Source of the DNA: Terriglobia bacterium
GTDB lineage: Bacteria; Acidobacteriota; Terriglobia; JAJPHL01
Reading direction: 5' to 3'
Length of the DNA: 64,000 nt
Assembly (NCBI GenBank): GCA_021325275.1
Contig: JAJPHL010000071.1
Location: 62,001-126,000, forward strand
Below are positions 1-64,000 of this stretch, in pieces (position 1 is the first letter of the stretch; the number at the start of each line of letters is the position of its first letter). The translations under genes and the position numbers were made by a program. The notes below the pieces were generated by a model. It saw nothing but the letters and a program-made list of their open reading frames with translations. It was not told the DNA's origin and ran no database searches.

Positions 1-110
1 ATCAGAAACAAGTTGTAGCCGCCGCACAGAAAGCTTTGGACGACGCGCTGGAAGACGCTCGCCAGAAGGGAGTGCCCACGGGCTGGACCGTGCCGGCACC
101 TACGAAGTAA
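1..110 (+). CDS. C-terminal end of an unidentified protein (5' partial)
   Basis: The reading frame is open from the window edge to a TAA stop. It gives about 35 residues rich in Ala, Lys and Asp (a short amphipathic, helix-like stretch with DDALEDARQKG) and ends in a Pro-rich tail. Too little is visible to assign a family. It lies 27 bases upstream of the response regulator on the same strand, so it may belong to the same transcription unit; a sensor kinase there would fit, but nothing visible supports that. Confidence 0.55.
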   Translation, partial: QKQVVAAAQKALDDALEDARQKGVPTGWTVPAPTK

Positions 111-137
111 ACGCGCCAGGTCCACCCCCTGACCTCA

Positions 138-1520
138 ATGGCCGACCGCCTTCTCCTCGTTGAAGACAAAGCCGAGCTCCGCCAAATGCTCAAAGTTGCA
201 TTGAGCAAGGCGGGCTTCCAAGTCACTGAAGCCGCCGACGGAACCGAAGGCGTGCGTCTGCTCGGATCGCAACCGTTTTCCATCATTCTTACCGATTTGA
301 AATTGCCGGGCTGCTCCGGCCTCGATCTGCTGCAAAAGGCGCTGGAAATCGATCCGGGAATTCCCGTGGTCGTGATGACCGCCTATGGATCGATCGAAGA
401 ATCGGTTCGCGCGATGAAGGGCGGCGCCTACGATTTCATTCAGAAGCCGGTGGACCTGGAACATTTGCGCCTGATGCTGGAGCGCGCCGTCTTCCAGCAA
501 CAGTTGGTGCGCGAAAATCTTTTGCTGCGTGAAGAAGTATCGCAGCGCTACGGATTCCCGCGCATTCTCGCCGAAGACGAAGTGATGCAGGCGGTTGCCC
601 GCGACGTGCAGAAAGTCGCGCAGGCCGATACGACGGTGCTGCTACTCGGCGAAAGCGGAACGGGCAAAGAATTATTCGCGCGCGCGCTTCATCATTTGAG
701 TTTGCGGCAGAAACAGCCGTTCGTGGCGATCAATTGCGCGGCCATCCCCGAGGGACTTGTGGAGAATGAGCTCTTCGGTCACGAGAAAGGCGCCTACACG
801 GGCGCCGGCGCGCGGAAAATCGGCAAGTTCGAATTGGCGCATCGCGGCACGATTTTCCTCGATGAAATCGGCGAGCTGCCGCTGGCGGTGCAATCGAAGA
901 TCTTGCGCGTGCTCGAGGAACGCGCCTTCGAACGCGTCGGCGGGTTGCAGACCATCGAAGTGGACGTGCGGGTGGTTGCCGCGACCAATCGCGACCTATT
1001 GCAATGCGTCGCGCAAAAGACCTTTCGCGAAGATTTGTACTTCCGCATCGCCGCGCTGCCGGTCACGATCCCGCCGTTGCGCGAGCGCGGCCAAGACGTT
1101 TTGATGCTCGCCAGCCACTTCATCCGGAACTTCGCGCGCGAGTTCAAGAAAAAGGAAATCCGCCTGTCGCCGGAAGCCGAAGAGGTTTTGCTCGGCTATC
1201 ACTGGCCCGGCAACGTGCGCGAATTGCAGAACGCCATCGAGCGCGCCGTGATTCTCTGCGAAGAAGGCGTAATCCTGCCGGCGGATCTGAACATTCGCCC
1301 GGCGGTGGCGGGCGCGATCCCCACGCCGGATTTTGGCGGCGAGCCGTTCGACTGGGAAGGTCCGCTCGAAGAAGTCACGCAGCGCGCGGTGTCGATGGTG
1401 GAGCGCGCGAAAATCATGGCCGCGCTTCGGGAAGCGCGTTGGAACAAAATGAAGGCCGCCGAAAAACTCGGTATCGCTTACAAGACGCTTCTGGCCAAGT
1501 CACGGGCGCTGGGCATTTAA
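138..1520 (+). CDS. NtrC-family sigma-54-dependent response regulator
   Basis: A 460-residue three-domain regulator that activates RNA polymerase carrying sigma-54 after phosphorylation. The receiver domain (about 1-120) has acidic pocket D10, phospho-acceptor D53 in TDLKLPG, T81 and K103. The central AAA+ domain (about 145-380) has Walker A GESGTGKE (171-178), the sigma-54 contact loop GAYTGA (219-224, the Tyr variant of GAFTGA), Walker [11 protein letters not shown] (237-246) and the FREDLYFRI sensor region near 297. A Fis-type helix-turn-helix occupies about 425-460. No histidine kinase is visible nearby. It sits 10 bases before the MoxR gene on the same strand and may be cotranscribed with it. 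The family call is firm; the target genes are unknown. Confidence 0.95.
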
Positions 1521-1530
1521 CCCATATCCA

Positions 1531-2481
1531 ATGGCCGAACAAGCGCGACACTTTGCCGGTCACATCGAAACTCAGTTGGGCCGCGTGATTGTCGGCCAGC
1601 GCGAAGTTCTCAGGCAAGTGGCTACCGTGTTGCTTTGCGGCGGTCACGCGCTGCTGGAAGGCGTTCCCGGAATCGCCAAAACTCTCATGGTGAAATCGCT
1701 GGCGCGCGTTTGTGCGCTGCGATTTCAGCGCGTGCAGTGCGCGCCCGACCTCATGCCCGCCGACGTCACCGGCGGCAGCGTCTACAACATGGCCGCGGGA
1801 TCGTTCAGCCTGCATCGCGGGCCCGTGTTCACCGATTTGCTGCTGGTGGACGAAGTGAATCGCATGCCGCCGCGCACGCAAGCCGCGCTGCTGGAGTGCA
1901 TGGAGGAGCGCCAAGTTACGATCGACGGCACGGGTCACGCGCTGAGCGAGTGGTTCAGCGTTTTCGCCACCCAGAATCCCGTGGAGTTTGAAGGCACGTA
2001 TCCGCTGCCGGAAGCGCAACTCGATCGCTTCCTTTTCAAGATTCACGTGGACTATCCCACGGCCGAGGAAGAATCGGAGATTCTCGAGCGCCATCAAAGC
2101 GGTTTTGACGCGCGCCATCTGGAGCGCGTGGAGTTGGGCACCGTCGACGCCGTCTTGTTAGCCGCGGCGCGCGCCGAAGCACAAGCGGTGCGCGTGGAAG
2201 CGGAGTTGCGATCCTACATCGCCTCGATCGTGCGCCGCACGCGCGACTGGCCGTCGCTGACGCTCGGCGGAAGTCCGCGCGCCGCCGTTTGTTTATTGCA
2301 AGCCGCCAAGGTGCAAGCCGCGCTCGACGGCCGCGACTATCTGATCCCCGACGACGTGAAGGTGATGGCCGCGCCCGTGCTGCGGCATCGCTTAGTGATT
2401 CGCCCCGAAGCCGATCTCGAAGGACTCACGCCCGATCGCGTGATCGCCGAGATCGTCGCGCACGTGGACGTCCCCAAGTGA
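1531..2481 (+). CDS. MoxR-family AAA+ ATPase
   Basis: A 316-residue MoxR-type AAA+ ATPase, a family of chaperone-like ATPases that often act with DUF58/VWA proteins on periplasmic or membrane targets. Walker A is GVPGIAKT (44-51), Walker B LLLVDE (103-108), followed by the family-typical [17 protein letters not shown] segment. The length is normal for the family. The gene overlaps the DUF58 gene by four bases (GTGA), a sign of translational coupling. MoxR-DUF58 pairs followed by SpoIIM-like and RDD membrane proteins recur in many bacteria, and this locus keeps all four. Confidence 0.95.
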
Positions 2482-3857
2482 TCGCGCCCGCGCCTCTCGC
2501 GCCCGCGGCGGTTTCCGCGCGTTGCCGCAATGCCAGGCGTCTCGCCGTTGCTTTTGGTCCGAGATTCTTCGTGATGCTCCTGGCCGGCGCCGTCTTCGTT
2601 GGTCCCGCGTGGTGGGATCGTCGCTTTGCGTTTTTGATGATCGCGTGGGACGCGCTCGTTTTTCTCGCCTGGATCTTCGATTCCCGGCGGCTTCCCGCGC
2701 CGAATGAAGTGGAGATCACGCGCGAATGGCCCGACACCGTGTCGCTCGACGCTCGCGGCAGCGTGATTCTGCGGCTCACAAGCGAGTGTCCGCGCGCTTT
2801 CTCCGCCGAACTCAGCGATACCACGCCTGCCGATTGGCGCGAGTCGCCGCCGGTCCTCTCGCTGGCCGTTGCGGCGCGCGGAGTTGCCGAGGCGCGCTAC
2901 GAAATTCTTCCGCGACAGCGTGGTAGCGCACAACTCGGCACGGTGTTTGTGAAAATCCAGAGTGCGTTTCGCCTGGCGGAGCGCTGGATGATCGCCAAGC
3001 TGCCGCAAACGATTCGCGTCTATCCGAATCTGGAGGAAACGCGGCGCTTGACGCTCTACTTGATCCGCAGCCGTCAGATCCAGATGGAACGCCGGCTGAA
3101 AACGCAATCCGGCAAGGGTCGCGAGTTCGAAAGCTTGCGCAATTATCGCGCCGGCGACGAACGCCGCGACGTTTGTTGGACCGCCACTGCGCGTCGCGGC
3201 GAGTTGGTGACGAAAACATATCAGCATGAGCGTAGTCAAACGGTGACGCTCGTGGTCGACGCGGGACGCCTGATGCTTGCGCAGGACGGCGCGCGCGCGA
3301 AACTCGATCATGCGGTGAGCGCCGCGTTGGCGCTCGGGCAAGTGGCGATGCGTTCGGGCGATCGCGCGGGACTGCTGGCGTATGGGCGCAAGTTGCAAGC
3401 GCGACTCGCACCGGGCCGCGGCGCGGGCCACTTTCGGGCCATGTTGGAATCGCTGGCGTTGCTTCGCGGGGAGTTATCGGAAGCGGCTCACTCGCTCGCC
3501 GCCGACACCTTGCTGCTCATGCAATCGCGGCGCGGACTGGTGCTGTGGCTCACCGATCTTGCGGAAACGGCCGCGACGCCGGAGGTGATCGAAGCGGCCG
3601 GGCGTGTCGCGCGGCGGCATCTCTTGCTTTTCGTCACCATGAGTCAAGCGATGTTGCACGGCGTTCTCGCGGAAAAACCCGAGACCGCCGAGGCGATGTA
3701 TCGCTACGCTGCGGCGACTGAAATGGCGCAGCGCCGCGAAGTGCTGCTCGGGCGATTGCGCCGGCAAGGCGCGCTTGTGCTCGATCTCGATCCGGCGGAC
3801 GTGGCGCCCGCGGTGGTCAACGAGTATCTGCGGGTGAAGGAGATGGGACTTCTGTAA
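2478..3857 (+). CDS. DUF58 domain-containing protein
   Basis: About 459 residues from the GTG overlapping the MoxR stop. This start is preferred because of the GTGA coupling; the frame stays open farther upstream inside moxR, and an ATG at 2574 is a shorter alternative. Two hydrophobic segments in the first 65 residues anchor it in the membrane. The DUF58 core follows: the segment [19 protein letters not shown] and, after it, a VWA-like start at [12 protein letters not shown]58 proteins are usually partners of MoxR ATPases; the function is not biochemically defined. Its 3' end overlaps the convergent SpoIIM-like gene by 41 bases. Confidence 0.92.
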
Positions 3858-4806
3858 CCGTGTTGTCGCGGCCGGCGAGGCGTAAATAAAGATACAGGCT
3901 CAAACCCATCGCCGCCGACACCGCGAATTTCAGCGGCACGGGCGCTTCCGACGGAGAAAAAAATCCTTCCAGCAATCCCGCGATAAAAAGCATCGGCAGC
4001 GTTCCCAGCGCCAACTTCACGCCCAGGCCGCCGTAATGTTGGATCGCTTCGCGGCGGCTCAACGATCCGGGAAACAGCAAGCCGCGCGCAATCAGCAATC
4101 CGCCGCCGCCGGCAATGAAGATCGCCGGCAACTCCAGCGCGCCGTGCGCCGCCACGAACGACCACAGGTCCACGCTCATGCTCGCTTGCCAGCACGCCGC
4201 GCCGATCACGCCCATCAGCAATCCGTTGAACACCATCATGTACACGGTGCCGAGCACTGTGAAGCCCATGGCGAACGCGGCGAGACTCACCGTCATGTTG
4301 TTGGTCATGATGGAACTCGACGCCAGCGGTTGCACGCCGACGATCGAGTGCGTCCACATCTGCCGTCGCGCGATGGTGTCGGCCATCCGGTGGCCCAGGA
4401 AGAATCGCGTGAACGACGGATCGGCGATCGTGGCAAGCGTTCCCGCGAGCGCGCCCAACAGAAACAGCACGAACGCCGCCATCGTGTACGGCATGGTGTC
4501 GCGAAACGTTTGCGGAAAGCCACCGCCATAGAATCGCCAGATTCCCGAAGGCCCGCGACGGCGGCTCGAGTAAATCAAATTGTGCGCGCCGCCGAGCAGG
4601 CGATTCAGATAATCGGCCATGCGCTGATTGCGCGAATCCTCGCGAACCGTGGCGAGATCGGCGGCGACTTGGCGATACAATAGTCCCGTCTCGCGCAACT
4701 CGCGCGCGGTGAGTTTCGCAATGCCGCCGCGGCCGGACTGCCGGACCAGTTCCTCCAGGCGATCCCAGTACGGTTTGCGTTTTTTCAGCCAAAGGCTGGT
4801 GTTCAT
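3817..4806 (-). CDS. SpoIIM-family (stage II sporulation protein M) integral membrane protein
   Basis: 329 residues with about 100 hydrophilic N-terminal residues (opening KKRKPYWDRLEELV) followed by about six hydrophobic segments, the layout of SpoIIM/DUF95 proteins. In Bacillus, SpoIIM belongs to the DMP peptidoglycan hydrolase complex. Outside spore formers the family accompanies MoxR-DUF58 and RDD genes and has no settled function. It lies on the opposite strand to moxR-DUF58, runs 41 bases into the end of the DUF58 gene and is divergent from the RDD gene. The family call is good; the role is inferred from context only. Confidence 0.88.
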   Translation of the reverse strand: MNTSLWLKKRKPYWDRLEELVRQSGRGGIAKLTARELRETGLLYRQVAADLATVREDSRNQRMADYLNRLLGGAHNLIYSSRRRGPSGIWRFYGGGFPQTFRDTMPYTMAAFVLFLLGALAGTLATIADPSFTRFFLGHRMADTIARRQMWTHSIVGVQPLASSSIMTNNMTVSLAAFAMGFTVLGTVYMMVFNGLLMGVIGAACWQASMSVDLWSFVAAHGALELPAIFIAGGGGLLIARGLLFPGSLSRREAIQHYGGLGVKLALGTLPMLFIAGLLEGFFSPSEAPVPLKFAVSAAMGLSLYLYLRLAGRDNTVTEVPSPSPADTR

Positions 4807-4837
4807 AGCGGATGTTTACGCCCGATGGATGCGCCAG

Positions 4838-5632
4838 ATGGATACGATGAATACGCGCGAGCCGCTCCCCAGCTCCCGCTCAGAAAACATTAGCATTGAA
4901 ACGCCCGAACAGGTGGCGCTGACGTTTCCGCTCGCCGGCGTGGGCAGCCGCTTCCTCGCTTTGGCGATGGACACGGCGATTCAAGTCGGCGCGATCGTGG
5001 CGCTGACACTGGCGGGCTTCGTCGTCATGCGTCTCTCCAATAGCCATCCGTCGTTTTCAACTTCTCTTCAATGGACGATTGCGCTTTCCGGAATCGCGTC
5101 CTTCCTCGTGCACTTTGGGTATTTCGCGACGTTTGAGGCGTTGTGGCAGGGTCAAACGCCGGGGAAACGGAATCAAGATTTGCGCGTGATCAAGGACAAC
5201 GGCGCGTCGATTACGGTGTTCGACGCGATCGGCCGCAACTTGCTGCGCATCGTTGACGGGATTCCCGGAATCTATGCAGTCGGCGTGGCGTCGGTCTTCT
5301 TGAGTCCGCGGAACAAGCGCCTGGGCGACTATCTCGCGGGGACCATCGTGGTGTACGACAAGCCGATGGATCGCAAATCGTCGCTGGCGTTTCGCGGCGT
5401 CGAATCGCCGGCGCCGGTGGGCCAGTCGACATCGCGCAAACTGACACCCGAGCAGTTCCAATTGCTGGAAACCTACACGGCGCGGAAGTATGATTTCGAA
5501 TGGGACATGCGTAATCGCTTTGCCGCGGAAATCGTCGACCGCTTGGCCGCGAGCTTCGAAATTACCGCGGAAGAACGGCGCGATCCCGATGCGTTGATCG
5601 AGCGTCTGGTGAACGAGTATCGCAACCGGTGA
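4838..5632 (+). CDS. RDD-family membrane protein
   Basis: About 264 residues. The RDD signature is visible: GVGSRFLALAMDTAIQ starts the first membrane segment, and GQTPGKRNQDLRV followed by SVFLSPRNKRLGDYLAGT is the conserved loop and end of the domain. About 90 hydrophilic residues follow. Starts at 4829, 4838 and 4847 are all in frame and none has a convincing ribosome site; 4838 is a compromise. Its 5' end faces the SpoIIM-like gene across about 30 bases. RDD proteins are membrane proteins of unclear, possibly transport-related function. Here the gene completes the MoxR-DUF58-SpoIIM-RDD set. Confidence 0.88.
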   Translation: MDTMNTREPLPSSRSENISIETPEQVALTFPLAGVGSRFLALAMDTAIQVGAIVALTLAGFVVMRLSNSHPSFSTSLQWTIALSGIASFLVHFGYFATFEALWQGQTPGKRNQDLRVIKDNGASITVFDAIGRNLLRIVDGIPGIYAVGVASVFLSPRNKRLGDYLAGTIVVYDKPMDRKSSLAFRGVESPAPVGQSTSRKLTPEQFQLLETYTARKYDFEWDMRNRFAAEIVDRLAASFEITAEERRDPDALIERLVNEYRNR

Positions 5633-5636
5633 TTGA

Positions 5637-8600
5637 ATGAGACGTTTGCTCGTTGGCGTGTTGTTCTTATGGCCGCTGTCCGCGCAAACACCGGCTCCGG
5701 GCGCGAGCGGTGCGAGAGTCTGGACCGAAGACCTCACAATTCCCACCTATCGCCTGAACACCGCGAATCCCGTGCCGCAATTCGCGGAGTTCACAACGCG
5801 GCCGTTCTATCCGTACCCCGCACTCAAGGATTTTGAGACCGACAAGCCGTTACCGAAAGCCTGGCACGCCGTCTATCTTGAAAACGAGTTTCTGAAAGTG
5901 ACCGTGCTGCCCGATCTCGGCGGCAAACTCTATTCCATCTTCGACAAAATCACCTCGCGCGAAGTGCTCTATCGCAACAACGTGATCAAATACGCCGACA
6001 TCGGTTTGCGCGGCGCCTGGACCGCCGGCGGCATCGAATGGAATTTTCCCGAAGGCCACACGTTCACCGCCGTTTCTCCCGTGGACTTCGTCACGTATCA
6101 GGATAAAGACGGCAGTGCGGAAGTAACGGTAGGCGATACCGAGCGCGTGCAAGGATTGCAATGGATGGTCACGATTCGTCTGCGTCCGGGCGTGCGCGCG
6201 GTGGAAGCGGAAATTGTGTTGCGGAATCCGAACGAGATTCCCGGCCGATATTGGTTCTGGGCCAATGCCGCGATTCCGGCGCGCGACGATCTGCGCTTCG
6301 TCTATCCGATGCGTCTCGTGGTCCCGCATGGCGGCACCGCGCGCCCGTATCCGATGTTTCAGCGCCAAGACGACTCGTCATGGGCGTCGATGAAAAACAG
6401 TGAATCACTATTTGCTCTTGATTCATTCCGCGATTTCTTCGGCGCGTACTACGAGCGCGCCGACAACGGCGTCGTGCAGGTATCGGACCACCGCTTGCTT
6501 CCGGGAAAGAAGATTTTCAGTTGGGGATTAGGCGCTCAGGCCGAACGCGACGTCGCGAGCGTCACCGATTCCGACGGTCCTTACGCGGAGATTCAAGCGG
6601 GTCGCCCGATCAATCAGAGCGGCCATCTGCCGATGGAGCCGTTTTACACCGAGCGGATTCTTCAGTATTGGTATCCCGCTGAGCGCCTTGGCGGCGCGTG
6701 GAGCGAGGCGAATCGCGATGCGGTGCTGCGCCTGAACGTGTCGCAAGAAAAGGCGCGCGTGTGGCTCGAAGGCACACGGGCGTTCGACGCCTTGGAAATC
6801 ACGCTGCAAGATGGCGCGGGAAAAACGCTCCAAACGTGGAAGACGCCTCTCTTCCCGGGATTGCCGTTCACGGCGGCGGCCGACGTCGTGGGAACGGGAC
6901 CATTTGTGGTGTCGGTGCGCACCGCCGCGGTGAAAGGCGCGGTCGGCGCGGAGATTATTCGCTTCCGCAGCGATGCTCCGATCGACGGCAACGAACGTTT
7001 CGCCGGTGTGCCGGCGGTCAAGAAGGCGACTCCCACGGTCTTTGAACAGGGTCAAGCCTTCGACGTAGAGTCGCATGACGCCAAGGCGCGCGAGAGCTGG
7101 CGCGAAGCGATTCGCTTGAATCCTTCGTTCGCGCCGCCGCATTTGAGTCTGGGAATTTCCTATTACCGCTCGGGCGAGTTGCAAGAAGCGGAGTCGCATT
7201 TGCGGGAGGCGCTTCGGTTGCGACCGGATCTCGACGATGCCAAATATTATTTGGTGTTGGTGCTACGCGAAGCGCCGAACACGGAAGGGGAGCGTCGCGC
7301 GATCCTGACGCAAGCGGCCGCCCGCGGCAAATGGTCGGGACCGGCACACATCGTGCTGGGCAAAATGGCGCTCGCCGCCGGCGACACCAAAGGGGCGATC
7401 GCGCAATTCTCCGTGACGCCGGACGCCGAGGCGCGCACGTTGCTCGCGATGGCGTATCGCATGGCTGGAAACGCAGCGCGCGCGCGCGTCTTGCTCACGC
7501 AGTTGCAGCGCGACATTCCAACGGATCATCTGGTGTTGTCGGAGGCCGCGCTCGCAGGCGATGCGCCCGCCGAATACGATCTTTGGCGCCTGCTCGATCG
7601 TCAGCCGGACGCGGTCACGGGGTTGGCGCTGAGCTACGCCGAAGTGAATCGCGCGGAAGCGCGCAAGCTGCTGGAGAAAGCTGTCGCGCGCGCGGGAAGG
7701 AACGCCGATCCCATGTGGCACTACACGCTGGGATGGCTGCACGAGGCGAATCGCGATGCCGCCGCGGCGGTTCAGGAGTATCGCGCGGCGGCCCAGATGA
7801 ATTCGGACTACGTGTTTCCCAGCCGCGTGAAGGAAATCGAGATTCTCGAGCACGCGCTCACCGCGCTGCCGGCCAATTCGCCGGAAGCGGGACGCACCGC
7901 GTCTTACTTGGGTGAAGCCTTGGCTGCGCACCATCGTTGGACCGAAGCACGAACAAATTGGATCGCTGCAACGCAAGCAATTGCCAGCGATCCTCTTCCG
8001 GCGAAATTGCTTGCGTTCGCCGAGAAAACGTCCAAGGACTCGGAAGTCGCGTTGGCTGAATACGGGCAGGCCCTGGCACGCGATCCGAGCGATGCGCGGT
8101 TCTACGCCTTGCGCGACGACGTGCTGGCGCGCGACTCCGCGTCGCCTGCCAAGCGGCTCGCGTTGCTTGAAGCAGCGCCCGCGCAGGTCAAAGAACAAGC
8201 AGATGTCGCCACAAGACTCGTCCCGTTGCTCGTCGCCGCCGAGCGTTGGAAAGCCGCTGAAGACTTGTTGAAGCAAATGCCGCCGGCCGCCTCGCCGCAA
8301 GGCGCCGAGTTTCGCCGCAAGTACGAACTGGCCATCGCCGATGGCTACGCGAAGACCGGCCATAGCGCCGACGCCGCGAAAGCTGTCGTGAATTCCACGG
8401 TGCAAGCGTCGAACGTCGAGAATCCCGGCAACGTTCCGCCCAAACGCTGCATGGACACCGCGGCTGCGCTCGAACGTCTTGGCAAGCGCGACGAAGCGAT
8501 GCAGTGGATCACACGCGCCGCCGACTGGCCGAAGAACGCAGCGGAACCGAAGCCGAAGCCCACGACCGAAGACGAATATCATCGTGCTCTGGCGCTCGCT

Positions 8601-8729
8601 CGCCTGAGACGCTTTCCAGAGGCACAAGCCGCGATGGAGTTTGTGGTCCACAACGATACCGGCGGAGAGCTTGGTCGCGACGCCGAACTGACACTGCGCC
8701 ACTGGAAGGCGGCGGGAGTTATTAAATAA
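5637..8729 (+). CDS. Exported DUF5107 protein with C-terminal TPR repeats
   Basis: 1030 residues starting 4 bases after the RDD stop. A short signal peptide (MRRLLVGVLFLWPLSAQ) is followed by a DUF5107 domain (about 40-340; segments LPDLGGKLYSIFDK and GGIEWNFPEGHT resemble a galactose-mutarotase-like beta-sandwich), a linker beta region, and TPR-like helical repeats from about 475 to the end (for example SLGISYYRSGELQEAESHL). DUF5107-TPR proteins are known from Acidobacteriota and Bacteroidota and are presumed to act on or bind carbohydrate, but no activity is established. The following amidohydrolase begins 10 bases later, so the two may be coexpressed. Confidence 0.85.
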   Translation: MRRLLVGVLFLWPLSAQTPAPGASGARVWTEDLTIPTYRLNTANPVPQFAEFTTRPFYPYPALKDFETDKPLPKAWHAVYLENEFLKVTVLPDLGGKLYSIFDKITSREVLYRNNVIKYADIGLRGAWTAGGIEWNFPEGHTFTAVSPVDFVTYQDKDGSAEVTVGDTERVQGLQWMVTIRLRPGVRAVEAEIVLRNPNEIPGRYWFWANAAIPARDDLRFVYPMRLVVPHGGTARPYPMFQRQDDSSWASMKNSESLFALDSFRDFFGAYYERADNGVVQVSDHRLLPGKKIFSWGLGAQAERDVASVTDSDGPYAEIQAGRPINQSGHLPMEPFYTERILQYWYPAERLGGAWSEANRDAVLRLNVSQEKARVWLEGTRAFDALEITLQDGAGKTLQTWKTPLFPGLPFTAAADVVGTGPFVVSVRTAAVKGAVGAEIIRFRSDAPIDGNERFAGVPAVKKATPTVFEQGQAFDVESHDAKARESWREAIRLNPSFAPPHLSLGISYYRSGELQEAESHLREALRLRPDLDDAKYYLVLVLREAPNTEGERRAILTQAAARGKWSGPAHIVLGKMALAAGDTKGAIAQFSVTPDAEARTLLAMAYRMAGNAARARVLLTQLQRDIPTDHLVLSEAALAGDAPAEYDLWRLLDRQPDAVTGLALSYAEVNRAEARKLLEKAVARAGRNADPMWHYTLGWLHEANRDAAAAVQEYRAAAQMNSDYVFPSRVKEIEILEHALTALPANSPEAGRTASYLGEALAAHHRWTEARTNWIAATQAIASDPLPAKLLAFAEKTSKDSEVALAEYGQALARDPSDARFYALRDDVLARDSASPAKRLALLEAAPAQVKEQADVATRLVPLLVAAERWKAAEDLLKQMPPAASPQGAEFRRKYELAIADGYAKTGHSADAAKAVVNSTVQASNVENPGNVPPKRCMDTAAALERLGKRDEAMQWITRAADWPKNAAEPKPKPTTEDEYHRALALARLRRFPEAQAAMEFVVHNDTGGELGRDAELTLRHWKAAGVIK

Positions 8730-8739
8730 GAGCCGTGAA

Positions 8740-9801
8740 ATGAATCTCGCCGACTATCAACCTCGCAGCATGTTGCACGTTCCCGAGCATCACGTGGCGC
8801 GTCCCGCATTTCCGGCGCTGGACTTTCACACGCACCTCGCTTGGAGCTCTGCCGACGGCAGCGCACCGCCGAAATATCTTGGCGACGCGCAAGAATTGCT
8901 CACGGTGATGGATCGCAAGAATGTTTCGGCACTGGTTCACTTGACGGGCGGCTACGGCGCGCACCTGGACGCCTGCATTCGCGATTTGCAGCAAGCGCAT
9001 GCCGGGCGTTTTTACGTTTTCGCTGAGCCGATGTGGAATCGCGCGTCCGAACCGTCATACGAGGCCAATCAGGCGGCGGAGATCGAGCGCGCGGCGCGCG
9101 TGGGCGCGCGAGGGCTGAAAGTCTTGAAGACGCTCGGACTTTTCTTGCGCGAGCAAGGACGCCTCGTGCGCGTCGACGATCCGCGCTTCGATCCCATGTG
9201 GGAAACGTGCGGCGCGCTGGGATGGCCGGTGGCGATTCACGTGTCCGATCCCGAAGCGTTCTTTCTGCCCATTGATCGTTTCAACGAGCGCTACGAGGAA
9301 TTGCACAATCATCCCGATTGGTCATTCTGTGGCCGTGATTTTCCCGGCGATCGGGAATTACAGGAATCGCGCAATCGCGTGATGGCGCGCCATCCGCGCA
9401 CGCAGTTCGTGGTGTTGCATGTAGGCAACAACGCGGAAAACCTCGCCTATGTTTCCGAATGCCTCGACCGCTTTCCCAACATGACCGTCGATATTGCCGC
9501 GCGCATCGGAGAGCTCGGCAGGCAGCCTCGCGAAGCAAAGCGTTTTATCGATCGCTATCAAGATCGTGTGCTCTTCGGCACCGACGCCGTTCCGAATGGA
9601 CACGAATTTCCGCAGCAACTGTTTTGCGACGAGTTGTATGAAATCTACTATCGACTCCTGGAAACCGAGGACGAGTACTTCGACTACGCGCCGGCGCCCG
9701 TGCCGCCGCAAGGGCGTTGGCGGATCTACGGCCTAGGCTTGAGCCGCGACGTGCTGCGCAAGGTGTATTACGAAAACGCGGCGCGCCTCTTGCGGCTATA
9801 G
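8740..9801 (+). CDS. Amidohydrolase-family (amidohydrolase_2, PF04909-like) metal-dependent hydrolase
   Basis: 353 residues with a TIM-barrel metal-hydrolase pattern. There is an HxH pair in FHTHLAW near residue 28, a Lys in GLKVLKTLG, a His in VAIHVSDPEAF, a His in VVLHVGNNAEN and a catalytic-type Asp in RVLFGTDAVPNG. These fit the amidohydrolase_2 family, whose members include decarboxylases and lactonases such as the ACMSD group. The substrate is not readable from sequence. It is followed after 8 bases by an SDR dehydrogenase, which suggests a joint catabolic step. Confidence 0.85.
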   Translation: MNLADYQPRSMLHVPEHHVARPAFPALDFHTHLAWSSADGSAPPKYLGDAQELLTVMDRKNVSALVHLTGGYGAHLDACIRDLQQAHAGRFYVFAEPMWNRASEPSYEANQAAEIERAARVGARGLKVLKTLGLFLREQGRLVRVDDPRFDPMWETCGALGWPVAIHVSDPEAFFLPIDRFNERYEELHNHPDWSFCGRDFPGDRELQESRNRVMARHPRTQFVVLHVGNNAENLAYVSECLDRFPNMTVDIAARIGELGRQPREAKRFIDRYQDRVLFGTDAVPNGHEFPQQLFCDELYEIYYRLLETEDEYFDYAPAPVPPQGRWRIYGLGLSRDVLRKVYYENAARLLRL

Positions 9802-9802
9802 T
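9797..9802 (+). promoter_or_regulatory. Putative leaderless -10 element for the SDR gene
   Basis: TATAGT matches five of six consensus bases and ends 7 bases before the ATG, so a transcript would begin at or next to the start codon. It overlaps the amidohydrolase stop codon. No clear -35 is visible. It would let the dehydrogenase be transcribed independently of the gene in front of it. Confidence 0.4.
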
Positions 9803-9809
9803 AGTGTTC

Positions 9810-10511
9810 ATGCTCGAAAACTTTCGTCTCACTGGGCGGACCGCTCTCGTCACCGGCGGCACGCGCGGCATCGGTAAAGCGATCGCCGAAGGACTGGCGG
9901 ACGCGGGCGCGCGCGTGATTGTCGCGGCGCGCGGCGATGGCGCCGACATCCAGGTGGATCTCAGCAAACCGGGCGAAGCGCTGCGGCTCGCAGACGCCGC
10001 GGGTCCCGTGGACATTCTCGTGAATAACGCGGGCCTCACGCGCCGGGCTCCTGTGCTCGAATACTCCGAGCAGGATTGGGACGACGTGTTGCAGGTGCAG
10101 TTGAAAGTGGTCTTCCAACTTTCGCAAGCCGTGGCGCGCGGCATGAAAGATCGCGGATGGGGACGCATCGTGAACATCGCCTCGCTGCTTTCGTTTCAAG
10201 GCGGCATCACCGTGCCGGCGTACGCCGCGGCGAAAGGCGCGGTGGCGCAATTGACGAAAGCGTTCGCTAACGAACTCGCGCCGCACGGCGTGTGCGTGAA
10301 CGCCATCGCGCCGGGATACATTCGCACCGAACTCACCGGAGCGCTCCAGAATGATGTGACACGCAACCGGCAAATTCTCGAGCGCATTCCCGCGGGACGC
10401 TGGGGCGAGCCGCGTGATCTCGCGGGCGCCGCCGTGTTTCTCGCGTCGCCGGCGGCCGCCTACGTCAATGGGCACATCATGGTGGTCGACGGCGGATGGA
10501 TGGCGCGGTAA
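9810..10511 (+). CDS. SDR-family oxidoreductase, KduD/gluconate 5-dehydrogenase-like
   Basis: 233 residues, a classical short-chain dehydrogenase. It has the NAD(P)-binding TGGTRGIG (15-22), NNAG (72-75), catalytic S125, Y138 and K142 (YAAAK) and the PGYIRT loop. The opening (LENFRLTGRTALVTG) and the NIASLLSFQGGI stretch resemble 2-deoxy-D-gluconate 3-dehydrogenase (KduD) and related sugar-acid dehydrogenases. The exact substrate is inferred only. The ATG start has no Shine-Dalgarno sequence, but a TATAGT hexamer ends 7 bases upstream, partly formed by the stop codon of the preceding gene. Confidence 0.9.
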   Translation: MLENFRLTGRTALVTGGTRGIGKAIAEGLADAGARVIVAARGDGADIQVDLSKPGEALRLADAAGPVDILVNNAGLTRRAPVLEYSEQDWDDVLQVQLKVVFQLSQAVARGMKDRGWGRIVNIASLLSFQGGITVPAYAAAKGAVAQLTKAFANELAPHGVCVNAIAPGYIRTELTGALQNDVTRNRQILERIPAGRWGEPRDLAGAAVFLASPAAAYVNGHIMVVDGGWMAR

Positions 10512-10523
10512 GCTCGAAATCCC

Positions 10524-11393
10524 GTGGGATCCTACACACTCCATCTCGTGAATCTCGTAGCGGTCTATGCGATCGCGGTGATTGGTCTGCACATCATCGT
10601 GGGACTCTGCGGCCAGTTTTCACTGGCGCAAGGCGCGTTCTTCGGAATCGGCGCGTATGGATTGGCGTTGCTCGAATCGCGTGGGCATTGGCCGGCGGTG
10701 GCGGCGGCGCTCGGCGGTGCTTTCCTGTCAGCGGCCGTTGCCGCCGTGGTTGGTGTGCCGATTTTGCGTCTGCGGGGACACTATCTGGCGATGGCCACGA
10801 TCGGCTTCGGCGAAATTCTTTATCTCACGCTGTTGAATTGGACCACGCTGACCAACGGTCCCGACGGTTTGCGGATCGCGCGGCCGTTTCTGGCGGGCGC
10901 GGGATCGCCGGCGTACGATCGCGCATTCTTTATCGTCGTCGCGACCGTCGTGGCTGCGTGCGCGATGGCGACGGTGATCCTGGGACGCTCGGCGTTTGGG
11001 CGTGAGCTGCGCGCGGTGCGCGACAACGAGCTCGCGGCAGCCACGTGCGGCATCGCTGTGCCGCGCGTGAAGACGGCGGCGTTTGCGGCAGCGGCGTTTT
11101 TCGCGGGACTCGCGGGCGCGCTCTACGGATTGCTTGAAACCTACGTGAGTCCCGACACATTTACGTTCGATTTCTCGATCGTGCTCTTGACGATGCTGCT
11201 GGTCGGCGGGCGATACTCCGTCGCGGGAGCGGTGATCGGAGCGGTGTTGCTGGGATTCCTTCCGGAATGGCTGCGCTTCCTTAAGGACTACTACATGCTG
11301 CTGTTCGGCGCGCTCGTGGTGGTGAGCGTTACGTGGATGCCGGCGGGAATCGTGGGCACTTTTGACGCGCGCCGGCGCCGCGGGGCCGCATGA
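10524..11393 (+). CDS. livM: Branched-chain amino acid ABC transporter permease LivM
   Basis: 289 residues from a GTG start, 12 bases after the SDR stop. The protein is almost entirely hydrophobic with the family signature GLCGQFSLAQGAFFGIGAYG near residues 27-47 and the RAVRDNELAAATCGI cytoplasmic loop that contacts the ATPase. It is one of the two permeases of a HAAT-type importer for branched-chain amino acids or similar ligands. Its stop overlaps the livG start (ATGA). The usual partners livH and livK are absent here and occur as a fusion gene at 18898-20970. Confidence 0.93.
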   Translation: MGSYTLHLVNLVAVYAIAVIGLHIIVGLCGQFSLAQGAFFGIGAYGLALLESRGHWPAVAAALGGAFLSAAVAAVVGVPILRLRGHYLAMATIGFGEILYLTLLNWTTLTNGPDGLRIARPFLAGAGSPAYDRAFFIVVATVVAACAMATVILGRSAFGRELRAVRDNELAAATCGIAVPRVKTAAFAAAAFFAGLAGALYGLLETYVSPDTFTFDFSIVLLTMLLVGGRYSVAGAVIGAVLLGFLPEWLRFLKDYYMLLFGALVVVSVTWMPAGIVGTFDARRRRGAA

Positions 11394-12109
11394 GTGCTCT
11401 CGTCGAGTTGCGCGGTTTGAGCGTGCGCTTTGGCGGCGTGTGCGCGCTGGATTCCGTCGATCTCGATATTGCGCCGGGCGCGATTCACGCGCTGCTCGGC
11501 CCGAATGGCTCCGGAAAATCTACAATGATCAACGCGCTGAGCGGAGTGATTCGCGCCAACGTACGAGGCGCGCTTTCGTTCAAAGGTCAGCGGATCGACG
11601 GACTCGCCGAGTATCAACTTCATCGCTTGGGAATTGCGCGAACGTTTCAAACGCCGCGCTTGTTTTCATCGATGACGGTTCTCGATAACGTCCTCGCTGG
11701 ATGGCGGCGCAGCGAGCCCGACGCGCGGCGCGAGTTGGAACGTGCCGGACTCGCGCCGAAGGCCGCCGCTTCCGTCGCGCGCCTGAGCGCCGCGGAACGA
11801 CGCATGTTGGAGATGGCCAGGGCGTGCACGAGCCGGCCATCGCTGGTGATGCTCGACGAACCGGCAGCGGGCATGAGCGCGGAGGAGCGCGCGTTCTTGT
11901 CGGCGTACCTTCGCGAAACACTGCAGCAAGGCCGCCATGAGGGCTTGGCGCTGTTGCTCGTGGAGCACGACATGAAAATGGTCACGGGACTCGCGTCAAC
12001 TGTGACGGCTCTGAATTTCGGCCGCAAAATCGCCGAAGGTCCCCCGGAGCGAGTCGCCGCCGATCCGCAGGTGGTGGAAGCTTATTTGGGATCGGCGAAA
12101 CCATGTTGA
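11390..12109 (+). CDS. livG: Branched-chain amino acid ABC transporter ATPase LivG, degenerate signature
   Basis: 239 residues. Walker A is GPNGSGKS (near 39-46), Walker B SLVMLDEPAAGM, and the switch His lies in LLLVEHDMKMV, all intact. The ABC signature, normally LSYGQQ or LSGGQ, reads LSAAER, so the usual Gly is replaced by Ala. The gene overlaps livM by four bases and livF by seven, so the three are translationally coupled. It belongs to the same importer as LivM, LivF and, by inference, the LivK-LivH fusion. The family call is safe; the signature change suggests one weak ATP site. Confidence 0.93.
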   Translation: MSALVELRGLSVRFGGVCALDSVDLDIAPGAIHALLGPNGSGKSTMINALSGVIRANVRGALSFKGQRIDGLAEYQLHRLGIARTFQTPRLFSSMTVLDNVLAGWRRSEPDARRELERAGLAPKAAASVARLSAAERRMLEMARACTSRPSLVMLDEPAAGMSAEERAFLSAYLRETLQQGRHEGLALLLVEHDMKMVTGLASTVTALNFGRKIAEGPPERVAADPQVVEAYLGSAKPC

Positions 12110-12804
12110 GGGCTAACGGAATTTGCGCGGCGTACGACGGCATTCACGCGTTGCGTGAAGTCACGCTCCAAGTCGCGCCGCGCGAGGCGGTGGCGGTGCT
12201 TGGTGCGAACGGAGCGGGGAAGTCGACACTGTTGAAAGTGATTTCCGGATTGGTGCCGGCCGCGAGCGGCGAGGTGCATTTCGAGGATCAATCGCTGTGC
12301 GGTTGGCCGGCCGATCGCATCGCGCGCGCCGGAATCTTGAGCGTTCCCGAAGGGCGACGCATTTTTCCGGGACTCACGGTCGAGGAAAACTTGCTCACAG
12401 GAGTTTTTTCGCGGCCACGCGCTGAACGCGATGCCGACCTCGAGCAAGTCTATGCATGGCTGCCGTGGATGACGGAGCGCCGCACGCAACTCGGGTGGTC
12501 GCTGAGCGGCGGACAACAGCAAATGCTGGCGATCGCGCGTGCCTTGATGGCGCGGCCGCGATTGCTGCTGCTCGACGAGCCATCGCTCGGGCTATCGCCC
12601 ACCGCGTGCACCCAAGTTTTCGATTTGATGGCGCGGATTCGCGAACGCGGTGTAGCGATGTTGGTGGTGGAGCAGAACGCTGCGCAGGCGCTCGATTTTT
12701 CTTCGCGCGCCGTGGTGCTGGAACTGGGTCGAGTGGTGTTGGAAGGTACTGCCGCGCAACTGAAGAACGATCCGCAGGTAAGGAAGGCGTATTTGGCCGT
12801 GTAG
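12103..12804 (+). CDS. livF: Branched-chain amino acid ABC transporter ATPase LivF
   Basis: 233 residues with Walker A GANGAGKS (near 34-41), an intact LSGGQQQ signature, Walker B LLLLDEPSLGL and the LivF-typical VPEGRRIFPGLTV Q-loop region. It is the second nucleotide-binding subunit of the importer and pairs with the atypical LivG. It overlaps livG by seven bases. Its stop codon abuts the stop of the convergent DUF2007 gene with no base between, so no intrinsic terminator can lie between them. Confidence 0.94.
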   Translation: MLRANGICAAYDGIHALREVTLQVAPREAVAVLGANGAGKSTLLKVISGLVPAASGEVHFEDQSLCGWPADRIARAGILSVPEGRRIFPGLTVEENLLTGVFSRPRAERDADLEQVYAWLPWMTERRTQLGWSLSGGQQQMLAIARALMARPRLLLLDEPSLGLSPTACTQVFDLMARIRERGVAMLVVEQNAAQALDFSSRAVVLELGRVVLEGTAAQLKNDPQVRKAYLAV

Positions 12805-13062
12805 TTATTCCGCGATATCTTCGTCAGCCGACGAGTAGGCCAGCGTCGGGCGATTGATCAGGGCGTTGGCCGCTTCGGCGTCGTGCTCCGCCACCATCAG
12901 TTTGATTCCGCCCAGCATATTCACCAGGAACCAATCGAGGCGGACCATGTTTTCGTCCATCAGGAAGCACTCGATGCCCGCCGATTCCAACATGCCTTTG
13001 GCGAACTGTGCTTCGGAAAGACTGACGAATACGCTGATCGTGACGAGCGGCGGGGCTTCCAT
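12805..13062 (-). CDS. DUF2007 domain protein (putative signal-transducing protein)
   Basis: About 85 residues: VTISVFVSLSEAQFAKGMLE, then ESAGIECFLMDEN, then MLGGIKLMVAEHDAEAANAL, the pattern of DUF2007, a small ferredoxin-fold domain of unknown function. I chose the ATG giving MEAPPLVTI because DUF2007 proteins begin this way and because a TG-n-TATGGT element ends 7 bases upstream. An ATG four codons earlier (13074) is the alternative. An acidic tail closes the protein. Confidence 0.82.
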   Translation of the reverse strand: MEAPPLVTISVFVSLSEAQFAKGMLESAGIECFLMDENMVRLDWFLVNMLGGIKLMVAEHDAEAANALINRPTLAYSSADEDIAE

Positions 13063-13069
13063 GCAGCTA

Positions 13070-13078
13070 ACCATACCA
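13070..13078 (-). promoter_or_regulatory. Putative extended -10 for the DUF2007 gene
   Basis: On the minus strand the bases read TGgTATGGT, with 7 bases to the chosen ATG. The spacing fits a leaderless transcript. Support is moderate because the hexamer matches only four of six consensus positions. Confidence 0.35.
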
Positions 13079-13085
13079 TGCTTCG

Positions 13086-13094
13086 TGATAAGAT
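13086..13094 (+). promoter_or_regulatory. Putative extended -10 for the Cys-rich exported protein
   Basis: TGaTAAGAT ends 6 bases before the ATG of the downstream gene, again the leaderless spacing. There is no Shine-Dalgarno sequence at this start. It is divergent from the DUF2007 element at 13070-13078, with only 7 bases between the two. Confidence 0.35.
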
Positions 13095-13100
13095 TTTCTT

Positions 13101-13451
13101 ATGCCTTGGCGGCCGGCAAGAGTCGTGACGTTTCTGACGATGGCGATTTTGGTCGCCGGCATCGAGTGCGCCACGATGTGCTCGGCGCGAATTTGCGCTA
13201 CTGCGAACCCGCAACCGCCTGGACATTGCCACAAGCACAACGGAAAATCCGCACCGGTACCATGTGAAAAGCAGGCGGCGGTCAGCCTAGCCGCGCCGGC
13301 GAAAATCGCCTCGCCATCGCCGCAGTTTCTGGCGATCGCCGCGGTTGAAGACGATTCGCTTTCCTCACCGGCACACCCTGCGCGCCACATCATCCCCACT
13401 TTTCAATCTTCTCCACCGCCCGGCTCTCGCCCTATTGTCCTAAGGGTATAG
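13101..13451 (+). CDS. Small exported Cys/His-rich protein, possibly metal-binding
   Basis: 116 residues. A hydrophobic N terminus (FLTMAILVAGIEC) could be a signal peptide or lipoprotein-like signal. It is followed by closely spaced Cys (ECATMCSARIC) and a HCHKHN cluster with another Cys soon after. The C-terminal half is Pro/Ala-rich and looks disordered. I do not recognise a named family. The Cys/His clusters and the Met-rich beta-barrel protein 46 bases downstream suggest a pair linked to copper or another soft metal, but that is inference. Base composition fits the surrounding genes. Confidence 0.6.
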   Translation: MPWRPARVVTFLTMAILVAGIECATMCSARICATANPQPPGHCHKHNGKSAPVPCEKQAAVSLAAPAKIASPSPQFLAIAAVEDDSLSSPAHPARHIIPTFQSSPPPGSRPIVLRV

Positions 13452-13484
13452 CGCGCTCCTTCGCACGCATTGGATTTCGCGACG

Positions 13485-13491
13485 AAGGGAG
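13485..13491 (+). promoter_or_regulatory. Shine-Dalgarno site deciding a GTG start
   Basis: AAGGGAG lies 6 bases before the GTG at 13498 and fixes that codon as the start of the Met-rich barrel protein. Confidence 0.7.
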
Positions 13492-13497
13492 AACTCC

Positions 13498-14805
13498 GTG
13501 ATTTTTCGCTTAGCAACGTGTGTCTTGATCGCAACATCTAGCCTAATCGCAGTGCAGCTGGCTGCGCAATCGTCCGGCACGTCAATGCCCGATATGCAGA
13601 TGCCCGGCATGCCCATGCCGGGCACGCCGGCTTCAGGTCACGGCATGCAGATGAACGCCGCCGGCATGTACATGATGAACGAGGCGTCAGGCACCAGCCA
13701 CAATCCGGCGTCGTGGCCGATGCCGATGCTGATGCCGCGCGTCGGTTCCTGGAACACGATGCTGATGGGCGGGCTTTTTGCCGTAGATACTCAGCAATCC
13801 GGGCCGCGCGGCGGCGACAAGTTTTTCTCCACAAGCATGTTCATGGCCGACGCCGAGCATGGCTTGGCCGGCGGAAGTTTCATGCTCGATAGCATGTTCA
13901 GCCTGGAGCCGGCGCTCATCACCGAGCGCCGCTATCCGGAATTATTTCAAACCGGCGAGACCGCGTTCGGCAAAGCGATCGTCGACGGCCAGCATCCCCA
14001 CAATTTCGTGATGGCCTTGGGTGTGATGTACGCGCACAAAGCCGGCAGCGTGATGATGGAAGTGTACGCGGCGCCGGTTGGCGATCCCGCGATCGGGCCC
14101 GTGGCGTACGCGCATCGCGCGTCGGCGGCGGAGTTGCCGCAAGCACCGCTCGGCCATCACTGGCAGGATTCCACACACATTTCCTACGACGTGGTGACCG
14201 TCAGCGCGCAACGCGGCGATTTTCGCCTGGAAGCCAGCGGATTTCACGGCGCGGAGCCGGACGAAAATCGCTGGACCATCGGATACGGCGCGATCGATTC
14301 ATGGTCGTCGCGGCTCTCGTGGATGCCCACGCGTAATTGGAACGCGCAGTTTTCCGCGGGAAGACTGACGCATCCGGAGAGCACCGATCCCGGCGATCAG
14401 ATTCGCACCACGGCGTCGGTGGCATACACGCGGCCGATTCGGCGATCGGCTTGGTCGTCGAGCGCGATCTGGGGACGCAATCACAACACTTCGACACAGC
14501 GGAATCTGAATTCGTATTTGCTGGAATCTGTCGCGCCGATCGGCGCGAGAAATTTCGTCACCGGACGCTTTGAGCTGGTCGACAAGGACGAGTTGCTTCC
14601 CTCGGGAGCGGTGTTTCGCATCGGCGCGTACACCGCCGGATACACGCGCGACATTCCGAGCCCATTTCGATTGGTTGAAACCGGCGTCGGCGCGAACGTG
14701 ACCTTCTACTCGACGCCCTCGGCGATCAAGCCGTACTACGGGCAACATCCCATGGGCGCGAGCATGTTCCTGCGATTCCGCCTAAAACCCGCTGAAAAGA
14801 ATTAG
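13498..14805 (+). CDS. Exported protein with Met-rich N terminus and predicted beta-barrel
   Basis: 435 residues. A signal peptide (about 1-24, ending LAAQS) leads into a Met-rich stretch with repeated MPG/MQM units (MPDMQMPGMPMPG and more Met to about residue 60). The rest alternates hydrophobic and polar residues with frequent aromatic strand ends, as in outer-membrane barrels, and ends in RFRLKPAEKN. Met-rich segments are typical of periplasmic copper-handling proteins. No enzyme motif is visible. It follows the Cys/His-rich small gene. Its stop overlaps the convergent mrp gene by four bases. Function unknown; a copper or other metal link is inferred. Confidence 0.7.
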   Translation: MIFRLATCVLIATSSLIAVQLAAQSSGTSMPDMQMPGMPMPGTPASGHGMQMNAAGMYMMNEASGTSHNPASWPMPMLMPRVGSWNTMLMGGLFAVDTQQSGPRGGDKFFSTSMFMADAEHGLAGGSFMLDSMFSLEPALITERRYPELFQTGETAFGKAIVDGQHPHNFVMALGVMYAHKAGSVMMEVYAAPVGDPAIGPVAYAHRASAAELPQAPLGHHWQDSTHISYDVVTVSAQRGDFRLEASGFHGAEPDENRWTIGYGAIDSWSSRLSWMPTRNWNAQFSAGRLTHPESTDPGDQIRTTASVAYTRPIRRSAWSSSAIWGRNHNTSTQRNLNSYLLESVAPIGARNFVTGRFELVDKDELLPSGAVFRIGAYTAGYTRDIPSPFRLVETGVGANVTFYSTPSAIKPYYGQHPMGASMFLRFRLKPAEKN

Positions 14806-15659
14806 TCGCGGATCGTCACCACCGGCCCGGAATTGTCGGCTGTGTTCAGCGCATTCAGGCGCTCGATCACCTGCCGCGCGATGGCGAAGAACGGCTGCGC
14901 TTTCGGTGCGTCGGGACCGCCCGTGGCGACCGGCGATCCCGTGTCGCCGCCGGCGCGCACTTCCGGCTCAATGGGGATTTCGCCCAGGAAGGGCACGCCG
15001 AATTGCGCGGCCATACGTTGTCCGCCGCCGCGGCTGAAGATGTCCGCGATTTCCCCGCAGTGGCCGCACACGAAATAGCTCATGTTCTCGACGATTCCCA
15101 ACACGTCGACTTTGACTTGTTGGAACATTGTGACCGCTTTGCGCGCGTCTTCCAGCGAAACGTCCGACGGCGTCGTGACCACGATCGCGCCCGTGAGCGG
15201 CGCCGACTGGATCAGCGTGAGCTGGACGTCGCCTGTGCCCGGCGGCAAATCGATGATCAAGTGATCGAGTTCGCCCCACATCACGTTGCGCAAGAACTGT
15301 TGGATCACGCTATGCAGCATGGGACCGCGCCATATCAGCGGCTTGTCGCCGGGATTCAGAAATCCCATCGACATGGTTTTGATTCCATAGCCGAGCACCG
15401 GCTCGATGCGATTTTCTCCCGACGCGCGCGGCTGCTGGAAGACGCCCAACATCAGCGGCACGTTGGGACCGTAGACGTCGGCGTCGAGCAATCCGACTTG
15501 ATGACCCAAGCGCGAAAGCGCGAGCGCCAGATTCACCGCGACCGTGGTTTTTCCCACGCCGCCTTTTCCGGACGCCACGGCAATCAAGTTTTTTACGCCG
15601 GGAATCGCGGCTTTTGGTTCCGGTCTGTCCTGGGGATTGCGGGCTTGCGGTTCACTCAT
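14802..15659 (-). CDS. apbC: Mrp/ApbC-type P-loop ATPase, iron-sulfur cluster carrier
   Basis: 285 residues. The deviant Walker A GKGGVGKTT (31-39), the DADVYGPN switch (60-67), IIDLPPGTGD (135-144) and the metal-binding CGHC pair (C198 and C201) identify an Mrp/NBP35 ATPase, which assembles or carries [4Fe-4S] clusters in the cytoplasm. The N-terminal DUF59/MIP18 domain of longer Mrp proteins is absent. AGGA about 9 bases before the ATG supports the start. It lies 12 bases downstream of the ubiD-like gene on the same strand, so the two are probably cotranscribed. Confidence 0.93.
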   Translation of the reverse strand: MSEPQARNPQDRPEPKAAIPGVKNLIAVASGKGGVGKTTVAVNLALALSRLGHQVGLLDADVYGPNVPLMLGVFQQPRASGENRIEPVLGYGIKTMSMGFLNPGDKPLIWRGPMLHSVIQQFLRNVMWGELDHLIIDLPPGTGDVQLTLIQSAPLTGAIVVTTPSDVSLEDARKAVTMFQQVKVDVLGIVENMSYFVCGHCGEIADIFSRGGGQRMAAQFGVPFLGEIPIEPEVRAGGDTGSPVATGGPDAPKAQPFFAIARQVIERLNALNTADNSGPVVTIRD

Positions 15660-15671
15660 TTTTGTATGTTC

Positions 15672-17126
15672 CTAGAGGCCAAGTTTTTTCCAAAGCGAAT
15701 CGACGCGCGACTTCGTCGCCGCATCCATGCGAATTTCGTCGGGCCAAGGGCGCGCAAATCCTTCGCTCGCAAGTTTGCGCGTGGCGTCGACGCCCATCTT
15801 CGATCCGAAATTCGCCAGGCGGCTCGAGTGATCGAGGGAATCGACCGGTCCCAGCGTGAACTGAATATCACGCTCGGGATCGATGTGGTTCAGCGCCTTC
15901 CACGCCACTTCGTTCATGTCGTGCACATTCACGTCGTGATCCACCACCACGATGCATTTCGTGAACATCGCCTGGCCTAGTCCCCAAATCGCGCTCATCA
16001 CCTTGCGCGCGTGACCCGGATACGCCTTGCGGATCGCCACGATCATCAAGTTGTGGAAGATGCCCGCCGCGGGCATGTGCATGTCCATCACTTCAGGGAG
16101 TTGCAAGCGCATTAGCGGAAGAAAAATGCGCTCGATCGCGTGACCCATCCAGTAATCTTCCATCGGCGGCGCGCCCACGATCGTCGTCGCGTAAATCGGA
16201 TCCTTGCGATGCGTGATGCATGAAATGTGGAACACCGGATACTCGTCGGCGAGCGAATAGTAGCCGGTGTGATCGCCGAACGGCCCTTCGGTGCGCAGCT
16301 CGTCGAGACGCACGTGACCTTCGAGCACGATTTCCGCTTCCGCGGGGACTTCGAGATCGACCGTCTTGCACGCGACTATCTCCACCGGCTTCTGCCGCAG
16401 GAATCCCGCGAACATCATTTCGTCGAGATCGGGCGGCAGCGGGAGAATGCCGGAAAAAATCGTCGCGGGATCGGCGCCGATCGCCACCGCGACCTCCATC
16501 GTCTTTCCCGCGCGATCCGTTCCTTCCGCCATGCGGCGAAAATGATCCGCGCCCTGTTTGTGAAGCTGCCAGTGCATGCCGGTGGTGCGATCGTCGTAGA
16601 CCTGCATGCGATACATGCCGGCGTTGCGCTTGCCCGTGACGGGATTGCGCGTGAACACCAGCGGCAGGGTGATGAAACGCCCGCCGTCCTGCGGCCAGCA
16701 TTGCAGCACCGGAAAATCGAGCACCGAAAAGTTGTCGCGCAGCACGCGATCCTGGCACGGCCCGTCTTTCACGATGCGCGGGAAAAAAGCGCCGACTTCC
16801 GCGAGCATCGGCAGCATCTTCATTTTTTCCATCAGGCCTTGCGGAGACTTGAAATCGAGAAAAAAGCGGATGCGTTCAGCGACCTCATCGATGTTGTCGA
16901 CGCCCAGCGCCAAGTTCATGCGCCGCTCCGAACCGAAGGCGTTGATCAGCACAGGCGTCCGATAGCCTTTGGGTTTTTCGAACAGCAGGGCCGGGCCAAG
17001 GCGCTTCGAAACGCGGTCCGTGATTTCGGCGATCTCGAGGATCGGATCGACTTCCTCGCGAATGCGTTTCAGCTCGCCCGCTTTGTCGAGAGTGCGCACA
17101 AACTCGCGCAAGTCTTGGTAGGCCAT
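15672..17126 (-). CDS. UbiD-family prenylated-FMN-dependent decarboxylase
   Basis: 484 residues, the usual UbiD length. The N terminus (MAYQDLREFVRTLDKAGEL) and the EGPFGDHTGYYS motif, whose Glu and Asp are the acidic active-site pair, are characteristic. UbiD enzymes use prenylated FMN to decarboxylate aromatic or unsaturated acids such as 4-hydroxy-3-polyprenylbenzoate. No UbiX flavin prenyltransferase gene is in the window. The substrate could be a quinone precursor or another aromatic acid and cannot be read from sequence. It is followed on the same strand by the apbC gene. Confidence 0.93.
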   Translation of the reverse strand: MAYQDLREFVRTLDKAGELKRIREEVDPILEIAEITDRVSKRLGPALLFEKPKGYRTPVLINAFGSERRMNLALGVDNIDEVAERIRFFLDFKSPQGLMEKMKMLPMLAEVGAFFPRIVKDGPCQDRVLRDNFSVLDFPVLQCWPQDGGRFITLPLVFTRNPVTGKRNAGMYRMQVYDDRTTGMHWQLHKQGADHFRRMAEGTDRAGKTMEVAVAIGADPATIFSGILPLPPDLDEMMFAGFLRQKPVEIVACKTVDLEVPAEAEIVLEGHVRLDELRTEGPFGDHTGYYSLADEYPVFHISCITHRKDPIYATTIVGAPPMEDYWMGHAIERIFLPLMRLQLPEVMDMHMPAAGIFHNLMIVAIRKAYPGHARKVMSAIWGLGQAMFTKCIVVVDHDVNVHDMNEVAWKALNHIDPERDIQFTLGPVDSLDHSSRLANFGSKMGVDATRKLASEGFARPWPDEIRMDAATKSRVDSLWKKLGL

Positions 17127-17339
17127 GGGTGATCTTTAAAATCCGTTGGATCCAGTGGAACATCCATTATGACACGTCACGCCGCGAGGGCGTGGGCTGG
17201 CGTGAAGTCACATCGCCTACGTATCTTTCGGCTAAATCGCCCTTCCTTCGCTCGACGCGGGTAGTTCTTTACTGTATCCTTATAGACGGGTTACCTCAGA
17301 GGGTCCAAAAGCGTATTAAATCTTGGGGGTGAAGTAGGT

Positions 17340-18134
17340 ATGGGGGTCGTCAAGTCTTCTCTGTACGCCTATTGCGTGGTTCGCCTCGATCAAAATGAGC
17401 CTTGGGATGTGATCCCCGGCCTTGCCGGACGTCCAGTGTTCCCTGTGAGGGATCAAAAAGTAGCAATGCTCGTGAGCCGTCTCGAGCGGACCAAGCCCGA
17501 CGAGCACAAACACATTTCCCAGCACGGCCAAGTTCTGCATCAAGCCTTTGAGAAGCGGACGATTCTGCCATTTCGCTTCGGCACCACATTTCCCGGCGAG
17601 CTGGAAGTGCGCGCGTTGCTGGCGCAGAATCGCGACCAGTTTGTGGAAGGGCTGCGCCAGTTGCGCGGCAAAGCGGAAGTCCATGTGAAGCTGAGTTTCC
17701 GCGTGCAGCAAGCCGCGCCGCGCACCATGGCTGCGGCGGCAGCGTCGCTGGGACGCCTCACCGTGTCGAGCCAGGGATACGCCATCGCGCCGACGCACAC
17801 GGCTCCCGACGCCGCACGCGTGCAAGCCGATCATGTCCTCGAATGCATTCGCGCGGTCTTCAAGCCGCTGCAAGAGCAAGTGTCGGCGCGTTATCTCGAT
17901 CGCGGACAAGTCCAGTTAGAAGTGCGCTGCTTGGTTCCCGAGGCCCACGTCGAGTTCTGCCGGAAGTTCGCGCTTACCGGCTTCGAGAATCTCGACGACG
18001 TGCAGCTTCAAGTCGCGGGACCGTGGCCGCCGTGCCATTTCCTGCCGGTGACGGCGAAACTGCCGAATCGCGCGGAAAAGGCGATGCCGCTGCCGGGACG
18101 CTTGCCGCTGCGGTCGCGCGCGGCGCGCGTTTAA
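17340..18134 (+). CDS. GvpL/GvpF-family gas vesicle-like protein (orphan)
   Basis: 264 residues. The opening SLYAYCVV, the HGQVLHQAFEKRTILPFRFGTTF core (a His, then PFRFGT) and a second alpha/beta half fit the GvpL/GvpF family, minor shell or assembly proteins of gas vesicles. No gvpA, gvpN, gvpK or other gas vesicle gene is visible in the window. A GGGGGTGA stretch just upstream may serve as ribosome site. About 210 bases upstream are gene-free and contain a small inverted repeat (17178-17194) but no convincing promoter. A role outside flotation is possible. Confidence 0.82.
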   Translation: MGVVKSSLYAYCVVRLDQNEPWDVIPGLAGRPVFPVRDQKVAMLVSRLERTKPDEHKHISQHGQVLHQAFEKRTILPFRFGTTFPGELEVRALLAQNRDQFVEGLRQLRGKAEVHVKLSFRVQQAAPRTMAAAAASLGRLTVSSQGYAIAPTHTAPDAARVQADHVLECIRAVFKPLQEQVSARYLDRGQVQLEVRCLVPEAHVEFCRKFALTGFENLDDVQLQVAGPWPPCHFLPVTAKLPNRAEKAMPLPGRLPLRSRAARV

Positions 18135-18158
18135 GTGGGACAATCGCGCGGCGTTCCG

Positions 18159-18500
18159 TCAGGCACACAACTCGTAGGCTTTTCGCATCCAAGCTAGGAG
18201 TTCGCTATCGATGTCTTGGGCCGCAATCACCTTTACTTCGTGATGCCACCGGCTCTTGGATACCTGTTCGCTCTTGAATACGCGCGAATTCTTGATCGGT
18301 CCCGCAGCTTTCACCGTTACGACGAGATGCTCCTTTCTAGGGTGTATTCCTGCGAAGGCTGACCGGCGAGCGAGATGAATGGAGGTCTTTTTCACTTCCT
18401 CTTCAAAAGGACCCAGCGGCTTGAGAGCGGCTAGAAGTTTCTTGTACAGCTCGCGTGACACCGGGCTTTTGCCGAACAAAGCGTCATATTTGTCAGCCAT
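18159..18500 (-). CDS. DUF5655 domain protein
   Basis: 113 residues: DALFGKSPVSRELYKKL at the start, then FEEEVKKTSIHLARRSAFAGIHPRK and a closing SELLAWMRKAYELC. This matches DUF5655, a small cytoplasmic domain of unknown function that resembles predicted transport or nucleic-acid-associated proteins. AGGAG 8 bases before the ATG gives a clear start. It lies 12 bases after the small membrane protein gene, so the two form a likely pair. Confidence 0.82.
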   Translation of the reverse strand: MADKYDALFGKSPVSRELYKKLLAALKPLGPFEEEVKKTSIHLARRSAFAGIHPRKEHLVVTVKAAGPIKNSRVFKSEQVSKSRWHHEVKVIAAQDIDSELLAWMRKAYELCA

Positions 18501-18512
18501 GGTGGAATTCTC

Positions 18513-18824
18513 CTAGGACGAGCCCCAAGTCCTCAAAGCCCATCCGGCTGCTAGGCCGAGTACAGTGCCTACCAGAAGGATGGGCGCGTACTTTTTTGTA
18601 ATGATGGCGTCAGGCACACTGACGAGGAATCCGACGAGCGTGCCCCGCGCTAAGGGAGGCAAAGGAAGCGCTACTGTACAAGTGAAAAGGCCAATCAAGA
18701 AGCGACTACAAAACGCTGCCATCAGCGCGGCGCGCTTGTCCGGGAACCTGAGAGGGATCATCATACCAACGGACACCGCACCGGCAACCATCCCAACGAT
18801 GACGCCAAGCTGAATGTTGGACAT
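18513..18824 (-). CDS. Small integral membrane protein of unknown function
   Basis: 103 residues with three hydrophobic segments (about 4-24, 38-58 and 78-98) rich in Gly and Val. No family is recognised. GGGAG about 9 bases before the ATG supports the start. It precedes the DUF5655 gene on the same strand. About 70 bases separate it from the 3' end of the LivK-LivH fusion gene. Confidence 0.7.
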   Translation of the reverse strand: MSNIQLGVIVGMVAGAVSVGMMIPLRFPDKRAALMAAFCSRFLIGLFTCTVALPLPPLARGTLVGFLVSVPDAIITKKYAPILLVGTVLGLAAGWALRTWGSS

Positions 18825-18897
18825 CGGCGATTGCTCCCAGCCAGTGATTATCGTTCGCCCCTAATCAGAACGCCAACGAAAAGATACAAAGAATCTA

Positions 18898-20970
18898 CTA
18901 CCCACGTTCGCCGGACTTTTCACCGAACAGTCCCGACGGCCGAAAAATCAGCACGCCGATCAATAATACAAACGCGATTCCATCGCGCAACGCTTGCGAC
19001 ACGTATGCGCCGGCGAGCGTTTCCATTACCCCTAAGAGCAATCCGCCGACGATCGCGCCGGGAATGCTGCCGAATCCTCCCGCGATCGCCGCGGCAAACG
19101 CTTTTGTGGAAAACATGCTGCCCATTTCCGGCTGTACAAAGTAGACGGGCGCGAGCAACGCGCCGCCCAATCCCGCAAGCATACACGCGCCCGCGAAGGT
19201 CACCGCGATCATGGTGCGCGCGGGAATACCCATCAGCATGGCGGTGTCGCGATCTTGCGCCACGGCGCGCAGTCGCACGCCGAGCATGGTTTTCTGAAAC
19301 ACGAAGTAGAGGAGTGCGAGAACGGCGATGGTCACGCCGGCGATGCCCGCCTCGTGATACGGCACGAAAACGCCGGCGATTTTCGCGGACCCTCGGCCAA
19401 AACCGGATTCCGGCATCGCGGGATGCGCGCCCCAAATCAATCGCGCGGCGTTGGTGAGAAAAATCGACGCGCCGATCGTCGTGACGACAAACGGTGTGAA
19501 GTCATGCTTCGATTCTTCGGCGATGGGATCGTAGCAGACGCGCCTGAACACCACAGAGAGTCCCGCCATCGCCAAGATGGTTGCGCCCATCGCCGGCCAC
19601 ACGCCGATCCGCGGCGCGCACGCCGCGAGCAGATATCCGCCGATCATCACCAGATCGCCTTGCGCGAAATTCACGAGCGACGCGCAGTTGTAGAGCATCA
19701 CGAATCCCAGCGCGACGAGCGCGTACACGGCGCCCAGCGCGAGGCCCTCGGTTAAGAGCTGGAACGCTCCCGCCACGCGCGCCGTCGCGCCGGAGGGTGG
19801 GACGCTGCCCGGTGGCAGCTTCACTACGCCAGCCAGCGACGCGGCGTCGAGCACTTCCAGAACGCGATGGCGTCCGTCGTGAATCGTCACGATGTCGATG
19901 TCGTGACGGCCATTTCCCTCGGCGTCGAAGCGGAATTCGCCGGACGCGCCCGCGGTGCGCAGTCGTGAGAGCGCACGCCGCAGCGACTCGGGGTCAGTGC
20001 CGCCCGCTTCGATGGCCTGTCCGAGTAGCCGGAAACCGTCGTACGCCTGCGTCGCGACCAGGTCCGGTTCCTCGCCGTAGCGGCTCCGATACTTCTCGCG
20101 ATACGCCTGGGTGACGGCGTTGGGCGCTTCCGGCGTGAAATCGGTAAAGATGCGCACGCCTTCGGCCTCGCGTCCCGCAAGCGTAAGAACAATGCTCGTT
20201 CCAAACGACGGCGATCCGAGCAACTGATACGGCATGCCGAGTTGCCGATAACGCCGCATGATCAATCCCGCGTCGGCTTCGCGCGTTCCGTAGACCACCA
20301 GCAGATCGGCGCCGGCACTGCGCGCGGCGACAAGTTGCCCGGTGAAATCGCGATCGCCGGCGTGAAACTGATCCTCGAGCACCGGTGCGATTCCGTACAT
20401 TTCCTGCATCGCGTTGCGAAACGCGCGCGCGCCGCCCGAGCCGAACGCGTCGCTATCGTGCAGGATGGCGATTCTTCGCGCGCCCATGTCGCCGACGGCA
20501 CAGCGCACCGCCAGCCGCGAGGCCAGCCCATCGTCGGTGCGAATGCGGAAGATCCAGCGGCTGCCTTGTTTCGTAATGGTTTCGTTGGTGGCGCCGGTGA
20601 CGGCCGGGATTCCAATTTCGTTGATGCGCCCAAGAATCGCGAGAACTTGCGTGCTGCGCAGCGGCGCCAACAGTCCCACGACGTCGCCGCGTCCCGCGAG
20701 TTTGTTCAACGCGTTCACGCTGCCGGCATTGCCGCTGGCATTGTCTTCGAACACGGCTTCCGCCGGGCGCCGCTGCGCAGAGCCGGGTGGGCGCAATCCA
20801 CCGCGCTCGTTCATTTCCTCGAGTGCCAACGCGACGCCTCGGCGTTCTTGCTCGCCCGCCAACGCCGATTTGCCGGTCAGCTCGACAATCGCGCCGAGGA
20901 CAATGGGCTTGGCCTGCGCGGCCGCCAGTGCGCAGCCAAGCAACCCGAAAATTGTCCAGCGCGCCTTCAT
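18898..20970 (-). CDS. Fusion of branched-chain amino acid binding protein (LivK) and permease (LivH)
   Basis: 690 residues. A signal peptide (MKARWTIFGLLGCALAAAQA) leads a type I periplasmic-binding domain (about 22-380; GAIVELTGKSALAGEQERRG, VGLLAPLRSTQVLAI, PAVTGATNETIT). A short Pro-rich linker (KLPPGSVPPSG) then joins a LivH permease (about 400-690; EGLALGAVYALVALGFVM, VNFAQGDLVMIGGYL, RAVAQDRDTAMLMGI). Both halves are of normal length and have no internal stop, so the fusion is real in this sequence. It supplies the two HAAT components missing beside livMGF at 10524-12804. The binding domain would stay tethered to the channel on the outer face. The ligand is unknown. Confidence 0.93.
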   Translation of the reverse strand: MKARWTIFGLLGCALAAAQAKPIVLGAIVELTGKSALAGEQERRGVALALEEMNERGGLRPPGSAQRRPAEAVFEDNASGNAGSVNALNKLAGRGDVVGLLAPLRSTQVLAILGRINEIGIPAVTGATNETITKQGSRWIFRIRTDDGLASRLAVRCAVGDMGARRIAILHDSDAFGSGGARAFRNAMQEMYGIAPVLEDQFHAGDRDFTGQLVAARSAGADLLVVYGTREADAGLIMRRYRQLGMPYQLLGSPSFGTSIVLTLAGREAEGVRIFTDFTPEAPNAVTQAYREKYRSRYGEEPDLVATQAYDGFRLLGQAIEAGGTDPESLRRALSRLRTAGASGEFRFDAEGNGRHDIDIVTIHDGRHRVLEVLDAASLAGVVKLPPGSVPPSGATARVAGAFQLLTEGLALGAVYALVALGFVMLYNCASLVNFAQGDLVMIGGYLLAACAPRIGVWPAMGATILAMAGLSVVFRRVCYDPIAEESKHDFTPFVVTTIGASIFLTNAARLIWGAHPAMPESGFGRGSAKIAGVFVPYHEAGIAGVTIAVLALLYFVFQKTMLGVRLRAVAQDRDTAMLMGIPARTMIAVTFAGACMLAGLGGALLAPVYFVQPEMGSMFSTKAFAAAIAGGFGSIPGAIVGGLLLGVMETLAGAYVSQALRDGIAFVLLIGVLIFRPSGLFGEKSGERG

Positions 20971-21029
20971 AGTCCGGTTGCAGTTTTATCACGGAGGGTG
21001 GCGCAAGTGTAAATAACAAAACCTTAATA

Positions 21030-21057
21030 TTGTGTTTAATACATTTCTCGCTATACT
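21030..21057 (+). promoter_or_regulatory. Putative sigma-70 promoter of the PLD-like gene
   Basis: TTGTGT (21030-21035) and TATACT (21052-21057) are separated by 16 bases. The -10 matches five of six consensus positions and lies in an AT-rich stretch between two divergent genes. A start site near 21064 would give a leader of under 20 bases holding the AGGGAG ribosome site. Confidence 0.55.
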
Positions 21058-21080
21058 GTTGGCAAGAGGCAGGGAGCCCT

Positions 21081-21908
21081 ATGGGTCGCGAGTTAGTGAT
21101 ACTTTCGCCAGTGGAGCGGCGGGATACGCTGCTGCACGTGATTCGAGGCGCGCGGCGCCGCCTGACCTTTTCCCTTTTTCGTTGTGACGATCGCAAGGTC
21201 CTCGATGCACTGGGCGAGGCGCGCGACCGTGGTGTGCTCGTGGAAGCTCTCGTGACACCCTCCGCGAAGGGTTGGGAGAAACGCCTGAAAGACTTGCGTG
21301 GACTGCTCGCCGACCTCGGCGCGGAAGTCCATCGCTACGACGGCGGCAACGCCAAGTATCACGCCAAGTACATGGTGGCCGACGATTCCACGGCGGTGGT
21401 CGCGTCGCTCAATTTCACGCAGAAGTGTTTTCGCGAAACGTGCGACTTCCTGTTGGTCTCGCACGATCCGCAACTGATCTCCAGCCTTCGCCGCCTGTTC
21501 AAGGCCGATTGCCGCGCGGCCGGTTCGCCGTTTCCGCGCAATTTGAGCGACCGCTTGATCGTGGGACCGGAGCAGGCGCGCCGCCGCATCGAGGCGCTAA
21601 TTCAAGGCGCGAAGCGCAGCATCCACATCATGGACCACCGCATCGCCGACCCCGACATGCTGGCGCTCTTGCGCGATCGACGCAAGGACGGAGTGCAGGT
21701 GGAAGTGGTCGACGATCGCGAGCTCGGCGGATTGCGCGCGCACGGCAAGATGATGCTGATCGACGAGAGCGTGGCGGTACTCGGCAGTTTGTCGCTCTCG
21801 CCGCCCAGCCTCGACAACCGCCGCGAGGTCGCGGTGATCGTGAAGCAGCCCGAGGTCGTCAAGCGGCTCGCGCAGTTTTTCGAAGAGCGTAAGGCGCTTC
21901 GTAAGTAA
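21081..21908 (+). CDS. Phospholipase D-like protein with two HKD motifs
   Basis: 275 residues with two phospholipase-D active-site motifs: H94-K96-D101 (KYHAKYMVAD) and H221-K223-D228 (RAHGKMMLID), each followed by a Ser/Gly-rich strand. One chain with two HKD motifs is the layout of cardiolipin-synthase or nuclease-like PLD enzymes. There is no signal peptide or membrane segment, so it is probably cytoplasmic. AGGGAG 4 bases before the ATG sets the start. The substrate could be phospholipid or nucleic acid. It is followed by a DoxX gene and the copper ATPase gene on the same strand. Confidence 0.88.
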   Translation: MGRELVILSPVERRDTLLHVIRGARRRLTFSLFRCDDRKVLDALGEARDRGVLVEALVTPSAKGWEKRLKDLRGLLADLGAEVHRYDGGNAKYHAKYMVADDSTAVVASLNFTQKCFRETCDFLLVSHDPQLISSLRRLFKADCRAAGSPFPRNLSDRLIVGPEQARRRIEALIQGAKRSIHIMDHRIADPDMLALLRDRRKDGVQVEVVDDRELGGLRAHGKMMLIDESVAVLGSLSLSPPSLDNRREVAVIVKQPEVVKRLAQFFEERKALRK

Positions 21909-21922
21909 TCCGTTCGCTGCGA

Positions 21923-21928
21923 TATCAT
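21923..21928 (+). promoter_or_regulatory. Putative leaderless -10 for the DoxX gene
   Basis: TATCAT ends 6 bases before the ATG of the DoxX gene, which has no Shine-Dalgarno sequence. It would give doxX and copA their own promoter, separate from that of the PLD-like gene. Confidence 0.4.
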
Positions 21929-21934
21929 CGCTCC

Positions 21935-22276
21935 ATGAAAATCTTCACCTGGGTGTTGCGAGTCTTACTCGCGTTGGCGTTCCTCGCCGCGGGTGCGCCG
22001 AAATTCATGAACAATCCGCAGATGATCGAAGGCTTCGGCAAGATTGGATTCGGACAGTGGTTCCGCTACTTTACGGGTTGCATGGAAGTGGGCGGGGCGA
22101 TCCTCATTGTCATTCCGGCCACGGGATTTGTCGGTGCGATGATGTTGTTCGTGACAATGTGCGGCGCCACCACCGCCGTCCTGACGCGCCTCGGCGGTAA
22201 TCCGGCGGCCCCGATTGTGCTGGGAGTCTGTGCGGCGTTTGTGGCTTATCGCTTGCGTCCCGGCGCATCTTCTTGA
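21935..22276 (+). CDS. DoxX-family membrane protein
   Basis: 113 residues with about four hydrophobic segments and the DoxX-like start [19 protein letters not shown], in which the Ala-Gly-x-x-Lys turn follows the first helix. DoxX proteins are small integral membrane proteins; some take part in membrane-associated redox responses. It ends 22 bases before the copper ATPase gene on the same strand, so coexpression is likely. Confidence 0.85.
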
Positions 22277-22298
22277 TCTCTCGCCGCATCTCATAAAC

Positions 22299-24467
22299 AT
22301 GGCCGTGGAAACATCCGCGCAACTGCAGATTGGTGGTATGCACTGCGCCGGGTGTGTGGCGACGGTGGAGAAAGCACTGAAGAGCGTCCCCGGCGTGCGC
22401 ACGGCGGAAGTGAACTTGGTGACCGAGCGCGCGCGAGTGGAGTACGATCCGCTCGCCGCCGCGCCTGAACAACTTTTCAACGCGGTTAAAGAAGCCGGAT
22501 ACTCCGCGAAACTTGCCGGGAGCGATTCCTCCACAGCCGGCCGCGAACTGGTGGAAGAACGCGAACGCCGCGCCGCCGAATTGCGCCGCTTGACGATTCT
22601 AAGCGTCGCGCTCAGCACGCCCGTCGTAGTGCTGAGCATGCTTGCGCCGGAGTTTCCCTCTAAGAATTGGATATTGTTCGCGTTGACGCTTCCCGTGTGG
22701 GCGTACTGCGGATGGCAATTCCACGCCGGCGCGGTGGCGGCGCGTCGCGCGCCGACGATGGACACGCTTGTGTCGCTCGGAACGTCGTCGGCATTTTTCT
22801 ACAGCGCTTTCGTGACGTTCACGCACGGTTGGGACACGCAAGGCGCGGAAGTTTACTTCGACACCGCGGCCGTCATCATCACGTTGATCCTGGTGGGACG
22901 CTTCCTGGAAGGTCGCGCTCGCGCGCGCACCGGCGCGGCGATCCGCGCGCTGGTCGCGCTGCAACCAGCGAGGGCTCGCTTGTCCAGTGGTGAGGAAGTC
23001 GCCCTTGAAGAGGTGCGCGCCGGTGATCTGGTGGAAGTGCGTCCGGGAGAAAAGATCCCGCTCGACGGTGAAGTCGTCGAGGGCGCGTCGTCCGCCGACG
23101 AATCGATGCTCACCGGCGAAAGCATGCCGGTGGAGAAAAACGTTGGATCGCCGGTCACCGGGGGCACGGTCAACGGCAATGGTTGGATGCGCTATTGCGT
23201 CACGCGCACAGGAGCCGACGGGACGCTGCAACAAATCATCCGCCTGGTGGAAGAGGCGCAAGGATCGAAAGCGCCGTTGCAAGCGCTGGCCGATCGCTTC
23301 GCCGGCGTGTTTGTTCCAATTGTGATTGCGATTGCGTTGCTGACGTTTGGCGCATGGATGGTCCTGAGTGCGGGATTGTCGGTTGCGCTGATTCGTGCCG
23401 TTGCCGTACTTGTCATCGCGTGTCCCTGCGCTATGGGACTCGCCACGCCCACCGCCATTATGGTCGCGGCCGGACGCGCGGCGCAGCGCGGCATCTTGGC
23501 GAAAGGCGGCGCGAGTCTCGAGAAGGCCGCGCGCGTCACTACGGTTGTGCTCGATAAAACCGGTACGCTCACCGAAGGGCATCCGGAGGTCACCGATGCG
23601 ATCGCGCTCGCGGCGGATTCCGACTGGCTCATGTTGGCTGCGGCAGTCGAGTCGCGCTCGGAGCATCCCTTGGCGCAAGCCGTGGTGCGTTACCGCGCGC
23701 CCGGCGCCAATCATCACGCCGAAAATTTTCAAGCCGTGCCGGGCGAAGGCGCCATCGCGACGGTCGATGGGCGCACGATCATCGTTGGCACGCGAAAACT
23801 GTTTCGCCGTCACGGCGGCGATTCCGCGGCGCTGAAATCGCAGTTATCCAGGTTAGAAGAGCAGGGAAAGACCGCCATCATCGTGGCCGAAGCGTCGCGG
23901 CCGCTCGGAATCATCGCTGTCGCCGATCGGCTGGCTGCAGGCGCGGTAGACGCCGTGCGCGAATTGCAATCGATGGGACTGAAGATCAGCATGATCACCG
24001 GCGACAACCGCCGCACCGCCGAAGCCGTCGCGAAGGAAGCGGGAATCGCCGACGTGGTCGCGGAATGCCTGCCGGGAGAAAAAGCGCTGCGCGTGCGCGA
24101 CCTGCAATCGCGCGGCGAAGTCGTCGCCATGGCCGGCGATGGTGTGAACGACGCGCCGGCGCTCGCCGCCGCCGATCTCGGCGTCGCGGTGGCGGCGCGC
24201 GGCGCGAGCGCCGCGGGAAATGTCGCGGTGGAAACGGCGGACTTGGTGCTGCTCGGACGCAATTTGCAATCGCTGCCCGAAGCCCTGCGTTTGGGTCGCG
24301 CGACCACTCGCATCATCCGCCAAAATCTTTTCTGGGCGTTCGTCTATAACGTGATCGGAATTCCGCTGGCCGCGCTCGGATACTTGAATCCGATGTTTGC
24401 GGCAGGCGCGATGGCGTTGTCGTCGGTGAGCGTCGTAACGAATTCGCTGCGCTTGCGCAAATTCTAA
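22299..24467 (+). CDS. copA: Copper-translocating P1B-type ATPase (CopA)
   Basis: 722 residues. One N-terminal heavy-metal-associated domain (GMHCAGC, 13-19) is followed by the P1B core: the CPC metal site in [14 protein letters not shown] (C375 and C377), phosphorylated D419 in DKTGT, the nucleotide-binding HP pair in SEHPLA (H456 and P457) and the hinge GDGVNDAP near 613-620. CPC with conserved Ser, Met and Asn in the last helices ([13 protein letters not shown]) marks the Cu(+) exporter subgroup. It pumps monovalent copper out of the cytoplasm. DoxX is immediately upstream. Its 3' end lies 7 bases from the convergent DUF1080 gene. Confidence 0.95.
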
Positions 24468-24474
24468 GTCGCGC

Positions 24475-25266
24475 TCATTCGAAGCTCTTGATGTAGATGT
24501 GGCGGAACGCCACCGGCCCGTGATCGCCTTGCAGCATGATGGGATTGCGCGCGGCCTCCGGCGTGTCCATGTGGCTCACCGTCGGCCCCGCGAGCGAAAA
24601 ATTCTCCTGCACCGGAACATCGTTCAGCATCACGCGCCAAACTTTTCCGTTGGCGATCTTCTGGCCCGCCGCATCGAACTGCGGAGCTTGGAACCAGATC
24701 CTGAGAGATTGCCATTCGCCCGGCGCCCGCGCCGCATTGCGCGCAGGCGGCGAACCGCCGCCGCCCTTTTCCAACTCGTAAATTCCGCCGCAATCGCCGA
24801 CGGTGAGCGGTCCCGTGAAACCAAAGCTATCGAAAATCTGTACTTCATAGAGCCCGTGCAAATAGACGCCGGAATTCGATCCCTTCGCCAGCATGAATTC
24901 CAAATACAACTCGAAGCTTCCGAACTTTTCGTCAGTGACGAGGTTTGCCGTCTTGCCATCCTTGCCGTTCACGATGCGATCGCCCGGTGCGGCCTGGGCC
25001 GTGAGATGGGTGGGATTGAAAACGCGCTTCCAATTCACGGCCGCCGAGGTAAACCACTCGTGCGTCGATTGATTCACCGCGTGCCAACCGGAGAGATCGC
25101 GCCCGTTCAACAAGGGCCGCCAGCCAGGTTCAGAAAGATACGGCGCGTCGCCGTACTTTTCGTCGTGATACAAATCCGGCAGGGACCGCTGGATGGCCGC
25201 GGCTACCGGGTCCTGCGCGGGAGCTAGGGCAACAAAAATCAGCGAGATGGCCGCGAGGACGCCCAA
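24475..25266 (-). CDS. Exported DUF1080 (3-keto-disaccharide hydrolase-like) protein
   Basis: About 263 residues from a TTG start. A hydrophobic signal (GVLAAISLIFVALAPAQ) is followed by the DUF1080 fold, a concanavalin-like sandwich: GWRPLLNGRDLSGWHAV, FELYLEFMLAKGSNSGVYL, GEWQSLRIWF and a FRHIYIKSFE end. The domain is often annotated as a 3-keto-disaccharide hydrolase and typically sits near Gfo/Idh oxidoreductases, as here. Longer starts (GTG 25326 or farther) would overlap the divergent gene. TTG is preferred because a TG-n-TATACT element ends 9 bases before it. Start confidence is moderate, family confidence high. Confidence 0.87.
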   Translation of the reverse strand: MGVLAAISLIFVALAPAQDPVAAAIQRSLPDLYHDEKYGDAPYLSEPGWRPLLNGRDLSGWHAVNQSTHEWFTSAAVNWKRVFNPTHLTAQAAPGDRIVNGKDGKTANLVTDEKFGSFELYLEFMLAKGSNSGVYLHGLYEVQIFDSFGFTGPLTVGDCGGIYELEKGGGGSPPARNAARAPGEWQSLRIWFQAPQFDAAGQKIANGKVWRVMLNDVPVQENFSLAGPTVSHMDTPEAARNPIMLQGDHGPVAFRHIYIKSFE

Positions 25267-25275
25267 GATTTTCGC

Positions 25276-25284
25276 AGTATAACA
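25276..25284 (-). promoter_or_regulatory. Extended -10 promoter of the DUF1080 gene
   Basis: The minus strand reads TGtTATACT, five of six consensus bases plus the TGn extension. A start site 6-7 bases downstream would fall 2-3 bases before the TTG, which supports that start codon and a nearly leaderless message. Confidence 0.5.
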
Positions 25285-25298
25285 CCAATGAAAACGCG

Positions 25299-25307
25299 TG
25301 CTATGCT
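25299..25307 (+). promoter_or_regulatory. Extended -10 promoter of the Gfo/Idh gene
   Basis: TGcTATGCT ends 6 bases before the ATG of the Tat-exported oxidoreductase. It is divergent from the DUF1080 element, with 14 bases between them, so the two genes share one 47-base control region. Confidence 0.5.
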
Positions 25308-25313
25308 CAGCGC

Positions 25314-26648
25314 ATGGGACAAACACGGCGTCAATTCTTGGCTTCGAGTGCGGGCGCGGCCGCGGCTTCGTCGCTACCGGCGACATTGCGTCCGGCCGGC
25401 GCCAACGACCGCATTCGCATCGGCGTGATCGGCGCAGGCGGCCAAGGACGCTACGACATGAGCGTCTTTCAACGCAACAAAAACGTGGAAGTCGCCGCGA
25501 TCTGCGACGTGCACAGCGGCCATTTGAAGGAAACGGTTGATCGCGCGCAGGCGAATCAGGCGGGGACGCAACCGCAAACCTTCGGCGACTACCGCCGCTT
25601 GCTCGAGATGAAAGATATCGACGCGGTGATCATTGGGACGCCCGATCACTGGCACGCGCTCACGTGTATCAACGCCTGCCAAGCCGGAAAAGACGTTTAC
25701 GTGGAGAAGCCGCTCTCGCTCACCATCGCCGAAGGACGCCGCATGGTGGACGTCGCGCGCTCCACCAATCGTGTGGTGCAAGTGGGAACGCAGCAGCGCT
25801 CCGGTCCGCATTTTAGGCGGGCGGTTGAATTGATTCGCAACGGCAAGCTCGGCAAGGTCACGTTCGCGCGCTGCTGGACGTACGAAAACAATTATCCGAA
25901 CGGCATCGGCAATCCGCCGGATAGCGATCCGCCGCCGGAACTCGATTGGGACATGTGGCTCGGTCCCGCGCCGAAGGCCGCGTGGAATCCGAATCGCAGC
26001 GAGCGGACATTTAGATGGTTTTGGGACTACTCGGGTGGAAAAATCACTGACTGGGGCACGCACTTGATCGACATCGTGCATTGGGCGCTGATTCCCGACG
26101 ACGCGATCGCCGCGCCGAAAGTCGTTTCCGCGCACGGCGCCAAGATCCTGCTGCGCGATAATCGCGAAACGCCGGACACGCTCGAAGTGGTTTTCGAGTA
26201 CCCGGGATTCTTCCTTGCGTATTCGTCGCGCGAGTTGAATGCGCGTCCCATCGAGAGTCGCAACTACGGCATCGAGTTCTTCGGCACCGACGGCACCATG
26301 TTCCTGGATCGCGATGGCTTCGAGGTGTATCCGGAAACAGCCGGCGTGAAGGAAGGCGAATTCACGTGGCGCACCGCGTATATGAATTTTCACGGCGGCC
26401 CGCAGAATGAGCACAACGTGAATCATGTGAAAAATTTCCTCGAGTGCATGCAGTCGCGGAAAAGACCGGTTTCCGACATTGAGATCGGCCACCGCTCGAC
26501 ATCGGCGTCGCATCTAGGCAACGTGGCGCTCCGCTCACAGCAGCGGATCGTGTGGGACGGCGCGACGGAAACTCTGCATTCGGCGACGTCGGAGGCGAAA
26601 GCGTTGTTGAATCGCCCGTATCGCAAGCCGTGGGTCTTGCCGGCGTAA
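25314..26648 (+). CDS. Tat-exported Gfo/Idh/MocA-family oxidoreductase
   Basis: 444 residues. A twin-arginine signal (QTRRQFLASSAGAAAASS) precedes a Rossmann fold with GVIGAGGQG (37-45). EKPLS (131-135) is the family catalytic and NAD-binding loop, and DWGTHLIDIVHWAL holds the active-site His region. Tat export suggests it folds with its cofactor in the cytoplasm and works in the periplasm on sugar-like substrates. The divergent DUF1080 gene supports oxidation and hydrolysis of glycosides through 3-keto sugars, which is known for this pairing; the specific substrate is unknown. The methyltransferase gene follows with overlapping TAATG. Confidence 0.92.
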   Translation: MGQTRRQFLASSAGAAAASSLPATLRPAGANDRIRIGVIGAGGQGRYDMSVFQRNKNVEVAAICDVHSGHLKETVDRAQANQAGTQPQTFGDYRRLLEMKDIDAVIIGTPDHWHALTCINACQAGKDVYVEKPLSLTIAEGRRMVDVARSTNRVVQVGTQQRSGPHFRRAVELIRNGKLGKVTFARCWTYENNYPNGIGNPPDSDPPPELDWDMWLGPAPKAAWNPNRSERTFRWFWDYSGGKITDWGTHLIDIVHWALIPDDAIAAPKVVSAHGAKILLRDNRETPDTLEVVFEYPGFFLAYSSRELNARPIESRNYGIEFFGTDGTMFLDRDGFEVYPETAGVKEGEFTWRTAYMNFHGGPQNEHNVNHVKNFLECMQSRKRPVSDIEIGHRSTSASHLGNVALRSQQRIVWDGATETLHSATSEAKALLNRPYRKPWVLPA

Positions 26649-27328
26649 TGCGTTCCGTTTCGCCATCACGATGGCGCGAGGCTCAAGCGCACGAACTCGA
26701 CTTCTGGCGGAATTGGCGCGATCTCGCGCCTTATCGCGACGTCGATCTCGATGCCTACTGGCGCGGAGAAATCCCCAAGTTCGGTTTGACGCCGGAGTTT
26801 TTCGCCGGCCGCACGGTGCTCGACGTCGGTTGCGGTCCTGTCGGCTTGATCCATTTTCTTCCGCAGGCGTCTCGTCGAATTCGCTTTGATCCTCTTCTGC
26901 ACGAGTACCAAAATAAACTGCCGTCGCCGGGATTCTCCGTGGCGGGCGCGGGCGAGCAGCTTCCGTTGGTCTCGAACCTCTCCGATATTACGATCTGCTT
27001 CAACGCGCTCGACCACATGCGCGATCCCGCGGCGGCGCTCTCGGAAATCGCGCGCGTGCTGCGCCCCGGCGGGACACTTTTGTTGATGATTCACACGTTT
27101 CCCGCGTGGACCATGCCTTTACTTGCGATCGACCGCCTGCACCCGCATCACTGGACACACTCAGGATTCCTCGATCGTGTCGCCCGCACGTTTCGCGTGG
27201 TGCGATCGCACCGCGAGCGCCGCGTCTTCCCGATGTCGCTGGCGGAACGGCTCAAGCCGAGCGGTTGGAAATACACCGCCGCCGGGTTCGTGCTCGCGAC
27301 CACGTATGTGGTCGCCGAGAATACCTAG
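26648..27328 (+). CDS. Class I SAM-dependent methyltransferase
   Basis: 226 residues. Motif I is VLDVGCGPVG (57-66), followed by an acidic-turn strand, the DITICFNALDHMRDP motif and a post-motif strand ARVLRPGGTLLLM, the Methyltransf_11 pattern. The start overlaps the stop of the oxidoreductase gene (TAATG), implying coupled translation. The substrate is not predictable; its N terminus (FWRNWRDLAPYRDVD) resembles no named subgroup I can place. Confidence 0.9.
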   Translation: MRSVSPSRWREAQAHELDFWRNWRDLAPYRDVDLDAYWRGEIPKFGLTPEFFAGRTVLDVGCGPVGLIHFLPQASRRIRFDPLLHEYQNKLPSPGFSVAGAGEQLPLVSNLSDITICFNALDHMRDPAAALSEIARVLRPGGTLLLMIHTFPAWTMPLLAIDRLHPHHWTHSGFLDRVARTFRVVRSHRERRVFPMSLAERLKPSGWKYTAAGFVLATTYVVAENT

Positions 27329-27410
27329 GCGAATCGACAAATCGAATCCGCTCGGTATGTTTGCGCAGCGCCGCCCGTGTCCTCCACAGCAGACTGGCTC
27401 GCGGCACCTG

Positions 27411-27419
27411 TGATATAAA
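27411..27419 (+). promoter_or_regulatory. Extended -10 promoter of the superoxide dismutase gene
   Basis: TGaTATAAA is a strong extended -10 in a 149-base intergenic region. It predicts a leader of about 52 bases that holds the AAAGGAG ribosome site at 27464-27470, 7 bases before the ATG. Confidence 0.6.
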
Positions 27420-27477
27420 AAAGACTCAAGGGTTTCTCCAACTCAAAGCGGTTTCCCAAACCGAAAGGAGCCTTCAA

Positions 27478-28098
27478 ATGGCCTATCCTAAACTAACTGC
27501 GAAGACATTCGCGTCGATCACCGCGACGCACGATGGAATTTCCACCAAAACAATGGAAGAGCACTACAAGCTCTATCAGGGTTACATCAACAAGTACAAC
27601 GAAGTGATGGAGAAGTTGGAAGGCGCCGACAAGAGCAAGGCCAACCAAGTCTTCAGTGACGTGCGTTCGCTGAAAGTGGATTTGACCTTCGCCATCGGCG
27701 GCGTGAAAAATCACGAACTCTATTTCGGACATCTGGGCGGCAAGGGTGGCGATCCGAAAGGCGCCCTGAAGGCCGAAATCGAAAAGTGGTTCGGATCCGT
27801 CGACAACTGGCGCGCCGACCTGAAGGCTGCCGGCATGGCCTCGCGGGGATGGGCGTGGCTGGCGTGGGACTGGGATTATCAGTATCTGTTCAACTACGCC
27901 GGCGACGCGCAGAACACGTTTCCGGTGTGGAACGCTTCGCCGTTGATCGGTCTCGACGTCTACGAGCACGCGTATTATCTCGATCACGCCACGGCGCGCG
28001 GCGCGTACATCGATGCGTTCTTCAAGAATTTGAATTGGGACGTGCCTTGCGCCCATTTCGATGGCATCGACAAAATGCGCAAAGCGTTTGGGATGTAA
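27478..28098 (+). CDS. Iron/manganese-type superoxide dismutase, variant subgroup
   Basis: 206 residues. The four metal ligands of the Fe/Mn family are present: H29 (EEHYKLYQGYI), H79 (KNHELYF), D160 and H164 (LDVYEHAYYLDH). The active-site entrance differs from classical enzymes. After the first ligand the usual GKHHQTYV becomes KLYQGYI, one residue shorter and without the gateway His. It therefore belongs to a divergent branch rather than the SodA/SodB core. A strong ribosome site and extended -10 promoter suggest high expression. There is no signal peptide, so it is cytoplasmic. Confidence 0.88.
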   Translation: MAYPKLTAKTFASITATHDGISTKTMEEHYKLYQGYINKYNEVMEKLEGADKSKANQVFSDVRSLKVDLTFAIGGVKNHELYFGHLGGKGGDPKGALKAEIEKWFGSVDNWRADLKAAGMASRGWAWLAWDWDYQYLFNYAGDAQNTFPVWNASPLIGLDVYEHAYYLDHATARGAYIDAFFKNLNWDVPCAHFDGIDKMRKAFGM

Positions 28099-28099
28099 T

Positions 28100-28119
28100 C
28101 CGGCGAAGTAATTCGCCGG
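28100..28119. terminator. Hairpin after the superoxide dismutase gene
   Basis: CCGGCGAA and TTCGCCGG form a perfect 8-bp stem with a GTAA loop, starting 2 bases after the stop. No T-run follows, so it may be a factor-dependent terminator or an mRNA-end protector rather than a classical intrinsic terminator. Confidence 0.5.
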
Positions 28120-28143
28120 GAGTCATCAGAATAGTACATCTTT

Positions 28144-28157
28144 GGTACTTAAGTACC
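28144..28157. promoter_or_regulatory. 14-bp perfect palindrome, operator candidate
   Basis: GGTACTTAAGTACC is its own reverse complement. It lies between the SOD hairpin and a TATACT element at 28193-28198 that may serve the downstream gene. A dimeric regulator could bind here; no regulator is identifiable. Confidence 0.35.
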
Positions 28158-28192
28158 GGCTGAAAAACGGCGTTCGGAGCCCTGGACTCCCA

Positions 28193-28198
28193 TATACT
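28193..28198 (+). promoter_or_regulatory. Possible -10 for the MBL-PilZ gene
   Basis: TATACT matches five of six consensus bases, but no good -35 is visible at the right distance. It would give a leader of about 27 bases containing an inverted repeat (28205-28225). Confidence 0.35.
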
Positions 28199-28204
28199 CG
28201 ACTG

Positions 28205-28225
28205 ATCCCCCTGTATTTTGGGGAT
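28205..28225 (+). promoter_or_regulatory. Inverted repeat over the ribosome-site region
   Basis: ATCCCC and GGGGAT can pair across a 9-base loop. The GGGG arm is the only Shine-Dalgarno-like sequence before the ATG at 28233, so folding could limit translation. The stem is only six pairs long and the idea is tentative. Confidence 0.3.
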
Positions 28226-28232
28226 TGCCGCC

Positions 28233-29384
28233 ATGAAGGTGCGCTTCTGGGGAGTCCGGGGTTCCACGCCGACGCCGTTTCGCGAGAACCTGCGCTACGG
28301 CGGCAACACGTCCTGCGTGGAGGTCCGCACACCGGACAACGAACTTTTCATTTTCGATTGCGGCACCGGCTTGCGCCAACTCGGCAAGTCTTTAGTGGAA
28401 GAATTCGGGCACCGCAGCATCCACGCCTTCATTTTTCTTTCGCATTATCATTGGGACCACATTCACGGGATTCCGTTTTTTGAGCCGCTTTACAATCCGG
28501 AAAATTATTTTTTCTTCCACAGCTTCCCGAGTCACGCGCAATCGGTGCAAGCCGCGTTGGAAGAACAAATGAGCGATCCCTACTTTCCGGTGAACATGGA
28601 GGCGATGGCGGCGCACCGGCATTTTTACAATTTGTGCAACGACGCGCTTTCCTACGGCGCCTCCACGCTGCGCACCGCGCAATTGAATCATCCGCAAGGA
28701 TCCCTGGGATATCGCCTGGAGTGCAACGGACACACGCTGGTCTACGCCACCGATAACGAGCCGGGCGAGCCGGATTGCGATCGCCGCGTGCGCGATCTCG
28801 CCGAAGGCGCGGACGTTTTGATCTACGACGCGCAGTACACGCCGTTGGAATACGTGAATTCGAAAAAAGGCTGGGGCCACTCGACGTGGCGCGAAGCCGT
28901 GAACGTCGCGAAGGACGCGGGCGTGAAGAATTTGGTGCTGTTCCACCACGACCCCGATCACAACGATCCGTTCATCGACTCCATTGTGCACGAGGCCTCC
29001 CGCTATTTCCCGAATGTCACGGCGGCGGGGGAAGGCATGGAGTTGAGCCTGCTTCCCACCGGCATCCACATCGGGCGTTTCCCCGGCGAGCGCCGCCTGG
29101 ACTCGCGCCATCCGGTGAATTTGCCGCTGGTTGTTTACGGCCGCACCCGCGAGGGTTTGCACTTCGAGGAGCACACCACTCTCGAAAACATTTCCTTGAA
29201 GGGCGGCTACTTCATGCTGAAGCACGATCCCGATCCGCGCGACGAAATCAACGTGCAACTGCGGATCAGCCCCGAAATGGGCGGACCGCTCGGCGAAGTC
29301 GCGCTGAAGAGCCGCGTGGTGCGTCTCGACGAGAGCGTCGAGGACGAGCTCGACCGCAAGGGCGTCGCCGTCACTTTCCAGTAG
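28233..29384 (+). CDS. Metallo-beta-lactamase-fold hydrolase with C-terminal PilZ-like domain
   Basis: 383 residues. The N-terminal metallo-beta-lactamase domain (about 1-275) carries the metal motif HYHWDH (71-76), an Asp in YATDNEPGE and His residues in FHHDPDHND. The C-terminal 95 residues show the PilZ pattern: RxxxR (RLDSR, 288-292) and N-x-S-x-x-G (NISLKG, 319-324) on beta-rich sequence. In PilZ domains these motifs bind cyclic di-GMP. A secreted substrate is unlikely because there is no signal peptide. The combination suggests a hydrolase controlled by cyclic di-GMP, which is inference. The AddA-like gene follows after 9 bases. Confidence 0.85.
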   Translation: MKVRFWGVRGSTPTPFRENLRYGGNTSCVEVRTPDNELFIFDCGTGLRQLGKSLVEEFGHRSIHAFIFLSHYHWDHIHGIPFFEPLYNPENYFFFHSFPSHAQSVQAALEEQMSDPYFPVNMEAMAAHRHFYNLCNDALSYGASTLRTAQLNHPQGSLGYRLECNGHTLVYATDNEPGEPDCDRRVRDLAEGADVLIYDAQYTPLEYVNSKKGWGHSTWREAVNVAKDAGVKNLVLFHHDPDHNDPFIDSIVHEASRYFPNVTAAGEGMELSLLPTGIHIGRFPGERRLDSRHPVNLPLVVYGRTREGLHFEEHTTLENISLKGGYFMLKHDPDPRDEINVQLRISPEMGGPLGEVALKSRVVRLDESVEDELDRKGVAVTFQ

Positions 29385-29387
29385 AAT
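29382..29387 (+). promoter_or_regulatory. Putative leaderless -10 for the AddA-like gene
   Basis: TAGAAT matches five of six consensus bases and ends 6 bases before the ATG. It overlaps the end of the MBL-PilZ gene. No Shine-Dalgarno sequence precedes the start. Confidence 0.4.
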
Positions 29388-29393
29388 CATTTC

Positions 29394-32300
29394 ATGACGC
29401 CGTTCGCAGTTCTCACGGACGACGCGCAACGGTTGCGCATTCGCACCGATCTCGATACGTCGCTGATCGTGGAAGCCGCGGCGGGCACCGGAAAAACCAC
29501 CGAGCTTGTCGCGCGCATGATCCGCGTTCTCGCGGAGGGTCGCGCGAAGGTCAATCAACTCGCCGCGGTTACGTTCACTGAAAAAGCGGCCGGCGAGTTG
29601 AAACTGCGCCTGCGCGCGGAGTTGGAGCGCGCGCGCGCCCGCACCGAAGAACGCGAGCAACGGGAGAATCTCAGCGAAGCGCTCGAACATCTCGAAGAAG
29701 CGCAACTCAACACCATTCACGGATTCTGTCTCGACTTGCTGCGCGAGCGTCCGGTGGAAGCCGGCGTCGATCCCGGATTTCAGCCGATGGACGAAGGCGA
29801 GTCCGAGCGCCTTTACGGCGAAGCGTTCGACGCGTGGATGCAGCGCGAGCTCGATCATCCACGCGAAGGCGTTCGCCGCGCGCTGCGCCGCAAGAGCTTT
29901 GGCGCGATCGAAAAGGAGTCGGCGCCGGCGGACCGCTTGCGGCAAGCCGGCTGGGAACTGCTGCAATGGCGCGACCTGCCCGGATCGTGGCGGCGCGATG
30001 CGTTCGATCGCGCCCGCAGCGTCGACTTGTTGGCCGCGCGAGTAAAGGAATACGCCGCGCTCACCGGGCGCGGATGTCCGCTGCCGGTGCGGCTGTTTCG
30101 CGATGCGGTGCTGGCAGCCGAATCGTCGCGGAGTGCCGGAACACTGGCGCACTACGACAACCTGGAAGCACGCCTCGTCGATCTGTCGCGCGACCGCGCG
30201 TTGATGAACACGCCGAAGTTCATCAAGCTGAAGAAGGGCGACGCCGGCGGGACGCATGAGGAGTTGATGACGGCGCTGCACACATTCGCGCGTGCCGCCG
30301 ACGCCGACCTCGCCGCGTTGTTGCGAGAGGAAATTTGGGAAACGCTCGAATCCTACGATCGCCTAAAAGCCGAACGCGGCCGCCTGGACTTTTTGGATTT
30401 GCTCTTGCTGGCGCGCAACTTGATCCGCGATAAAGACGCGGTCCGCGAGGGATTTCAGCAGCGCTTCACGCATCTTTTCGTCGACGAATTTCAGGACACC
30501 GATCCCTTGCAGGCCGAAATCCTGCTGTTGCTCGCCGCCAACGATCCACAGGAGCGCGACTGGCACAGAATCACGCCCGTTCCCGGCAAATTGTTTCTCG
30601 TCGGCGATCCCAAGCAAGCGATCTATCGCTTTCGGCGCGCCGACGTCGGCGTATATCAGGACGTCAAAGCCGCGCTCTGCGAACGCGGCGTGGTGCATCT
30701 GGCGCTCACCACCAGTTTTCGCGCCGTCCCGGGGATTCAGAACGCCGTGAACTTCGCGTTTGCGCCGCTGATGGACGGCAACAACGACACGTTGCAAGCA
30801 GGATACGTTCCGCTCTCGCATCATCGTGAAGATCCTGAGAACCAGCCGTCGGTGGTGGCGCTGCCGATTCCGCGCCCGTACGGAAAAGCGCGACTCTCCG
30901 CGGCGTCGGTGGAAGCGTGCTTGCCGGAAACCATCGCAGGATTCATCGAGTGGCTGATTCGCTCGAGCGGCTGGACGGTGGAGGAAGAAGGCGCGCGCGT
31001 GCCGGTCGCGGCGCGGCACGTTTGCTTGCTGTTTCGCAAGACTTCCGGTTTTTACGATGGCGATATTACGCGCGCCTACACTCAGTCGCTGGAAACGCGC
31101 GGCATTCCGCATTTGCTGGTGGGAGGCAAGACGTTTCACGAGCGCGAGGAAATCGAGGCGTTGCGCGCGGCGCTGGCAGCGATCGAGTGGCCGGACGACG
31201 AACTCTCCGTTTACGCCGTGCTGCGCGGCGGACTCTTCGCCATTTCCGACGACGTGTTGCTCGAGTATCGCGACGCGCACGGCCGCCTGCATCCGTTTCG
31301 CTTGCCGAAAGTGGATCTGCCCGAGCGCTTGCAGCCGGTGCGCGAAGTGCTCGAGCTATTGCGCACGCTGCATCGCACGCGCAACCGGATTCCCGTGGCG
31401 GCCACCGTCGATCGGTTGCTATGCACGGCGCGCGCGCACGCCGCGCTGATCCTGCGTCCCGGCGGCGAGCAGGTGCTGGCCAACGTGCTGCAAGTGGCGG
31501 AACTGGCGCGACAGTACGAAGAGCGCGGCGGCATTTCGTTTCGCGGATTCGTGGAACGTCTCGACGAAGAGGCCGATCGCGGTGAAGCCGCCGAAGCGCC
31601 GATTCTCGAAGAAGGCTCGGACGGCGTGCGCATGATGACCGTGCACAAAGCGAAAGGCTTGGAATTCCCCGTGGTGATTCTCGCCGACGCCACGACGAAG
31701 GCGGCGCGCAACGTGGCCTCGCGATTCCTCGATAAACAGCGCGGCGTTTGTGCCGTGCGGATCGCTGGATGGTCGCCCGCGGAGTTACTGGATCACGAGC
31801 AAACGGAATTGTCGCGGGACAACGCGGAAGGTGTGCGTCTCGCTTACGTCGCGGCGACGCGGGCGCGCGATTTGCTGGTGGTTCCCACGGTCGGCGACGA
31901 TCCGCGCGCGCAAAAGTGGGACAACTGGACGCGTTGGTGGATCGCGCCGCTGCATGACGCACTGTATCCTTCGCCCCTGCATCGGCGCGCGCCGTCGCTC
32001 GCGCCGGGCTGTCCCGCATTCGGTGACGACAGCGTGGAATCGCGCCCCGACGAGCACGAGCGCGACAACACCAACATCGCGCCGGGTATGCACGTGTGGC
32101 CGGGATCCCATTCCGTCACCTGGTGGGATCCGCGCGTGCTTCCGCGCAACGCGCGCGAGCAATCCGGCTTGCGGCAAAGCGATTTGCTGAGTCGCGACGC
32201 CGATCCCGCGATGGTGGCGCGCGATCTTGTGAATCATCGCGAGTGGGCCGAAGCGCACCAGGCCGCGATTCGCGGTGGAAGCGAGCCGTCCCTGCGTGTG

Positions 32301-32819
32301 CAGCGAATCACCGCGGCTGCGGCGGACGCGAGCGCGACGGCCGGTGAAGGCGTCGAGATGATCGCAATTCCCCGCGCCGGCACTACCGCGCCTTCGGGAC
32401 GCGGATTTGGCGCATTGGTCCACGCGGTGCTCGCGGCGGCTCTCGATGGCGGCGCGCCGCCGGTCGACCGCATCGCCGCCGTGCAAGCGCGCGTGCTCGC
32501 CTGTACGCCGGAAGAAGCGGACGCCGCGGCGCGCGTGGTGGAGGCGGCGCTGCGCCATTCGTTCTTCGCGCGCGTGCGGCGGTCGCCGAAGATTCGCCGC
32601 GAAACTCCAGTGACGCACGCTCGAGAAGACGGCGTGATGCTGGAAGGCGTAGTGGACATCGCGTTCGAGGAAGACGGCGCGTGGATTGTCGCGGATTTCA
32701 AAACCGATCGCGAAATCGAAGACCGCCTCGACCACTATCGCCGCCAAGTGTCGATGTATGCCTCGGCCGTGGCCGCGGCCACGGGACAACCGGCACGCGG
32801 CGTGCTCGTGCGTTTGTGA
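29394..32819 (+). CDS. UvrD-family helicase with C-terminal nuclease domain (AddA/RecB-like)
   Basis: 1141 residues. The helicase motifs are in order: Walker A AAAGTGKTTE near 28-37; VTFTEKAAGELK; VDEFQDTDPLQ; GDPKQAIYRFR; SFRAVPGIQNAVNF; MMTVHKAKGLEFPVV; VAATRARDLLVVP. The C-terminal 60 residues hold a PD-(D/E)xK nuclease core (GVVDIAFEEDGAWIVADFKTD region, near residue 1090). This is the layout of AddA and RecB, which process double-strand breaks for recombination. Neither AddB nor RecC/RecD is next to it, so the partner is elsewhere or absent. The exact subfamily is uncertain. Confidence 0.9.
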   Translation: MTPFAVLTDDAQRLRIRTDLDTSLIVEAAAGTGKTTELVARMIRVLAEGRAKVNQLAAVTFTEKAAGELKLRLRAELERARARTEEREQRENLSEALEHLEEAQLNTIHGFCLDLLRERPVEAGVDPGFQPMDEGESERLYGEAFDAWMQRELDHPREGVRRALRRKSFGAIEKESAPADRLRQAGWELLQWRDLPGSWRRDAFDRARSVDLLAARVKEYAALTGRGCPLPVRLFRDAVLAAESSRSAGTLAHYDNLEARLVDLSRDRALMNTPKFIKLKKGDAGGTHEELMTALHTFARAADADLAALLREEIWETLESYDRLKAERGRLDFLDLLLLARNLIRDKDAVREGFQQRFTHLFVDEFQDTDPLQAEILLLLAANDPQERDWHRITPVPGKLFLVGDPKQAIYRFRRADVGVYQDVKAALCERGVVHLALTTSFRAVPGIQNAVNFAFAPLMDGNNDTLQAGYVPLSHHREDPENQPSVVALPIPRPYGKARLSAASVEACLPETIAGFIEWLIRSSGWTVEEEGARVPVAARHVCLLFRKTSGFYDGDITRAYTQSLETRGIPHLLVGGKTFHEREEIEALRAALAAIEWPDDELSVYAVLRGGLFAISDDVLLEYRDAHGRLHPFRLPKVDLPERLQPVREVLELLRTLHRTRNRIPVAATVDRLLCTARAHAALILRPGGEQVLANVLQVAELARQYEERGGISFRGFVERLDEEADRGEAAEAPILEEGSDGVRMMTVHKAKGLEFPVVILADATTKAARNVASRFLDKQRGVCAVRIAGWSPAELLDHEQTELSRDNAEGVRLAYVAATRARDLLVVPTVGDDPRAQKWDNWTRWWIAPLHDALYPSPLHRRAPSLAPGCPAFGDDSVESRPDEHERDNTNIAPGMHVWPGSHSVTWWDPRVLPRNAREQSGLRQSDLLSRDADPAMVARDLVNHREWAEAHQAAIRGGSEPSLRVQRITAAAADASATAGEGVEMIAIPRAGTTAPSGRGFGALVHAVLAAALDGGAPPVDRIAAVQARVLACTPEEADAAARVVEAALRHSFFARVRRSPKIRRETPVTHAREDGVMLEGVVDIAFEEDGAWIVADFKTDREIEDRLDHYRRQVSMYASAVAAATGQPARGVLVRL

Positions 32820-32894
32820 GCGCGCGACCGGCGTTCCAACTTTTCTATCCTTCCTGAAAGATCGCCCGTTACGAGCGCATGGACGGCGTTCTTC

Positions 32895-32925
32895 TTGACA
32901 GTGAACCTCGCTATCATCATACTAT
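32895..32925 (+). promoter_or_regulatory. Putative promoter of the TonB receptor gene
   Basis: A perfect -35 TTGACA (32895-32900) is followed by CATACT (32918-32923, 17-base spacer) or TACTAT (32920-32925, 19-base spacer). Transcription would start at about 32931, at or next to the GTG codons used for translation, again a leaderless arrangement. Confidence 0.5.
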
Positions 32926-32933
32926 TAACCGTG

Positions 32934-35900
32934 GTGAATATCCGTAGTTCACTTATATTTATCCAGATCTTCTTCTTTCTCGCACTCGGGCCGCGGCCAG
33001 CCTACGGCCAGGGTGAGACGACCAGCGCGATCTCCGGGCGCATCGCCGACACGAGCGGCGCCCCAGTCGCCGATGCGAGCGTGACAGTCACCGGCAATGA
33101 CGATGGCCAGAAACGAACTACTCGCACCGACGTCGCCGGCCGTTTCGATTTCCCCCAATTGAAGCCAGGGACCTATAAGTTGGAAGCATCCGCTCCGGGT
33201 TTCGCACCCACGCAAAACCGCGCAGTGGAAGCCGGCCTAGGCCGCACGGAAACCGTAAATCTTGTTCTGAAGTTGCAAGTGGTCCGAGAGGAAGTGACCG
33301 TCAGCGAGGGGGCGGTGATGCTCAATCCGCAGATTGCCAACACCGCCGCGACGATCAAGGCGCGCGCCATCGAGGATCTTCCCAACCCCGGCGGTGACAT
33401 GACCTATCCGTTGCAGTTCGCGGCGGGCGCTTTGATTAATACTGCCGGCAGCGGCAACGATTTCGTCGGTTCCAGCAGCGGCTACGGCAATGTGGAGTTC
33501 AATGGACTACCCGCGCTAGCCAACGGCTATATCGTAGACGGCCTGGAGACCAACGACCCTCTCACCAACTTGAATAGCGGCCTATCCACCAACCTCGTGC
33601 TTGGTCTCAACTCGATTGCCGAAGTAACCGTCAACACGCTGTCGTACTCCGTAGACTTGGGACGCTACGGCGCGTCGCAGGTGAACTACATCACCAAATC
33701 GGGGACCAATCAGCTCCACGGCAACCTTTACGAGCTTTGGAACGGAGCCCGCTTCAACGCGGCCGATTTCTTCACCAACGCAACGCCGGGAAATCTCAAG
33801 CCACGCTCCACGGTGAACCATTTTGGGGGCAGCTTTGGCGGGCCTATTCGGCGCGACAAGCTGTTCTTCTTTTTCGATTCCGAATGGGTGCGGATCGCCT
33901 TGCCGATCGTAAACGCCGCGACCGTGCCCACGCCCGGCCTGGAGAGCTACGTCCTGAAGCAGTTGCCGGTAGGTGGGACCGACGTGCTCACTGGAGCGGT
34001 GCACCCGGCACAGCCAGGTCTCGTGCCGTTCTATCGAAATCTCTTTTCCCTGTTCGGATCTTCTCTCAAGTCGGGCCTCGGCACGCCGTTAGCCGTTCTC
34101 GGTTGCCCCATCGATAGCAACGGTCAAGCCGTAGCGAACGGGAATGGCTGCGCCACCCGCCAAAGCATCTCTCACTCCAGCGACGACCACGAGCAGGTGC
34201 AGACGGCTCGCGTGGATTACAACATCAGCGAGCGGAATATGACTTGGTTCCGTTTTCAGTATGACGGAGGCTTGCAGGCCGCCTGGACCGATCCCATCAA
34301 TCCGCTGTTCAACGCCATCTCTCCGCAACCGCTCTATTCCTTCGCTTCCGGTTACACGCACGTTTTTTCATCAAACGTGGTGAATTACTTCAACCCGGCT
34401 TTTTCTTGGTATGAAAGCCTGTTTGGTCCAGCCGATTTGCGGAAGACGCTGGCGGCCTTTCCGATTGTTCTGCAAGGTTGGGGCGCGGGCGCGCCCTTCA
34501 CAACCATCGGCGGTCTGGACAATACCTGGGTTCAAGGCCGACGTGCTACCCGAATTTTCCTGAACGACAATCTGGCGTGGAATTTCGGCGCGCATCAGTT
34601 TCGCTTTGGGACGAACACTCGCATTTTCCGGCTCAACGATTACGATTTCGGCGAGGGAACGGTTCCCACGGTAACCTACACGGATCTTCCGCAATTGATC
34701 TACGGCATCGCTTCAACCGCCACGACAACCTATCCACTCGCCGCTTCGCAGCCCTTCAATTTTTTGAACCTGGATTTGTATGCGCAAGATGCCTGGAAGA
34801 TAACTTCAACTCTGACTTGGACGTTTGGACTGCGCACGGCCTACAATTCCAATCCGGTGAATCCTCATAACGATCTGGCGCGGCTTCCGGCCGCCTTCGA
34901 CGCGATTTCTCACGACGTAAATCAGCCGCTGAATGCGCTGATCCAGACGCACCAGGGCAACGTCTTCCATTCCACGCCTTTGTCGATCTTTCAGCCGCGC
35001 ACGGCCATCGCATGGCAAATCCGCCGTGACACTGTCTTGCGAACCGGATTCGGCTTGTTCAGCGATCTGTTGCCGGGAAGCGTGGTCGACCTCGCCGGCG
35101 CAAACCCGCCATATGTAAATACGTTTCAAGGCGGCTTGCTCGGAACGGTGGGCGGAATCGGAATCGCTCCGGGCGTGTCGAACAGTGCGGTGGACGCAAC
35201 GGCGCAGGCCAACCGCAATTTTCTAGCCGGTTTCGCGCAGGGCCAACTCTCGTGCGCTTCGCCGCTGGCGAACCCCGCCGCTTGTTTGCCGCCCGTCTCG
35301 ATTACCGCCGTACCATCCGGGGAGTTGCACGCTCCCTATTTCATGCAATGGAGCTTTGCTTTGGAGCATCAACTCGGAACAGCTACGGTGTTTCGCGCGC
35401 AATACGTCGGGACTCGCGCGGTGAATCAGCCGTATCTCACCCAAGTGAATGGATACCAAACGGTGTGCGACGGCTGCTTCGCGCCCTTCCCGTTTGCGTC
35501 GCCCGGCGATCCGCGATTCGGCGCGGTCACGCAATTGAATACCGGAGCCAACAGCCACTACAATGGATTGCAGCTAGCCGCAGAGAAGCGCCTCAGTCAT
35601 GGCTTGCAGGCGCAGTTCAACTACACGTGGAGCCACTGCATCGACACGGTCTCCAACGGCGGATTCCTGCAATTCGCATCGGGCGGAATTCTTTCCCCAA
35701 TCCCGGGCGATTTGCAACGGGATCGCGGGCCCTGCGACTACGACATCCGTGAGAACCTCACCGCCAACTACGTCTATCAAATTCCGTTGAAAGTGCGTTC
35801 CCGCGCGCTCGGCTTGGCGGTGAACGGCTGGCAGATTTCCGGAACGGCCTTCTATCACAGCGGGACTCCGTTCTCCGTGTTGAGCACTCCTTATTCGGCT

Positions 35901-36410
35901 AACGGGAACGGCATTGTCAACGGCAGCGGCCCTCAGTTTGCCGGCGTTGTCTCCGGCGTTCCACTGTATTCCCACGATGCGATCTCCGGCGTCACGCAGG
36001 CGGGCACGGTTCAGTGGCTGAATCCCGACGCTTTCGTGTCGGCCGTCGATCCGAGTACTGGCGCGTGCGCGGGTGGCGATAGTCCGAAACATTGCCAGTT
36101 CGGCAACCTTGGTCGCAACGCTCTGCGCGGGCCGGATTTCGTGTGGAGCGATTTCTATTTGACAAAATGGTTTCCGCTGAGCGAGCGCGTCAAGCTGCGG
36201 ATTGACGCGCAGTTTTTTAACGTCTTGAATCACCCCAACTTCGGTCTGCCATCCGTCGTGACCGCCGGCATTCCCGGCAATCGTTCCACCCAAACAGGCT
36301 TCGGCGCATTCACTTACACCACGTCCCCACCCACTGGCCTGCTGGGCGTGGGCCTGGGCGGCGACAGTTCCACACGTATGATCGCGTTTCAAGCGCGCAT
36401 TGAGTTCTAG
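32934..36410 (+). CDS. TonB-dependent receptor with N-terminal carboxypeptidase-regulatory domain (Oar-like)
   Basis: About 1158 residues. A signal peptide (NIRSSLIFIQIFFFLALG, ending AYGQ) precedes a carboxypeptidase-regulatory-like Ig domain (SGRIADTSGAPVADASV to about residue 105), a plug-like region (FNGLPALANGYIVDGLETN) and a long 22-strand-type barrel ending RMIAFQARIEF. This Oar-like architecture is strongly expanded in Acidobacteriota and transports or senses large oligomers through the outer membrane. I chose the second of two adjacent GTG codons because it puts the signal peptide at the right place; frame continues upstream to a TTG that is itself part of a -35 box. The stop overlaps the convergent TIGR03435 gene. 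Confidence 0.92.
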   Translation: MNIRSSLIFIQIFFFLALGPRPAYGQGETTSAISGRIADTSGAPVADASVTVTGNDDGQKRTTRTDVAGRFDFPQLKPGTYKLEASAPGFAPTQNRAVEAGLGRTETVNLVLKLQVVREEVTVSEGAVMLNPQIANTAATIKARAIEDLPNPGGDMTYPLQFAAGALINTAGSGNDFVGSSSGYGNVEFNGLPALANGYIVDGLETNDPLTNLNSGLSTNLVLGLNSIAEVTVNTLSYSVDLGRYGASQVNYITKSGTNQLHGNLYELWNGARFNAADFFTNATPGNLKPRSTVNHFGGSFGGPIRRDKLFFFFDSEWVRIALPIVNAATVPTPGLESYVLKQLPVGGTDVLTGAVHPAQPGLVPFYRNLFSLFGSSLKSGLGTPLAVLGCPIDSNGQAVANGNGCATRQSISHSSDDHEQVQTARVDYNISERNMTWFRFQYDGGLQAAWTDPINPLFNAISPQPLYSFASGYTHVFSSNVVNYFNPAFSWYESLFGPADLRKTLAAFPIVLQGWGAGAPFTTIGGLDNTWVQGRRATRIFLNDNLAWNFGAHQFRFGTNTRIFRLNDYDFGEGTVPTVTYTDLPQLIYGIASTATTTYPLAASQPFNFLNLDLYAQDAWKITSTLTWTFGLRTAYNSNPVNPHNDLARLPAAFDAISHDVNQPLNALIQTHQGNVFHSTPLSIFQPRTAIAWQIRRDTVLRTGFGLFSDLLPGSVVDLAGANPPYVNTFQGGLLGTVGGIGIAPGVSNSAVDATAQANRNFLAGFAQGQLSCASPLANPAACLPPVSITAVPSGELHAPYFMQWSFALEHQLGTATVFRAQYVGTRAVNQPYLTQVNGYQTVCDGCFAPFPFASPGDPRFGAVTQLNTGANSHYNGLQLAAEKRLSHGLQAQFNYTWSHCIDTVSNGGFLQFASGGILSPIPGDLQRDRGPCDYDIRENLTANYVYQIPLKVRSRALGLAVNGWQISGTAFYHSGTPFSVLSTPYSANGNGIVNGSGPQFAGVVSGVPLYSHDAISGVTQAGTVQWLNPDAFVSAVDPSTGACAGGDSPKHCQFGNLGRNALRGPDFVWSDFYLTKWFPLSERVKLRIDAQFFNVLNHPNFGLPSVVTAGIPGNRSTQTGFGAFTYTTSPPTGLLGVGLGGDSSTRMIAFQARIEF

Positions 36411-37192
36411 TTTTGCGTGGGGCGATCCGCGCGGTCGATGACGATCACTTGCATCGGGCGTTTGCGGCGCTCCAGCTTCAATCCCACTTTCAAAAGCGCG
36501 TCGAAAATCGTCGAGCCGGGTTCGGGCGCGCTCACAGCGGCGCCTTCACCCTTGCCGCCTGGCCCGGGCTCTGGCGGATTCCACTCCAATTCAAAATCGA
36601 ACGGGCCGGACAAACCCGTGGCGTCGACAACTGGAATATCGATGACGCCCTGGACACCTCCCCAGCGAGGCAGCGAGTTGGCGAGTTCTTCCATGCTCAT
36701 GTTGTGGCATACCCGATGGACTCCGTTGCTCGAGCCGTCGCGGTATTCGCACCCGGGGCGTCCACCGGATGCTGGTTGCAGCTTGTGGTTCTTGAGCACG
36801 GTCATTTCGAGAACCGTGATCGGGCGCTCTTCGCGATGCATCACGAGATGGAACCTCTCTTCGATCAACGGCCGAAGCATTTTTTGAAGTTGCGAGGGCG
36901 GTGTGTCGGGCGCGGCCTTCGCGACGATATCGAAGCGATCGGAATCGAGCCAACTCGGCCCACCGACCACCATGCTCTCGTGCACGTTGTAGGCGTTGAC
37001 GATCATCGACTTCAACGTCACCGACGGCACGTCGATGCGACTGCCGGAGATGCGGCCCTTGCCGGCGTCTTTACCCGTATACTGCGTCGGCTTGATTTCG
37101 GCGACCTCGAATCGCGGCGCGGCCTCAGGCGCAGGCGCTTGCGAAAATGCGGCACAGGTTAGGAAGGCGGTGGCGAGAACAAGCCGGTTCAT
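36407..37192 (-). CDS. TIGR03435 family exported protein
   Basis: 261 residues. A signal peptide (MNRLVLATAFLTCAAFSQA) is followed by FEVAEIKPTQ, the segment SMIVNAYNVHESMVVGGPSW, FDIVAKAAP, LIEERFHLVMHRE and a C-terminal DALLKVGLKLE. These are the marks of TIGR03435, a family nearly confined to Acidobacteriota such as Solibacter and present there in many copies. The function is unknown. Its last bases overlap the end of the TonB receptor gene on the other strand. Confidence 0.92.
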   Translation of the reverse strand: MNRLVLATAFLTCAAFSQAPAPEAAPRFEVAEIKPTQYTGKDAGKGRISGSRIDVPSVTLKSMIVNAYNVHESMVVGGPSWLDSDRFDIVAKAAPDTPPSQLQKMLRPLIEERFHLVMHREERPITVLEMTVLKNHKLQPASGGRPGCEYRDGSSNGVHRVCHNMSMEELANSLPRWGGVQGVIDIPVVDATGLSGPFDFELEWNPPEPGPGGKGEGAAVSAPEPGSTIFDALLKVGLKLERRKRPMQVIVIDRADRPTQN

Positions 37193-37233
37193 GACTGCTA
37201 CAACGAGCCACGCCGCGAAATGTGAACAGTTAT

Positions 37234-37261
37234 TTGCGCGGCTTGCGCGACGGCACGTCGA
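37234..37261. repeat. Left copy of a 28-bp direct repeat flanking the HEPN cassette
   Basis: Identical in all 28 positions to 38406-38433. Read on the minus strand it encodes DVPSRKPRK followed by TAA, the same C terminus the neighbouring exported protein has at the right copy, where the stop is TGA. This looks like an old gene end separated from its gene by an insertion. Confidence 0.85.
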
Positions 37262-37278
37262 TTCTGCCGTGAGCCAAG

Positions 37279-37887
37279 CTAGTTTCGATTTTGCCGCGGC
37301 AGAAGCATACTACCAGCCGCAAGTCCAAGCTTTTTCATCTGACGCGTGGTTAGCGAGACGGGATAAATCTCCGTAGCACCTCTACGCCCTATCTCGTCAA
37401 CTGCCGAATGGACGGCGACTGAAGTCAACCCAAGTTCCTCAAGCAGGAATCCTTTCAAGTCGTCCAGACGGGAGAAGCGCCGTACGCTTCCGCTGTCAGC
37501 GTGCGTAACCGGCGCGAAAACGCAGGAGTACGCACTTCCGCGCCCGTTAGCTGGGTGCTGTTGGATGTAGATGAATCCGTCCCATTGATCTCTAGATTCC
37601 TGTTGAAGTGTTTTGACGAGTGGATCCGTTGGACTCTTGAGGAATACCCGCCGCATTGGGACTTGTGCATAGATACCGGCCTTTTCAAGAGCCGTGGTCA
37701 GGGCCCTCCAAGCAGTCCTCGGTCCCTTGCTGTCGAGCCATGGCGTCGCGATGATCAGTTGCCACTCTTCGACCTGGGGAACGTAGTTCCACTCGCATAG
37801 CGACACCGGAAGTCGCGCCCGGTCGAGGGCATCTAAAACCTGTGCTTCGATAGCGCGATCGTTCTTCACCAACGCAGCTTGATCCAT
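37279..37887 (-). CDS. Uncharacterised partner protein of the HEPN gene
   Basis: 202 residues from an ATG preceded by AAGGAG at 7 bases. It overlaps the end of the HEPN gene by 22 bases, so the two are coupled. The protein is soluble, alpha/beta in appearance, with LPVSLCEWNYVPQVEEWQLI near the start, a central DGFIYIQQHP and YPVSLTTRQMKKLGLAAG near the end. I do not recognise a family. It lacks the GSxxxD motif of MNT nucleotidyltransferases, the usual HEPN partners. Codon use is less GC-biased than that of the neighbours, which fits recent acquisition. It may be the antitoxin or effector of a two-gene module. Confidence 0.72.
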   Translation of the reverse strand: MDQAALVKNDRAIEAQVLDALDRARLPVSLCEWNYVPQVEEWQLIIATPWLDSKGPRTAWRALTTALEKAGIYAQVPMRRVFLKSPTDPLVKTLQQESRDQWDGFIYIQQHPANGRGSAYSCVFAPVTHADSGSVRRFSRLDDLKGFLLEELGLTSVAVHSAVDEIGRRGATEIYPVSLTTRQMKKLGLAAGSMLLPRQNRN

Positions 37888-38291
37888 GCGAGTACTCCTT
37901 GGAGCGAGGCAGCCATAGCCGTGCCGTTGAGCCCATCGGTCTGATAACGCGAGTCTACTCTCCATTCTTTCACAATTCCCCAATCCTCTGCGAGCTGCCG
38001 ATTCGCCTTCATGTCCTGATCCAACTGAGTATCGAGGCCCGCTAACTTCAGCAACTCCGTCAGGTCGTGAGAGTAGACTTTGCCTGCTTGCTTGACGTCG
38101 AGGGGGAAATTATGGCGTCTCGTTTTCTTGGCAATACACGCCTTCAATGCGCACTCTATCGCGAATCCCGCAAGGTAATACGCCCCGTGATCGTGGCGTG
38201 TTCTAGCCAGCGTTGCCGCCTCTCCCGCTCTCAGGTTTGTCAGCCGCTGAAAATCCTGACGCGTTTTCCTCGTCGATAGAGTCGAACTCAT
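37866..38291 (-). CDS. HEPN domain protein
   Basis: 141 residues. The segment DHGAYYLAGFAIECALKACIAK (about 34-55) and the following YSHDLTELLKLAGL are the hallmark helices of HEPN proteins, an all-alpha group that includes RNase toxins and their relatives. A clear RxxxxH catalytic motif is not evident, so RNase activity is uncertain. The ATG at 38291 has GGAG 5 bases upstream; a GTG two codons earlier is less likely. It has its own extended -10 promoter and lies within the 28-bp repeat pair together with its partner gene. Confidence 0.8.
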   Translation of the reverse strand: MSSTLSTRKTRQDFQRLTNLRAGEAATLARTRHDHGAYYLAGFAIECALKACIAKKTRRHNFPLDVKQAGKVYSHDLTELLKLAGLDTQLDQDMKANRQLAEDWGIVKEWRVDSRYQTDGLNGTAMAASLQGVLAWIKLRW

Positions 38292-38325
38292 CCGCACTCC
38301 GCCTTCACATTTCGACCGCTTGATG

Positions 38326-38334
38326 AGGATAGCA
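38326..38334 (-). promoter_or_regulatory. Extended -10 promoter of the HEPN cassette
   Basis: The minus strand reads TGcTATCCT. The start site would be about 28 bases before the HEPN ATG, leaving room for the ribosome site. The promoter lies inside the repeat pair, so the cassette carries its own expression signal. Confidence 0.45.
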
Positions 38335-38401
38335 CACAGCCTCGCGCTTGCCTGCTGGCCTGTCGCAACCGCTGGATGACGTCAGTTTCCCCCGACTGGC
38401 C

Positions 38402-39181
38402 TCACTTGCGCGGCTTGCGCGACGGCACGTCGACGCGTTCCTTGCCGGCGGGACGCTCGAACATGGAGTCGTCGAAATGATGGTTCACGTCGATTTCTTC
38501 GAGGAAGAACTCCGTCGTCTTGATCCCGTTGCGTTCGCGGCTGATGTAGAAGGGAAATTGTACCGTGCTGTTTTTCGCGGTGTGATATTTGCTCAATGTT
38601 TCGATGTACTGTTCGCGCTCGCGATTCGGCAGCTTGCGCACCCACTCGCGGCGGATCGGCAAATGCGTTTCGTGCGCGATTCCCAGTTTTTCCACGTTGC
38701 TATCGGCGTCGGAAAACTCCACCACGTCCACCGGCTGACCGTCCACGAAGTCTGTGCCCGTCGAACGGATGTCCACGCCCGCCTCATTCAAGCGGAATCG
38801 CAGGAGCACATCGAAGGACAGGCGGCGGCTCAGCCGGGCGCGCTCCACATCCGCGGCGGCCATGGGCGCAACTCCTCGATACGTCGAATCCCATCCACGA
38901 TCCCCGTTCACCACCACGATGTAATCGCGATTTTTTCCCTGCGCTTGGCGATACTTGTCCGGCAAGCGATCCCATTCCACGATCGGCGACATCCCGGTAA
39001 TTTCTTCCCAATGATCGAAAGAGAATCCGCGGCCTTCCCAGTGAAAATCGCGCAGACTCAGGTACGCGGGTCCACCCAACGCTTGGATTGCTTGATTGAG
39101 AATTTGTCGTCCCTTCGTCGCTGCGGGATCGTCTTGCGGGGAAGCCAACATCAGAAGAAGGGAAAAGAACACGTGCACCAT
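38402..39181 (-). CDS. Exported protein, possibly LolA/LppX-like, of unknown function
   Basis: 259 residues. A signal peptide (MVHVFFSLLLMLASPQ) is followed by a beta-rich domain: ILNQAIQALGGPAYLSLRDF near the start, then WDSTYRGVAPM and a middle strand pattern ending VDVVEFSDADSNVEKLGI. The opening resembles LolA-fold lipoprotein carriers, but this is not firm. The C-terminal residues DVPSRKPRK lie in the right copy of the 28-bp repeat, so the gene's 3' end appears to have been rebuilt by an insertion. A TACAAT -10 sits 6 bases before the ATG. Confidence 0.68.
   Translation of the reverse strand: MVHVFFSLLLMLASPQDDPAATKGRQILNQAIQALGGPAYLSLRDFHWEGRGFSFDHWEEITGMSPIVEWDRLPDKYRQAQGKNRDYIVVVNGDRGWDSTYRGVAPMAAADVERARLSRRLSFDVLLRFRLNEAGVDIRSTGTDFVDGQPVDVVEFSDADSNVEKLGIAHETHLPIRREWVRKLPNREREQYIETLSKYHTAKNSTVQFPFYISRERNGIKTTEFFLEEIDVNHHFDDSMFERPAGKERVDVPSRKPRK
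38406..38433. repeat. Right copy of the 28-bp direct repeat
   Basis: Identical to 37234-37261. It forms the last codons of the exported-protein gene, whose stop then differs between the copies (TGA here, TAA at the left). The arrangement resembles an att site that restores a gene end after integration. Confidence 0.85.
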
Positions 39182-39185
39182 TTGG

Positions 39186-40325
39186 TTATTGTATCGCGGG
39201 CGCGATTTCGGCCAGCGTCTTGCCGACGAACGAATCGGTCATGCCGGCGATGTAATCGCAGACCACATGACACAGCGTTTCGGTTTTCGCGCGGTCGCGA
39301 TGCGACGGTGGCAGGCGCTCGGGATCTTCCATGTACAGGCGGAACAATTCACTAACCATGGCCGCGCCGCGCTCCCGCTCGGGATTCAGCACGGGATTGC
39401 GGTACAGCGTGCGCGTGAGCATCTTCTTGATCTGCGCGTTGCGCGCACCCATCTCCGAGCTGAAGGCGATCAAGCGTTGGGGATAGCGGCGCACGTCTTC
39501 GATTGTCTCGACACCGCTCGCTCGGATCACCGCGAGCGAGTTTTCGATCAAGTCGCCGGCGAGCGAATCGAGCAAACTTTTCAGCGCCTCGTTGAATTTC
39601 AGTTTTTCCGCGGCGTCGGGCCACGTGGCTTCGACGCGCGCGAAATGCTCGCGGAACACCGGTACTTCCCCGGCGATTTCCGCGGGAGTGATCAGGCGCG
39701 CTTCGCAGCCGTCGTCGAGATCGGCGGTGTTGTAGGCGATTTCGTCGCACAGGTCGATGATTTGCGCTTCGAGCGGCGGCCGCTGGTCGAGCAGGTACTC
39801 GTCGTAAACCGGCGGCAGCTCGCCCGGCTTGTAGTCGCGCGAATGTTTGAGGATTCCTTCGCGCACTTCAAACGTGAGATTCAATCCGGGGAAGCCGGCG
39901 TAGCGCTGTTCGAAACGCTCGACAATCCGCAGCGCGTGGACGTTGTGATCGAAACGCTCGCCGTAGGCACGCATAGCCTCGTCCAAGCATTTTTCGCCGG
40001 TATGGCCGAAAGGCGGATGGCCGACGTCGTGCACCAAGGCGAGCGCCTCCGCGAAATCGCCGTTCAGGCCCATCGCCTGCGCGACGGTCCGCGCAATCTG
40101 CGTTACTTCGATGGTGTGTGTCAGGCGATTCCGGAAATGATCGGAGTAGCGTGTGGAAAAAACCTGCGTCTTGTCTTCCAAGCGGCGAAACGCGCGCGCG
40201 TGAATCACGCGATCGCGGTCACGCTGAAAATCGTTGCGATAGGGATGAGGAGGTTCCGGGTAGCGCCGTCCCCGGCTTTCGGAGACGGCGAAGGCGAGAC
40301 GCGTCAGCTTGGGTTCACTTGGCAA
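39186..40325 (-). CDS. dgt: dGTPase-like HD-domain triphosphohydrolase
   Basis: 379 residues. The HD-domain metal site is H70 (RLTHTIEV), H99-D100 (LVHDVGHPPFGH) and a later Asp in EIAYNTADLDDG. RRLEDKTQVF near 47 is the usual Dgt N-terminal segment. These enzymes hydrolyse dNTPs to the deoxynucleoside and triphosphate. The start lies 11 bases inside the end of the TPR gene, so they are coupled. Members of this group vary in dNTP preference, so dGTP specificity is not assured. Confidence 0.92.
   Translation of the reverse strand: MPSEPKLTRLAFAVSESRGRRYPEPPHPYRNDFQRDRDRVIHARAFRRLEDKTQVFSTRYSDHFRNRLTHTIEVTQIARTVAQAMGLNGDFAEALALVHDVGHPPFGHTGEKCLDEAMRAYGERFDHNVHALRIVERFEQRYAGFPGLNLTFEVREGILKHSRDYKPGELPPVYDEYLLDQRPPLEAQIIDLCDEIAYNTADLDDGCEARLITPAEIAGEVPVFREHFARVEATWPDAAEKLKFNEALKSLLDSLAGDLIENSLAVIRASGVETIEDVRRYPQRLIAFSSEMGARNAQIKKMLTRTLYRNPVLNPERERGAAMVSELFRLYMEDPERLPPSHRDRAKTETLCHVVCDYIAGMTDSFVGKTLAEIAPAIQ
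39188..39193 (-). promoter_or_regulatory. Putative leaderless -10 for the exported-protein gene
   Basis: The minus strand reads TACAAT with 6 bases to the ATG. The 13 bases CCCGCGATACAAT are identical to those before the SGNH operon at 48703-48715. Confidence 0.45.
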
Positions 40326-41028
40326 TTTCCGCGCGTTGCTTTTGGATCAACTGCATGATTTCCATGCCGGGCTTGGACGCTTCGATATCCTTGTAGATCT
40401 GTTCGGCTTCCGCCGGTTTCCGCGGGCCGAGGTAAGCGGCGAGCGCCAACTGCGCGGTCAACTTGGGGACCGCCTCGCTCGGATGGTCCACTAGGTAGCG
40501 CAGATTCTGCTCGGCGTCGGCCGGTTTGGTTGCACGAATGTCCACGCCGGCGAGCGCCAAGCGCGCGAGCGGCGCCGCGAAGGTATCGCCGCCGTTCATT
40601 ACGTCGGTCAATTCCTTTTCGGCGGCGGGCAGATTGCCGAGGTCCACTTGGCACAAACCCATGTAGTAATGCGCGAGCTTGCCGGAGCGCATCATGCCGT
40701 ACTTGTCCGCCACTTCTTGAAACAGCTTCAGCGACGCGTCGGCGCGCAGCTTGTCGGTGGTAAACGTGATTTCGTTGGGCGCGTCGGCCAGCGACACCGG
40801 TCGCACCGGCGCGTGGTAAGTTTGCAGCGCCTTGCCGAGCGCTTCGGCCGCGCCATCGGCGCGATTATTGTACCACGTGTATCCGCCCCATCCACCGCCG
40901 GCCAGCACCAGCACGAGGAGGGCTCCGATGATCAGGGCGGTCTTGTTCTGCTGTACGAAGTCGAAGCTGCTGCTAAGCTCTGCTACGAAATCGTTCTGCT
41001 TCAATTCTTTGCGTGAAATGCCTGCCAA
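40315..41028 (-). CDS. YfgM-like single-pass membrane protein with TPR repeats
   Basis: 237 residues from a TTG start with AAGGAG about 10 bases upstream. A cytoplasmic N terminus, one membrane segment (TALIIGALLVLVLAGGGWGG, about 30-50) and a periplasmic TPR region (GKLAHYYMGLCQVDLGNLPA and following) match the YfgM/TPR_21 family, which assists the Sec translocon and periplasmic chaperones. It leads the dgt gene. An extended -10 (41068-41076) precedes it. Confidence 0.82.
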   Translation of the reverse strand: MAGISRKELKQNDFVAELSSSFDFVQQNKTALIIGALLVLVLAGGGWGGYTWYNNRADGAAEALGKALQTYHAPVRPVSLADAPNEITFTTDKLRADASLKLFQEVADKYGMMRSGKLAHYYMGLCQVDLGNLPAAEKELTDVMNGGDTFAAPLARLALAGVDIRATKPADAEQNLRYLVDHPSEAVPKLTAQLALAAYLGPRKPAEAEQIYKDIEASKPGMEIMQLIQKQRAEIAK

Positions 41029-41067
41029 GTTACAAGGTCTCCTTACTTCTTTGTTCTTGAGCTATCT

Positions 41068-41076
41068 ATCATATCA
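41068..41076 (-). promoter_or_regulatory. Extended -10 promoter of the YfgM-like gene
   Basis: The minus strand reads TGaTATGAT, five of six consensus bases plus the extension. The leader of about 33 bases contains the AAGGAG site that selects the TTG start. Confidence 0.5.
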
Positions 41077-41087
41077 GTAACCGGTTG

Positions 41088-41110
41088 GGCCGAAAACCTG
41101 GTTTTCGGCC
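41088..41110. promoter_or_regulatory. Perfect 10-bp stem inverted repeat between divergent genes
   Basis: GGCCGAAAAC and GTTTTCGGCC are separated by CTG. It sits between the YfgM-like promoter and the glycosyltransferase start and has no T-run on either strand, so an operator or cruciform is more likely than a terminator. Confidence 0.45.
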
Positions 41111-41121
41111 AAAGACCGCAG

Positions 41122-41127
41122 TAGTAT
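41122..41127 (+). promoter_or_regulatory. Weak leaderless -10 candidate for the glycosyltransferase
   Basis: TAGTAT matches four of six consensus bases and ends 8 bases before the ATG. No ribosome site is present there. Low confidence. Confidence 0.25.
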
Positions 41128-41135
41128 CTGGTGCT

Positions 41136-41951
41136 ATGCGCCGGATCGCCGGCCCGACTCTGTCCATAATCGTCATCACCTGGAACGAGGAGCGCAACAT
41201 ATGCCGCTGTCTCGATAGTCTTAGGTTTTCACCAAGCGTCTTGCGAAGGGAAGACGTCGTCGTGGTGGATGCTGAGAGTCAGGACAACACAGCGACGCTC
41301 GCCCACCAATGGGGAGCAAGCGTCTTCGTCCGGGCGTGGCCTGGCTATGGCGCTCAGAGGAACTGGGCGTTGGAGCGGTGCACAAGCGATTGGATTCTGA
41401 TGCTCGATGCCGATGAAGAACTAACCCCCGCCTTGATCGCGGAAATCGAAACGACACTTTCGCGCGCCGAGGCAGACGTGGATGGCTACCACATCAAGGG
41501 ACGTACGTTCTTCCTTGGCAAGTGGATCAGGCACTGTGGTTGGTGGCCTGGCTTTCATTTACGCCTTATTCGGAGAGGTTCGGGCGAATGTACCGAGATG
41601 CCGATCCACGAAGGCTTGGCTGTTACGGGCAGAACAGTCAAATTGAATGAGGCCATGAATCATTACAGCTACAACTCCCTTGAGCAGTTTCTGGAGAAAT
41701 CGAATCGGTATACCACCTTGTCGATGCTGGCCATACCGCTGGAAAAGCGCAAGCTTTGGAAATACCATCTGCTGGCCGCGCCGTTCCAAGAATTTTTCCG
41801 CATGTATATCCGGCGAATGGGCTTCCTGGAAGGCTGGCATGGATTGGTCTTATGCACCTTGACGGCGGCGGGCGCCTTTTGTGCGTATGCCAAGCTTTGG
41901 GAGAAAGAGATCTTGCCGCGCGAGCAAGCGAGCGATTCGGACCAACACTGA
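41136..41951 (+). CDS. Family 2 glycosyltransferase, WaaE/KdtX-like
   Basis: 271 residues. The GT-A nucleotide site starts at SIIVITWNEERNI; D45 (VVVVDAES) and the D91-A-D93 pair (LMLDADEEL) bind the nucleotide and metal. RAWPGYGAQRNWALE is typical of the WaaE/KdtX group, which adds a sugar to the lipopolysaccharide core. A C-terminal hydrophobic stretch (GWHGLVLCTLTAAGAFCAYA) associates it with the membrane. Codon use is noticeably less GC-biased than in the neighbours, which suggests transfer. It stands alone between the YfgM-like gene and the carrier-protein gene. An in-frame start at 41085 is less likely. Confidence 0.86.
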   Translation: MRRIAGPTLSIIVITWNEERNICRCLDSLRFSPSVLRREDVVVVDAESQDNTATLAHQWGASVFVRAWPGYGAQRNWALERCTSDWILMLDADEELTPALIAEIETTLSRAEADVDGYHIKGRTFFLGKWIRHCGWWPGFHLRLIRRGSGECTEMPIHEGLAVTGRTVKLNEAMNHYSYNSLEQFLEKSNRYTTLSMLAIPLEKRKLWKYHLLAAPFQEFFRMYIRRMGFLEGWHGLVLCTLTAAGAFCAYAKLWEKEILPREQASDSDQH

Positions 41952-42079
41952 AACACCCTGGCCCGTACTGACGCCGAGCCGTCTTTGGCAGCGCCGGTAC
42001 GCGGCTGCTGCCATGCGACGTTGCCATTTCTGCCACGGGTTATGATCGGCCGTTGCCATGGATCGCTCTCGGGGCCGCC

Positions 42080-42088
42080 TGATATAAT
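42080..42088 (+). promoter_or_regulatory. Extended -10 promoter of the carrier-protein gene
   Basis: TGaTATAAT is a full-consensus extended -10. It ends 8 bases before the ATG, so the transcript probably starts within three bases of the start codon. This is the clearest leaderless case in the window. Confidence 0.6.
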
Positions 42089-42096
42089 CGCGGTAA

Positions 42097-42354
42097 ATGG
42101 GCACCCGCGAAACCGTTCTCAAAGCTCTCAACTCCACCGCCAAGGAACCGATTCCCTCGGACGACGACGCGTCGCTGTTCGAATGCGGAGCCATCGATTC
42201 GTTCGGCTTGCTCGACTTGATCGCCGCTCTCGAAGGCGAGTTCGGCGTCAAGGTGCCCGACGCCGATTTGACTCCGCGGCGTTTTTCGAGCGTTTCGAAA
42301 ATCACGGCGTACTTCGATCAAGTGCCCGGCAAGCAGAAACGCGCCGGCGGATAA
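42097..42354 (+). CDS. Acyl carrier protein
   Basis: 85 residues, a stand-alone carrier with the phosphopantetheine Ser35 in AIDSFGLLDL and the helical pattern of ACPs (ALEGEFGVKVPDADL). The basic C-terminal tail (GKQKRAGG) is unusual. Its stop overlaps the start of the KASIII-like gene (TAATG), so the two are coupled and the carrier is probably dedicated to that enzyme rather than to general fatty acid synthesis. Confidence 0.88.
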   Translation: MGTRETVLKALNSTAKEPIPSDDDASLFECGAIDSFGLLDLIAALEGEFGVKVPDADLTPRRFSSVSKITAYFDQVPGKQKRAGG

Positions 42355-43298
42355 TGGCACATCTAGCTGGTTTCGGACTCTATCTTCCCTCGCGTGAGCT
42401 CGGGAACGCCGAACTGGCGGCGGAATTCGGCGTCGATCCGCAATGGATTCTCGATTCCTGCGGGATCGTGACGCGCCGCATTGCGTCGCCGGAAGAAACT
42501 GCCGGCGAAATGGCGTTTCACGCCGGCGTTTCGGCACTGGCGCACGCGGGAATGAACGCGCATGACCTCGGAGCCATCATCGTGGGCACGGGCACGCCCG
42601 ATCGCCAGTTCCCCGGTGTGTCGGCGGCGCTGCAAAAACGCTTGGACGCGCCGGGAATCCCGGCCTTCGATATTCACTTGGCGAGTGCCGGCGGATTGTT
42701 CGCGCTGGCGGTCGCGAAAGAGATGTGCGCGGCGTATGGGCCGGTGCTCGTGGCGGCGTCCGAGCGCATGAGCGACGTGATGGCGCGCGCGCCGCGCACC
42801 AAGGAAACCGCGATCCTGTTCGGCGACGGTGCGGCCGCGATGATTGTCGCACCGAGTGCCGCGTCCGGCGACGGCGTGGTCGAGATTGTCGATGCGCGGA
42901 TTCATTCCGACGCCACGCACGCCGACGACTTATCGCTGGCGTTCGGCGAAACGCTGCGCATGAACGGTCGCACCGTGATTTTGCAAGCCCACCGCAAGCT
43001 AACGGAAGCGTCGAACGCGTTGTTGCAGCGCAACGGCATCACCGTCGACGACGTGGGCTTGTGGATTTTCCATCAAGCCAATTTGGTTTTACTGAATCAA
43101 GTGGCGAAGTCGCTTAAGATCCCACGCGAACGCGTTTATGTGAATGGAGACCGCTACGGCAACACTTCTGCGGCTTCCGTGCTAATCGCGGCCGCTGAAG
43201 CTCGCCTAAAATCATCGTTTCCTTCGGGGCTGGCGGTGATGGCTGCATTTGGCTCCGGGATGAGTTGGGGGTCGATGCTTCTGCGGGTGCGGGGTTAG
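42354..43298 (+). CDS. KASIII (FabH)-like enzyme with Ser replacing the catalytic Cys
   Basis: 314 residues with the thiolase-fold pattern of 3-oxoacyl-ACP synthase III: IIVGTGTPDRQFPG, ILFGDGAAAMIV, His240 in IFHQANLVLLNQ and Asn270 in GDRYGNTSAAS. The usual nucleophile Cys (as in AACAG) is Ser111 here (LASAGG, codon at 42684-42686). Ser variants such as DpsC and CerJ act as acyltransferases or accept unusual starters. It is coupled to a private carrier protein and faces an MBOAT-SGNH operon. The last 185 bases overlap the opposite-strand SGNH gene. Confidence 0.9.
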   Translation: MAHLAGFGLYLPSRELGNAELAAEFGVDPQWILDSCGIVTRRIASPEETAGEMAFHAGVSALAHAGMNAHDLGAIIVGTGTPDRQFPGVSAALQKRLDAPGIPAFDIHLASAGGLFALAVAKEMCAAYGPVLVAASERMSDVMARAPRTKETAILFGDGAAAMIVAPSAASGDGVVEIVDARIHSDATHADDLSLAFGETLRMNGRTVILQAHRKLTEASNALLQRNGITVDDVGLWIFHQANLVLLNQVAKSLKIPRERVYVNGDRYGNTSAASVLIAAAEARLKSSFPSGLAVMAAFGSGMSWGSMLLRVRG

Positions 43299-44700
43299 CG
43301 CCGGCCAGCAGCGCACGCACCAGCCACTTGCCCACGCGTCCCGCGCCGTTCGCCGTGGGATGCGTAAAGTCGCCGCCGACGAGTCGCGGCTTGCCGTGAT
43401 ACCAGCGCGCCATGGTTCCTTCACCGCCCATCGCTTCATACGTGTTGAAGAACGCACAATGATTGTCTTGTGCCACGCGCTGTTGCGCCGCGACAAGCTT
43501 GGGAATGGCCGGCATCGTGATGATTTCGCCTTGGTCCGAGCGCGTGCCGCGATCCATCGGGGCCATGATCAGAATCGCTGCCTGCGGCAGCGCGCCACGA
43601 ATGCTCTCGATGATCTTGCGGTAATCTCCCTCGTACTGCGCCGTGGGAAGATAACCGTAGCCGCTTTCGTTGGTGCCCAATCCCAAAATCACCAAGTGCG
43701 GACGACGCAGGCGCAGACTCTCCGACCATTCATCGAGATTTGGCAGCGTCATCCAATGAATCGACGCGCCCACCGAGCCGAGGCTGTCGTAGATCACGCC
43801 CGGTTGCTCGCGTTCCATCGCCACGCCGAACAGCGTCACGTCGCCGTCGCCTTTGGGACGCAGCGTGACTTCATGCGGCGTGTCGTCCACTTCGATCGCG
43901 TCCATCTTCAACTCGCGCGCCGCCGACGCGGTGGAGATTTCCTTTTTCATGTCACCGTCCACGAGCACTTGAAGCGATCCGCCCGCGGGCTTCGCTTGAT
44001 AGTGAACTTCCAGGCGTGAAAAGCGCAGGCGATTCTTGCGCCATCCGGTGAACGTAGAGTATGCGTCGCGCGACGATGCGGAAAACGCGATACCCTGCAA
44101 TCCGTAGTCGCCCTTGTTGCCCGGCGATTGCAAAAGCGGCGAGAGATTTTTCCAACCCTTCGACTTCAGCGTGATGCCGTCGTGCAAATAAAACTCCCAC
44201 GGACGTCCGGCGAGATGCCATCCGGGTCCCGCGTCGCCGAATTGTTTTTGCAACCGGTCGCGCGCCTCGCTGCTGATGAGATCGGCGGCCAGCGGACTAT
44301 CGCCGATGTGCAAGATGCGCGTAATGGAGTGCGGATCGGCGTCGGTGCGATTGGAGCGCGTGCTTTCGAGCGCCGCGTAAAACGGCGCGAGCGCGTCGGC
44401 GTTTTCGATGGGCACGGGCGCCGGTTCGCCGATTTCCTCGCCGGTGTAGTCGTCGTCGAATTTCGGCGGTGGCGCGACGGGCGCAGCAGGCTTGTTGGCC
44501 GCGACGACGGGCACAGGCGTTGGTTTGATCCGTGGCGGGAACATGCGCGAGAGCATGTCGTCGCTCCATGGGGCGATGAATGCTTGCCGCAAGCGATCGG
44601 CGTTTACGAAACGGAATCGCTCGAGCGACGAAACAAAGTAGGGAACCGCGCAAGCCAGCGCGAAGATTGCGATTGTCATAAGCGGCTTGCGCGTTTTCAT
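43114..44700 (-). CDS. Membrane-anchored SGNH/GDSL hydrolase 3, with antisense-overlapping tail
   Basis: 528 residues. An N-terminal membrane anchor (about 8-24) and a Pro-rich spacer to about 80 precede the SGNH domain. Block I is HIGDSPLAAD (S135), block III LGLGTNESGYG, and block V GGDFTHPT holds the Asp-His pair, so the triad is intact. A beta-rich insertion sits between blocks I and III, as in the two sister genes. The domain should end near 43290, but the frame continues about 58 residues into the opposite-strand KASIII gene as a Pro/Arg-rich tail. It ends an operon with MBOAT and two other SGNH genes; presumably an acyl esterase or transferase on an extracytoplasmic polymer. Confidence 0.87.
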   Translation of the reverse strand: MKTRKPLMTIAIFALACAVPYFVSSLERFRFVNADRLRQAFIAPWSDDMLSRMFPPRIKPTPVPVVAANKPAAPVAPPPKFDDDYTGEEIGEPAPVPIENADALAPFYAALESTRSNRTDADPHSITRILHIGDSPLAADLISSEARDRLQKQFGDAGPGWHLAGRPWEFYLHDGITLKSKGWKNLSPLLQSPGNKGDYGLQGIAFSASSRDAYSTFTGWRKNRLRFSRLEVHYQAKPAGGSLQVLVDGDMKKEISTASAARELKMDAIEVDDTPHEVTLRPKGDGDVTLFGVAMEREQPGVIYDSLGSVGASIHWMTLPNLDEWSESLRLRRPHLVILGLGTNESGYGYLPTAQYEGDYRKIIESIRGALPQAAILIMAPMDRGTRSDQGEIITMPAIPKLVAAQQRVAQDNHCAFFNTYEAMGGEGTMARWYHGKPRLVGGDFTHPTANGAGRVGKWLVRALLAGANPAPAEASTPNSSRSQMQPSPPAPKETMILGELQRPRLARKPQKCCRSGLHSHKRVRVGS

Positions 44701-44710
44701 GTTGGCGGGT

Positions 44711-46087
44711 TCAGAATCTTTGGTAAATGAACGGCGACACCTGTGCGCCGCCGATCCAACGCACGACCATCGCGCAAAGCACCAGCAGCATGGCTTGCGC
44801 CACAGCCGGCTGCATCACGAAGGCACAACGCACCCGCGTGAGCCAGTTGTCCGGCGCAAACTGCAACACGATCGCCGCCAAAGTCGCGGCGATCACCGGC
44901 AGCGAAATGTTTGCCGCGCCCGTCGAGAGGTCGCCGAGCTTGCCGAGCACGTCGCGAGCCTGCGCAAGAGTGTCGCAGCGGAAGAAAATCCACGCGAATA
45001 CGACAAAGTGAAACGTCACGAACGTCCCAGCGATCACGCGCCAGCGTGCCGGCGTGCGTCCCGCGGGCCAAAGCGCCGAGAACCCACGATGAATCGCTTG
45101 ACCCGCACCGTGCAAGCATCCCCAAATCACAAAGGTCCACGACGCGCCGTGCCACAGTCCCGCGAGCGCGAACGTCACGATCACGTTCACGTAGCGCATC
45201 GCCGGAACGCGTTTCCCGGGCAGCGAGAAATAAAGATAATCCTGAAGCCACGTGGAGAGGCTGATGTGCCAACGCTTCCAAAACTCCGCGAGATCGGACG
45301 CGCGGTACGGCGATTTGAAATTGTCCTTCAGACGAATGCCGAGCAGCAGCGCCGAGCCGATGGCGATGTCCGAGTAACCGGAGAAATCGCAATAGATTTG
45401 CGCGGCGTAGGCGTAAACGCCGGTGAGCACTTCGGCGGACGAAAAAAACAACGGCTGATCGAAGACGCGGTTGACGATCGATTCCGCGAGGTAATCGGCG
45501 ATCACGCACTTCTTCACGAATCCCAGCGCGATCAGGAAAAACCCTTCCGCCATGAGGTCGGGATCGATGGATTGCGCCTGCCGGCGCAGTTGCGGAAAGA
45601 GTGTTTCGGCGCGCGTGATCGGTCCTGCCAGCAGCGTGGGGAAGAACGAGACGAACGCCAGATACTCGACGAAGGAATGCGTGGCGGCTTGGTTGCGCTG
45701 ATAAACGTCGAGCACGTAGCTCAACGATTGGAACGTGTAGAACGATATTCCCGCCATCATCACGATGCGGAAGGGCAGGGAATGGACACCGAAGAATCCC
45801 AGGTACTTGAAGAACGCCAGGATTCCGAGGTCGACCGCGAGCGAAACGCCCACGAGCAACCGTCGGCGCGGAAGATCAAAAGTATATTCCAGCGCGATGG
45901 CTACGAGAAAGTCCGTGGCCGCCGTGATCAGCAGGGGAATGCAGTAAAGCACATTCCATGTCCCGTAGAAAACCAGGCTCAGCAGAACCAACACCCCCGC
46001 GACACGGCGTCCCGTTGCCGCGAACGCCCAGTAGAGCACCGCCGCCGCAGCTAGAAAGACGAGATACGACGTTTCGCTGAGAGACAT
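44711..46087 (-). CDS. MBOAT-family O-acyltransferase (AlgI-like)
   Basis: 458 residues with about ten membrane segments. AlgI-type marks are ISFYTFQSLSYVLDVY (114-129), FPTLLAGPITR (149-159), IYCDFSGYSDIAIGSA (231-246), KRWHISLSTW (271-280) and the catalytic His313 in GLWHGASWTF. MBOAT proteins of this type move an acetyl or acyl group from a cytoplasmic donor across the membrane to an SGNH-like protein that puts it on a polysaccharide or protein. Spacing to the flanking SGNH genes is 6 and 10 bases, so the operon is tight. Confidence 0.93.
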   Translation of the reverse strand: MSLSETSYLVFLAAAAVLYWAFAATGRRVAGVLVLLSLVFYGTWNVLYCIPLLITAATDFLVAIALEYTFDLPRRRLLVGVSLAVDLGILAFFKYLGFFGVHSLPFRIVMMAGISFYTFQSLSYVLDVYQRNQAATHSFVEYLAFVSFFPTLLAGPITRAETLFPQLRRQAQSIDPDLMAEGFFLIALGFVKKCVIADYLAESIVNRVFDQPLFFSSAEVLTGVYAYAAQIYCDFSGYSDIAIGSALLLGIRLKDNFKSPYRASDLAEFWKRWHISLSTWLQDYLYFSLPGKRVPAMRYVNVIVTFALAGLWHGASWTFVIWGCLHGAGQAIHRGFSALWPAGRTPARWRVIAGTFVTFHFVVFAWIFFRCDTLAQARDVLGKLGDLSTGAANISLPVIAATLAAIVLQFAPDNWLTRVRCAFVMQPAVAQAMLLVLCAMVVRWIGGAQVSPFIYQRF

Positions 46088-46093
46088 GGCGGC

Positions 46094-47470
46094 TTAGGGG
46101 GTTCCTGCAGGAACTTCGGCGGGCATCAGCGCGCCCGCGAGCATTTTCGCGAGCATCTGATAACCGGAATCGGTGAGGTGAACGAGATCCGTTTGCGCCA
46201 GCGACGATTTCCGCCAACGCAAGAGTGCCCCGAAGCCGCCCATGGCCGCGCGCGCATCCCAAAAGGCGCAGCCGGTTTCGCGCGCCGCCGCCGCCAGCGC
46301 GTCGATGGTCATGTCGGAACGTTCGTGGAAGTAGTCGCGCGTTTTAGTAGTGCGGCCGGGGCGGTCGATCGGTCCGGTAACGAGCACCGCCGCGCCCGGG
46401 GCTTCTTCGCGAAGCGCCTTCAACAGGCGGATGCATCGTTCCTGGTAGGCCGGCTTCGAGAAGTCGCGCGCGCCCATGTCGTTCGTGCCATAGCTCACGA
46501 TGATCAGCGTGGGATTCAGGCGCGCCAGCAAGTCTTGGCGAAGTTGCGCCGGGATGTCGTCGAGTTCCGCGAAGGTCACGCCGTTGATGCCGAAGGAATC
46601 GTAGATCACGCCAGGGCCGCTGCCGCCGCGCGGATCCTGCCCTCGTAAATCCAGGCCGACCACCGTCGGTCCCGCCGCGCCGTCGCAGCCCGCCACGGCG
46701 ATGGTGTGTGTAGCCAACGGCAGCGGATCGCGATTGCGCATAAGAAGTAGTGATCCATACTGACGTGCCTCGAGCGATTCGCGTTCCAACTCGACGTTTT
46801 CTTTTTGTCCGGCGTCATCTTCCACGTTAACTTCGGCGCACGCCGTCTCACCCGGTCGCGCTGCCAACTCGAGCTCGAAGCTCGAGAAGCGCGCCGTGGC
46901 TGTGGCGGCCGGGGCTTCGGCGTGACCAACCAGCGCCGCGCCGGGCAATCCGAGGAGTCCGTCCGACGGCGGTTTGCGCAGCGTCACGCCTTGCCAACTT
47001 CTTGCCGGCGCGTGAATCGCCACGCCGGCGCGCCGGTATCCCCGGAAAACCGAGCCCGGCAGCACGAGTCCGGGGCCGGCGTCGCCGAAGCGGTCTTGGA
47101 AGGCGGTGCGCAGGTAGCGTGTCCAGATGTCCGCGGCGACATGGGAGTCGCCGAAATGGACAATGCGGACCGGCGCGGTTTTGTCAGCCAGCGCCTTGTA
47201 AAACGGCGCGAGCGAGTCGTCGCGATTCGCAATTTCCACGGCGACCGGTTCGGGCGGCGGCAGCGGCTTCACGGGAGTCCGCCTGACGGAGCGGCGATGG
47301 GCGGTGGTTTTGGTATTGGTGGACTTGGCGTTCTTAGCTGAGGCCGCCGGTTTCTTGGCCGGCGTCTTCTTGGTCGTCCGGTGAGCCGCAGGCTTCTTGG
47401 CGGCGGGCTTTTTCGGTGCGCTTTGCGCGCTTACAACCGTTGCGAAGGCCAGAATCACACCGAGAAGCAA
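46094..47470 (-). CDS. Exported SGNH/GDSL hydrolase 2 with Lys/Ala/Pro-rich linker
   Basis: 458 residues from a TTG (47470), or a GTG at 47458, just after the stop of the preceding gene. A signal peptide (ending VVSAQ) leads to a Lys/Ala/Pro-rich stretch of about 50 residues (repeated KKPAA units, possibly cell-wall-binding). SGNH block I is VHFGDSHVAADIW, block III IIVSYGTNDMG, and block V QTDLVHLTDSG with Asp and His. The same beta insertion lies between blocks I and III as in the other two. Triad intact. Its function follows from the MBOAT partner. Confidence 0.9.
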   Translation of the reverse strand: MLLGVILAFATVVSAQSAPKKPAAKKPAAHRTTKKTPAKKPAASAKNAKSTNTKTTAHRRSVRRTPVKPLPPPEPVAVEIANRDDSLAPFYKALADKTAPVRIVHFGDSHVAADIWTRYLRTAFQDRFGDAGPGLVLPGSVFRGYRRAGVAIHAPARSWQGVTLRKPPSDGLLGLPGAALVGHAEAPAATATARFSSFELELAARPGETACAEVNVEDDAGQKENVELERESLEARQYGSLLLMRNRDPLPLATHTIAVAGCDGAAGPTVVGLDLRGQDPRGGSGPGVIYDSFGINGVTFAELDDIPAQLRQDLLARLNPTLIIVSYGTNDMGARDFSKPAYQERCIRLLKALREEAPGAAVLVTGPIDRPGRTTKTRDYFHERSDMTIDALAAAARETGCAFWDARAAMGGFGALLRWRKSSLAQTDLVHLTDSGYQMLAKMLAGALMPAEVPAGTP

Positions 47471-47474
47471 GGGA

Positions 47475-48695
47475 TTAGTTCCTTACTTCCGTGCCGCCTT
47501 GGTCGAGCAAGCGGCGGATCGTGGCAGGATCGTTGGTAAGAGTGACGCGGCCGTCGGGCGTGCGAATGCGAAACGTTTTCTGACTCACGTCGATGACCAT
47601 CGCTGGCCCGGCAGACGCCGCGCCCGGCACGGCGGCGGCAATGTACGCGGCGAGCCGCTGGTATCCGAGCGGCGTGAAGTGCGTGCGATCGGGTTGCGCG
47701 AGCGGTGGGTCGGCAGCGGCCCATCGCGCCGCCGTCCCCGGTCCTCCCATGGCCGCTTCGAGATTGAGGAATCCAACGCCTTTGGCGCGGGCCGCCGCTT
47801 CGATGCTGCGGATCACGCCGGCGAGCGTCGGCAGCGTGCCCCAGCCGCCCGTATTGCCGCGATCGGGCGGCCCGACCAACAGCACGGCCGCGCCGGGCGC
47901 CGCGCGATAAATGCGGTCGACAATTTCGCCCAGCCGCGCGGCGTTGGCCGTTTCGTCCACGCCCGCGCCGCTCGATTCGTTTGTACCGTACGCCAGAATC
48001 ACGACGTTGGCCTGCTCCCACTCGAGTTGAGATTCAAACGCCGCTTCGTTGATGTGCAGCAAATTCTCGGCGCGCGCACCGACCACGCCCAGCGGACTGT
48101 AGACCACGCCGGGCGTGTCGTTTTCAAGATGCAAGCTCAGTAGGCGGACCGCGCCGCCGAGCGTTTGGATCGTCAGTCGCTGCGCGTCGCGTCGCGGCAA
48201 GCGAATATTATGCGGCGCGGCTTGCGGCCACGCGCCGTTCAGGTCCATGTCGCCGAGCGGAGCGCCGTTCGAGTAGAAACGTACACGGCCGCCGCCAGGC
48301 TGCTTCAAGAAAAATGCGCGAACGGTGGTGAAATCGCCCGAGACCTCGATGGTTTCTCCGGCGCGCGACGTTTCAAGCAACATCCCGGGGAGTCCCAGAA
48401 ATTCGTCGTGCGAATTGGGCGCAGGCCGCGTTTGAATCGTCCAGCCCTTCGAGCATTTCGATCCGCGCGCCGCGCACGGAAGAAACGATCCGAAGCCGCC
48501 GTCGCCGAGCGTTTCTTGGAAATGCTGGCGCAACGCGATTTGCAGGGAATCGGCGGCCGTATGAGAGTCACCGAATTGCACAATGCGCAGTTTGCCATCC
48601 GCGCCGCGTTCGGTGTGCGCGGGTGTGGCCGCTTCGAATCCGGCAAGTCCTGCGGCGGATGCCAGTGCGAGCAGCAGCGTAGCGAAAACAGCCAT
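47475..48695 (-). CDS. Exported SGNH/GDSL hydrolase 1, first gene of the acylation operon
   Basis: 406 residues. A signal peptide (MAVFATLLLALASAAGLAG) is followed by block I VQFGDSHTAADSL, block III VILAYGTNESSG and block V QPDRTHFTPLGY, so the catalytic Ser, Asn, Asp and His are all present. A C-terminal strand-rich tail (VIDVSQKTFRIRTPDG) is extra. It begins the four-gene operon, 4 bases before the second SGNH gene. A TACAAT -10 lies 7 bases before its ATG. Upstream, 81 bases separate it from the end of the giant surface-protein gene on the same strand. Confidence 0.9.
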   Translation of the reverse strand: MAVFATLLLALASAAGLAGFEAATPAHTERGADGKLRIVQFGDSHTAADSLQIALRQHFQETLGDGGFGSFLPCAARGSKCSKGWTIQTRPAPNSHDEFLGLPGMLLETSRAGETIEVSGDFTTVRAFFLKQPGGGRVRFYSNGAPLGDMDLNGAWPQAAPHNIRLPRRDAQRLTIQTLGGAVRLLSLHLENDTPGVVYSPLGVVGARAENLLHINEAAFESQLEWEQANVVILAYGTNESSGAGVDETANAARLGEIVDRIYRAAPGAAVLLVGPPDRGNTGGWGTLPTLAGVIRSIEAAARAKGVGFLNLEAAMGGPGTAARWAAADPPLAQPDRTHFTPLGYQRLAAYIAAAVPGAASAGPAMVIDVSQKTFRIRTPDGRVTLTNDPATIRRLLDQGGTEVRN

Positions 48696-48702
48696 TCTTT
48701 CA

Positions 48703-48708
48703 ATTGTA
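48703..48708 (-). promoter_or_regulatory. Putative leaderless -10 of the SGNH-MBOAT operon
   Basis: The minus strand reads TACAAT with 7 bases to the ATG. The 13-base context is identical to that before the exported-protein gene at 39181, which may reflect a shared promoter type or regulator. Confidence 0.45.
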
Positions 48709-48776
48709 TCGCGGGTCGGCGGATTCCAGACGCCGCGCGTGCCGAAGTAGTCTCGTAGGTTGGACTGGAGGATGCG

Positions 48777-51700
48777 TTAACGCACCCGCACGGCGCCGCC
48801 GACGATTCGCACTTCCTCGCCGCCCAGGTCGTTGGCGGAAACGCCCAGCAGCGCGCCGCGATCCAAGCCGTCCACCGAGCCGAGCAACAGACGTTGGCCA
48901 CTCGACAACGTAATGTCGTTCGACGTGCCATTCGACTTCCCACTCAACCACGCCAGCGCGATTTTTCCGGGTTGTCCCACATCCACGATGCTGGCGGGAG
49001 TCTCGCCGGGCGTGAAATTGGCTTGCTGCCCTTCCGGCAATCGGAACGACACCGCCAGGCCCTTCAGATTCAAGTCGCGGTGCGCCACCAAGTAAATGGC
49101 ATTGCCTTGCACTTCGATACTTCCGTCAGCAGCGCCCTCCACTGGTGGACGCCGGCTCTCCGCTTCGATTTGCGAACACGTCAAACCGCGCGGTGCGCGC
49201 TGCGGACGCGACGCGTCGAGCACGGTGACGCGGCGCAGCGTTTCGATCAAGTCCAGAGTATTGAGGCGGCCGTCGCCGCCGCGCTGCATCGTTGTGTCGA
49301 CGGGAGAGGCATCCATGGCGTCGAAACGATCGCTGCACGTCGCGGGAGTGGAAATATTGGTGACCGCCCGCAGCACATCGATCAAATCAAGCGTGTTGAG
49401 CAACCCGTCCCCGAACGATCCGGCCGTATCGGCGGTGTGCGGATAACTGTCACCGACCAAGTAGCCGACCACCAGCGTGACCGTGGCGTCCGCGCCGGCC
49501 GAGAGTGGAACCGCCGTGCCGCTTTGCGCCGCGTCGGCTGCCGTTATGTGCACGTTATAGGTTTGTCCAACCGTCGCGGCCGGCGGGATCACTACCTGAA
49601 TCACGCCGATGGCAACCTGGCCGGTGAGCGATGCGGTGAACGATCCGTAAAATACTCCCACGTTGGCGTTCGTGGCGGTGATTGTGGGCGAACCGCTCGC
49701 AACGGGAAGCGCGGCGTCCGATCGAAACGCCGTGCTGGCAGCAATGGCGGGGGCCATGTTCACCGGCGTCAATTGCACGCCGAAGCTCAATGCGCCGACC
49801 GTTGCTCCGCTGTTCAAATTCAGCACCACCGGAATTGCCGCCGGCGCGCCGGGCGATCCGTTGACCGACTGCGCCGTCAACGTTCCTTGGACCGAACTTC
49901 CCACCGTGAAAGTGATGGGCGAAGATGTGCCGCCGCCCGGCGCCGGAGTAAACACCGTGACGGCCACGGGGCCGGCCGCGGCAATGTCGGCGGCGTTGAT
50001 GGTCGCGGAAAGTTGTTGCGGGCTGCCGAAAGTAGTGACTCGCGCGCTGCCGCCCCATTGCACGACGGAGTTAGGTGCGAAGTTACTGCCGTAAACTCTC
50101 AACGTGAAGGCCGCCGAACCAGCGGCGATCGTCGACGGCGAAACGAGATTGATCGTGGGCGGCAGGTTCGTCTGCGTAACGGTGATCGCGTTCGATTTGC
50201 CGGTGATGCTGCTCGTGACCGTATCGGTGGCCGTGATCGTCTGCGATCCGCTGCTCCTCAGGGTCACGGGGAATATTCCGGCGCCACTGCTCAGCGTGGA
50301 ATTGGACACAAGCGTTGCCGACGCGTCCGACGAAGTGAAATGCACGGTGCCGGTGTAGCTCGTCACCGTGTTTCCGAATGGATCGACCGCCGTCACCGTG
50401 ATGTTGAATGCCACGCCGGCCGCCGCCGTCGACGGCGCGGTCACTTGTAAATTCGCAAAGGATGCCGCACTGACTGCGATCGAGCTCGATGTACCCGTGA
50501 TCGCGCTCGTGACGGTATCGTTGGCGCCGACGGTCTGGAGGCCGGCGGTCTTCAGTATGACGGAGAACGTTCCCACGCCGTTTGTGAGCGTCGAGTTGCC
50601 CGGCAGCGACGCCGCGCCGTCGGATGACGTGAAGTGCACCGTGCCGGTGTAATTCGCCGCCGTGTTGCCGAATTGATCGAAGGCCGCGACGGTGATGTTG
50701 AACGGCGTGCCGGCCGTGGCCGTCGATACCGCGCTCACCTGCAAGTGCACGCCGGATGCAGCGCTAACGGCGATCGTGCTCGATGTGCCGGTGATCAAGC
50801 CGCTGACCGTGTCGCCCGCGGTAATGGTCCTCGATCCGCTGGTGTTCAGTGTGACGGAGAACGTTCCCACGCCGTGGCTGAGCGTCGAGTTGCTTGGCAG
50901 TGACGCCGCGCCGTCCGTCGATGTGAAATGCACCGTGCCGGTGTAGCCGATGGCCGTGTTGTTGAACTGATCGAGCGCCGTGACCGTCACGCTAAACGCC
51001 GCGCCGGCCGTTGCGATCGCCGGTGTGCTCAGCGAGAAGTGCGTCGCCGCCCCGGCGTTCACCGCGACTGCACTTGATGTGCCGGTAATCGACGATGTGA
51101 CCGTGTCGGTCGCCGTGATCGTTTGCGATCCAGCGAACTTCAGTGTGACCGGGAAGGTTCCCGCGCCGCTATTCAGCGTGGAATTGCTTGGCAGAGTGGC
51201 CGCAACGTCGGACGACGTGAAGCGCACCGTGCCCGTGTAGCTAGTCGCGACGTTGTTGAATGCATCGAGGGCCGTGACCGTGACGTTGAACGCCGTGCCG
51301 GGACTTGCCGTCGACGGCGCGGTTACCTGCAAGCGCCCGGCGGCTCCGGCACTGACCGTGATCGTATTCGATGTTCCCGTGATCGTGCTCGTCACGGTGT
51401 CGGTCGCTGTGACGGTTTGCGTGCCGCTGGCGTCGAATGTCACGCCGTTCGAAAAAGTATGCACGCCGTTGTCGCTCACCTGGAACGTGTAATTGCCGGG
51501 GACCGTGCCGAGGAGAATGGGCTCGGACTTCGTGAAGCGCACCGTGCCGCGATATCCGGTCGCGACATTGTTGAATGTATCGAGCGCCGTTACGGTGATG
51601 CTGACGGCCGCGCCTGCCGTTGCGGCCGCCGGCCCGGTCACAGTGAGGTGCGTGGCCGTGCCCGCCACCACTAAGATCGAGCTCGACGCGCCGGTGATCG

Positions 51701-54700
51701 TGGTGTTTACCGTGTCGGTCGCGGTGATCGTACGGCTGCCGGCGGTTGAGAGGGTGGCGGAAAACGTTCCTGCGCCGTTGGTCAACGTAGCGTTGGCGGG
51801 CAGCGACGCCGACACGTCGGTGGACGTGAAATGTACCGTGCCCGAGTAGCCGGTGGCCACGTTGTTCGATCCATCGAGCGCCGTCACCGTGATGTTGAAC
51901 GCTGCGCCGGCCGTCGCCGTCGACGGCGCGGTCACGGTGAAATGAAGGATCGGGACTGCCGTATTGCTCAGCGCAAAATTCGCGGTGGCCGCCGACGCTT
52001 GATCGGGCGTCGTGCCGCTGGCGGCGACGTTGTACGGTCCGCCGACCGTCGTGTTCGCAGTGAACGTCTCGGAAACTTGTCCATTCGCAGCAGTCGCCGC
52101 GGTAATCGTGTTGGTGGAGTTCGAAAATGTGCCGCTGGCGCCCGTGGACGGCGCGGTGAATGTTACAGAAACTCCCGGCACCGTCGCCGAGCACGATCCG
52201 CACGATTCGGTTGCCGTCGCGGTGAGCGGAGTTGCGAAAATCGTGCCGGCGCTGGCAGATTGCGGTGTCCCGCCCGTGGCGGAAATGGTCACGCCTTGCA
52301 TTTGCACCGCGCCGATGTCGATCTTGCCGTTCGTCACGCGCGCGAATCCGCGCTGATCGGTCGCCGGCGCGCCAGCCGTCGTGCCGGCGCCGAGAGCGGG
52401 ACTGTTGCCGTTCGGCAACATCGTCTGGAAGGGTCCGCCATTGTTCGCGAGCGGGCTTAACGCGGCAGAGACCGGCGATCCGTTGAACCCCACGATGTTT
52501 CCGTTGACGCCGTTGGACAGACCGAATATTCCCGTGCTGTTGCCGATCAAGTTGTTGCTGCCGTTAATCGCCCCGCTGCCATCCGGCGCGAGGGAGTGCG
52601 CATCGCTATTGCCGGCCAGGATGGTATTGGTCAACGTGCAGGTGACATTCTGCGACGCGCAGTAGATTCCGCCGCCCGAGTCCTGGTTGAATACGCCCGT
52701 CTGGGAATTGCCGCTGATGGTGCTGTTCTGAATCGTGAGCGTGGTATTGACGACCGCCGCGATGGCCCCACCCGAGGCGACTCCGAAGTTGTTGGGATCG
52801 GCCGCTTGGTTGCCGGAGAATGTTGAATTGATAATGGTCAGCGGAGTCGGTGTCTGGAACGCGCCGGCAAAAAAGATCGCGCCCCCCTCGCCGGACCCTT
52901 TCGCGGAGCCCGCCGCAACATTGCCGGCGAACGTGCTGTTGGTGATGGTGGTGGGGCCGAAGCTCTCGATCCCTCCGCCGGAAGCCGCCGTGTTGTTGGA
53001 AATCGTGCACTGGCTGACGGCGAGCGTGCCCGTTGATTCACTCAAGATGGCGCCGCCGTCGGAGGATTGGTTCGCGTTGAGCACGCAGGAGCTCAGCGTC
53101 AAGTTTCCGAAGTTTAAGATGGCGCCGCCTCCAGCCACGGTGTCGAGACCATGCTGGATCGTCAAGCCGGAAATCGCCACCGTCGTCCCTTGGTTGATGG
53201 TGAACGGCTGATACAAATTCGCACCGTCGATGGCCAGGCTCGAGGCGCCTGGTCCCGTGATCGTCACGTTTTGCGTGATCTCCGGGTAGGCACTGGCCAG
53301 CGTGATCGTGCCGGTGACTCCGTTGACGAACGTAATCGCCGCGCTACCCGCGCCGCTGTTGCTCGAAATGATCGCCTGGCGCAGCGAACCGGTCCCGCTA
53401 TCGTTCGTGTTCGTCACCACGATCTGCACCGCAACCACGTTGATCGCGCTGGATGTGCCGGTGATCGAAGACGTCACCGTATCGGTCGCCGTGACCGTTT
53501 TGTTTCCGATGCTCACGAGCGTCACGCCGTTGGTGAACGTGTGGACGCCGGCGTCGCTCGCCTGGAACGTGTAGTTGCCGGGGATCACATGCCCCACGCC
53601 GCTATCGACTGTTGTAAAGGTCACCGTGCCGCGGTAGCCGGTGGCTACGTTGTTGTTCTGATCGAGCGCCGTCACCGTGACGCTGAAAGACGTGCCTGCC
53701 GTCGCCGTCGATGGCGCGCTAATGGAAAGATGGTTGGCCGCGTTGGAATTGCCCGTGTTGGTCAGCGCGAAATTCACGTTCGATGCGGAGGCGTTATCGG
53801 GCGTGGTGGCGCTGGCCGTGACGTTGTACGGACCTCCGGTGGTGGAGTTTGCCGCAAACGTTTCGGAAACTTGTCCATTCGCGCCTGTCGACGCGGTGAT
53901 CGTATTGGTGGAATTCGAGAATGTGCCGCTCGCGCCCGTGGACGGCGCCGTAAACGTCACCGCGACACCGGGTACGGCAACGTTGGACGTGTATTCCGTT
54001 GCCGTCGCCATCAACGCTGTCGCGAAGGTCGTGTTGATCCCCGCCGTCTGTGGCGTGCCGCTTGTGGCGGCGACGGCGACGCCTTGCAATTGCACCGCGC
54101 CGATGTCCATGACTCCGTGAACCACGCGCGGGAATCCGCGTTGATCCGTCGCCGGTGCGCCGGACGTGCTTCCCGCCGCGAGCGCGGGACTGTTGCCGCC
54201 CGGCAGCATCGTTTGCGTGGGTCCACCGTTGTTGGCCAACGGGCCCAGTAGCGGATTCACCGGCGACGCGGCCGATCCCACGATGTTGCCATTCACGCCG
54301 TTGGTTAGAGAAGTGCCCGCTCCGTTGCCGATCAAGTTATAGGTTCCGGTGAAGGAACCGCCGGCGTCGGGCCAGAGGCCGTTCGCGGCAGTGTTTCCGG
54401 CCAGAATCGTATTCGTTACGGTGCAGGTGTCGAAGCAGTAGAGTCCGCCGGCCGCGTCAAAGTTGGCCGTACCGGTCTGACTATTGCCGGTGATCGTGCT
54501 GTTCTGGAACGTGCATGTATCGGTGCAATAGATGGCCCCTCCGTGGCTGGATTGCATATTGAAGGGATCGGTAATCTGATTGCCCGTGAATGTCGAGTTG
54601 ACGACGATGAGGGCTCCGGCACTGTCACTGGCGATCGCGCCGCCATCGCCACCGATGTAAGTGCCGCCCGTCGCGGTGTTGCCGGAGAACGTACTGTTCG

Positions 54701-57700
54701 TGATCGTAGCTGTACCGAGATTTGCAATGGCGCCGCCGTAGCCGTTTGACCCCGCGGTGTTGTTAGTGAAAGTGCACTTATCCACGTTCAGCGTGGCATT
54801 GTTATAGACGGCGCCGCCGGAGGCTGTGAAGTTGCCGGAAGCGATCGACTGATTGGCGTTGAGGACACAGGAACTCAAGTTCAGAGTTCCCAGGATGTTG
54901 ATGATGGCGCCGCCGAGGCTGTGCTGAATCGTCACGCCGGAAATGGATACCGTCGCCTGAGCGATCGAAAAGGGTTGGTACAGATTCGCGCCATCGATGA
55001 TCAGATTCGACGCGCCCGGCCCCGTAATCGTCAGGCTTCGCGAGATCTGCGGGAACGCGCTTTGCAAGGTGATGGTGCCCGTGACTCCGCTGGCGAAAGT
55101 GATCGTCGCGCCGCCACTGGAGGTGTTGCCGGCCAGGATCGCTTGACGCAGGGAGCCGGTCCCGCTGTCGTTGGTGTTGGTCACCACGAGAGCCGTCGTC
55201 CCGGGCACGTTGATCGTCCCGGAAGTGCCGGTGATCGTCGAGGTGACCGTATCGGTCACGGAAATCGTTTGCGATCCCGCGGTATTCAGTGTGACGGAGA
55301 ACGTTCCCGTGCCATTGGTCAGCGTCGAGTTCGCGGGCAGCGTCGCCGCGCCATCGGTGGACGTGAAGTGGATCGCGCCCGCGTAGCTCGTGGCGGTGTT
55401 GTTGGAAGCGTCGAGCGCGGTGACCGTGACACTGAAATTACTGTTGGGCGCCGCCGTCGACGGTGCGCTCACTACGAAATGCGTGGCAGGCGCGGAGGCT
55501 ACCGCAATCGCATTCGAACTCCCGGTGATCGACGACGTGACGGTGTCGGTGGCGGTAAACGTTTGCGATCCCGCGGTTCTCAGCGTGATGACGAAAGTTC
55601 CCGTGCCATTGGTGAGCGTCGCGTTCGCCGGCAGCGTCGCCGCGCCATCGGTGGAAGTGAAGTGGATCGTCCCCGCGTAGGTCGTCGCGTTGTTGTTGAG
55701 CGCGTCGAGTGCGCTTACCGCGACCCCAAACGCGACGCCGGCGGTTGCCGCGGCCGGCGCACTCGTGACGAAGTGCGTGGCGGCTCCGCCGGCCGCCGCA
55801 ATCGCGGACGAAGTCCCGGTGATCGTCGACGTAACGGTGTCGGTGGCGGTGATCGTAAACGATCCCGCGCTCCTCAGCGTAACGGAGAACGTACCACTGC
55901 CATTGGTCAACCTCGAGTTGACCGGCAACGTCGCCACGCCGTCGGTGGAAGTGAAATGCACCGTACCCGCGTATCCGACGGCCGTGTTGTTGAACTGATC
56001 GAGCGCGGTGACCGTCACATTGAACGGGGCGGTCTCAGTCACCGTCGACGGCGCGCTCACGGCGAAGTGCGTCGCCGCAGCGGCGCTGACCGCGATCGCG
56101 CTCGACGTACCGGTGATCGCACCGGTGACCGTGTCGGTCGCCGTAATCGTGCGGCTGCCTGAGGTCGCCAGCGTGGCGGAGAACGTGCCGGTGCCGCCGG
56201 TCAGCATGGCATTCGCCGGAAGCGTCGCCGACGCGTCGGTGGAAGTGAAGTGCACCGTGCCCGTGTAGCCTGTCGCGACGTTGTTGAATGCATCGAACGC
56301 CGTCACCGTGACGTTGAACGCCGCGCCGGCCGTGGCCGTTGACGGCGCGCTCGCCGTGAAGTGCGTGGCCGTTCCAGCGACGTTGGTCAGCGCGAAATTC
56401 ACGCTGGACGCCGAGGCCTGATCGCCAGTCGTGCCACTCGCCGTCACGTTGTAAGGTCCGCCGACGATCGAGTTCGCCGTAAACGACTCGGAAATCTGTC
56501 CATTCACGCCCGTCGCTGCCGTGATCGTGTTGGTCGAGTTCGAGAACGTGCCGCTCGCGCCGGTGGACGGCGCGGTGAACGTCACCGCGACGCCCGGAAT
56601 CGCTGCGCCCGACGTATTTTCCGTCGCGCTAGCGGTAAGTGCAGCCGCAAAAGCCGTGTCCAGGGCCGTCGATTGCGGCGTGCCGCTCGTCGCGGAAATC
56701 GCGACGCCTTGCAATTGCACCGCGCCGATATCGACTTGGCCGTTGACGACGCGAGGGAATCCGCGTTGATCCGTGGCCGACGCGCCACTGGTGGAGCCCG
56801 CCGCGAGTGCGGGACTATTGCCGCCCGGCAGCATCGTTGGCGTCGGTCCACCGTTATTGGCCAGCGGGCCCAATTGAGGATTGATCGGGTTACCCGACGT
56901 TCCCACGATGTTGCCGTTCAAGTTGCTTGGGGAGAGGTCCGCTCCGTTGCCGATCAAGTTGTGGGTTCCGGTGAAGGTACCGCCAATGTCAGGCATGACG
57001 CCGCTCGCGGCGGTGTTTCCGGCCAAGATCGTATTGGTCACGGTGCAATAGCAGTAGAGTCCGCCGGTCCAGTCAAAGACGGCCGTACCGGTCTGACTAT
57101 TGCCGACGATCGTGCTGTTCTGAATCGTGCCTGTGCCGAGGACCATGATGGCCCCGCCGACGCCGGATTCCGAATTAAAGGGATCCGTGATCTGATTGCC
57201 CGTGAATGTCGAGTTGACGATAGTGATAACGGTTGAGGTATATCTGCTGGCGATCGCGCCGCCATTTCCACTCATGACGGTGCCACCCGTCGCGGTATTG
57301 CCGGAGAAAGTGCTGTTCGTGACCGTGGCTGTGCCTGTGTTGTTGTTCCAAATCGCGCCGCCGTAGCCGTTTGGCCCTGCGGTGTTGCTTGTAAAACTAC
57401 ACCGGTCCACGATCAGCGTGGAGGTGTTGTAAACGGCGCCACCGCCGACCGACCCGCTAGGAGCCGACGCCTGATTGGAGTTGAAGACGCAAGAACTTAA
57501 GGTCAGGGTTCCATTGGTATTGACGATGGCGCCGCCGAGGTTACTAAAGCCGTGCTGAATCGTCACACCGGAAATGGACACCGTCGCTTGACTGATCGAG
57601 AAGGGTTGGTACAGATTCGCGCCGTCGATGATGAGATTCGACGCGCCCGGTCCCGTGATCGCCATGGTCTGCGAGATCTGTGGCAAAGCGCTTTGCAAGG

Positions 57701-60700
57701 TGATGGTGCCGGTTACTCCGTTGGCGAAAGTGATCGCGGCGCCGGCGCTAGAGGCGTTGCCGGCGATGATCGCTTGACGCAGGGAGCCGGTCCCGCTGTC
57801 GTTGGTGTTGGTCACCACGAGAGCCGTCGGCACAGGCACGTTGATCGTACCGGACGTGCCGGTGCTCGATGTGGTCACGGTATCAGTCGCCGTGATCGTC
57901 TGATTGCCGATGGTGTTCAGCGTGGCGGAGAATGTACCCATGCCGCCCAAGAGCGTTGCATTGACCGGCAGCTTCGCAGACCCATCGGTGGACGTGAAAT
58001 GCGCGGTTCCCGAGTACGTGCTTACGGTGCGATTGAATTGATCGAGCGCCGTGACAGTGAAACTAAACACGCTGCCGACCGGGACGATCGAGGGCGCGCT
58101 GACCGAGAAGTGCGTGACTGGTCCGATGTTGGTCAGCGCGAAATTCACGCTGGCGGGCGCAGCTTGATCCACCGACGTGGCGCTGGCGGTGACGTTGTAC
58201 GGTCCACCGGGCGTCATGTTCGCCGTGAACTCCTCCACAACCACCTTGCTGGCGTTCGTTGTCGCCGTAATCGTCGTGGTGGAGTTCGAGAACGTTCCGC
58301 TCGGACCGGTTGACGGCGCGGTCAAGCTCACTGAAATGCCCGGCACCTCCTGTCCCGACATGTTTTCGAGGGCCGTGACGATGAGCTCGAACGCTGTGCC
58401 GACTTCCGTCGATTGCGTCGGGCCGCTGGTCGCGGAAAGCGTCACACCTTGGAATTGCACTGCGCCGATGTCGATCTTGCCGTTGACCACGCGCGGGAAT
58501 CCGCGTTGATCGGTCGCGGGCGCGTTCGCAGTGCTGCCCGCGCCGAGCACGGGACTATTTCCATTCGGCAGCATCGTCAGTGTGAATCCAGCGTTATTGA
58601 GCAGGGGTGCTAACAAGGGAGAAATCGGCGAGGCGGAGGTACCCACGATGTTGCCGTTCACTCCGTTCGCAATGCCTGTGAGGGCCGTGCCGTCGCCGAT
58701 CAAATTGTTCCCGCCGTCGGTGAACGAGAGCAGCGAGTAGGCGTCCGGACCGGCCGGCGCGGTATTCCCGGCCACGATCATGTTGGAAAGCGTGATATTC
58801 AACCCGTAGATTCCGCCGCCGAAATCCCCGGAGCTATCGGTGCGGGTTCCCGTATTACTGTTTCCGTAAATCGTGCTGTTTGACACGACCAAGCCGCCGC
58901 TGCTGCTGTAGATTCCGCCGCCGAACGCGCGGCCGGCGCTTTGGGGATCGCTCACCTGATTTCCGGCGATGGTCGATCCACCGATTGTCATGACTCCGCC
59001 GTTATTCGCGATGCCCCCGCCCAATGCCCCCTGGGTGGGGCCGCCCACCGCCGTATTTCCGGAGATCGTGCTGTTGGTGATGACGGCGGCGCCGTGGCTG
59101 TAGACGCCTCCGCCGCCGATGCCGTGAGATTGATTATTGGAAATCGTGCACTGATCCACACTCAATGTTGCGCCGGGATCGTTAGAGATCCCCCCGCCGG
59201 CGTTCGCCGCGACGTTTCCGGTGATCGTGCACGAGCTCAACGTCAGCGTGCCGCTGTTGCCAACGCCACCGCCGAGATTTCCAGCGAGACCGTTCTGGAT
59301 CGTCACGCCGGAAATCGACGCCGTCACTTCGCTCGCGACCGAGAACACTTGGACGGCGTTATTTCCACTGATCGCGACACTCGACCCAGTGGGCCCGGCG
59401 ATCGTTATGCTCTGCGTCAGGGCGAGCGTCGCGCCCAGCGTGATCGTCGAAGGATTCGGCAAATTGAACGTGATCGCGCCGCCCGCCGGATCGGCATTCG
59501 CCGCGGCGACTTGCGCGGCCAGCGAACCGGCGCCGGACGCATTCGTATTCGTCACGACGTAGGAGGTCGGCGCGGGCACGTTGACGGCGGCTTGCCCGCT
59601 GAGTGACGAATTGACGGTATCAATCGCGGTGATGCTCTGCGATCCGATGGTGTTGAGCGTCGCGGTGAACGTACCGGTGCCGTTGGTGAGCGTGGAGTCC
59701 GACGGGAGCATCGCCGCGCCGCCGCTAGAGGTGAAGTGCACGGTTCCCGTGTAGCCGGTGACCGTGGCGTTCGACGCATTGAGTGCCGTGACCGTGAAAC
59801 TGAACTGCGTTCCCTTGGCGATCGTCGAAGGAGCGCTCACCGCGAAGTGCGTAGCCGCGGCGGACACGTTGGTCAGCGCGAAATTCACGGTGGACGCCGA
59901 TGCTTGATCGGGCGTCGTGGCGCCGGCCGTGACATTGTACGGTCCGCCGGCCGTCGCATTGGCGGTGAACGATTCCGCGATCGCGCCGCTTGCGTTGGTG
60001 GTTGCGGTGATCGTGTTTGTCGAGTTGGAGAATGTGCCGCTTGGGCCGGTGGACGGCGCGGTGAAGGTCATCGAAACGCCAGAAACCGCAACGCCCGACG
60101 TGTTTTCCGTCGCCGTCGCCGTCAGCGGAGTCGCGAACGCCGTGCCGGCCGCGGTTGATTGCGGCGTGCCCGCGCTGGCGGCGAGCGTGACGCCTTGGAA
60201 TTGCACGGCACCGATGTCGATTGTGCCGTTCACCACGCGCGCGAATCCGCGTTGATCGGTCGCGGGTGCGTTCGCGGTGGTGCCCGCCGCGAGCGCGGGA
60301 CTATTGACGCTCGGCAACGCCGTGCGCGTCGGTCCGCCATTGTTTGCCAACGGTCCCAGCAACGGATCGACAGGAGACGCGCCCGTTCCCACTCGATTGC
60401 CGTTCAGACCGTCGGTAATGCCCGTGAGAGAAGCGGCAGCGCCGATCAGGTTGTTGTTCCCCGAAAACGCCCCTGAAAGATCGGATTCCACACTGGCGAA
60501 ATTGTTGGAGGCAATCGTATTGGTTAGCGTTGCGCTACCGCCGGAACTCAAAATACCGCCACCAAGCGAGGATGAATTTGCAACGATCGTGCAGTTCGAC
60601 ACCGTGAGGGTTCCGCCGAAGTTGTAGATCGCGCTACCCGCGGCAATCACGGTGGGAGCCAAGTTCTGATAGAAAGTGGTGTCCGTGAGGGTTGCTACGC

Positions 60701-63700
60701 CGGTGTTAAACAACCCGCCGGCCGCCGTGACGCTTCGACCGGTGTTGGTGACATTGGCCGCAATCAGGCACTGATTCACCGTCAACGAGCCGGTGTTTTT
60801 GATTCCGCCTGCGCCGAGTGTCGAGGTATTCACATTGCCCTGAAGCAGGCAAGAGTTCAGGGTCAACGTCCCGCTGTTGAGGATTCCTCCCGCACTCAGA
60901 CCGGTGCCGCTTCCGTTCTGAATGGCGATCCCAGACATCGATACGGTGAACCCGCTATTCACAACGAAGACCGTGTGCACGTGCGCTCCGTCGATGGTCA
61001 AGGCTCCCGCACCAGGTCCTGTGACGCTCATGCTCTGCCCGAGATACAGCGTGCCGCTGACCCTAATGGTCGACGGATTCGGCAAGCTAAAGGTGATTGC
61101 GCCGCCGTTGGGATCGATGCTCGCGGCAGCAACAGCGTCGGCCAGCGAGCCGGCCCCCGAGTTGTTGGTATTCGTAACGACGTAAGACGTCGGCGTGGGA
61201 ACATTGACGCTCGCTTGCCCGCTGATGGACGAATTGACCGTATTGGTCGCCGTGATCGTCTGGCTCCCTAGCGCATTTAGCGTCGCGGTGAACGTTCCTG
61301 TGCCGCTGGTCAGCGTCCCATCGGCGGACAGCGTCGCCGTTCCGTCGGACGATGTGAAGTGAATCGTGCCGAAATATCCGGTTGTGGTGTTGTTATTCGA
61401 GTCCAACGACGTAACCGTAAAGCTGAAGCGGGTCCCCGATGCCGATGCCGTGGGCGTGCTCACTGAAAAATGCGTCGGCGTGGCGGCGGCGTTCACCGCA
61501 ATCGTCGATGTACCGGTGATCGCGGTCGCGACAATATCATTCACGCTGATCGTTTGATTGCCGGTAGTCGCCAACACGAACGCGTTGGTAAACGTGTGGA
61601 CGCCGTTATCATTGGGCTGGAACGTATAGTCCGACGGAACAAAGCTGCGGGCGCCGCTATCGCTCTTCGTGAAATGGACGGTTCCGCTGTAGCCTGTCGC
61701 GACGAAGTTGTTGGCGGTTAACGCCGTGACTGTCACGCTGAACGTCTGGCCTTGCGTCACGGTCGCCGGTGCGCTCACGGTGAAATGGGTAGCCGGAGAC
61801 GGGCTCACAGAGACGGAAGCCGTTCCCGCCGTGATCGCACTATTGTTCGTGTCAGTGGCCGTGACCGTGAACCTGCCGCTCGTCGCCAGCGTAACGCCGT
61901 TGGTAAATGTGTGCACACCGCGGTCGCCGGCTACGAAAGTGTAATTCGCTGGAACCACCGCACTCGAGCTGGGATCGGTGGTCGCGAAATGGACCGTGCC
62001 GCCATACGTGGTGACAACGTTGCCGTTTTGGTCGAGCGCCGTCACAGTGACATTGAACGGGACGCCTCCAAACGTGCTGGAGTTGGCGGCCACGTTGAGC
62101 TGCGTGACGGTGGTGGCGGCGACATTCCTCAACTGGAAAAAGCTATCGACGTTGGGTGTGGCCTGGTCGGGTGTCGTGGCGCTGGCCGTTACCGTGTAAG
62201 GGCCACCCAGAGCTGAGTTCGCGGTAAAGACTTCGGTGGCGAATCCGTTGGAATCGGTGAGGCCGGTAATAGTAGTGGAGGAATTGGAGAACAAGCCGCT
62301 TGGTCCTGACGTCGGAGCCGTAAACGTCACCGGCACGCCCGGCACAAAGCCTGTCCCGTTCACTTCGCCCACCAGGGCCGCAAGGGGGTTGGCGAAAGGC
62401 GCACCAATCGCACCCGACTGCCCGTCGCCGGACAGCAAATTGATCCACACGGCCTGGAGTTGCACCGCCCCGATGTCGATCTTGGCGTTCTGGGTCCGCG
62501 CCATTCCGCGTTGATCAAAGACGGTCCCGGAGATTGCGGTTCCCGCGGCCAAGACGGGACTGTTCCCGTTCGGGCGCATTGTCTGCGTCGGTCCGCTGTA
62601 GTCTCCCAGTGGGCTGAGCGCCGGAACGATCGGCGACGCGCCGGTTCCTACCTGATTCCCGCTTGCTCCATTGGTCAAACCAGTGAGGCCTGTTCCGTTG
62701 CCAATCAGGTTGTAGCTTCCTGCGAATGCGCCGGCGCCGTCAGGTGCATTTCCAGTCGCGTCGCTGTTCGACGCGAGAATCGTATCGGTCAGGGTGCAAG
62801 TGCCATTCGTCAGGCCGATGCCACCGCCGGAATCAAGCACGTTCGTGCCGCTCTGAGAGTTGCCGACAATCGTGCTGTTTTGAATCGTGCACGAACCGCC
62901 GTTGTTGCTGAAGATTGCGCCACCCATCGCGGGTCCGGCGCTCGATGGATCGGTCGCTTGGTTGCCATTGAAGGTGGAATTGAGGATCGTAAGGGTGGCC
63001 GCGCCGGCGCTAAGGTTTGCGATGGCGCCTCCGCTGCCTCCCACTGCGCTATTGTCGGCGAATGTACTGGCGATGATTGAAGCCGCGCCGGTGTTTTCGA
63101 TTCCGCCGCCGTTGCCTTGGGACGTGTTGTTGGAAATCGTGCACTGATAGACGCTCAGGGTCCCTGTGGAATTGTTGTAGACAGCGCCGCCTACCGCAGC
63201 CTGATTGCCGGTCAGCGTGCAAGAGGCTAGGCTCAAGTTCCCCGAGTTGGAAATGGCGCCGCCGGCCGTCGCGTTCAGGCCGTGCTGAATCGTCACGCCG
63301 ACGATGGAGACGGTCGCGCCGCTGGCAACCGAGAAAGGCTGACACAAGCCTGCCCCATCAATAATCTGCGCGGAGGACCCGCTGATCGTCATCGTCTGCG
63401 TGATGGTCGGCAACGGGCTCAAGAGCGTAATCGTACCGTTCACGCTGAACGAAATCGTGGCCCCTCCCGAGGAGTTGCCCGTGATGATCGCCTGACGCAG
63501 CGAGCCCGTTCCGCTGTCGTTTGTATTCGTGACGACCAGAGCGGTCAACGCGAGTACGTTGATGGGATTTGAGTTACCGAAGATTGCGGGGTTGTTATAG
63601 TCGTAAACCTGAATCGTCCCGGTGCCGGGTGTGTACGATGTGGCGCTGAACGTTCCCACTCCGTTGATCAATTTCGCCGGAAATGTCGAAGCGCCGCCCA

Positions 63701-64000
63701 AGCTGCCGCTGTAATCGGTCACGACGCTATTGGACGCGTCGAGCGCCGTAACGGTGAAAAAGAACGGCGCGCCCACCGTTGTCGTAGACGGTGCGCTGAC
63801 ACCGAAATGCGTCGTGGCGCCGGATACGTTGGTCAGAACGAAATTCGCGCTGGAAGGTGACGCTTGATCCGGCGTGGTGGCGCTCGCGGTGACGTTGTAA
63901 GGCCCACCGACAATCGAGTTAGCCGTGACTGTCTCCGAGATCCCACCAACGTCGTTCGTGGTTTCCGTAATTGTGTTGGTCCCATTCGAAAACGTGGCGC
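48777..64000 (-). CDS. Giant repeat surface protein, 5' partial
   Basis: One frame stays open from the window edge to the stop, over 5,070 residues; the true start is outside the window. N to C it alternates six right-handed beta-helix modules (each opening LVVTNTNDSGTGSLRQA or a variant, with GGAI.N.G and STF.GN repeats and ending ATDQRGFPRVVNG..DIGAVQ), Big_1-like domains (VTFTAPSTG.SGTFSNST) and about 16 filamin-like Ig units (THF.VSAPST...GTVHFTSTD). The C terminus has an IPT/TIG domain, a cohesin-like domain, two dockerin-like calcium repeats and a last beta domain. No LPXTG or sorting signal is seen. Probably extracellular adhesion or matrix material. Confidence 0.9.
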   Translation of the reverse strand, partial: ATFSNGTNTITETTNDVGGISETVTANSIVGGPYNVTASATTPDQASPSSANFVLTNVSGATTHFGVSAPSTTTVGAPFFFTVTALDASNSVVTDYSGSLGGASTFPAKLINGVGTFSATSYTPGTGTIQVYDYNNPAIFGNSNPINVLALTALVVTNTNDSGTGSLRQAIITGNSSGGATISFSVNGTITLLSPLPTITQTMTISGSSAQIIDGAGLCQPFSVASGATVSIVGVTIQHGLNATAGGAISNSGNLSLASCTLTGNQAAVGGAVYNNSTGTLSVYQCTISNNTSQGNGGGIENTGAASIIASTFADNSAVGGSGGAIANLSAGAATLTILNSTFNGNQATDPSSAGPAMGGAIFSNNGGSCTIQNSTIVGNSQSGTNVLDSGGGIGLTNGTCTLTDTILASNSDATGNAPDGAGAFAGSYNLIGNGTGLTGLTNGASGNQVGTGASPIVPALSPLGDYSGPTQTMRPNGNSPVLAAGTAISGTVFDQRGMARTQNAKIDIGAVQLQAVWINLLSGDGQSGAIGAPFANPLAALVGEVNGTGFVPGVPVTFTAPTSGPSGLFSNSSTTITGLTDSNGFATEVFTANSALGGPYTVTASATTPDQATPNVDSFFQLRNVAATTVTQLNVAANSSTFGGVPFNVTVTALDQNGNVVTTYGGTVHFATTDPSSSAVVPANYTFVAGDRGVHTFTNGVTLATSGRFTVTATDTNNSAITAGTASVSVSPSPATHFTVSAPATVTQGQTFSVTVTALTANNFVATGYSGTVHFTKSDSGARSFVPSDYTFQPNDNGVHTFTNAFVLATTGNQTISVNDIVATAITGTSTIAVNAAATPTHFSVSTPTASASGTRFSFTVTSLDSNNNTTTGYFGTIHFTSSDGTATLSADGTLTSGTGTFTATLNALGSQTITATNTVNSSISGQASVNVPTPTSYVVTNTNNSGAGSLADAVAAASIDPNGGAITFSLPNPSTIRVSGTLYLGQSMSVTGPGAGALTIDGAHVHTVFVVNSGFTVSMSGIAIQNGSGTGLSAGGILNSGTLTLNSCLLQGNVNTSTLGAGGIKNTGSLTVNQCLIAANVTNTGRSVTAAGGLFNTGVATLTDTTFYQNLAPTVIAAGSAIYNFGGTLTVSNCTIVANSSSLGGGILSSGGSATLTNTIASNNFASVESDLSGAFSGNNNLIGAAASLTGITDGLNGNRVGTGASPVDPLLGPLANNGGPTRTALPSVNSPALAAGTTANAPATDQRGFARVVNGTIDIGAVQFQGVTLAASAGTPQSTAAGTAFATPLTATATENTSGVAVSGVSMTFTAPSTGPSGTFSNSTNTITATTNASGAIAESFTANATAGGPYNVTAGATTPDQASASTVNFALTNVSAAATHFAVSAPSTIAKGTQFSFTVTALNASNATVTGYTGTVHFTSSGGAAMLPSDSTLTNGTGTFTATLNTIGSQSITAIDTVNSSLSGQAAVNVPAPTSYVVTNTNASGAGSLAAQVAAANADPAGGAITFNLPNPSTITLGATLALTQSITIAGPTGSSVAISGNNAVQVFSVASEVTASISGVTIQNGLAGNLGGGVGNSGTLTLSSCTITGNVAANAGGGISNDPGATLSVDQCTISNNQSHGIGGGGVYSHGAAVITNSTISGNTAVGGPTQGALGGGIANNGGVMTIGGSTIAGNQVSDPQSAGRAFGGGIYSSSGGLVVSNSTIYGNSNTGTRTDSSGDFGGGIYGLNITLSNMIVAGNTAPAGPDAYSLLSFTDGGNNLIGDGTALTGIANGVNGNIVGTSASPISPLLAPLLNNAGFTLTMLPNGNSPVLGAGSTANAPATDQRGFPRVVNGKIDIGAVQFQGVTLSATSGPTQSTEVGTAFELIVTALENMSGQEVPGISVSLTAPSTGPSGTFSNSTTTITATTNASKVVVEEFTANMTPGGPYNVTASATSVDQAAPASVNFALTNIGPVTHFSVSAPSIVPVGSVFSFTVTALDQFNRTVSTYSGTAHFTSTDGSAKLPVNATLLGGMGTFSATLNTIGNQTITATDTVTTSSTGTSGTINVPVPTALVVTNTNDSGTGSLRQAIIAGNASSAGAAITFANGVTGTITLQSALPQISQTMAITGPGASNLIIDGANLYQPFSISQATVSISGVTIQHGFSNLGGAIVNTNGTLTLSSCVFNSNQASAPSGSVGGGAVYNTSTLIVDRCSFTSNTAGPNGYGGAIWNNNTGTATVTNSTFSGNTATGGTVMSGNGGAIASRYTSTVITIVNSTFTGNQITDPFNSESGVGGAIMVLGTGTIQNSTIVGNSQTGTAVFDWTGGLYCYCTVTNTILAGNTAASGVMPDIGGTFTGTHNLIGNGADLSPSNLNGNIVGTSGNPINPQLGPLANNGGPTPTMLPGGNSPALAAGSTSGASATDQRGFPRVVNGQVDIGAVQLQGVAISATSGTPQSTALDTAFAAALTASATENTSGAAIPGVAVTFTAPSTGASGTFSNSTNTITAATGVNGQISESFTANSIVGGPYNVTASGTTGDQASASSVNFALTNVAGTATHFTASAPSTATAGAAFNVTVTAFDAFNNVATGYTGTVHFTSTDASATLPANAMLTGGTGTFSATLATSGSRTITATDTVTGAITGTSSAIAVSAAAATHFAVSAPSTVTETAPFNVTVTALDQFNNTAVGYAGTVHFTSTDGVATLPVNSRLTNGSGTFSVTLRSAGSFTITATDTVTSTITGTSSAIAAAGGAATHFVTSAPAAATAGVAFGVAVSALDALNNNATTYAGTIHFTSTDGAATLPANATLTNGTGTFVITLRTAGSQTFTATDTVTSSITGSSNAIAVASAPATHFVVSAPSTAAPNSNFSVTVTALDASNNTATSYAGAIHFTSTDGAATLPANSTLTNGTGTFSVTLNTAGSQTISVTDTVTSTITGTSGTINVPGTTALVVTNTNDSGTGSLRQAILAGNTSSGGATITFASGVTGTITLQSAFPQISRSLTITGPGASNLIIDGANLYQPFSIAQATVSISGVTIQHSLGGAIINILGTLNLSSCVLNANQSIASGNFTASGGAVYNNATLNVDKCTFTNNTAGSNGYGGAIANLGTATITNSTFSGNTATGGTYIGGDGGAIASDSAGALIVVNSTFTGNQITDPFNMQSSHGGAIYCTDTCTFQNSTITGNSQTGTANFDAAGGLYCFDTCTVTNTILAGNTAANGLWPDAGGSFTGTYNLIGNGAGTSLTNGVNGNIVGSAASPVNPLLGPLANNGGPTQTMLPGGNSPALAAGSTSGAPATDQRGFPRVVHGVMDIGAVQLQGVAVAATSGTPQTAGINTTFATALMATATEYTSNVAVPGVAVTFTAPSTGASGTFSNSTNTITASTGANGQVSETFAANSTTGGPYNVTASATTPDNASASNVNFALTNTGNSNAANHLSISAPSTATAGTSFSVTVTALDQNNNVATGYRGTVTFTTVDSGVGHVIPGNYTFQASDAGVHTFTNGVTLVSIGNKTVTATDTVTSSITGTSSAINVVAVQIVVTNTNDSGTGSLRQAIISSNSGAGSAAITFVNGVTGTITLASAYPEITQNVTITGPGASSLAIDGANLYQPFTINQGTTVAISGLTIQHGLDTVAGGGAILNFGNLTLSSCVLNANQSSDGGAILSESTGTLAVSQCTISNNTAASGGGIESFGPTTITNSTFAGNVAAGSAKGSGEGGAIFFAGAFQTPTPLTIINSTFSGNQAADPNNFGVASGGAIAAVVNTTLTIQNSTISGNSQTGVFNQDSGGGIYCASQNVTCTLTNTILAGNSDAHSLAPDGSGAINGSNNLIGNSTGIFGLSNGVNGNIVGFNGSPVSAALSPLANNGGPFQTMLPNGNSPALGAGTTAGAPATDQRGFARVTNGKIDIGAVQMQGVTISATGGTPQSASAGTIFATPLTATATESCGSCSATVPGVSVTFTAPSTGASGTFSNSTNTITAATAANGQVSETFTANTTVGGPYNVAASGTTPDQASAATANFALSNTAVPILHFTVTAPSTATAGAAFNITVTALDGSNNVATGYSGTVHFTSTDVSASLPANATLTNGAGTFSATLSTAGSRTITATDTVNTTITGASSSILVVAGTATHLTVTGPAAATAGAAVSITVTALDTFNNVATGYRGTVRFTKSEPILLGTVPGNYTFQVSDNGVHTFSNGVTFDASGTQTVTATDTVTSTITGTSNTITVSAGAAGRLQVTAPSTASPGTAFNVTVTALDAFNNVATSYTGTVRFTSSDVAATLPSNSTLNSGAGTFPVTLKFAGSQTITATDTVTSSITGTSSAVAVNAGAATHFSLSTPAIATAGAAFSVTVTALDQFNNTAIGYTGTVHFTSTDGAASLPSNSTLSHGVGTFSVTLNTSGSRTITAGDTVSGLITGTSSTIAVSAASGVHLQVSAVSTATAGTPFNITVAAFDQFGNTAANYTGTVHFTSSDGAASLPGNSTLTNGVGTFSVILKTAGLQTVGANDTVTSAITGTSSSIAVSAASFANLQVTAPSTAAAGVAFNITVTAVDPFGNTVTSYTGTVHFTSSDASATLVSNSTLSSGAGIFPVTLRSSGSQTITATDTVTSSITGKSNAITVTQTNLPPTINLVSPSTIAAGSAAFTLRVYGSNFAPNSVVQWGGSARVTTFGSPQQLSATINAADIAAAGPVAVTVFTPAPGGGTSSPITFTVGSSVQGTLTAQSVNGSPGAPAAIPVVLNLNSGATVGALSFGVQLTPVNMAPAIAASTAFRSDAALPVASGSPTITATNANVGVFYGSFTASLTGQVAIGVIQVVIPPAATVGQTYNVHITAADAAQSGTAVPLSAGADATVTLVVGYLVGDSYPHTADTAGSFGDGLLNTLDLIDVLRAVTNISTPATCSDRFDAMDASPVDTTMQRGGDGRLNTLDLIETLRRVTVLDASRPQRAPRGLTCSQIEAESRRPPVEGAADGSIEVQGNAIYLVAHRDLNLKGLAVSFRLPEGQQANFTPGETPASIVDVGQPGKIALAWLSGKSNGTSNDITLSSGQRLLLGSVDGLDRGALLGVSANDLGGEEVRIVGGAVRVR
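49150..50180 (-). other. C-terminal IPT, cohesin-like and dockerin-like region of the giant protein
   Basis: An IPT/TIG-like domain (PTINLVSPSTIAAGS to about 49850) precedes a cohesin-like beta-sandwich (VNGSPGAPAAIPVVLNLNSG) and two near-identical calcium-loop segments, FGDGLLNTLDLIDVLRAV and GGDGRLNTLDLIETLRRV, 24 residues of Asp-rich spacer apart. In cellulosomes cohesin and dockerin bind each other; here both occur in one chain. Confidence 0.7.
50180..51958 (-). repeat. Six tandem filamin-like Ig units
   Basis: Units of roughly 96-100 residues repeat from about 51958 down to 50180, starting near 51950, 51650, 51330, 51035, 50740 and 50445. Each contains a VTAPSTATAG-like start, TGTVHFTSTD, LTNGVGTFSVTL and TATDTVTSSITGTSS strands. 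Similarity at the DNA level is high, so recombination and copy-number change are likely here. Confidence 0.85.
52290..63545 (-). repeat. Six alternating beta-helix / Ig supermodules
   Basis: Beta-helix starts lie near 63540, 61185, 59565, 57820, 55185 and 53420 and their ends near 62490, 60235, 58485, 56745, 54125 and 52330. Between them are one to four Ig units plus a Big_1-like domain. The fourth and fifth beta-helices are the most alike. A second tandem of four Ig units lies at about 55215-56390. Confidence 0.8.

Follow-up and report, generated by a model that had tools for sequence, protein, structure and literature searches.

A candidate peptidoglycan-type O-acylation operon of Acidobacteriota with a private acyl carrier protein and a KASIII-like enzyme

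What does a private acyl carrier protein (ACP) do beside an MBOAT and three SGNH proteins? The question is raised by a locus from Acidobacteriota, a soil phylum that ranks among the most abundant and the least understood. Pathways of MBOAT and SGNH proteins other than Dlt are said to lack a carrier because they draw on acyl-CoA, as was concluded in a 2025 paper (PMC12148441). We analyzed a window of 64,000 nucleotides (positions 62,001-126,000 of contig JAJPHL010000071.1, in a 6.86 Mb genome of a Terriglobia bacterium), in which six genes occupy the coordinates assigned to them by a first-pass annotation (Table 1). That annotation had proposed that the envelope is acylated by a system with its own carrier and a KASIII with a serine nucleophile, and the conservation and co-occurrence of the genes support the proposal. 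The reading we prefer, to which we give about an even chance, is that they form an operon for O-acylation of the peptidoglycan type, in which the private ACP feeds the membrane acyltransferase.

Table 1. Features of the six-gene locus, in window coordinates.
Feature	Position	Strand	Description
ACP	42097-42354	+	85 aa; phosphopantetheine Ser35 at 42199-42201; DltC-like; Pfam PF00550 (PP-binding) 1e-9
KASIII-like enzyme	42354-43298	+	314 aa; Ser111 nucleophile 42684-42686, His240, Asn270; Pfam ACP_syn_III N + C; proposed ACP-charging enzyme
SGNH1	43114-44700	-	528 aa; uncleaved N-terminal membrane anchor, linker, Ape1-fold SGNH domain (model), GDSP motif; Pfam GDSL_2; proposed acceptor of the MBOAT acyl group and transferase
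MBOAT	44711-46087	-	458 aa; catalytic His313; Pfam PF03062 1e-31; DltB in PDB 6e-38 (family profile)
FIYQRF acyl-shuttle hexapeptide, MBOAT C-terminus	44714-44731	-	Tyr455 at 44723-44725; F..Y..F in 25/25 orthologs
SGNH2	46094-47470	-	458 aa; signal peptide, Ape1-fold SGNH domain (model), GDSH motif; Pfam GDSL_2
Lys/Ala/Pro/Thr-rich basic linker of SGNH2 (~residues 20-70)	47261-47413	-	Read from sequence
SGNH3	47475-48695	-	406 aa; exported, Ape1-like; SGNH2 paralog without the basic linker; Pfam GDSL_2

The arrangement of the genes was as first described. The minus-strand genes follow one another in the order SGNH3-SGNH2-MBOAT-SGNH1 with gaps of 4, 6 and 10 bases, and facing them is the coupled ACP-KASIII pair, in which the ACP stop codon and the KASIII ATG share one base. 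We add that the two groups converge with a 3' overlap of 185 bases, the last 185 bases of SGNH1 (43114-43298) being antisense to the 3' end of the KASIII gene. The SGNH1 tail encoded there runs past the ends of its orthologs and was modeled with low confidence. A promoter and terminator scan gave no signal exceeding that of shuffled sequences, tRNA and Rfam searches found no match within the window, and a PHROGs search with the ACP found none. A GT2 gene (41085-41951) lies just upstream of the ACP gene; it was not recurrent beside the ACP and was rejected as a member of the system.

The KASIII-like enzyme was closest in the PDB to FabH (2ebd, 4e-77), with Ser111 at the position of the FabH Cys, as annotated, and with His240 and Asn270 retained. 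It scored below the NCBIfam cut-offs for FabH (231.3 vs. 292.1 bits) and KAS3 (245.2 vs. 249 bits). Its family, taken as 54 loci from a named genome collection and nearly all from Acidobacteriota, was separated by score from FabH (at least 366 bits vs. at most 257 bits). Two of the loci are labelled as other phyla (L105, Myxococcota; L093, Verrucomicrobiota) and may be mislabelled bins. The nucleophile was Ser in 59/59 members of the clade of this enzyme and Cys in 26/26 FabH sequences. However, four KASIII proteins of the operon (L113, L165, L166, and L168) keep Cys, and in a quick tree, with FabH rows chosen by similarity, these were sister to the Ser clade and grouped with it against FabH (SH-aLRT 99). 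The presence of a Cys-bearing sister clade in the same operon indicates that the change from Cys to Ser arose within the system and does not define it; the idea that Ser is a requirement of the system was ruled out on the same grounds (L113, L165, and L166).

The residues needed for decarboxylation (E. coli numbering) were retained almost without exception in the operon KASIII proteins, with His244 in 63/63, Asn274 in 63/63 and Phe304 in 62/63, so that the enzyme may still condense. By contrast, position 214 was Lys in 0/63, being replaced by Leu/Met or in a few cases Arg, and at position 249 Arg was replaced by Asn in 57/63, while FabH keeps Lys/Arg at both. We take these two positions to be part of the ACP-docking face of FabH, and the loss of their basic residues is consistent with a different partner. 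The group other than acetyl that the first-pass annotation had suggested stays a conjecture. Phe87, which limits the acyl pocket in E. coli FabH, was Phe in 51/59 of the Ser clade, and its retention, if anything, suggests a small acyl group.

These residues bear on a variant of the relay in which KASIII condenses acyl-CoA with a malonyl group on the private ACP, so that a beta-ketoacyl group, e.g., acetoacetyl and not simply acetyl, would be exported. A complete decarboxylation set exceeds the needs of a plain transacylase and counts against our preferred reading; the Cys retained by the sister clade also fits condensation, and a carrier makes sense when a group is built on it. On the other hand, serine is usually a poorer nucleophile than cysteine for condensation, the FabH basic residues at 214 and 249 are gone, and no ketoreductase or other chain-processing gene was conserved beside the operon. 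We consider this variant improbable. Somewhat less probable again is a more specific proposal, that of a Gram-negative wall pathway in which a Ser condensing enzyme uses the private carrier to build an acyl group such as acetoacetyl, which then reaches peptidoglycan through an MBOAT with its own tyrosine shuttle. If it were true, a condensation-built acyl group on peptidoglycan would be a wall ester not known so far.

Profile searches with the ACP and the MBOAT pointed to Dlt relatives. The best PDB matches of the ACP profile were 6cxt and the D-alanyl carrier proteins 8jf2 and 6bug, and the Asp-Ser-Phe (DSF) motif was invariant in a 9-row alignment; on the DltC equivalog models the ACP reached 37.1 bits against a cut-off of 68 and 27 against 52. 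The MBOAT profile found only DltB in the PDB, and on the DltB equivalog model the protein scored 183.8 bits against a cut-off of 375. That model also gives scores to ordinary MBOATs encoded elsewhere in this genome, and likeness to DltB is thus no proof of carrier use. The catalytic His was present in 25/25 MBOAT orthologs, as was the C-terminal F..Y..F. PatA acetylates the tyrosine of its FxYxxF motif, and PatB can accept the group from it (PMC12148441).

All three SGNH triads, reported earlier as intact, were verified residue by residue (S135/D444/H447 in SGNH1, S109/D428/H431 in SGNH2, and S44/D336/H339 in SGNH3), with the block III Asn present in each and a block I motif that was without exception GDSP in SGNH1 and GDSH in SGNH2/3. 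Profiles found Neisseria Ape1 (4k3u) at 4e-30 for SGNH1 and 5e-58 for SGNH2/3. AlphaFold models of SGNH1 and SGNH2 (pLDDT 80 each) matched the same structure with TM scores of 0.85 and 0.82 of the target, respectively, followed by Campylobacter Ape1 and then a wide gap. The beta insertion noted at the outset is real, as both models match Ape1, which carries an insert of this kind, over their full length; SGNH3 was placed by alignment with SGNH2. Judging by the models, the SGNH proteins would have the Ape1 fold with its inserted carbohydrate-binding domain, and an AlgJ/AlgX- or PatB-type assignment was dropped on these matches. Being Ape1-like, and not AlgJ/AlgX- or PatB-like, the SGNH proteins point to peptidoglycan, which Ape1 recognizes via a carbohydrate-binding module (PMC12148441).

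The three proteins differ in architecture. SGNH1 orthologs had an N-terminal hydrophobic anchor and a moderate linker, and SGNH2 orthologs mostly had a signal peptide and a strongly basic linker, mostly of 15-30% Lys+Arg, the linker being seen in most of those with a start called by our simple script. The suggestion that three SGNH proteins serve several acceptors fits these data, but with SGNH1 anchored and SGNH2/3 exported, a writer with secreted partners or erasers fits equally well. The block II Gly was retained in 25/25 SGNH1 and 27/27 SGNH2/3 sequences. The transferases PatB and OatA have this Gly replaced, by Ser or Asn in the PatB type (PMC12148441). By this published criterion all three proteins are hydrolase-like, a point against our preferred reading, and any of the three may act as a hydrolase.

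The relay could also be correct and its acceptor be an exopolysaccharide or another envelope polymer instead of peptidoglycan. MBOAT-SGNH systems are known to modify alginate, cellulose and secondary wall polymers as well (PMC12148441), the GT2 gene lies just upstream, and the basic linker of SGNH2 could bind any anionic polymer. Yet Ape1 was the top match, far ahead, for all SGNH profiles and both models, and no polysaccharide synthesis cluster recurred at the operon loci, where neighbors were read by their first residues and not annotated singly. We regard such an acceptor as unlikely, to the same degree as the condensing variant.

The preferred reading, a carrier-fed operon, requires that the ACP-KASIII pair belong with the MBOAT-SGNH genes. 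Partners were counted by six-frame profile searches at those loci of the KASIII family that had 4.7 kb or more of upstream sequence (n = 42), and ACP was found at 40, SGNH2 at 36, SGNH1 at 34 and MBOAT at 33 of these; the same search found none of the four at ordinary FabH loci (0/24). The Fisher value of 1e-10 for this comparison is indicative only, as it ignores relatedness and a few genomes were counted twice. The pair is thus conserved near the operon, a point on which the first-pass annotation had let its proposal stand or fall. In relatives, the best KASIII matches lie close to the best MBOAT matches. A single-strand order MBOAT-SGNH1-SGNH2-ACP-KASIII was seen in G020, G028 and G035; G056 has the same order interrupted by three genes, and a same-strand operon was found in dozens of genomes. 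In G004 and G012 the set is divided between two genome sites with both parts retained. The exact layout of the window, third SGNH included, also occurs at L102/L170 and L169, from two other families, and three SGNH proteins adjoin the MBOAT in G356 as well, with a similar pattern in G355 and G357. The gene set and its layout are above chance and recur in distant genomes.

Co-occurrence extended to whole genomes, the search that had been recommended with the proposal. Among 297 genomes of the phylum, the operon KASIII was present in 13 (10 Ser-type at >370 bits and three Cys-type), 12 of which had SGNH1, and all 12 genomes with SGNH1 at >400 bits had the operon KASIII. When the pair was unlinked or the contig cut, the partners were usually elsewhere in the same genome: in 13 genomes picked mainly for a lone pair or a cut contig, with two linked ones added for reference, SGNH-type matches were found in 12, full-strength SGNH1 in 11 and MBOAT in 11. 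One of these 13 (L098/G353) was the sole genome missing all partners, having KASIII without ACP, SGNH1 or MBOAT, and is a counter-example to our reading. At L052/L053 the pair adjoins another MBOAT type flanked by GNS-type SGNH-like proteins, an association that fits an ACP-KASIII module serving MBOATs. The source genome has two further MBOAT loci (L174 and L175) with no ACP or KASIII nearby. No further gene, and hence none for an adenylating enzyme of the DltA kind, was found between the six genes or recurrently adjoining them. The giant surface protein next door, considered earlier as a target or matrix partner, finds no support in this role, as no other operon locus carried a match to it (~100 loci, in a search limited by low-complexity masking). 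Together, these data indicated that the six genes have stayed in company in many Acidobacteriota of soil and fresh water. That the ACP-KASIII pair is functionally tied to the MBOAT-SGNH genes is well supported.

This tie also weighs on a third explanation, in which KASIII, as an O-acyltransferase of the CerJ type, transfers the ACP-borne group to a soluble acceptor, the MBOAT uses acyl-CoA as PatA does, and the two halves share only their regulation. KSIII-like acyltransferases with discrete carriers exist (PMC9573744), and there are MBOAT-SGNH-SGNH sets in the phylum that lack ACP and KASIII (L179 and L180). However, the pair tracks the MBOAT-SGNH set across genomes, no small-molecule pathway gene was seen to recur with it, and DpsC (5wgc) and CerJ (3s3l) were absent among the 45 PDB sequences matched at E<=1e-20, with FabH leading; membership of KASIII in the DpsC/CerJ group was rejected, as it is not near them by sequence. 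We find this explanation very improbable. That an MBOAT-SGNH operon merely lies beside an unrelated fatty-acid gene pair, as the opposite strands of the two halves in the window might suggest, is scarcely credible and already contradicted by the same-strand operons, the co-occurrence of unlinked genes and the separate Cys-type FabH (L178) of the source genome.

For the carrier-fed operon that we favor, we infer the loading reaction, the acyl group, the feed from ACP to MBOAT, the acceptor and the direction in which SGNH2 and SGNH3 act as follows. KASIII would load its Ser111 with a short acyl group drawn from acyl-CoA (or acyl-ACP) and hand this on to the private ACP at its phosphopantetheine, a step for which the loading of the discrete carrier ChlB2 by the KSIII-like ChlB3 is a precedent (PMC9573744). 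The acyl-ACP would then dock on the DltB-like MBOAT from the cytoplasmic side, in the way that DltC docks on DltB, and the MBOAT would, by analogy with PatA, shift the group to Tyr455 of its own FIYQRF shuttle. From there, the group may pass to Ser135 of anchored SGNH1 and on to a glycan. The likeliest glycan is peptidoglycan, which the Ape1-type inserted domain of the SGNH1 model would recognize. The exported SGNH2 and SGNH3 would act on the same polymer, either as further transferases or as Ape1-like esterases removing the group. PatA works directly from acetyl-CoA, and the need for a carrier is not explained by this model.

The locus represents a variant of MBOAT-SGNH envelope acylation that is real and conserved and, it appears, undescribed; a literature search that did not cover most subscription journals found no relevant paper on an MBOAT-ACP-KASIII system. 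All of its component kinds are known, and the new element is the supply by a carrier and KASIII, accompanied by new details in the predicted Ape1 fold of the SGNH proteins, the FxYxxF shuttle of the MBOAT itself, the likeness to DltC and DltB, and the loss in KASIII of the basic residues that FabH has at 214 and 249. The operon is a clear candidate exception to the carrier-free rule outside Dlt. If our reading is true, the operon would connect Dlt with PatAB, two branches of envelope acylation, and would assign a role to a KASIII family that has a serine nucleophile and as yet no name. It also predicts a specific wall modification, which could be searched for in cultured strains, e.g., Granulicella rosea DSM 18704.

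Among known systems, alginate AlgI/AlgJ/AlgX resembles the operon in having one MBOAT and more than one SGNH-type protein, but the SGNH proteins here are of Ape1 type, a carrier and KASIII are added, and there are no alginate genes. ChlB3/ChlB2, DpsC and CerJ of antibiotic pathways combine a KSIII-fold enzyme with a discrete carrier, with a Ser nucleophile in DpsC, but are not near relatives by sequence and serve secondary metabolites, not the envelope. FabH proteins are the nearest PDB sequences and their active-site His, Asn and Phe are kept in KASIII, which differs in having Ser for Cys in the main clade, in lacking the basic residues 214 and 249, in its separate tree branch and in its tie to an MBOAT operon.

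Dlt (DltABCDX) and PatA/PatB/Ape1 come closest. With Dlt the operon shares a DltC-related carrier with a phosphopantetheine Ser, a DltB-related MBOAT, an acyl-tyrosine shuttle and an SGNH acceptor. It differs in that KASIII stands in place of the adenylating DltA, the shuttle is fused to the MBOAT and is not a separate DltX, the SGNH proteins are Ape1-like and not DltD, the phylum is Gram-negative, and the ACP and MBOAT score far under the DltC and DltB cut-offs. In the PatA/PatB/Ape1 cluster of Gram-negative peptidoglycan O-acetylation, acyl-CoA is used directly. The Acidobacteriota operon adds a private ACP and KASIII, with the carrier gene conserved, and its anchored SGNH1 departs from PatB in being Ape1-like, insert included, and in having the block II Gly. 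The two share an MBOAT with a catalytic His and a C-terminal FxYxxF shuttle, a membrane-anchored SGNH protein with a linker, and secreted SGNH proteins of the Ape1 fold, all in one cluster.

The giant open reading frame adjoining the operon was found to contain Ig-like and beta-helix repeats. Inspection of its C-terminus by eye indicated a stretch resembling a cohesin, together with two dockerin-like repeats, GDGLLNTLDLI and GDGRLNTLDLI.

Giant open reading frame beside the operon
Feature	Positions	Strand	Length	Extent
Giant ORF	48777-63998	-	>5000 aa	extends past window edge

Two more MBOAT loci were observed in the same genome (L174 and L175), with the tails FVYFQF and FIYFQY. Each of these MBOATs is adjoined by a small protein that was not recognized by Pfam, and glycosyltransferase-like genes surround the L174 MBOAT.

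In two other loci, L052 and L053, the ACP-KASIII pair adjoins an MBOAT of a different type. Flanking this MBOAT are two secreted proteins that bear GNS and D-x-x-H motifs, neither recognized by Pfam. These loci share a cupin-like gene with locus L048.

A Ser-type KASIII of the operon family lacking an adjoining ACP was identified in genome G353 (L098), in which neither SGNH1 nor MBOAT was found; this KASIII may be an orphan or have a different role. Loci L113, L165, L166, and L168, in which the KASIII is of the Cys type, form a clade sister to the operon, and in the single genome that holds L167 and L168 the ACP and KASIII are on separate contigs. The L079 record, filed as Bordetella parapertussis, is the same locus as that on an acidobacterial contig (G004:C4), both contigs being 177,736 bases, and is probably a mislabelled bin.

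Lastly, loci L179 and L180 have two SGNH proteins of the operon kind with an MBOAT, and no ACP or KASIII. These sets are possibly a carrier-free relative or ancestor of the operon.
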